Shown piece after piece: positions 1-20,940 of a DNA stretch of 20,940 nucleotides. The stretch is taken from the IMG/VR virus record IMGVR_UViG_3300032116_001553, positions 1-20,940 of that record. One strand, written 5' to 3'. The DNA is from a virus. The position numbers and the translations under genes are program-made. Under the pieces are notes generated by a model. It ran no database searches, was not told the DNA's origin, and saw only the letters and a list, made by a program, of their open reading frames with translations. Every line of letters starts with the position of its first letter. The first letter of the stretch is position 1.

Positions 1-2
1 TT

Positions 3-269
3 GCAACTTATGCGTGGGCTTTGCGCAAGATGGATGGCCTTGAAGTGGACAAAGCAGGTTTTTGGGATGCACGCACTGGTCATGTAACCACTTGGAGTCT
101 AGAACATCTTGCTACTCAAGAGGTAGAGCATATCTACTCTGAATTTGATAGAGCACGTAAGGCTGAGATATTCTTGCCTAACTTGTCCAACTGTGGACGA
201 TGTGGTGTGCTATCCTACTGTAAGTTTATGAATGGTAAATACACAGAAAAGGAGAAAAACAATGGCTAA
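3..269 (+). CDS. Cas4/RecB-like PD-(D/E)XK exonuclease, C-terminal fragment
   Basis: The reading frame is open from the window's left edge, so the start and the catalytic core lie outside; 88 residues are visible. The end carries a C-x2-C-x5-C cluster (NCGRCGVLSYC, about residues 63-73). This resembles the C-terminal cysteine cluster of Cas4/AddB-like nucleases, which with an upstream cysteine binds a 4Fe-4S cluster. In actinophages a Cas4-family exonuclease often opens the replication block ahead of a helicase and primase, as here. The stop codon overlaps the ATG of the next gene, indicating coupled translation. The family call rests on the cysteine spacing and context only, because the nuclease motifs are not in view; another zinc- or iron-binding protein is possible. 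Confidence 0.55.
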   Translation, partial: ATYAWALRKMDGLEVDKAGFWDARTGHVTTWSLEHLATQEVEHIYSEFDRARKAEIFLPNLSNCGRCGVLSYCKFMNGKYTEKEKNNG

Positions 270-684
270 TGCTAACTTCCAAGTTAGTAGTAAGTTACCA
301 GATGGTCGCATCTTTGTGATTGCTGGTAATACTGCCGATGAGTTCAAGGGTAACTTGACTCAGATATTGGGTGATGTCGGGGCTGAGAATTTAATCTCAA
401 CCATGGCAACATCAGTAGAGGGAGTACCTGCTTCATATGAAGAGGCAGTAGGCAACCTTGCAAAAGGTCTAGGTGCTAGACCAGTATCAAGCCCAACACA
501 AACATTTACACCAAGTACTGGACCATCAGGTCGTTCCTGTAAACATGGTGAGATGACAAAACGTACAGGTGCTGGTGCTAAAGGACCATGGAAAGCGTTC
601 ATGTGTCCATCACCAAAGGGTACTCCAGACCAATGTGAGCCAGCATGGATCCGACGTACTGACTCTGAGTGGAGTACATTTTAA
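262..684 (+). CDS. Conserved phage zinc-ribbon protein, possible ssDNA-binding partner
   Basis: This 140-residue protein starts at ATG 262, chosen because AAAGGAG lies about seven bases upstream; a start 30 bases earlier in the frame lacks this. The N-terminal half (1-70) looks like a small alpha/beta domain. A flexible Ser/Thr/Pro-rich linker follows (about 72-90). The C-terminus holds one Cys-x-His and two cysteines (C93, H95, C115, C125) in a CKHGEM...MCPSPKG...DQCEPAW pattern that I recognise from actinophage replication modules, probably a zinc ribbon. It lies between a Cas4-like nuclease and a RecA-like ATPase, so a role in DNA replication or recombination is inferred. I cannot assign a biochemical activity. 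The stop is three bases before the next start. Confidence 0.75.
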   Translation: MANANFQVSSKLPDGRIFVIAGNTADEFKGNLTQILGDVGAENLISTMATSVEGVPASYEEAVGNLAKGLGARPVSSPTQTFTPSTGPSGRSCKHGEMTKRTGAGAKGPWKAFMCPSPKGTPDQCEPAWIRRTDSEWSTF

Positions 685-687
685 ACA

Positions 688-1476
688 ATGAGAACTTTAG
701 CCCGTGCAGTAGGTAGCAAAGATATTGGTGGCGAACCATTACCAACAGTATTTCGTACCTTTGATATCAATAAGATTGTTATAAGACGGGCAGAAGTATC
801 TATGATTGCTGGCACTCCAGGGGCAGGTAAATCAACACTTGCCCTTGCGATTGCCCTTAGGACAAAAGTTCCAACGCTTTATATAAGCGCAGATACTAAT
901 GCACATACAATGGCTATGCGTCTGCTATCAATGATTTCTGGTCAATCACAATCCGTGGCTGAACAGATGCTCATAGAAAATGTTGATGAATCACGGAAAG
1001 TAATCAACGAAAACTCAGGACATATCTTCTGGTCATTTGAGTCAGCCCCTACTTTGGTTGATTTAGATCTAGAGGTTTCTGCTTTTGAGGAACTATGGGG
1101 TTGTCCACCAACCTTAATCGTAGTTGATAACCTAATGGATATCGCTAATGATGGTGGTGAAGAGTTCGCAGGAATGCGTTCTACAATTAAAGAACTGAAA
1201 TATCTTGCAAGAGATACTAATGCTGCGGTTCTTATCCTTCATCACACGAAGGAATCTTACCCTGGTAATCCGTGCCAGCCTAGATCAGCGTTGCAAGGAA
1301 TGGTAGCACAATTGCCAGCCTTGATATGTACAGTCGGAAGTAATGCTCCTGGATATATTGCAGTTGCCCCTGTTAAAAACAGGTATGGCAAAGCAGATCC
1401 AAGTGGAGATACATCTTTCTGGCTACAATTTAATCCTGAAATGATGGAAGTTTCTGATATCCCTGAAAGAATATGA
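688..1476 (+). CDS. RecA/DnaB-type ATPase, probable replicative helicase
   Basis: The 262-residue protein has a clear Walker A motif GTPGAGKST (residues 42-50) after a short beta strand. A second strand, TLYISAD (63-69), resembles the one that carries the catalytic acidic residue in RecA/DnaB folds. Walker B is LIVVDNL (143-149), and HHTKE (185-189) resembles motif 3 of this superfamily (AAA_25/RepA/DnaB C-terminal domain). There is no DnaB N-terminal primase-binding domain, so it is a single-domain helicase of the short phage type. A split primase follows about 960 bases downstream, consistent with a phage helicase-primase set. A RecA-like recombination ATPase is the alternative. The stop overlaps the next ATG by four bases (ATGA). 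Confidence 0.8.
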   Translation: MRTLARAVGSKDIGGEPLPTVFRTFDINKIVIRRAEVSMIAGTPGAGKSTLALAIALRTKVPTLYISADTNAHTMAMRLLSMISGQSQSVAEQMLIENVDESRKVINENSGHIFWSFESAPTLVDLDLEVSAFEELWGCPPTLIVVDNLMDIANDGGEEFAGMRSTIKELKYLARDTNAAVLILHHTKESYPGNPCQPRSALQGMVAQLPALICTVGSNAPGYIAVAPVKNRYGKADPSGDTSFWLQFNPEMMEVSDIPERI

Positions 1477-1688
1477 GTGCTAAGGATATCTGGGAATTAA
1501 AACCAGACTATAAAGAGTCCATGGATATACGTGGTGAATCTACCAAGATATGTCCTTGTGGTTCTTTTGTTTGGAAACTACTCGTCGAATGGGATGACGA
1601 TAGTAATACAATAAGTTCATACTTTATCGATATGGAGTGTGCTGTCTGTGGGACAAAGGCAACAGCCCCAACAGAGGAGAGACTATGA
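1473..1688 (+). CDS. Small zinc-ribbon protein
   Basis: The 71-residue product has two cysteine pairs, C27-P-C29 and C56-x2-C59 (CPCG and CAVCG), separated by a predicted beta-strand pair (FVWKLLVEW and SSYFIDME). That is the layout of a zinc ribbon. It is joined to both neighbours by four-base ATGA overlaps, supporting expression as part of the replication operon. I do not recognise the family; nucleic-acid or protein binding is plausible but not shown. Confidence 0.65.
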   Translation: MSAKDIWELKPDYKESMDIRGESTKICPCGSFVWKLLVEWDDDSNTISSYFIDMECAVCGTKATAPTEERL

Positions 1689-2107
1689 AGAAAAACAACC
1701 TGAAATACATCTTAATGTGTTTTGTGGTCTTTGCGGGTACTTGGCATCAACCTGCGGCTGCGTCTATTACGGACGTAACCCGTATGAACCCGATCTGTAA
1801 AGACTTAAATTTGACAATTAGTCAAAGTAAAAAACTCGCTAAGAAATATGCATTTATGAAAGTAAAGCAAGTAGGTTGGAATGACCGAGAGTGGAAAGCA
1901 TTACTCACTCTTTGGACTAAAGAATCTCGCTGGGATTACACAGCAGATAACCCAAAGTCATCAGCGTATGGCATACCCCAAATGCTCAATATGCCTGAGG
2001 ATACACCCTTAACCAAACAAGTTGATTTAGGGCTGAAGTATATAAAAAAGCGGTATAAAACGCCTACTTTAGCGCTTCATCATCATGATAGAAAAGGCTG
2101 GTACTAA
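1685..2107 (+). CDS. Secreted lysozyme-fold lytic transglycosylase
   Basis: The start at ATG 1685 overlaps the previous stop (ATGA) and follows GAGGAGA; an upstream in-frame start at 1637 would bury the signal peptide. The 140-residue protein begins with a signal peptide: MKKNNLK, a hydrophobic stretch (8-19), and a likely signal-peptidase site after AAA near residue 27. The mature part has LWTKESRWDY (76-85), with E80 as the likely catalytic glutamate, and SSAYGIPQM (92-100). This is the SLT/resuscitation-promoting-factor-like pattern of actinobacterial transglycosylases (typically W..ESgW...A.NP.SgAyGi.Q). It would cut peptidoglycan outside the membrane. Its place within a replication operon is odd; it may be an endolysin exported by the host Sec pathway. 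The protein is short and may lack a separate cell-wall-binding domain. Confidence 0.8.
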   Translation: MKKNNLKYILMCFVVFAGTWHQPAAASITDVTRMNPICKDLNLTISQSKKLAKKYAFMKVKQVGWNDREWKALLTLWTKESRWDYTADNPKSSAYGIPQMLNMPEDTPLTKQVDLGLKYIKKRYKTPTLALHHHDRKGWY

Positions 2108-2113
2108 GACTAA

Positions 2114-2485
2114 ATGGCCAACAAAAATGGACGCAAAGGTTCTTTGTTTGAAACAACTGTTCTAAAATGGTTACGTTCAAATAGTTTGATAGCCGAAAGG
2201 TTAACGAAGGCGGGGGCTAAAGACGAAGGCGACATTGTTGTCATGGCCAATGGTAAAACTTATATCCTGGAACTCAAGGCGACTAAAGCACTCAAGTTGC
2301 CTGAGTTCTGGAATGAGGCAGTAGTTGAAGCAAAAAATTATGCAAGTGCTCGCTCAATTAGCGAGGTACCGCCATCTTATGTTATCATTAAGCGTAGAAT
2401 GGCAGGAATAAATCAAGCATGGGTGGTAGAAGATTTTGACCAATGGATCAAGAAAGTCACAACGTGTAAATGTCCTACCAATTAA
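2114..2485 (+). CDS. PD-(D/E)XK nuclease, Holliday-junction-resolvase-like
   Basis: The 123-residue protein opens with KGSLFETTVLKWL (8-20), containing the helix-1 glutamate E13. EGDIVV (38-43) supplies D40, and YILELKATK (50-58) supplies the E53-x-K55 pair. The E...D...ExK series is the PD-(D/E)XK catalytic pattern seen in archaeal-type Hjc resolvases and related phage nucleases. The length matches these single-domain enzymes. It would resolve branched DNA during replication or before packaging. The start is six bases after the transglycosylase stop. The end overlaps the likely TTG start of the primase zinc-finger gene by about 50 bases. A VRR-NUC-type nuclease is the alternative. Confidence 0.72.
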   Translation: MANKNGRKGSLFETTVLKWLRSNSLIAERLTKAGAKDEGDIVVMANGKTYILELKATKALKLPEFWNEAVVEAKNYASARSISEVPPSYVIIKRRMAGINQAWVVEDFDQWIKKVTTCKCPTN

Positions 2486-2840
2486 GGATATACTAGAACA
2501 TTATGGAGCAAAGGTACCTGAACGAAGTGGATGGTCATCAATCAGATGTCCCTTCCACGATGACACCCACAAGTCAGCAACAGTCAGTACTGGAGAAAAT
2601 GTATTTTGTTGTTTCGCCTGTCAAGTTAAGGGCGACACTTACAGAATTATTATGGAGAGGGAGGGACTAAAGTTTCATGAAGCAATCAAGTTCGCAGAGA
2701 GAATCTCTGGGCAAAGCAGCAAAGTATTACGCAGCAGCAATTCACGAAGCGGAGGATTACCTCGCAGAACGGGGAATCACTCTGGAGGTAGCGAAGAAAG
2801 TGGGATTGGGCGTCGTGCTAGATCCAGTTACGGGTCATGA
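2436..2840 (+). CDS. DNA primase, N-terminal CHC2 zinc-finger part (frame 1 of a split gene)
   Basis: The frame has no ATG before the domain, so TTG 2436 is the likely start, inside the preceding gene. Residues 14-22 (LPIKDILEHYG) and the cluster RCPFH (37-41) with FCCFAC (57-62) form the CHC2 zinc finger of DnaG-type primases. GDTYRIIMEREGL (66-78) and FHEAIKFAERISG (80-92) match the helices that usually follow. After about residue 96 the frame becomes Ser/Arg/Gly-rich and looks like an out-of-frame reading of the TOPRIM gene, which lies in the +1 frame from 2677. The full primase may therefore be made by a +1 frameshift near 2705-2735, or the two parts may be separate proteins. A sequencing error is also possible. 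Confidence 0.75.
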   Translation: MTNGSRKSQRVNVLPIKDILEHYGAKVPERSGWSSIRCPFHDDTHKSATVSTGENVFCCFACQVKGDTYRIIMEREGLKFHEAIKFAERISGQSSKVLRSSNSRSGGLPRRTGNHSGGSEESGIGRRARSSYGS

Positions 2841-3300
2841 ACAATATGAAAACCGTCTTTCCATTCCGTATATCACTCGTACAGGCGTGGTTGACCTCAG
2901 GTTCAGAGCCATGGGAACAGAAGAACCGAAGTATATGGGCTTGGCTGGTGCGAACACACATCTCTTCAATACTAGGTCATTCTTCAAAGCGTCGTCATAT
3001 ATTTGTATTTGTGAAGGTGAGATTGACACCATCACGTTGGATTATGTTTGTGGTTTACCTTCGGTTGGGGTCCCTGGCGTGAATAACTGGAAGAAACATT
3101 ACACTAAATTGCTAGCAGACTTTGATAAAGTATTTATGTTTGCTGATGGAGATCAGGCTGGACATGACTTTTCTAAATCATTAACCCGTGAACTTCCTAA
3201 TGTAGTAACTGTACAAATGCCAGAGGGTGAAGATGTTAACTCTATGTATTTAAAGCATGGTGTTGAATACTTCCAAAACAAGATAAGTAACTCACAATGA
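2677..3300 (+). CDS. DNA primase, TOPRIM catalytic part (frame 2 of a split gene)
   Basis: The frame encodes 207 residues. From about residue 17, YYAAAIHEAEDYLAERGI and following match the linker and N-terminal subdomain of a DnaG/TOPRIM primase. NRLSIPYITRTG (59-70) and LRFRAMG (74-80) are typical of the catalytic core. CEGEID (112-117) carries the catalytic glutamate, and FADGDQAG (155-162) the DxD metal-binding motif. It lacks the zinc finger, which lies upstream in another frame. An ATG at 2677 with a purine-rich GGAGAGGGAGGG about 11 bases upstream could start it independently. However, its first 16 residues overlap real coding sequence of the other frame, so a frameshifted fusion is equally plausible. 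It ends in an ATGA overlap with the next gene. Confidence 0.8.
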   Translation: MKQSSSQRESLGKAAKYYAAAIHEAEDYLAERGITLEVAKKVGLGVVLDPVTGHEQYENRLSIPYITRTGVVDLRFRAMGTEEPKYMGLAGANTHLFNTRSFFKASSYICICEGEIDTITLDYVCGLPSVGVPGVNNWKKHYTKLLADFDKVFMFADGDQAGHDFSKSLTRELPNVVTVQMPEGEDVNSMYLKHGVEYFQNKISNSQ

Positions 3301-3665
3301 CCGTATTAATTCCATCAGAAGAAGGCTTTAAGTGTGGAGACTGTGACTTTAAGACCGATGATATATTCATGTTCTTGGAACATTGTGATGTATCATTTAG
3401 TTGGGGTTTACGTTTAAGCAACAGATACAGTATTGATTTATTTCCACTTCTTGAACAGATTAGTAAGCAGATACAGCATGGCCACTTAGAGTGTGCTGAT
3501 GCCTTAGTTCAATCTTTAGTCCTATCATTAGTTAATGCATCTGAGGGTGAGCAGTCTTTCCATAAGTTTATTAACGAAGCCAAGACTATGGAAATGACTA
3601 AAGAAACTATAGACAGTATAGAGGAGATGCTCAAGAAATATGGCAAAAGTGACGAAAATAAATAA
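3297..3665 (+). CDS. Hypothetical protein with N-terminal C2H2-like motif
   Basis: I do not recognise this 122-residue protein. Residues 13-31 contain C-x2-C, then H and C (KCGDCDF...FLEHCDV), resembling a single zinc finger. The rest is predicted helical, with a long stretch around LLEQISKQIQHGHLECADALVQSLVLSLV and an acidic/basic C-terminal helix. The start overlaps the primase stop (ATGA), and the end overlaps the next gene by 26 bases, so it belongs to the replication operon. Confidence 0.6.
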   Translation: MTVLIPSEEGFKCGDCDFKTDDIFMFLEHCDVSFSWGLRLSNRYSIDLFPLLEQISKQIQHGHLECADALVQSLVLSLVNASEGEQSFHKFINEAKTMEMTKETIDSIEEMLKKYGKSDENK

Positions 3666-3963
3666 TAACATTCCTGATCCAAGTGACTTTGAGATAGGTG
3701 TATGGGAAACAGTAGAAGAACTTGTAGATTTATTGCTGTCTAAGCATAAAGATTACGGCCCAAAGAACATAGCAAATGCACCAGGTGGTGCCATCAATGG
3801 CCTAAGAGTTCGTATCCATGATAAGACTGCTCGTATAAATAACTTATATGACAGCGTTAGGGATATGGCACCTGAACATGAACCTTTCGAGGATTCATTT
3901 AAGGACTTAGCAAACTATGCGATAATCGCATTGTTGGTACTGAGAGGAAAATGGGATCAATGA
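3640..3963 (+). CDS. DUF1599-like (nucleotide-modification-associated) protein
   Basis: The 107-residue protein carries KHKDYGPKNI (35-44), RVRIHDKTARINNL (56-69) and a later EDSFKDLANYAIIALL (84-99). This order matches the DUF1599/Nmad1 family of phage and bacterial proteins as I know it. That family is distantly MazG/dUTPase-like and is thought to bind or process nucleotides; the acidic and His residues would bind metal. The length is normal for the family. A role in nucleotide metabolism or base modification during replication is inferred from family context only. It starts inside the end of the previous gene and ends in an ATGA overlap with a tiny membrane-peptide gene. Confidence 0.7.
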   Translation: MAKVTKINNNIPDPSDFEIGVWETVEELVDLLLSKHKDYGPKNIANAPGGAINGLRVRIHDKTARINNLYDSVRDMAPEHEPFEDSFKDLANYAIIALLVLRGKWDQ

Positions 3964-4043
3964 AATGGTTACTATTAATTCCAATTGCTTTTTGCACTTG
4001 GTATTGTATTACAAATTTTAATAGCGTTTGGAGAAATAAATGA
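3960..4043 (+). CDS. 27-residue single-span membrane peptide
   Basis: The reading frame encodes MKWLLLIPIAFCTWYCITNF followed by a short polar tail with Arg and Lys. Residues 3-20 form one hydrophobic span. Support for it being a gene comes from perfect ATGA overlaps at both ends (3960-3963 and 4040-4043), which chain it to its neighbours. Function is unknown. A small holin-like or membrane-anchor role is conceivable, but 27 residues is short for a holin. Confidence 0.5.
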   Translation: MKWLLLIPIAFCTWYCITNFNSVWRNK

Positions 4044-4255
4044 TAAGATACTTATTAGGCAAACCATTTGAGTGGTTAATGCGTTTGTTCTTTAAGATAC
4101 ATCTTGCTATAGATGGAAACTCAGAATGGTATGTACTCAATCAAGGAGAACTTGATACTATCGTTGATGAAGTCTTAGAAGGCGAACTATTTAGTATAAG
4201 TGATTATGTGTTTGATGATATGGATGCTGATTTTGTATGTGAGTGTGAAGAATGA
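4040..4255 (+). CDS. Hypothetical acidic protein with amphipathic N-terminus
   Basis: I do not recognise this 71-residue protein. The first 27 residues are hydrophobic and basic (RYLLGKPFEWLMRLFFKIHLAI) and could lie along or enter the membrane. The rest is strongly acidic (DTIVDEVLEGELF, DDMDADFVCECEE), ending in two cysteines. ATGA overlaps on both sides place it in the operon. The acidic tail could mimic nucleic acid or bind a basic partner such as the HNH protein encoded next, but this is speculation. Confidence 0.5.
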   Translation: MIRYLLGKPFEWLMRLFFKIHLAIDGNSEWYVLNQGELDTIVDEVLEGELFSISDYVFDDMDADFVCECEE

Positions 4256-4533
4256 AAATATTCGGACCTTACAAGGGAAGTAAACAAAATGGTGGTCGTC
4301 CTATTTACGTAATTAAACGTAAGAAAAAGGATGGAAGCACCGAGACAACATCTACCAATAAAGCACGTCTTGATTACAAGAAGGCTACTGGTAAGAAGTT
4401 GAAACGTAACCAAGAAGTTGACCATAAAGATAATGGTGGACGTAAAGGTAGCGACAAGATATCTAACCTACGGGTCTTGTCTAAGAAGAAAAACGTGGGC
4501 TTAGAAAATAAGAGACGAGCAAATAAAAAATGA
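4252..4533 (+). CDS. HNH endonuclease, small phage type
   Basis: The 93-residue protein is very basic. The core reads NQEVDHKDNGGRKG (53-66), then ISNLRVL (70-76) and KKKNVGLEN (78-86). That is the HNH pattern DH-x-(D/N)...N-L-x-x-L....N. A beta-rich N-terminus (GRPIYVIKRKKKDGST) resembles the short DNA-binding arm of phage HNH proteins. Lacking recognisable extra domains, it could be a free-standing homing-type endonuclease or a nicking enzyme used in replication or packaging. It is coupled to its neighbours by ATGA overlaps on both sides. Confidence 0.75.
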   Translation: MKIFGPYKGSKQNGGRPIYVIKRKKKDGSTETTSTNKARLDYKKATGKKLKRNQEVDHKDNGGRKGSDKISNLRVLSKKKNVGLENKRRANKK

Positions 4534-5270
4534 GTAAAGCAATAGTCGTGGTCTCAGATTTGCAGGCACCGTTTCATGATGTAGATGCGGTGAATGCACT
4601 CAAGAAATTTATCTATGCCTATCAACCAGATTCAGTAGTATCGGTTGGAGATGAAATAGATTTCCAAAGTATCAGTCGTTGGGCAAAGGGGACTGAACTT
4701 GAGTGGGAAAGATCAATAGGTAAAGATAGAGACACAACTGTTAAGTTACTAGAAGATTTAACTATTGATACCATTGTACGTAGCAACCATTCAGACAGGT
4801 TGTTCAACAAGATACGCTCATCTGCTCCTGGATTCTTAGGATTGCCAGAGTTAGAGATTGAAAAGTTTCTTAAGTTAGATGACTTAGGTATCACTTACTA
4901 TCATGGACCTGTAGAGATAGCCCCAGGTTGGCTTCTTATGCATGGTGATGAGGGTAATGTGCAACCAACAGCAGGTGCTACTGCTCTCGGACTTGCAAAG
5001 AGAAGTGGTATGTCTGTCGTGTGTGGACACACTCATCGTATGGGACTGGCTCATTACACTCAGGCTTGGGCTAATGGTTCTCGTGCTATATGGGGTATGG
5101 AAGTTGGACATCTCATGAATATTAAGCATGCAAAATATATTAAAGCAGGACTATTCACTTGGCAACAAGGGTTTGGTATCTTGCATGTGGATGGTAAAAA
5201 TGTAACTCCCCAAATTGTGCCTATTGTTAAAAATAGTTTCACGGTTGAGGGCAAGACATGGCGATGGTAA
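4530..5270 (+). CDS. Calcineurin-like metallophosphoesterase
   Basis: The 246-residue protein shows the calcineurin-like metal-binding series: VVSDLQAPFH (7-16, with Gln in place of the first His of DxH), VGDEID (39-44), RSNHSDR (84-90, the GNH(D/E)-like motif), LMHGD (136-140) and CGHTHR (165-170). It would hydrolyse a phosphomonoester or phosphodiester with two metal ions; the substrate is not evident. In phage replication modules such enzymes are often annotated as DNA-repair or Mre11-like nucleases, but it lacks the extra domains of Mre11/SbcD. The DxQ substitution also occurs in other phage members. The start overlaps the HNH stop, and the end overlaps the sigma-factor start by 13 bases. 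Confidence 0.82.
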   Translation: MSKAIVVVSDLQAPFHDVDAVNALKKFIYAYQPDSVVSVGDEIDFQSISRWAKGTELEWERSIGKDRDTTVKLLEDLTIDTIVRSNHSDRLFNKIRSSAPGFLGLPELEIEKFLKLDDLGITYYHGPVEIAPGWLLMHGDEGNVQPTAGATALGLAKRSGMSVVCGHTHRMGLAHYTQAWANGSRAIWGMEVGHLMNIKHAKYIKAGLFTWQQGFGILHVDGKNVTPQIVPIVKNSFTVEGKTWRW

Positions 5271-5962
5271 AAAGATTTATCGAAGAGTATGAAGGCGTAG
5301 TTTCATCTATTGCCTATGAGTTCTCTCGTAAGTATCGCATGGTAGATGTTGATGACTTACGTCAGGAGTTATGGCTATGGTTTCTTACGCATCCAAACAA
5401 AGTTAAGTACTGGCATGATTCACATGACAGCAAGCAATCCACCAAACTCGTTGCACGCTCATTACGTAATGCCGCCAAAGATTACTGTCAGAAAGAGAAG
5501 GCTAAGTCGGTTGGATTCCGTGTAGAGGATAACTATTATTACGATAAAAACATGCTAGAATCGCTGATTCCTGCTGTTTTAACGGGTAATCGTGAGGCTC
5601 CTGTCATGAATGATTTGAGTGTGACTAACGTAAAAAAGGTTGCATCTGAGGGCAATAACTGGCCTGCAATCTGCTCTGATATTGAGAAAGCAATTAGTAA
5701 ATTAAACAAGGAACAGCGAGATATTGTAATCTTGCGATACGCAAGCGGACTTGAGTTAGGCGCAATAGCCTCAGAGTTATCTATCTCGCAAGATGCTGTA
5801 CGCATGCGTGTAAATAGAGCATTAAAAAGTATGTTAAATTTTCTTGGTGGTAACTATCCACGCAAGGAAAGAGATTTTACTGAGGAAGAAGTAAGCGTGA
5901 GTGTGGAAACTGAGTTAATAAACGAGGAAATCACGGAGGACACAATAGATGAGGACGTGTGA
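5258..5962 (+). CDS. Sigma-70-family RNA polymerase sigma factor
   Basis: The 234-residue protein contains a region-2-like part: helix 6-24, DVDDLRQELWLWFL (30-43), then a helix with SLRNAAKDYCQKEKA (68-82). Its C-terminal region 4 is textbook: AISKLNKEQRDIVILRYASGL (145-165) followed by the helix-turn-helix AIASELSISQDAVRMRVNRALKSM (169-192). It would direct host RNA polymerase to phage promoters, probably for the late genes. The tail beyond 200 is acidic. Two ATGs (5258 and 5264) are possible starts; GAGGG lies just upstream. Region 2 is divergent, so which promoter it reads cannot be told. It could also act on region-4 interactions with the WhiB protein encoded on the other strand. Confidence 0.82.
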   Translation: MAMVKRFIEEYEGVVSSIAYEFSRKYRMVDVDDLRQELWLWFLTHPNKVKYWHDSHDSKQSTKLVARSLRNAAKDYCQKEKAKSVGFRVEDNYYYDKNMLESLIPAVLTGNREAPVMNDLSVTNVKKVASEGNNWPAICSDIEKAISKLNKEQRDIVILRYASGLELGAIASELSISQDAVRMRVNRALKSMLNFLGGNYPRKERDFTEEEVSVSVETELINEEITEDTIDEDV

Positions 5963-6035
5963 CAGCAAGATATGTAATAAACCAACACAAACTTTTTCCC
6001 GTGTGGCTCCCGTGTGCACACGTAAGGGTGTGTGA
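5949..6035 (+). CDS. 28-residue cysteine-containing peptide
   Basis: The start overlaps the end of the sigma-factor gene by 14 bases and is preceded by a near-perfect GGAGGA eight bases upstream. This is one of the best ribosome-binding sites in the window and the main reason to call it. The product begins MRTCDSKICNKP and has a third cysteine near residue 23. It is too short to fold alone without a metal. The stop forms a GTGA overlap with a possible start of the next tiny gene. Function is unknown. The DNA word at 5961-5976 recurs with one change at 10685-10700. Confidence 0.45.
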   Translation: MRTCDSKICNKPTQTFSRVAPVCTRKGV

Positions 6036-6199
6036 TACACGTGATCTGTAGTCCATGTCAGCAGGGTGGCACTATGAATTCGTATGGGCGTGAGGATTTA
6101 GCACACGAAAGACACAGCGTTTGTGAATACGCAGATTGCGTGTGCCAGCATAAGGTCGGTAATTGGGTAATAAAAAAACCCCCACGCAAGGAGTCGTGA
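6032..6199 (+). CDS. Small Cys/His-rich zinc-binding protein
   Basis: Reading from GTG 6032 (GTGA overlap with the previous stop) gives 55 residues; GTG 6041 is an alternative start giving 52. The product has CSPC near the N-terminus and HERHSVCEYADCVCQH further on. That resembles the small C..C...H..C....C.CQH proteins common in actinobacteria and their phages, which probably bind zinc. The last codons overlap the left arm and loop of the operon terminator (6176-6209). The gene has no ATG start, so confidence is moderate. Confidence 0.5.
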   Translation: MIHVICSPCQQGGTMNSYGREDLAHERHSVCEYADCVCQHKVGNWVIKKPPRKES

Positions 6200-6209
6200 G
6201 GGTTTCTTT
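6176..6209. terminator. Bidirectional terminator between convergent operons
   Basis: An 11-bp stem with one mismatch pairs 6176-6186 with 6195-6205 around an eight-base loop. On the plus strand it is followed by TTTCTTT. On the minus strand the run of A's at 6172-6178 becomes a T tract. It therefore suits transcripts arriving from both the left operon and the opposing minus-strand operon, whose last gene ends at 6218. Confidence 0.8.
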
Positions 6210-6217
6210 ACGTGATG

Positions 6218-6370
6218 TTAGACGGACGTCACTTGCTTAATTTCGGTACTCTTAACTATGAAGTAATCACGCAACTTGTGGTCTATTAGATTTTGCACGT
6301 TACATATACCCTCGAAATGAATATCAATTCGTGTGGTAAGTTCTAAACGTAGTACATATTTTTCGGTCAT
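6218..6370 (-). CDS. Hypothetical small alpha/beta protein, last gene of minus operon
   Basis: The 50-residue product starts at ATG 6370, which overlaps the stop of the preceding gene (TAATG). GAGAGGA lies nine bases upstream; a longer frame upstream of this is not needed. It reads as strand-helix-strand (KYVLRLELTTRIDIHFEG, NVQNLIDHKLRDYF, then TEIKQV). The layout echoes the next gene (6370-6552), so the two may be diverged paralogues. I do not recognise the family. The stop lies just beyond the shared terminator. Confidence 0.55.
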   Translation of the reverse strand: MTEKYVLRLELTTRIDIHFEGICNVQNLIDHKLRDYFIVKSTEIKQVTSV

Positions 6371-6552
6371 TAGTCTATCCTCTCTACCTCTAGTACACGC
6401 TTGACTTCGGCTTCGTCTAGCGAATAAACGTTCCACTCATTAACTGCATCGAGGGCTAAGTACACGGCTCTCTCCACGTCATCACACGTTATGTCTTGAT
6501 AGACACTAACCATGCACTTAGCCTTTACTCGATAGGTATGTAAATCACTCAT
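6370..6552 (-). CDS. Hypothetical small alpha/beta protein
   Basis: This 60-residue protein has YRVKAKCMVSVYQDITCDDVERAV, a helix with ALDAVNEWNVY, and ends EVKRVLEVERID. The strand-helix-strand plan (an edge strand, a helix starting after a DD/ED pair, a final strand) resembles small phage proteins of unknown role. A good AAGAAGGGTGGA site precedes the ATG. Its start overlaps the end of the zinc-ribbon gene by eight bases and its stop overlaps the next ATG. Function is unknown. Confidence 0.6.
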   Translation of the reverse strand: MSDLHTYRVKAKCMVSVYQDITCDDVERAVYLALDAVNEWNVYSLDEAEVKRVLEVERID

Positions 6553-6670
6553 TTATTCCACCCTTCTTTACGTAGCAAGCATGGCACGCAGGGATATTAT
6601 CCTGTATGCCAGCCTCTCGCTGGCGCTTACAATATCTACACATCATAGCGCCACCGAAAGTATTGCGCAT
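6545..6670 (-). CDS. 41-residue zinc-ribbon protein
   Basis: The product has two Cys-x2-Cys pairs, MCRYCKRQ (10-17) and ACHACYV (28-34), the signature of a minimal zinc ribbon. ATG 6670 follows AGGAG by four bases. An alternative start at ATG 6646, which overlaps the previous stop (ATGA), would give 33 residues beginning MMCRYC. Overlaps with both neighbours support expression. It may bind nucleic acid or another protein. Confidence 0.55.
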   Translation of the reverse strand: MRNTFGGAMMCRYCKRQREAGIQDNIPACHACYVKKGGINE

Positions 6671-6762
6671 AAAACTCCTAGCGTGGTGAAAGATATCCAC
6701 GCTATTATACGCAACTGTTCCCACACAGTTTCCTGTGTGAACTCATCATTATTGTAGTTCAT
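6643..6762 (-). CDS. 39-residue single-span membrane protein
   Basis: A polar, acidic N-terminus (MNYNNDEFTQETVWEQ) is followed by one hydrophobic span (about residues 17-39, IIAWISFTTLGVLCAILSVAL). The start overlaps the WhiB stop by 14 bases and the stop overlaps an in-frame ATG of the zinc-ribbon gene. The ribosome-binding site is weak (GAGTGGG). A short perfect hairpin (CACACAG-TTTC-CTGTGTG, 6722-6739) lies inside the coding region. It could be a membrane anchor or a lysis/exclusion peptide; nothing decides. Confidence 0.45.
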   Translation of the reverse strand: MNYNNDEFTQETVWEQLRIIAWISFTTLGVLCAILSVAL

Positions 6763-7126
6763 TTTCCCACTCATCTCTATCGTGTATTCTAGGCACGATG
6801 TTTATATCTAGTGGATTATCATACGTGAAAGTCAAACTTGTTGTTTGTATATTTCTCGCACGTTGTTCCTCTCTACGCTCATACGTATCTAGGTTTGCCC
6901 ATATACCTACGAGATCAGTCCATTGTAAGGAATACTCTAAACACTCCTCATACGCAGGACAGTTTAAGCATGTATTTCTTGCACGCATGGCGCTAGGTGT
7001 GTATGAGTATCTATGACGGATACCCTTCCTATCACCACGCACAAGATCAAACTCAGGGAACCAATCATCAGGTGTGTCTGAGTTTGTACACAATGGTTCG
7101 TTCTTGAACTTAGGAAAGAAACTCAC
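6749..7126 (-). CDS. whiB-like: WhiB-family iron-sulfur transcription regulator
   Basis: The protein has the four WhiB cysteines: one in EPLCTN, then NTCLNCPAYEEC (C-x2-C-x5-C). These are followed by VGIWANLDTYERREEQR, matching the G(V/I)W-G/x turn and basic C-terminus of the family. D/W/F residues after the first cysteine (DDWFPEF) are also typical. WhiB proteins bind a 4Fe-4S cluster and contact region 4 of the main sigma factor; known phage members, such as mycobacteriophage TM4 gp49, interfere with host WhiB2. I chose GTG 7126, which makes a GTGA overlap and follows AAAGGCGG, giving 125 residues. ATG 7165, adding 13 residues, is the alternative. The C-terminal 40 residues beyond the core are unusual. 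WhiB is confined to actinobacteria and their phages, which sets the host range. Confidence 0.9.
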   Translation of the reverse strand: MSFFPKFKNEPLCTNSDTPDDWFPEFDLVRGDRKGIRHRYSYTPSAMRARNTCLNCPAYEECLEYSLQWTDLVGIWANLDTYERREEQRARNIQTTSLTFTYDNPLDINIVPRIHDRDEWENELQ

Positions 7127-7467
7127 AGCATACCGCCTTTCATTAGGAATACACGGAACGAACATTTAGCATCATCTCCCACACATGGGGCATGACGCTC
7201 AGCACCACACGAAGCACAAGGGTACTCGTATGGATTATCTATATCGAACTTATCGCTAGGCAGAGGAGAGTACCTAGCGCTAGTCCTATCTGTGCTTGGT
7301 GAGTAAGTTATCTTCACACGTATCGGGCCATCAATTTCCCAGCCTTCCTCGATGTGAAAATACTCGCCAGCATTAAGCATGATGGTTGCGGTTTGGTTGC
7401 CTGTGCGAGTAGTTTTCCACTCGACATTATCCCAATCACACACCTTCTTGCGTAGTGTAGTAGCCAC
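7123..7467 (-). CDS. Hypothetical protein with C-terminal zinc finger
   Basis: The 114-residue protein starts at GTG 7467. The first 75 residues look beta-rich (ATIMLNAGEYFHI, PIRVKITYSP). The C-terminus has C84-x2-C87, C95 and C102 (PCASCGAERHAPCVGDDAKC). This resembles the actinobacterial zinc-finger domain usually written CPxCGAxPGxPC...H, found at protein ends. The frame overlaps the gene before it by 32 bases and the WhiB start by four. Function is unknown; nucleic-acid binding is plausible. Confidence 0.6.
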   Translation of the reverse strand: MATTLRKKVCDWDNVEWKTTRTGNQTATIMLNAGEYFHIEEGWEIDGPIRVKITYSPSTDRTSARYSPLPSDKFDIDNPYEYPCASCGAERHAPCVGDDAKCSFRVFLMKGGML

Positions 7468-7597
7468 TTAACACCCCAATCTTGGACATGCCACACGAGT
7501 AGCAGTAGTTTCTTTCCACGTTGTAATCGTGTACGGGTACCCATATAGGTACATCACACTTGTAGCAACGTGTGTCTATGCACTTAGCGGTTCTCAT
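7436..7597 (-). CDS. 53-residue zinc-ribbon protein
   Basis: From ATG 7597 (AAGGAG eight bases upstream) the product has C11-x2-C14 and C32-x2-C35 (RCYKCDVP and YCYSCGMS), a zinc-ribbon layout, plus C6. The residues between (IWVPVHDYNVER) fit the beta hairpin. The start overlaps the previous gene's stop by 14 bases. I do not recognise a specific family. Confidence 0.6.
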   Translation of the reverse strand: MRTAKCIDTRCYKCDVPIWVPVHDYNVERNYCYSCGMSKIGVLSGYYTTQEGV

Positions 7598-7778
7598 TTT
7601 CCAACTCCTTCTCGTGTCCGATTTGTCCAGCCTTCTCACGATAGGTGTGCGCCTTGAGTAGCCACCTGCTGGCGTCCACCATGTTGCGCTTACCTATCGC
7701 TATTTCGTAGTGCTTGTAGCACATTTCAGCCATGCTTGCGTGTGCCCTTGCTGGTGGTTGCTTTGCTATGCGTTTCAT
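7584..7778 (-). CDS. Hypothetical helical protein
   Basis: The start at ATG 7778 overlaps the glutamine amidotransferase stop (TAATG) and follows a G-rich stretch; an earlier in-frame ATG at 7790 lacks a ribosome-binding site. The 64-residue protein is basic and predicted to be mostly helical (SMAEMCYKHYEIAIGKRNMVDASRWLLKAHTYREKAGQIG), with a TPR-like single helical hairpin. Its direct coupling to the amidotransferase suggests a partner role, but this is inference from position only. Confidence 0.55.
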   Translation of the reverse strand: MKRIAKQPPARAHASMAEMCYKHYEIAIGKRNMVDASRWLLKAHTYREKAGQIGHEKELENENR

Positions 7779-8605
7779 TATAGCCCCCATGCGTTTGAGT
7801 GTGTACTGTCAGGCAGTTTGGTGGTTGGCTTGTAGCACATGCAAGTTTCTGTGTGCATATCACACCATTGACACGTTAGACACATTGGACATATTGCGTC
7901 CTTCTCTAGCCTGTCCTCGTCAATGAGTGCATAGCAACCTACACATGGGAACACACCTTCCGTTTGAGTGCTGTAATGATCGTACGAAGGGTAGAAACTA
8001 TCGTACGCTTGACTGGGCATCCAGCGTGAGTAGCCGTAGTCAGCCTTGCAACTATCGTTTGACCACCACACTTTGCTCTCGTCCTCTGCACCCTTGTCTG
8101 AGTGTAAGAGATACATTTGATACTCAGCACGTGGGTCAACTGTGAGTATGCACAACTTGGAACCTGACGTGTACTCCTCGATCATGTTGTACATGTGAGG
8201 ATTATCAAGCGCCTTAACACCGCCCATTGGGGCGAGTACGTCCTCGGTAAAGATACGTGTGTCAGAACGTGTATCACCTGCTGGAATATCTATCGGTAAT
8301 ACGCCATTGTGTGCCAGCACAGTTTGGTTATCTACCACGTAAAACGGGTGGCAGTTAGCAAGATTGGTTGTGCCATGTGTGGCATAGCGAGCATGCCATA
8401 GTGCGTAATCATCGGGATACTTTGCACGCATCTCGAGAAAACGATTGACAGCATCGTCAGGGTTCATCGTGTGTTCCACGATGATGCGCTTCTCGCTGGA
8501 TACAACGATTGCGAAGCCGAAGCCGTCAGGATTATTTATCGCAGAGTAAGTTAACTTCTCTCTCGATGGTAGTACGTTGGGTGGAACTACGCATAACATA
8601 CACAT
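7778..8605 (-). CDS. Class II (Ntn) glutamine amidotransferase with C-terminal zinc cluster
   Basis: The 275-residue protein begins Met-Cys, so removal of Met would expose the nucleophile Cys of a class II amidotransferase. Further motifs fit that family: NPDGFGFA (25-32), LWHARYATHGTTNLANCHPF (69-88) and LAHNGVL (97-103). It would release ammonia from glutamine. After about residue 215 comes a cysteine-rich tail (C221-x2-C224, C239-x2-C242, C245-x2-C248, C255-x-C257), probably zinc ribbons and not usual for stand-alone enzymes. No synthetase domain is fused. The adjacent amidoligase, overlapping by TAATG, is the obvious acceptor of the ammonia or partner in making an amide bond. GAGGAG precedes the start. 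Confidence 0.85.
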   Translation of the reverse strand: MCMLCVVPPNVLPSREKLTYSAINNPDGFGFAIVVSSEKRIIVEHTMNPDDAVNRFLEMRAKYPDDYALWHARYATHGTTNLANCHPFYVVDNQTVLAHNGVLPIDIPAGDTRSDTRIFTEDVLAPMGGVKALDNPHMYNMIEEYTSGSKLCILTVDPRAEYQMYLLHSDKGAEDESKVWWSNDSCKADYGYSRWMPSQAYDSFYPSYDHYSTQTEGVFPCVGCYALIDEDRLEKDAICPMCLTCQWCDMHTETCMCYKPTTKLPDSTHSNAWGL

Positions 8606-10149
8606 TAGTTATTCTCCTCGTCTATGTGTGATGATGGTACTAGCGGTTTGTCGAGTGAACTTAGTGCGACTTGCACGAAGTTTGAGTACTTGGCTTGATT
8701 GTCTAACACGTAAGCCATGAAGCGTATCCATGAGAACTGCTTATCTCTTGGGTTAATTTTCATGGTACGTGTGTACTCAATGGCAGAGTGGATAAACTCT
8801 ACCGCAGATAAGACACGCTCTTTCTTGAGTGAGCCTTTGAACACTCTGATTTCGAGTGTGTGATCGTTTTGTATGTTGATTGCTTCATACCTATCAGCCG
8901 ATTGTCCGTGCTTGACCTTAGGTACTAGGTGCCCTTTGTCCATAAACCTTGCGTATGAACTTGAGCGACCTGCTATTGCACACACTTGAGCGCTGTTATC
9001 GTAAACAAGTTTTTGGAAGCGTAGTTCGTGTGCCTCGTTATGCTTGCCGTCTTTACGAAACGCTGTGCGAGATACGTGAACATGTAAGCCACATGTATCT
9101 GTATCCCATGAACGGAAACCTTTGTTGCGTAGGACACGCAAGAAGTTCCAGTTTAGTTTTTGTACTTCCTCGAGTGAGTGTGGGTGAGATACAATCTCGA
9201 AGCCGTCATTGAGTGAGCCATCATGCTTACAATACACTCGAGTTCCGAGTGTTTCATACACGATCTCTGCACCTGCGCCACAAGACCAGTTGTCCTTATC
9301 CTCAACCTCTAACTCGATACCGAAGTAGTAGTCATCGTGCCCGTAGAATACAGGGGTTGGCTTGTACGAGTAATCGTAGATACCTGAACTATCACGATAA
9401 CACTCGTGATCGTCCATGTAATCCTCGTTTGTCATGTATCCACACTCATTACACTCGACTTCCTCGTCATAGCACTCACGACATAGATCACGCTGGCGCC
9501 AATCTGAGTAAAAGGTTTCATCGAAGTAATGAGCGCAGTTATCGCATGAGTGTACATCATCTGCATCTGAGCAGATAATCGCACAATCTCCGCATATCTG
9601 ACGACCATTGTAGTAATACGCACTATAACGCCTGTTAGAAATAAACACTTCATGGCACATATTACACGAGAACGAGCATGACTTATGGATTAAGACAGGC
9701 TCATTGGTTGTGGAACTGCTGTGTGCATACGTAGACTCTATCAACCTACGTGCTACAAAATCACCTTCTTGGAAAATAAATTCACCACAAGTACACATTG
9801 TACGTTCCGATGTGTCTTGCGGAAAACTTCCGAGAGGCATGAGTGTGTCTATCGAGCAGTTATTGTACACGCTGGATATAACGTTGTCGTTATTTACTAC
9901 GAACGTACGTATGCAACGCTGACATTTGCTCACAACCAGCACGTTGCCGTAGCGTGAGTAAGAGTAAAACCTGCCACTCCTACCGCAATCGCAAGTTCCC
10001 CAACCTGTGTGATGAAGTACGATGCTGTGGATAGCGACAATTTGCTCTTGTGGAAGCGAGGCATACCAATCATGAGTGGATACTTCCTCGTGATAGTATG
10101 CGCTGAACGTACCTTGCGGTATCTCTGGGGGTACCTGTGTGCTAGGCAT
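8605..10149 (-). CDS. Amidoligase (COOH-NH2 ligase) with cysteine-rich N-terminal half
   Basis: The C-terminal half of this 514-residue protein matches the amidoligase family (Amidoligase_2). Motifs are FGIELEVE (276-283), KHDGSL (308-313), EIVSHP (318-323), CGLHVHVS (353-360), RYEAIN (420-425) and TLEIRVFKGSL (431-441). This glutamine-synthetase-like fold uses ATP to couple a carboxylate to an amine. The N-terminal half (about 50-250) carries at least eight cysteine pairs (for example C76/C79, C162/C165, C186/C189, C202/C205, C223/C226, C233/C236), suggesting several zinc ribbons or LIM/RING-like units that may bind a protein substrate. The substrate is unknown. Links between amidoligases and class II amidotransferases, including in phages, have been described in comparative genomics. 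GGAAG precedes the start. Confidence 0.85.
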   Translation of the reverse strand: MPSTQVPPEIPQGTFSAYYHEEVSTHDWYASLPQEQIVAIHSIVLHHTGWGTCDCGRSGRFYSYSRYGNVLVVSKCQRCIRTFVVNNDNVISSVYNNCSIDTLMPLGSFPQDTSERTMCTCGEFIFQEGDFVARRLIESTYAHSSSTTNEPVLIHKSCSFSCNMCHEVFISNRRYSAYYYNGRQICGDCAIICSDADDVHSCDNCAHYFDETFYSDWRQRDLCRECYDEEVECNECGYMTNEDYMDDHECYRDSSGIYDYSYKPTPVFYGHDDYYFGIELEVEDKDNWSCGAGAEIVYETLGTRVYCKHDGSLNDGFEIVSHPHSLEEVQKLNWNFLRVLRNKGFRSWDTDTCGLHVHVSRTAFRKDGKHNEAHELRFQKLVYDNSAQVCAIAGRSSSYARFMDKGHLVPKVKHGQSADRYEAINIQNDHTLEIRVFKGSLKKERVLSAVEFIHSAIEYTRTMKINPRDKQFSWIRFMAYVLDNQAKYSNFVQVALSSLDKPLVPSSHIDEENN

Positions 10150-10321
10150 GGGCTTCCTTTCTCTTGTCTGTGTGTTTCATGTCGCAAACTGCGCATAGAA
10201 ACGAGTACATACCATCGTCAGCGTAGCGAGTGATTACCGCCCACAACCCTTTGATTGGGGCGTGATAATCACAATCCGTACACTTGAACAGGAACTTTGG
10301 TGCTTTGTTGAGCCTGCTCAT
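10142..10321 (-). CDS. 59-residue zinc-ribbon protein
   Basis: The product has C14-x2-C17 (KCTDCDYHAP) and C43-x2-C46 (LCAVCDMKH) with a central strand region (GLWAVITRYADDGMYSF), a classic zinc ribbon. ATG 10321 lies two bases after the previous stop. The stop overlaps the amidoligase ATG by eight bases, so the two are likely translated together. Function is unknown; the association with the amidoligase is positional. Confidence 0.6.
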   Translation of the reverse strand: MSRLNKAPKFLFKCTDCDYHAPIKGLWAVITRYADDGMYSFLCAVCDMKHTDKRKEAHA

Positions 10322-10323
10322 GG

Positions 10324-10458
10324 CTACTTCTTGCCTGCTCTTAACTCACGTACTTGACGTGTGAGCCGAGCATTTTGTAGTGCGGTGGTGGTGATGAGCG
10401 TGATACTTAGGGACAAGGCGATGATTACCGCTATGCCGTCTGTTATCTCGATATACAT
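10324..10458 (-). CDS. 44-residue single-span membrane protein, first gene of minus operon
   Basis: The product has one hydrophobic span (about residues 9-27, IAVIIALSLSITLITTTAL) followed by a basic tail with a short helix (NARLTRQVRELRAGKK), predicted N-out/C-in. AAAGGA lies six bases before ATG 10458. It is the first gene after the promoter and leader at 10459-10591. It could anchor the modification enzymes at the membrane, but there is no direct evidence. Confidence 0.6.
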   Translation of the reverse strand: MYIEITDGIAVIIALSLSITLITTTALQNARLTRQVRELRAGKK

Positions 10459-10479
10459 GTGGTTCCTTTCGTGATGATA

Positions 10480-10556
10480 AAGAAACCCTCTCAAGCCTAC
10501 GAAGGAAATGAACTAACCTCGCCTGAGAGAGTTTCTTGGTAGTCTTTTGACCACCG
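10480..10556 (-). promoter_or_regulatory. Leader RNA with 5' hairpin and terminator-like (attenuator) hairpin
   Basis: Read on the minus strand, transcription from the promoter at 10563-10591 would begin near 10556. The RNA would open with a 7-bp hairpin (GGTGGTC-AAAA-GACTACC, 10555-10538, one G-U pair). A 14-bp stem with one mismatch follows (10537-10524 with 10493-10480, 30-base loop), its 3' arm running into TTTCTTTAT. The ribosome-binding site of the first gene comes right after. This layout fits a transcription attenuator or a leader that controls the operon. No known riboswitch consensus was recognised. Confidence 0.5.
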
Positions 10557-10562
10557 AAAACC

Positions 10563-10591
10563 ATCATAGCAGATCAGTTTTTCAGCATCAA
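10563..10591 (-). promoter_or_regulatory. Extended -10 sigma-70 promoter of the minus operon
   Basis: On the minus strand TTGATG (10591-10586) and TATGAT (10568-10563) are separated by exactly 17 bases, and a TGC precedes the -10 box (extended -10). This is 4/6 and 5/6 to the consensus. The predicted start is near 10556, which coincides with the first base of the leader hairpin. Confidence 0.6.
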
Positions 10592-10684
10592 AAAGCCCCA
10601 AAGAAAGAAAGAAACCTGTACGTATGATAGAAAATCTAATCAAAAGCAGGTTGCAAACGAGGGCGTGTGCGTGCTTGAGCATGG

Positions 10685-10769
10685 GACAGCAAGGTATGTA
10701 GTGCGTGTACGTGCGAGATTTCGGCTGCATGTGCGTGTGTACGACAGCGATGTATGTAGCACGTGTGCG
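10685..10769 (+). repeat. Imperfect 27-base direct repeat, two copies
   Basis: Copies at 10685-10711 and 10743-10769 agree at 22 of 27 positions. Both start GACAGC and share GTATGTAG and CGTGT. They are 58 bases apart. A shorter related word (GACAGCAAGATATGTA) occurs at 5961-5976, one base different from 10685-10700. Confidence 0.55.
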
Positions 10770-10779
10770 CTCAGGAGTA

Positions 10780-10886
10780 TCCGTAAATACGGACAAATCG
10801 GACAGTACGCTCACCACGGATAGGGCAGATCATCACCAACACAAACCAAAGCCACCGAATAGAAACGGACAAACTAGGACAAATCG
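10780..10886 (+). repeat. GGACAAA iteron-like repeats and a small inverted repeat
   Basis: GGACAAATCG occurs exactly at 10791-10800 and 10877-10886. GGACAAAC lies at 10867-10874 and GGACAG at 10800-10805. The first copy abuts a perfect inverted repeat TCCGTA-AA-TACGGA (10780-10793). Such clustered short words are typical of binding sites for a replication initiator or repressor. Confidence 0.5.
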
Positions 10887-10902
10887 CCTCACTTTCACGC
10901 TC

Positions 10903-10934
10903 AGTTTTTGATATTTGCCTAGTTTTGATATAGG
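10903..10934 (+). promoter_or_regulatory. Candidate promoter within a tandem TTTTGATAT repeat
   Basis: AGTTTTTGATAT (10903-10914) and AGTTTTGATAT (10921-10931) form a direct repeat with an 18-base step. TTGATA (10908-10913) and TATAGG (10929-10934) could serve as -35 and -10 for the gene at 10989, but the 15-base spacing is short. The repeat may instead bind a regulator. Confidence 0.35.
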
Positions 10935-10988
10935 CTTATCTCAATGCTGAAAACCTCAGCAGGAAACCGATCTCGAAAGGATCAAAAA

Positions 10989-11414
10989 ATGAACGCACAA
11001 ATCAAAGAGTTAACAGAGCAATTACCAGTTGCTTCAGATGTTCAGAAGTCAATCGCTAACCGCTTGGAAAGCGCATTAACTAAAACTGGAAGCGCATCAT
11101 CACGTTTACGCATGGCTTCACAATCGCTCAATGCGTTAGCAAATAAGTACGAAGCGGACACCGATGAAAACGGATACGCAGATTTATTTGCACGTATATT
11201 TGCAATCGGCGCCGAGATAGGCGTAGATAACAAGAAGCCAGCAACCGAGAAAACCAAGCGTGAAAACTGGCACGATGCGGACAGCGTAGAAGCGAAAACA
11301 ATTCTCGCCACCAAATCCCCAAAGAAGCCACGCAAGACCAAGAGCGTGGAGTCAGACGCAGTTAACACGCAGGAATTAATCGATGCGTTCATGCGTGCGA
11401 TAGCGAGCAGATAG
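10989..11414 (+). CDS. Hypothetical helical protein with basic linker
   Basis: ATG 10989 was chosen because GAAAGGA lies about seven bases upstream; a longer frame from 10944 has no such site. The 141-residue protein is mainly helical in the first 80 residues (QIKELTEQLP, VQKSIANRLESALTKTG, ASSRLRMASQSLNALANKYEAD). It then has a Lys-rich, disordered stretch (SPKKPRKTKS, about 108-117) and a short C-terminal helix (NTQELIDAFMRAI). I do not recognise the family. It is a lone gene with its own terminator between the accessory operon and the virion module. A DNA-binding or nucleoid-type protein is conceivable from the basic stretch. Confidence 0.7.
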   Translation: MNAQIKELTEQLPVASDVQKSIANRLESALTKTGSASSRLRMASQSLNALANKYEADTDENGYADLFARIFAIGAEIGVDNKKPATEKTKRENWHDADSVEAKTILATKSPKKPRKTKSVESDAVNTQELIDAFMRAIASR

Positions 11415-11432
11415 TCCACCGACACAAACTAG

Positions 11433-11468
11433 CCCCCGTATACGTGCGAGCGTGTGCGGGGGTTTTTT
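11433..11468 (+). terminator. Strong intrinsic terminator
   Basis: CCCCCG (11433-11438) pairs with CGGGGG (11457-11462), with extra ACG/CGT pairing inside, and six T's follow directly (11463-11468). It ends the transcript of the gene at 10989. Confidence 0.88.
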
Positions 11469-11822
11469 AATGCCCAAAAATCGTCGGGGCTCTGCCCCGA
11501 ACCCCGCTGGGGGACACCCCCAGACCCCCGAAGCCCTGAAGGACGCGCCCAAAAGCGCGACCCCAGTGCTTTAACTTCGCTACCGCTCAGGGTAACACTA
11601 TCAGTTCTAATTTTTTTCAGATCATATGAAGTCAGTAATTTATACTACTTTCAAACACGGTGCGTTCGGTTTACCCCTACTGAACGGGTTAGTATATATG
11701 TACCGTAAAACGAGCGTGAAGTAAATAGCGAGTTTCTCGGAGCGCTTATTGCGCTCCTCGTTTAGGGGGTAGTGAGGCGCCTAGAGGCGCCGAACGAAGG
11801 GGGATCTTTATGGAGGTTATAT
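11469..11822. other. GC-rich, hairpin-dense non-coding region before the terminase
   Basis: This 354-base stretch holds no convincing gene. It contains a series of perfect or near-perfect hairpins: TCGGGGC-TCT-GCCCCGA (11484-11500), CTGGGGG-ACA-CCCCCAG (11507-11523), CGCGC-CCAAAA-GCGCG (11534-11549), CGTTCGG/CTGAACG (11663-11686), GGAGCGC-TTATT-GCGCTCC (11739-11757) and GGCGCC-TAGA-GGCGCC (11776-11791). The first 100 bases are far more GC-rich than the flanks. A weak promoter could lie at 11670-11698 (TTTACC, 17 bases, TATATA). Placement just ahead of the terminase would suit a packaging site (cos/pac), an origin or a structured RNA; the sequence does not decide. Confidence 0.6.
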
Positions 11823-13694
11823 ATGGGGTTTAAAGAGGGCGTTGAACACCATAGCGTTATAGCACTCCGTGAGGCCAAGGCTAAGGTTATTGATCTTGCA
11901 AGGCAAGGTCTATCTATTCAAGATGCTATTATCAGGGCTGGCAGAAAACCAGATGTCCTGAAAGACTGGAAGAAAGACTCTAAGTTCATGACTGAACTAG
12001 AGAAGGCAAAGGATGAAGGCCAGAAGGCTCTCTCCATTGTCTCAGGTGATGCTAAGTTTAAGATTGGCTTTGAGGAGTTCTCAAGGGAGTTCCTAGATAG
12101 CCCAATCTTCCCCCACCACCAGAACTGGATTGATATCCTTGAAGGTCGGGTACCTTCTTGGCTGCATGATGTGATGGTCTATGAACCAGCCTCTGCTAAG
12201 CGTCTACTAATTAACGTGCCACCTGAGCATGCTAAGTCTACAGTCATCACAGTCAACTACTGTGTATATCGGATCGCTATGAATCCGAATGTTAAAATTA
12301 CTATTGTCTCCAAAACCCAAGAGCGTGCTAAAGAGTATCTATACTCAATCAAGCAGCGCCTCAATCATGAACGCTGGTCCAAGATGCAAGCCATCTATGG
12401 AAGCGCTGGTGGTTGGAAAGAGGACTCAGACTCTTGGAAGGCTGACCGCATCTATGTGGCTCGTGACTCTACCGAAAAAGATCCTACTGTACAGGCTCTA
12501 GGTATTGGTGGTCAGATCACTGGTGCTCGTTCAGATCTAATTATCCTTGATGACGTTGTGACTACTACCAACGCTCATGAGTGGGAGAAGCAATTACTCT
12601 GGCTACAGCGAGAAGTTATTACTCGTCTTGGTGATGCTGGTAAGTTACTTATTGTAGGAACACGTATCGCAGCAAATGATCTCTATCGAGAGATACGTAA
12701 TCCTGAGCATTGGTCTAGTGGTAAGACACCCTTCACCTATATGAACATGCCAGCAGTACTTGAATTTGCAGATGACCCTGAAGACTGGGTTACATTATGG
12801 CCCAAGTCCCATATACCATGGGAAGGTTCCGAGGAAGAGGTAATACCTGATGAAAATGGGCTCTACCCAAAATGGAATGGCCCCGCGCTATTTAGGCGCC
12901 GAAGTGAAGTTTCAGCCTCTGCCTGGGCTTTGGTTTATCAACAGCAAGACATACAAGAAGACTCTATCTTTCCACCTGGCTGTATACAAGGCTCCATCAA
13001 TGGGATGCGTAAGAGGGGCCCTCTAAAACCAGGGGTACCAGGACATCCTAAAGAAGCAGGTTCGTATTACACCATCATGGGCTTAGACCCAGCGATGAGT
13101 GGTAGAACTGCAGCAGTAGTTATGACCGTAGATCGTATGACACGTAAACGGTACATACTAGATGTTGAGAATATGAAAGATCCAACACCTGCAAAGATAC
13201 AAGAGTTAATTGAGGACTGGTGCGTAAAGTACAATCCTCAAGAACTAAGAATTGAGACTAATGCACATCAGAAGGCTTACGCCTTAGACGCAGATCTAAA
13301 CTCATACCTAGCCTCAAGAGGCATTAGATTCTCAAGTCAATTCACAGGTAAGAACAAGTGGGACACATCTTTTGGTGTAGCCGCAATGTCTGGTCTATTT
13401 GGCACTATGCGAAATAACCTGCATCAAGATAATAACCTAATAGAACTTCCTTCTCAGGAAGGCTCTGAGGGTATTAAGGCTTTAATACAGCAATTGATTA
13501 CTTGGAAACCTGATACTCGTGGTCCTACAGACTGCGTGATGGCTTTATGGTTCTGTGAACTAAGAGCCCGTGAAATAGTAAATAATGGAAATATTAATCA
13601 AACCCATGTTAAAAATAGATGGGCAACTCGCAAACAACTCGATAATCGATTTACTGTAAATGTAAACGACTACGAGATGTCTTCGTACGAATAG
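11823..13694 (+). CDS. terL: Terminase large subunit with N-terminal helix-turn-helix
   Basis: ATG 11823 follows a strong GGAGGT; the earlier in-frame start at 11772 lies in a hairpin and lacks a site. The 623-residue protein has a helix-turn-helix-like N-terminus (VIDLARQGLSIQDAIIRAGRK, 22-42) like that of small terminase subunits. The ATPase domain has a Walker-A-like PPEHAKST (133-140), Walker B LIILDDV (239-245) and a coupling motif around LLIVGTR (275-281). The C-terminal RNase-H-like nuclease starts GLDPAMSGRTAAVV (420-433, first catalytic Asp D422) and continues with LRIETN and a final TDCVMALWF. It cuts and pumps DNA into proheads. No separate small subunit gene is visible, so the fused N-terminal domain may stand in for it. 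Confidence 0.93.
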   Translation: MGFKEGVEHHSVIALREAKAKVIDLARQGLSIQDAIIRAGRKPDVLKDWKKDSKFMTELEKAKDEGQKALSIVSGDAKFKIGFEEFSREFLDSPIFPHHQNWIDILEGRVPSWLHDVMVYEPASAKRLLINVPPEHAKSTVITVNYCVYRIAMNPNVKITIVSKTQERAKEYLYSIKQRLNHERWSKMQAIYGSAGGWKEDSDSWKADRIYVARDSTEKDPTVQALGIGGQITGARSDLIILDDVVTTTNAHEWEKQLLWLQREVITRLGDAGKLLIVGTRIAANDLYREIRNPEHWSSGKTPFTYMNMPAVLEFADDPEDWVTLWPKSHIPWEGSEEEVIPDENGLYPKWNGPALFRRRSEVSASAWALVYQQQDIQEDSIFPPGCIQGSINGMRKRGPLKPGVPGHPKEAGSYYTIMGLDPAMSGRTAAVVMTVDRMTRKRYILDVENMKDPTPAKIQELIEDWCVKYNPQELRIETNAHQKAYALDADLNSYLASRGIRFSSQFTGKNKWDTSFGVAAMSGLFGTMRNNLHQDNNLIELPSQEGSEGIKALIQQLITWKPDTRGPTDCVMALWFCELRAREIVNNGNINQTHVKNRWATRKQLDNRFTVNVNDYEMSSYE

Positions 13695-13701
13695 GAAACT
13701 A

Positions 13702-15459
13702 ATGTCAGTTAATATTGAGGCTATCGCTCAACGTGTCGATAATCTAAAATTACGCCACGCATCTAGAGATGCTCGTATGTCCGATATCCTTGCAGTCCGT
13801 AAGGGTAGGATGACAGAGGTATTCCCTGATCTATTCCCTGAGGGAATGAACTCAGCGATGGTTGCTAACTTCGTAGATGTAGCAGCCCGTGATCTTGCAG
13901 AAGTACTTGCTCCACTTCCATCTTTTAATTGCTCAACAACTAATACTACATCAGATCGTGCTAGAGCCTTTGCTGATAAGCGTGGAATGATTGCTAATAA
14001 CTATGTTTACCAATCACGTCTACAATCACAAATGTACTGGGGCGCAGACTGGTATTTCACTTATGGCTTTTTACCTATCCATGTTGAGTTAGATTGGGAA
14101 ACACAACTTCCTCGTATTAGAGTAGAAGACCCAATTGGTGCGTATCCTGAGTTTGATAGGTTTGGCCGTTGTATATCATACGCTAAACGCTATATGAAAA
14201 CTCTTGGAGAGTTAGCAAATGAATACCCTGAGTATTCTGGTGAGATACTTGGTCAACTAGGTTATAATCAAAATACTAACTCTGTTGTAGAAATGATTCG
14301 CTATTCTGATAAGAACGATATCATTCTATACGTACCTAGCCGTGGTAACTTAGTATTAAACGCAGCAAAGAACCCAGTAGGCAAGATGCTTACATTTATT
14401 GCTCGCAAACCCGGTATTGATGAAGAACCACGTGGACAGTTTGATGACGTTTTATATGTACAGTTAGCAAGAGCACGTTTTGCTAATCTGGGTATGGAAG
14501 CAGCAGAGAAGGCTATTCAAGCCCCTATAGTTGTTCCTAACGATGTAATAGATTTGCCTATGGGACCTGATGCGATTATTCGTACATCCCAACCGCAATC
14601 CGTTGGTCGAGTTAGACTCGATATACCAAACGCTGCTTTTCAGGAGCAAGCGGCACTTCAGTCAGAAATGCGCTTAGGTGCTCGTTATCCTGAAGGTAGA
14701 TCTGGAACTATTGACGCTAGTGTTATCACTGGTCAAGGTGTTCAGGCTCTACTAGGTGCCTTTGATTCACAAATCAAGGCTGGACAAACTATACTAGCGG
14801 AAACTTTTGAAGAAGTATTAAAGACTTGCTTTGAAGTTGACCAAATAGTATTTGACACAGAGAAATCAGTTAGAGGTGTCGCACAGGGTACTCCGTACGA
14901 GTTAAAGTACATACCAAGCAAAGACATCAAGGGCGACTCTTCAATTGAAGTACGCTATGGATTGATGGCTGGTCTTGACCCATCTCGCGCTCTAATTTTC
15001 TCACTTCAAGCACTCGGTGCTGAACTAGTATCTAAAGATTTCATTCGTAGAGAACTTCCTTGGTCCGTTAACGTTACTTTGGAAGAACAACGAATTGAAA
15101 TTGAAAAGATGCGTTCTAACTTGACCGCTGCTATCACAGCAACTGCGCAAGCAATTCCTGCTATGGCGGCCCAAGGGCAAGACCCATCACCTATGATTAA
15201 GAATATTGCTGACGTGATCTCACGTACACGCAACGGGGAGAGCATAGAGAATGCTGCGCTAGCCGTATTCACGCCTCCTGCACCTACTCCGCAGGAACAG
15301 GCCATGGCACAAGCGCAGGCAGGAACGGTTCCACCAGGTTCACAAGCCCCAGTAGAGCAGGCTCCCCTGTCCCCAGCCACTCCTGGATCCGCTTCTGGTG
15401 GAACCCCACAACAAGGTGCACCAGATTTGATGAGTATATTGGCAGGTTTACAAAGATAA
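13702..15459 (+). CDS. Portal protein
   Basis: The 585-residue protein follows the terminase by seven bases, the usual portal position. The N-terminal region (VFPDLFPEGMNSAMVANFVDVAARDLAEVLAPLP, about 40-73) and the WYFTYGFLPIHVELDW and DPIGAYPEFD segments (about 115-155) are typical of actinophage portal proteins. It should form the dodecameric ring at the capsid vertex through which DNA passes. The last 70 residues are a Pro/Gln/Ala-rich low-complexity tail. AGGAAAC precedes the start. I rate the call from these segments, size and gene order. Confidence 0.85.
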   Translation: MSVNIEAIAQRVDNLKLRHASRDARMSDILAVRKGRMTEVFPDLFPEGMNSAMVANFVDVAARDLAEVLAPLPSFNCSTTNTTSDRARAFADKRGMIANNYVYQSRLQSQMYWGADWYFTYGFLPIHVELDWETQLPRIRVEDPIGAYPEFDRFGRCISYAKRYMKTLGELANEYPEYSGEILGQLGYNQNTNSVVEMIRYSDKNDIILYVPSRGNLVLNAAKNPVGKMLTFIARKPGIDEEPRGQFDDVLYVQLARARFANLGMEAAEKAIQAPIVVPNDVIDLPMGPDAIIRTSQPQSVGRVRLDIPNAAFQEQAALQSEMRLGARYPEGRSGTIDASVITGQGVQALLGAFDSQIKAGQTILAETFEEVLKTCFEVDQIVFDTEKSVRGVAQGTPYELKYIPSKDIKGDSSIEVRYGLMAGLDPSRALIFSLQALGAELVSKDFIRRELPWSVNVTLEEQRIEIEKMRSNLTAAITATAQAIPAMAAQGQDPSPMIKNIADVISRTRNGESIENAALAVFTPPAPTPQEQAMAQAQAGTVPPGSQAPVEQAPLSPATPGSASGGTPQQGAPDLMSILAGLQR

Positions 15460-15478
15460 CTTAGGTAAGTAGGGGACA

Positions 15479-16048
15479 ATGACTGCAATTGTAGGGATTC
15501 AAGGTAAAGGTTGGGCTGTTTTAGCAGCAGACTCTATGACTACGTATACAGATAAACCTTATGTAGCCAAGGGATGCGACAAGATAGTTAAAGTTGGTGA
15601 GTATTTAGTAGCAGTTGCAGGTGATGCAACCGCTGGTGATGTACTTTACAACGTTTGGCAGCCACCTAAAGTAATTAAAACTCAAGAACCTGATCGTTTT
15701 ATGATGATTAGAGTACTTCCCTCTATAAGACAAGTACTCACAGAAGCAGGATATGACCCAAATCCTAAGAATAACAAAGATGAAGATGCTGGTTGGGATG
15801 CTTTAATTTGTTTTAATGGAAAAATATACCAAGTTAGTGATGATTATGGGTATATGCGTGATGATAAAGGTTTATACGGTATAGGTTCTGGTGGTTCCAT
15901 AGCACTTGGTGCTCTAGCAGTAATGGATAATGAAACTAAGACCCACGCTAAAGCGTCATCTGCCGCTAAAAAAGCAGTTAATGTTGCAATTCAATATAAC
16001 ATCTGGTGCGGTGGACCAGTTAATGTAAAAACACAGTTTACTAAATAG
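15479..16048 (+). CDS. HslV/20S-proteasome-like Ntn hydrolase, candidate prohead protease
   Basis: The 189-residue protein begins Met-Thr, so Met removal would expose a catalytic Thr1. AVLAADSMTTY gives Asp17 in processed numbering, KGCDKIVKV has a Lys near position 33-34, and AVAGDATAGD matches the G-F-A-G-x-x-A-D turn. GIGSGGSIALGAL matches the GSGG...AlaA motif of HslV and proteasome beta subunits. These are the Ntn-peptidase residues. It sits directly after the portal, where a capsid-maturation protease is expected, and no other protease is visible between portal and window end. A role in prohead maturation is therefore inferred. Alternatively it might degrade host or phage proteins. TAGGGG precedes the start. 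Confidence 0.8.
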   Translation: MTAIVGIQGKGWAVLAADSMTTYTDKPYVAKGCDKIVKVGEYLVAVAGDATAGDVLYNVWQPPKVIKTQEPDRFMMIRVLPSIRQVLTEAGYDPNPKNNKDEDAGWDALICFNGKIYQVSDDYGYMRDDKGLYGIGSGGSIALGALAVMDNETKTHAKASSAAKKAVNVAIQYNIWCGGPVNVKTQFTK

Positions 16049-16056
16049 GAGATATT

Positions 16057-16506
16057 ATGGTGAGAGAAGTTATAAGCGGAGTTGGCGCAGATGCCAAACG
16101 TGTTGATTTGAATAACTCCAACAAAGTGACTGAACGTGTAAAAAAATTACAAAGAGATGCAAAGATTCAGAACGCTACAGGCGGAACTTATAGCCAGGCT
16201 AGTCAATTACAAGACTTAGCATCAGGTGCTTCAACTGAAATGCCTCAGGCTGTAGTTGGTGCTACTCCTAATCCTAGAACTATTGCTTCAAGCATACGTA
16301 TGTCTTCATTAGATCAGATGAATGAGAACCCAGGCCCTATTACTGATGGTGCTCCTGGAAATACTCCTGGACGTCAACCTGAAGAATTACCTGGTCCTGT
16401 TGATGGACCTGACAACAACGCTATTCTAGCCCGTGCTATGTTCATGATGGATCCAACTCCTATGAACCGCAGATTATTAGAGTCATTCCTTCAAGAAGGT
16501 CGTTAA
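16057..16506 (+). CDS. Hypothetical virion-module protein, Pro/Asn/Gly-rich
   Basis: The 149-residue protein starts after a strong AGGAGATATT. Residues 20-50 include a short charged helix (KVTERVKKLQRDAKIQ). The middle (60-125) is low-complexity, rich in Pro, Gly, Asn and Ser, and probably disordered. The C-terminus (ILARAMFMMDPTPMNRRLLESFLQ) is a helical hook. Between the protease-like gene and a giant protein it could be a scaffold, head-tail linker or protease target, but no family is recognised. The stop overlaps the next ATG (TAATG). Confidence 0.65.
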   Translation: MVREVISGVGADAKRVDLNNSNKVTERVKKLQRDAKIQNATGGTYSQASQLQDLASGASTEMPQAVVGATPNPRTIASSIRMSSLDQMNENPGPITDGAPGNTPGRQPEELPGPVDGPDNNAILARAMFMMDPTPMNRRLLESFLQEGR

Positions 16507-19500
16507 TGTCAATAGTAGATCCTCTGGTATCTTCTTGGAACAAGTATAAATATACAAGTTTATTTGATACAGATACACGAACAGGTAATTTATCTACCCT
16601 TGTAGATCAACAATTATCTGGTCTTGACCCTGCCGTAATACAAAATTATAATTCGCTTTTAGCAAAGTTTCCTAATCAAAGTAAAGACTACCTTCTTAGT
16701 GCTGCTAAGATTGGTTTAAATTCAACATCTAAAGGTATTGAAAAACTATCAGCAAACGATGGTATCAATCAGTTAAAGCAAGACTTAATTAACGTTGATA
16801 GCATTAAGAGTGAGGCTGAAAAGAATAAAGGTTTTAGACAGGGCGTTTACAGCGTTTTAAAAGGTGTTACTCGCGCTGGATTTGCTACAATACAATCACC
16901 TTATCAGTACATCTCTAACGTAGGTAGAAATATCTATGCTAAGGCTAAAGGCGAGATTAGTACAGGACAGTTAATTAGTAATGTTTCTCTAAGTGAACTT
17001 TACGGAGAAGAAACTAATTTAGGACAACTTCTACGTGCAACTGCTGGTGCAGTTACTGGTAAAGGTCCAATTGATACTGGTTCTGGATTCTTTGTTGCTC
17101 CTGAGAGCAAGGTAGGCGCTGCACAGGCTAAGGCTATGTCCGCTTATGGACGTGTAAATGGTAAATCATTTACTATAGGCCGTGCATCTATGAATGTTTT
17201 AGGTGCTGATCCAAACAGTACTCCTTATCGTGTAATGTCAGGTATCGTTGATGGCGTACTTGCTGTCGGTACAGATCCAACTCTATGGGTTGGCCCTGGT
17301 TCTGTAACTAAAATTATCCAAGGTGGTAAAGAATTACAGAAAGCCAAGACTGCTGCTCAAGCAGTTCTTGATGAAGTGGATGCTGCAAAAGCAGCAGATA
17401 TTAAGAATTTAAGTAAGCAAGAAAAACAATTAATTAAAGAACGTGTAGGTAGTGAAAAGAAAGTACGTCGTACTTTAGATAACTCTTACATGAGGGCTGA
17501 AAGAGAATTAACTAAGACTCAACAGTCTAAGAGTAATGCTATAATTAAGAAATTAGAGAAAGCATTAACTGTTGGATTCTCTCGTGGTACAAGAGTAGAG
17601 GGTGACCCAGAGGTTGTCGCTGCTATTGCAGATGGAAGTATTGGCGATTTCGTAACTGCTGAACTTGCTGCAAAGAAACCACAAGGTGTTATTGATTCTA
17701 TTGCTCAATTAGAAGCAGATCAAATTAACACAGGCGAAGCATTCGTTGGTATCTTTACTGAAGACCTTCCTAAACCTGGAAAGTTACAATTCGGTGCATA
17801 TACGGACAAAGAGTACATTCTTACTGGTTCAAGTAAAGAGCCTCTAGATGTATATGACATATCTAAGACCTATAAAGGCGCAACTCAAGACGAGATAATT
17901 GAAGAGTCTGCTAGACGTGCTAATTTCTGGGATGAATTACAAGGTGAACTTCGTAATCCTGAGATTAGTGATGATTTAAGAAAATCATTAAATGCTTATG
18001 TTACAAAAGGTGCTGAGGGTAAACTTGGTCCTAAAGCATCTATGGATGATATTCTTTCTAATGCTGGAGCCGAGAGTGTTGCCACTCTTATGGCCAGAGC
18101 ACTTGCAAGTAAAAATGAAGAATTAATAATAACTGTATCTAACGCTATTGAAAATAGTTGGGTAGCAGATGCTTATAGCAACGTCCGTGCTATCAATGGT
18201 GGTATGGGTGGAGTTGTAATTAAGAATGGTGAAAAGGTCGGAGCACGCAGAGTAGGTGTTACTGACACTATTACATCATTAACTGGTGATGCAGCCATGG
18301 GTACTAAACTAGGTGCTAAACTAGTTGAATCTATTAAGAGTGCTCAAGATGAAATTTTAGAGGCAAACGCCGCTTTAGAAAGTGCCAAAGCAGCACGTGC
18401 TGGCATTGATGGTAAGTTAAAAGAAATTGAAGTATTACGTGACTATGCTGCACAAGATCCAGAGTTAGTTGCTCAGATACTAAATGATCCTGAGAACATT
18501 GGTATTGCCAAACTTATGGGTCTTGAAATGGACATTGCAGATACTCAGTATCTAAAAGAGTTCTATAGATCTGAAGTTGGATTAGTTGATGGCTTTGGTG
18601 GCGGAGCAAAAGGTGATTTAAATAAGGCTGCTACATATTTGCTAGGAAAACGCTTTGCTCAAGTAGCAGAGGTTGTAGCAAAAGAGACAGACTTCTCTCG
18701 CTTACATAGATTATTTGGCCGTAAATTAGATGCCGAGATGACCAAGGAATTGGTTACTGCAACTACAAGTGATGATGTAATATCTATATTCTTAAAGCAC
18801 TTAGCAGCACCTACATCTGATCCAAAGGTATTCCGATCTTTAGCCCTTAGGGGAGAAGCAGCAAAGTTAGCCAATAGTCCTGTATTTAAAGTTGTTCCAT
18901 CTATTGCTACTAAAGCAATTACTCAGGTGGAAAAAATTGAAAGAGGGTTTGGTCGTTACTTTACCCAATCTGTAGTATTACCTCTTGATGATATTGATAG
19001 ACTTGTAAATGGTATGGAAGACTGGATGTCTTCTGCTGGTATTTCAGATGAGATCATATCAACTACAATTAATAGAATTGCTGCTGCACCTTCCGTAAGA
19101 GAACGCTCTGGTATTGTATTTCAAGAAATTGAAAATGCTCAGGTCGCAATAGCAAATAAACTTGCACCTAACGATGAAGAACTTGCTAGCGCAGTACGTG
19201 ATGCATTCCGTGCTACTGGCAGAGAAAATGCTATTATCAAACAATATGTTGCTGAGAAACTAGCAAAAGGTGAACTTCCATCTCTTGATGGAGTATTCAT
19301 AAATGGACAATTAACTACCCATACGTTTGCTGGTGACCAGGCTATATTTGAATATCAATTCCTAGATGATGTAATTAGATTACCTGATACTAGAGATATT
19401 AAGAAACTTATAAGCAAATATAATGATAATAAAATTAAATATGGTGCTAAAAATGCTTTAGATAACTTTAATGCTGTAATTGGCGATAATTGGAGAACTG

Positions 19501-20940
19501 CTCAACTAGCATTCCGTGTTGCATATATCATGCGTAACATTGGTGAAATGCAGTTCCGTCAATATTTTTCTGGGCATGATTCATTATTTAATCATCCACT
19601 AGGTTATATAGCAATGATTGCTGGTAGTCAAGATGGCGGTAAGGTTAGACAATTACTTGGTAAGATGTCTAAATACGGTAATGATGTCAACGGTAATAAA
19701 CTTATAGGCAAAGATGCAGAAATAAATGCATCAATTTCTGAGGCCGTGGAAGAACACTTTAACTTTCTTGCTAGAAATCATAACTCAGGTGATCCAAGAT
19801 TTGCATTTGTAGGTAAAATATATGAAGCAATTGGTATTGAAAGTGATAAATACCACGTTGGTTTATCTAATACTTTAATTCGTGCTTACTCTGATAGACT
19901 TATACCATTAGTTGCTAACTATGCTGGCGGTCCAGAAGATGATTTAGTTCGTCTTTTAGTTGAAGGTAAAGGCGAGAAGTTTGCTGGCATATTAGAAGAT
20001 TTAGTAAATGGTGGCAGAAACGGTGTTACATCAGGTGACTTTGCTACTCTATTCTTAAGAGACCAAAAGAAAGTAGAAGGAAGATATAATCTTTCTCCTG
20101 ATAATATAATTGCAGAAAACGTAAAGACTTACTTATTTGATGCTGAATCTACAGGTTCTGTAGCACGTTATGTTAATAACGTTATTGGAACTGGCGCTAA
20201 GTCAGTAGATATGCGTAGACTTCTTGCTGATGGTCAAGTTATTGTAAATGGTAAGAAAATTGAGATTCCTTCTTACAAGAAGGTTGGAAACATTAATGAC
20301 TTTGCTGACGAAGACGGTGCATTTAAGACCCTTATAGCCCGTAATTTTCCTAGAGAAGATATGACTGGTTCTACAGTTATCCATGTACGTGATAAAAGAT
20401 TTGGTCAACTTGAAGGAAAGTTTTTACTTGAGGCAGTAGAGAAATTCTTTGATATTTCTACTAAGGTAGAAAACGTAGTTAACTTTTCTCCTGAATTCCG
20501 CATGTCGTACTGGGACCATGTAGGCCGTTATGTAGGTATGATTAATGACTCTGCTTTAAAGTCTTTATTAGTTAATGCCCAGAAGTCGTTGGCACCTTTA
20601 ACTGTAAATGGAAAAAGCATAAGCATTCGCCGTCATCCATCACTACGTGCTATTAACAAAGAAATTGCTGCCCGTAAAAAGGGCAAGTCAGTTACTGATG
20701 GAATTGACCTAGAAACAATGAATTCTATGGCTGCTAAACAAGCATCTAAGTATACTAAAGATTTATTCTACGATGCATCTAAGCAACGCCAATATGCTAA
20801 TGCAATGAGAATTATATTCCCATTCGCACAGGCACAGTTCAATACTATGTACAAGTGGAGTCAACTCCTAAAGGATAATCCTGTACAGTTCTATAAACTA
20901 GGCCGTGCTTACAATGCATTAACTCAACCAGGCTCTAGTG
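16506..20940 (+). CDS. Giant virion-associated protein, truncated by window end
   Basis: From ATG 16506 (TAATG overlap; GAAGG seven bases upstream) the frame stays open to the window edge, giving at least 1478 residues. I read it through by eye and found no in-frame stop. Long Glu/Lys-rich coiled-coil stretches occur around residues 272-355 and 608-645. Glycine-rich and hydrophobic segments lie near 115-150, and a hydrophobic helical segment (IIFPFAQAQFNTMYKW) near 1435-1450. No catalytic motif was recognised. Position after the portal and this size suggest a large internal or ejected virion protein, as in some podoviruses, or a large polyvalent protein. Codon use matches its neighbours. Confidence 0.8.
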   Translation, partial: MSIVDPLVSSWNKYKYTSLFDTDTRTGNLSTLVDQQLSGLDPAVIQNYNSLLAKFPNQSKDYLLSAAKIGLNSTSKGIEKLSANDGINQLKQDLINVDSIKSEAEKNKGFRQGVYSVLKGVTRAGFATIQSPYQYISNVGRNIYAKAKGEISTGQLISNVSLSELYGEETNLGQLLRATAGAVTGKGPIDTGSGFFVAPESKVGAAQAKAMSAYGRVNGKSFTIGRASMNVLGADPNSTPYRVMSGIVDGVLAVGTDPTLWVGPGSVTKIIQGGKELQKAKTAAQAVLDEVDAAKAADIKNLSKQEKQLIKERVGSEKKVRRTLDNSYMRAERELTKTQQSKSNAIIKKLEKALTVGFSRGTRVEGDPEVVAAIADGSIGDFVTAELAAKKPQGVIDSIAQLEADQINTGEAFVGIFTEDLPKPGKLQFGAYTDKEYILTGSSKEPLDVYDISKTYKGATQDEIIEESARRANFWDELQGELRNPEISDDLRKSLNAYVTKGAEGKLGPKASMDDILSNAGAESVATLMARALASKNEELIITVSNAIENSWVADAYSNVRAINGGMGGVVIKNGEKVGARRVGVTDTITSLTGDAAMGTKLGAKLVESIKSAQDEILEANAALESAKAARAGIDGKLKEIEVLRDYAAQDPELVAQILNDPENIGIAKLMGLEMDIADTQYLKEFYRSEVGLVDGFGGGAKGDLNKAATYLLGKRFAQVAEVVAKETDFSRLHRLFGRKLDAEMTKELVTATTSDDVISIFLKHLAAPTSDPKVFRSLALRGEAAKLANSPVFKVVPSIATKAITQVEKIERGFGRYFTQSVVLPLDDIDRLVNGMEDWMSSAGISDEIISTTINRIAAAPSVRERSGIVFQEIENAQVAIANKLAPNDEELASAVRDAFRATGRENAIIKQYVAEKLAKGELPSLDGVFINGQLTTHTFAGDQAIFEYQFLDDVIRLPDTRDIKKLISKYNDNKIKYGAKNALDNFNAVIGDNWRTAQLAFRVAYIMRNIGEMQFRQYFSGHDSLFNHPLGYIAMIAGSQDGGKVRQLLGKMSKYGNDVNGNKLIGKDAEINASISEAVEEHFNFLARNHNSGDPRFAFVGKIYEAIGIESDKYHVGLSNTLIRAYSDRLIPLVANYAGGPEDDLVRLLVEGKGEKFAGILEDLVNGGRNGVTSGDFATLFLRDQKKVEGRYNLSPDNIIAENVKTYLFDAESTGSVARYVNNVIGTGAKSVDMRRLLADGQVIVNGKKIEIPSYKKVGNINDFADEDGAFKTLIARNFPREDMTGSTVIHVRDKRFGQLEGKFLLEAVEKFFDISTKVENVVNFSPEFRMSYWDHVGRYVGMINDSALKSLLVNAQKSLAPLTVNGKSISIRRHPSLRAINKEIAARKKGKSVTDGIDLETMNSMAAKQASKYTKDLFYDASKQRQYANAMRIIFPFAQAQFNTMYKWSQLLKDNPVQFYKLGRAYNALTQPGSS

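Follow-up and report, generated by a model that had tools for sequence, protein, structure and literature searches.

We analyzed a 20,940-nucleotide stretch of viral DNA (hereafter the window; IMG/VR record IMGVR_UViG_3300032116_001553, positions 1 to 20,940), the host of which was probably an actinobacterium. A megablast search with the whole window returned a single short stretch, found in two records. The feature of interest is a pair of neighboring genes on the minus strand, encoding an amidoligase (AL) and a class II glutamine amidotransferase (GAT), as follows:

8605..10149, minus strand: AL, 514 aa, with a cysteine-rich N-terminal half and a glutamine synthetase (GS)-like catalytic domain
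9400..9993, minus strand: cysteine arm of AL, residues 53-250, with 18 conserved Cys
8635..9342, minus strand: GS/GCS-fold catalytic domain of AL, residues 270-505, placed by the predicted model and an alignment of 56 sequences
7778..8605, minus strand: GAT, 275 aa, Cys2 being the expected nucleophile once Met is removed
7835..7945, minus strand: cysteine tail at the C terminus of GAT (residues 221-257), of the form CxxC...CxxCxxCxxC...CxC

Both open reading frames were found where the initial annotation had placed them, and on the same strand. The translational coupling that it described was also borne out: the TAA stop codon of AL and the ATG start codon of GAT have base 8605 in common (TAATG), and the sequence GAGGAG lies immediately 5′ of this overlap. 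Both genes are under purifying selection, with dN/dS values of 0.18-0.33 for AL and 0.09-0.17 for GAT relative to four relatives (dS exceeds 1 in the two more distant of these).

The surroundings of the pair had been described as a twelve-gene operon, and the features identified there were:

10591-10563: promoter-like site
10324..10494, minus strand: 56-aa peptide with a hydrophobic stretch, the first conserved gene of the operon (87-95% identity and dN/dS 0.10-0.24 in four relatives)
7584..7790, minus strand: conserved 68-aa protein, function unassigned, next in the operon after the pair (95.6% identity and dN/dS 0.08 in relative L020; no match in L021)
7436..7639, minus strand: 67-aa protein containing CxxC pairs, its start being uncertain (97% identity and dN/dS 0.02 in L020)
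7123..7467, minus strand: 114-aa protein with a CxxC motif (dN/dS 0.04-0.20 in L019-L021; no match in L023)
6749..7165, minus strand: WhiB-like protein (PF02467, E 3.7e-9)
6177..6195, minus strand: terminator-like hairpin and T run, 3′ of the last open reading frame of the cluster

The operon as first drawn is broadly right, except that the gene at 10142-10321 was unmatched in the four relatives tested and that the gene at 6545-6724 had a full-length match only in the closest of the four. Promoter-like sites were not enriched in the region (10 found, compared to 9.6 expected from shuffled sequences), and seven terminator-like sites were found where shuffles gave an expectation of 4.4.

The assignment of AL to the Amidoligase_2 family was upheld, with a match to Pfam PF12224 at E 4.5e-7 and 30.4 bits (cut-off 22), and all 56 AL homologues aligned had a match at E ≤ 0.1. 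The PHROG matched (16683, E 3.4e-41) is without an assigned function. In the 56-sequence alignment, residues E279, E281, D310, E318, G354, H356, H358, R395, E433 and R435 are invariant, and R420 is kept in at least 90% of the sequences. The order of these motifs (ExE, D..G.E, GxHxH, R, ExR) is what we take to be that of glutamine synthetase, and by this correspondence the conserved residues presumably bind metal and phosphate. Because the sequence profiles of AL and glutamine synthetase did not align (hhalign gave a probability of about 1% or less), this mapping of residues is based on motif order and the predicted fold. The predicted model (mean pLDDT 88.3) gives the C-terminal half of AL a glutamine-synthetase-type fold: VIA-align matched it to 1tt4 (Z 12.6, rmsd 3.9, 214 aligned), to YbdK (1r8g, Z 12.5), a gamma-glutamyl-cysteine ligase homologue, and to glutamine synthetases (Z 12.0). 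The top structural matches also include gamma-glutamyl-methylamide synthetase and plant glutamate-cysteine ligase, and the matches listed cover residues 270-514.

AL contains 24 Cys, 18 of which form a conserved N-terminal pattern that we read as about five zinc-finger-like groups (53/55/76/79; 119/121/158; 162/165/186/189; 202/205/223/226; 233/236/250). All 74 viral full-length homologues examined, a set that includes close copies of the window, could be aligned at 14 of these Cys, and all 74 retain them (68 for C205); the remaining four (53, 55, 76 and 79) are aligned in 61 and kept in 60 or 61. The invariant arm Cys are also present in the 56-member alignment. Where the catalytic core of a full-length AL could be placed, at least five CxxC motifs precede it, in 73/73 viral and 77/78 genome proteins. 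The idea that the cysteine-rich half is an accident of this one phage was ruled out by these CxxC counts and by the retention of the 18 Cys in homologues. When the three nearest relatives are set aside, the arm is 15-49% identical, compared to 50-74% for the catalytic part, in the other 10 of 13 listed relatives, and the arm Cys are kept. Such rapid divergence with retention of Cys is as expected for a scaffolded binding arm.

The label of zinc ribbons that had been given to these clusters holds in part. The clusters are conserved, and the Pfam LIM family (PF00412) matched 18/56 AL homologues at E ≤ 0.1, the strongest match being at 1.8e-8, but the AL of the window has no match to PF00412 (cut-off 22.9). 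When ten ALs of the genome set were scanned singly, eight matched LIM at E ≤ 0.1 and two exceeded the same cut-off of 22.9, and a PDB profile search with AL gave at most weak matches to LIM and other zinc fingers (best E 0.0019). The arm may bind zinc.

The second gene is, as proposed, a class II GATase, with a match to Pfam GATase_4 (PF13230) at E 1.4e-7 and 31.2 bits (cut-off 23), and 35/35 GAT homologues matched the family at E ≤ 0.1. Its PHROG (25883, E 5.3e-38) likewise has no assigned function. Residues H71, R73, T76, H86, H99, N100, G101 and D115 are invariant in 35 sequences, and C2 is kept in at least 90%; the hallmarks of the class, namely the N-terminal Cys, the Arg, the HNG motif (H99-N100-G101) and the Asp of the glutamine pocket, are all present. 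The catalytic motifs of both enzymes are thus intact. The model of GAT has a predicted class II GATase fold, with matches to GFAT/GlmS, EgtC and PurF. By sequence, the GATs chiefly match GlmS and PurF, at scores far under the NCBIfam cut-offs, and the window GAT had no match to EgtC at E ≤ 1.

To evaluate how often the two genes occur together, the neighborhoods of the best 80 of 528 viral and the best 80 of 472 genome matches were examined, a sample that leans to close relatives. In this sample, AL is followed within 60 bp by a GAT at 79/79 viral loci with DNA there; the corresponding number for genome loci is 62/75, and at another 11 the distance is as much as about 0.7 kb, so that GAT follows AL in 73/75 bacterial contigs in all, most of them with mobile-element genes nearby. 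After clustering at 70%, adjacency was found in 25/25 viral and 37/38 informative genome clusters of the same two sets of best 80. The pairing persists despite the low identity of the genome-set GATs (just 15-26% to the window GAT). Among relatives of the MEP402 type, 16/16 with DNA downstream have the pair, and it recurs in Marvin-type mycobacteriophages, in OM43 phages and on mycobacterial plasmids. The GAT profile used for these counts was built from eight GATs, those of the window and of named phage records. Because the GATs of the named phages were in the profile, their hits are by construction, and the independent evidence for them is Pfam/NCBIfam matches or the annotation of the record. 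For Acinetobacter phage vB_AciJM_313, the Pfam evidence for the pair is weak (AL at 19.8 bits, under the cut-off; GAT without a match). ALs without GAT in the stretch examined were those of loci L124 and L157 and of C. difficile phage AR1086-1. A search for a fused AL-GAT open reading frame found none, and a search for relatives with the protein of genome locus L136 yielded none that was confirmed. The initial annotation had named three outcomes that would count against its proposal (proteins without a profile match, catalytic residues that are lost, and genes that are not neighbors in related phages); each was examined, and none occurred. The role that it favored, a glutamine-fed modification of a protein, peptide or envelope component, is a possible one.

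These results indicate that the pair is not specifically a phage trait and that the arm is a trait of a wide family. The extra, putative zinc clusters noted earlier are indeed present on AL, but they are not peculiar to the window phage. The cysteine tail of GAT is distributed differently: two or more CxxC motifs past residue 180 were found in 77/79 viral GATs compared to 1/75 genome GATs (best 80 each of 528 viral and 472 genome matches), and comparable tails are present on Marvin gp106 and on the GATs of two mycobacterial plasmids. Other neighbors are also divided between the two sets. When the 45 largest BLAST clusters of neighboring open reading frames (at least 60 aa) were drawn from the best 80 of 528 viral and the best 80 of 472 genome loci, only the AL and GAT clusters contained both viral and genome loci. 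In the same loci, the WhiB cluster was present at 52/80 viral and 0/80 genome loci (its representative, L070, matches PF02467 at E 7.5e-12), and a resolvase cluster was present at 37/80 genome loci and no viral locus. No family of PADLOC-DB 2.0.0 was matched at E ≤ 0.1 by any of six proteins (AL and GAT of the window, Marvin and L136).

We consider it fairly probable that AL and GAT form a two-subunit, glutamine-dependent, amide-forming enzyme, with the putative zinc arm holding the target. The N-terminal Cys of GAT would strip ammonia from glutamine, the GS-like domain of AL, with ATP and metal, would convert a carboxylate of the target to an acyl phosphate, and attack by the ammonia would leave a carboxamide on the target. 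The arm of AL, with its LIM-like fingers, may hold the target, GAT or both, and the Cys tail of the phage GATs may similarly hold the target, AL or both. Ammonia would pass from GAT to AL, presumably within a complex of the two proteins. Counting against this reading are the absence of a fused AL-GAT open reading frame and the ALs that had no GAT in the stretch examined. Because no third neighbor is common to the phage loci and those of bacterial elements, we think it likelier that the target comes from the host, as a protein or the carboxylate of a cell-wall peptide, than that an adjacent gene encodes it. No biochemistry or substrate for the AL/GAT family was found in the accessible literature.

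Three other explanations were weighed. The two enzymes might alter the cell wall against superinfection, by amidating or crosslinking peptidoglycan stem peptides and so barring competing phages and elements. This is compatible with amide-forming chemistry, and exclusion would benefit phages and conjugative elements alike; such a role has been put forward for phiEco32-type amidoligases in papers that cite Iyer et al. (PMC5498523), and PMC10580990 ties it to the OM43 phage pair. However, the COOH-NH2 ligase (PF14395) and gamma-glutamyl cyclotransferase (GGACT, PF06094) families that accompany the amidoligase in LUZ24 and phiEco32 (2/2 controls positive for each) were found in 0/16 relatives, 0/1 window record and 0/4 other paired phages, the genomes of the window and its relatives being possibly incomplete. 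No signal peptide is apparent by eye, and a zinc arm would suggest a macromolecular target inside the cell. We regard the cell-wall explanation as possible but doubtful.

Somewhat less likely still is that AL adds glutamate (as a gamma-glutamyl amide) or another amino acid and that an EgtC-like GAT removes gamma-glutamyl, a small-molecule or peptide tag being made and trimmed. The GATase residues that hold glutamine would hold a gamma-glutamyl substrate too. An EgtA/EgtC-like logic of ligase plus hydrolase is kept in consideration because the GAT model also matches EgtC; the ligases among the structural matches of AL (YbdK, gamma-glutamyl-methylamide synthetase and plant glutamate-cysteine ligase) and the weak EgtC match of the MEP402 GAT (E 0.045, far below the cut-off) point the same way. 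Against it are the absence of an EgtC match for the window GAT and the main sequence matches of the GATs, GlmS and PurF, which are true amidotransferases, if well under their cut-offs. We think it highly improbable that the substrate is a carboxylated base of the element's own DNA, amidated with the zinc arm bound to that DNA, even though zinc fingers can bind DNA and phage 7-deazaguanine pathways contain class II GATase domains: the search for base modification covered thymidylate synthase (PF00303) and QueC (PF06508), and both were absent from 16/16 relatives, with control genomes positive.

Returning to the glutamine-dependent two-subunit enzyme, the pair is common to phages of Mycobacterium, Methylophilales and, on weaker evidence, Acinetobacter, to mycobacterial plasmids and to mobile elements of Clostridia (gut bacteria), and this spread implies a function useful to very different parasitic DNAs. 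As a tentative proposal, which we would not yet rely on, it could be an amidation machine of mobile elements, in which a conserved ligase core is combined with a fast-evolving, Cys-scaffolded, LIM-like arm that docks on a protein or a wall precursor of the host, and carboxamides made there with glutaminase-supplied ammonia benefit phages, plasmids and conjugative elements through host take-over, exclusion or counter-defense. If confirmed, an enzyme that amidates proteins and has a docking arm able to change would represent a new means of altering the proteins or wall of the host.

Among the closest known arrangements is that of gp105-gp106 of phage Marvin (cluster S) and of the mycobacterial plasmid pairs, which have the gene order of the window, an N-terminal Cys module on AL and a C-terminal Cys tail on GAT. 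Identity to the cluster S phages is about 27-31% for AL and 35% for GAT, Marvin gp105 has 12 Cys, fewer than the window AL, and a gap of 79 bp separates the Marvin genes. Despite being the amidoligase, Marvin gp105 carries the annotation "glutamine amidotransferase domain protein". In the OM43 phages MEP401 and MEP402, which are Zobellviridae of a marine proteobacterium, AL adjoins GAT as in the window (with a 10-base overlap in MEP402), whereas the MEP402 AL is longer and less Cys-rich (548 aa, 12 Cys). The authors of PMC10580990 named both families there and termed them AMGs.

LUZ24 likewise has an Amidoligase_2 protein adjoining a class II GATase (gp18, gp19), in what PMC5498523 and PMC3890496 describe, after Iyer et al. 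2009, as the peptidoglycan-modification cassette of phiEco32 and LUZ24, but its AL has 4 Cys and is without an arm like that of the window AL. The cassette contains the extra COOH-NH2 ligase and GGACT, neither of which was found in the window record, and membership of the window pair in it was ruled out by the absence of PF14395 and PF06094 from the window record and 16 relatives with controls positive. AIG2_2 (PF13772) was also absent from 16/16 relatives, the actual family in LUZ24 being PF06094. LUZ24 gp21, annotated as RimK-like (ATP-grasp), had no Pfam match.

The pairs on contigs of Clostridia and other genomes (loci L097-L176) resemble the window pair in that a Cys arm, in part matching LIM, precedes Amidoligase_2 with GAT adjacent. 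Their GATs are of another subtype, 74/75 being without the double-CxxC tail (best 80 of 472), and the Clostridia GAT tested matches PHROGs other than that of the window GAT; the neighbors of these pairs include resolvase, integrase, relaxase, DUF3846 and DUF960. An amidoligase beside a GGCT-like gene on a C. difficile island is listed in one paper. Amidoligase/GATase pairs in phages have already been published, and what is new here is the two-gene form with a putative zinc arm, found across types of element.

AL, the amidoligase, and GAT, the class II glutamine amidotransferase, constitute a real, conserved two-gene module that appears to be active.

8605-10149, minus strand: AL, 514 aa (Amidoligase_2, PF12224, E 4.5e-7)
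7778-8605, minus strand: GAT, 275 aa (PF13230, E 1.4e-7; PF13522, E 1.7e-6)

These Pfam matches bear out the two enzyme assignments of the initial annotation, and the translational coupling described there is seen as an overlap of the two reading frames by base 8605 (TAATG), with GAGGAG just 5′ of the GAT start. The top PHROGs (16683 for AL and 25883 for GAT) are both annotated as function unknown. The catalytic residues were found to be kept: in the alignment of 56 AL sequences E279, E281, D310, E318, G354, H356, H358, R395, E433 and R435 were invariant and R420 almost invariant, in the motif order of glutamine synthetase, and in 35 GATs H71, R73, T76, H86, H99-N100-G101 and D115 were invariant and C2 was present in at least 90%. 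The sole surveyed GAT without 'MC' near its start (L075) has an N-terminus that reads MVCMLC. The dN/dS values relative to four IMG/VR relatives were 0.18-0.33 for AL and 0.09-0.17 for GAT, with dS above 1 in the two most distant of the four comparisons.

Residues 270-514 of the AL model (built on 56 sequences; mean pLDDT 88.3, pTM 0.58) gave Z scores of 12.6 and 12.5 against YbdK-type ligases and of 12.0 against glutamine synthetases, and Foldseek concurred (top match 1r8g, E 3.1e-6). Because sequence-profile alignment of AL gave no match to glutamine synthetase, the link suggested by the model is a structural one. The GAT model (mean pLDDT 80.8) resembled GFAT/GlmS, EgtC and PurF.

In the N-terminal half of AL, the cysteine arm, 18 of the 24 cysteines of the protein form a conserved pattern (residues 53-250). 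Thirteen of the 18 were conserved in all 74 viral full-length ALs and C205 in 68 of the 74, whereas C53, C55, C76 and C79 were alignable in 61 of the 74 and conserved in 60 or 61. When the three nearest of 13 listed relatives were left aside, identity was 15-49% in the arm as compared to 50-74% in the catalytic part. At least five CxxC motifs preceded the catalytic core in 73/73 viral and 77/78 genome ALs (full-length proteins with a located core). Pfam LIM was matched by 18 of 56 AL members at E <= 0.1 (best 1.8e-8) and by 2 of 10 singly scanned members above the LIM cut-off; the window AL had no Pfam LIM match. A C-terminal cysteine tail on GAT (at least two CxxC past residue 180) was present in 77 of 79 viral GATs, in contrast to 1 of 75 genome GATs.

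Pairing was evaluated in the best 80 of 528 confirmed viral matches and the best 80 of 472 bacterial and archaeal genome matches, all relative samples leaning towards close relatives. The proposed adjacency held throughout the viral set: GAT lay within 60 bp downstream of AL in 79/79 loci with DNA there, a count that leaves out L025, which ends too early downstream. The genome set gave 75 informative loci, in which a GAT was found or the contig runs on for at least 700 bp past AL; another five end too early. GAT was within 60 bp downstream in 62 of the 75 and at a distance of no more than about 0.7 kb in another 11, and no GAT was found near the cysteine-armed AL in the other two, the Oscillospiraceae contigs L124 (5767-6945) and L157 (1485-2534). 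After clustering at 70% identity, GAT was found in 25/25 viral and 37/38 informative genome clusters.

The pair was also found in distant phages, namely mycobacteriophage Marvin, the OM43 phage MEP402, a Manatee Spring podovirus and two faecal contigs. It was present in 16/16 MEP402-type relatives with downstream DNA, and in record L178 (136-2203) the order is swapped, GAT then AL. Pfam support for the pair of Acinetobacter phage vB_AciJM_313 was weak (AL 19.8 bits, GAT no match), and C. difficile phage AR1086-1 had no GAT within about 5 kb of AL. Marvin gp105 (L002 4612-5973, JF704100.1) is labelled 'glutamine amidotransferase domain protein' although it is the amidoligase, and a label of this kind stands on the AL gene in 18 of the 19 mycobacteriophage records among the matches listed. 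Three mycobacterial plasmid records were found, and both of those examined carry the pair:

L212 3875-5573: AL-GAT pair with cysteine modules in both, large plasmid
L213 3851-5523: AL-GAT pair with cysteine modules in both, large plasmid

The host species are Mycobacteroides abscessus and Mycobacterium intracellulare. The N-terminal cysteine lies outside the annotated start of both plasmid GATs, and an in-frame upstream ATG restores MC in 2/2; the annotated starts look too short. The cysteine tails of these GATs and of the Marvin GAT are like that of the window GAT.

The genome loci were mostly Clostridia contigs (Oscillospiraceae, Ruminococcus), and 60 of the 80 had a resolvase, integrase, relaxase or DUF5906-type cluster; therefore most are probably mobile elements. 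Among the 45 largest neighbour clusters, AL and GAT alone were shared between the viral and genome sets. In the window, the operon proposed initially is broadly upheld. From 10494 to 6218 the minus-strand genes lie close together, and besides AL and GAT, genes 10324, 7584, 7436, 7123, WhiB, 6643, 6370 and 6218 have constrained counterparts in at least some of the four relatives, with in-match stop codons in gene 6218 of L020 and gene 7436 of L023. Gene 10142-10321 had no counterpart in the four relatives, 6545-6724 had a full-length one in the closest only, and 10497-10817 is doubtful (dN/dS 0.56-0.78).

The window, a virus record of 20,940 bases in its own right, is from a tailed phage, marked by terminase, portal, helicase and WhiB homologues (Pfam, PHROGs). 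Its host is likely actinobacterial, since among terminase relatives whose host is recorded the best are from Streptomyces phages (45%), while two records that give no host reach 57%. Other genes of the record were as follows.

232-684, plus strand: weakly similar to class II ribonucleoside reductase (PHROG 364, E 2.5e-8)
1637-2107, plus strand: transglycosylase-like protein amid replication genes (PHROG 12661, E 5.3e-18)
5258-5962, plus strand: possible phage sigma-like factor (sigma-70 region 4, E 2.8e-11); its cluster is present in 48/80 viral loci, and the cluster representative matches this domain below cut-off
15479-16048, plus strand: HslV/proteasome-like protein (PF00227, E 2.8e-8; PHROG 1040, E 7.3e-29), directly after the portal, the position expected for a head maturation protease
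16506-20939, plus strand: giant reading frame of at least 1478 aa, continuing past the window end; sole PHROG match at residues 1388-1474 (PHROG 10618, E 2.9e-7, function unassigned)

Families, predicted fold, motifs and linkage best support a mechanism in which we place moderate confidence: GAT would hydrolyse glutamine, AL would activate a carboxylate with ATP, ammonia would pass from GAT for formation of an amide, and the zinc arm of AL would act as a docking device. We infer zinc binding, the AL-GAT complex, ammonia transfer and docking, and regard the chemistry of the pair as predictable. The main chemical rival is that AL and GAT work as a ligase and gamma-glutamyl hydrolase pair. As to purpose, a role in DNA modification is weakened because thymidylate synthase and QueC were found in 0/16 relatives, and the main rival is cell-wall exclusion. 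For the AL-GAT pair, Marvin in M. smegmatis is a laboratory system at hand.

Amidoligase and GATase in phages are already in print: PMC10580990 describes both in MEP401, MEP402 and >30 related genomes and cites, besides the Marvin paper, Iyer et al. 2009 on phiEco32, the cell wall and superinfection; PMC5498523 gives a peptidoglycan cassette of seven genes; PMC3890496 and PMC3517423 list both enzymes in LUZ24-like phages; and PMC11318856 lists amidoligases in Clostridium prophages. We considered whether the window type is the LUZ24/phiEco32 cassette and rejected this identity on the two cassette members searched for: COOH-NH2_lig (PF14395) and GGACT (PF06094), both present in the positive controls LUZ24 and phiEco32, were each found in 0/16 relatives, in 0/4 other paired phages and not in the window record, although these records may be incomplete. 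The window-type pair differs from that cassette in that neither gene was found with it, and the LUZ24 AL has only 4 cysteines, whereas the window AL has 24. This zinc-armed form of a known amidoligase/GATase kind occurs in phages, on plasmids and in mobile elements of chromosomes.
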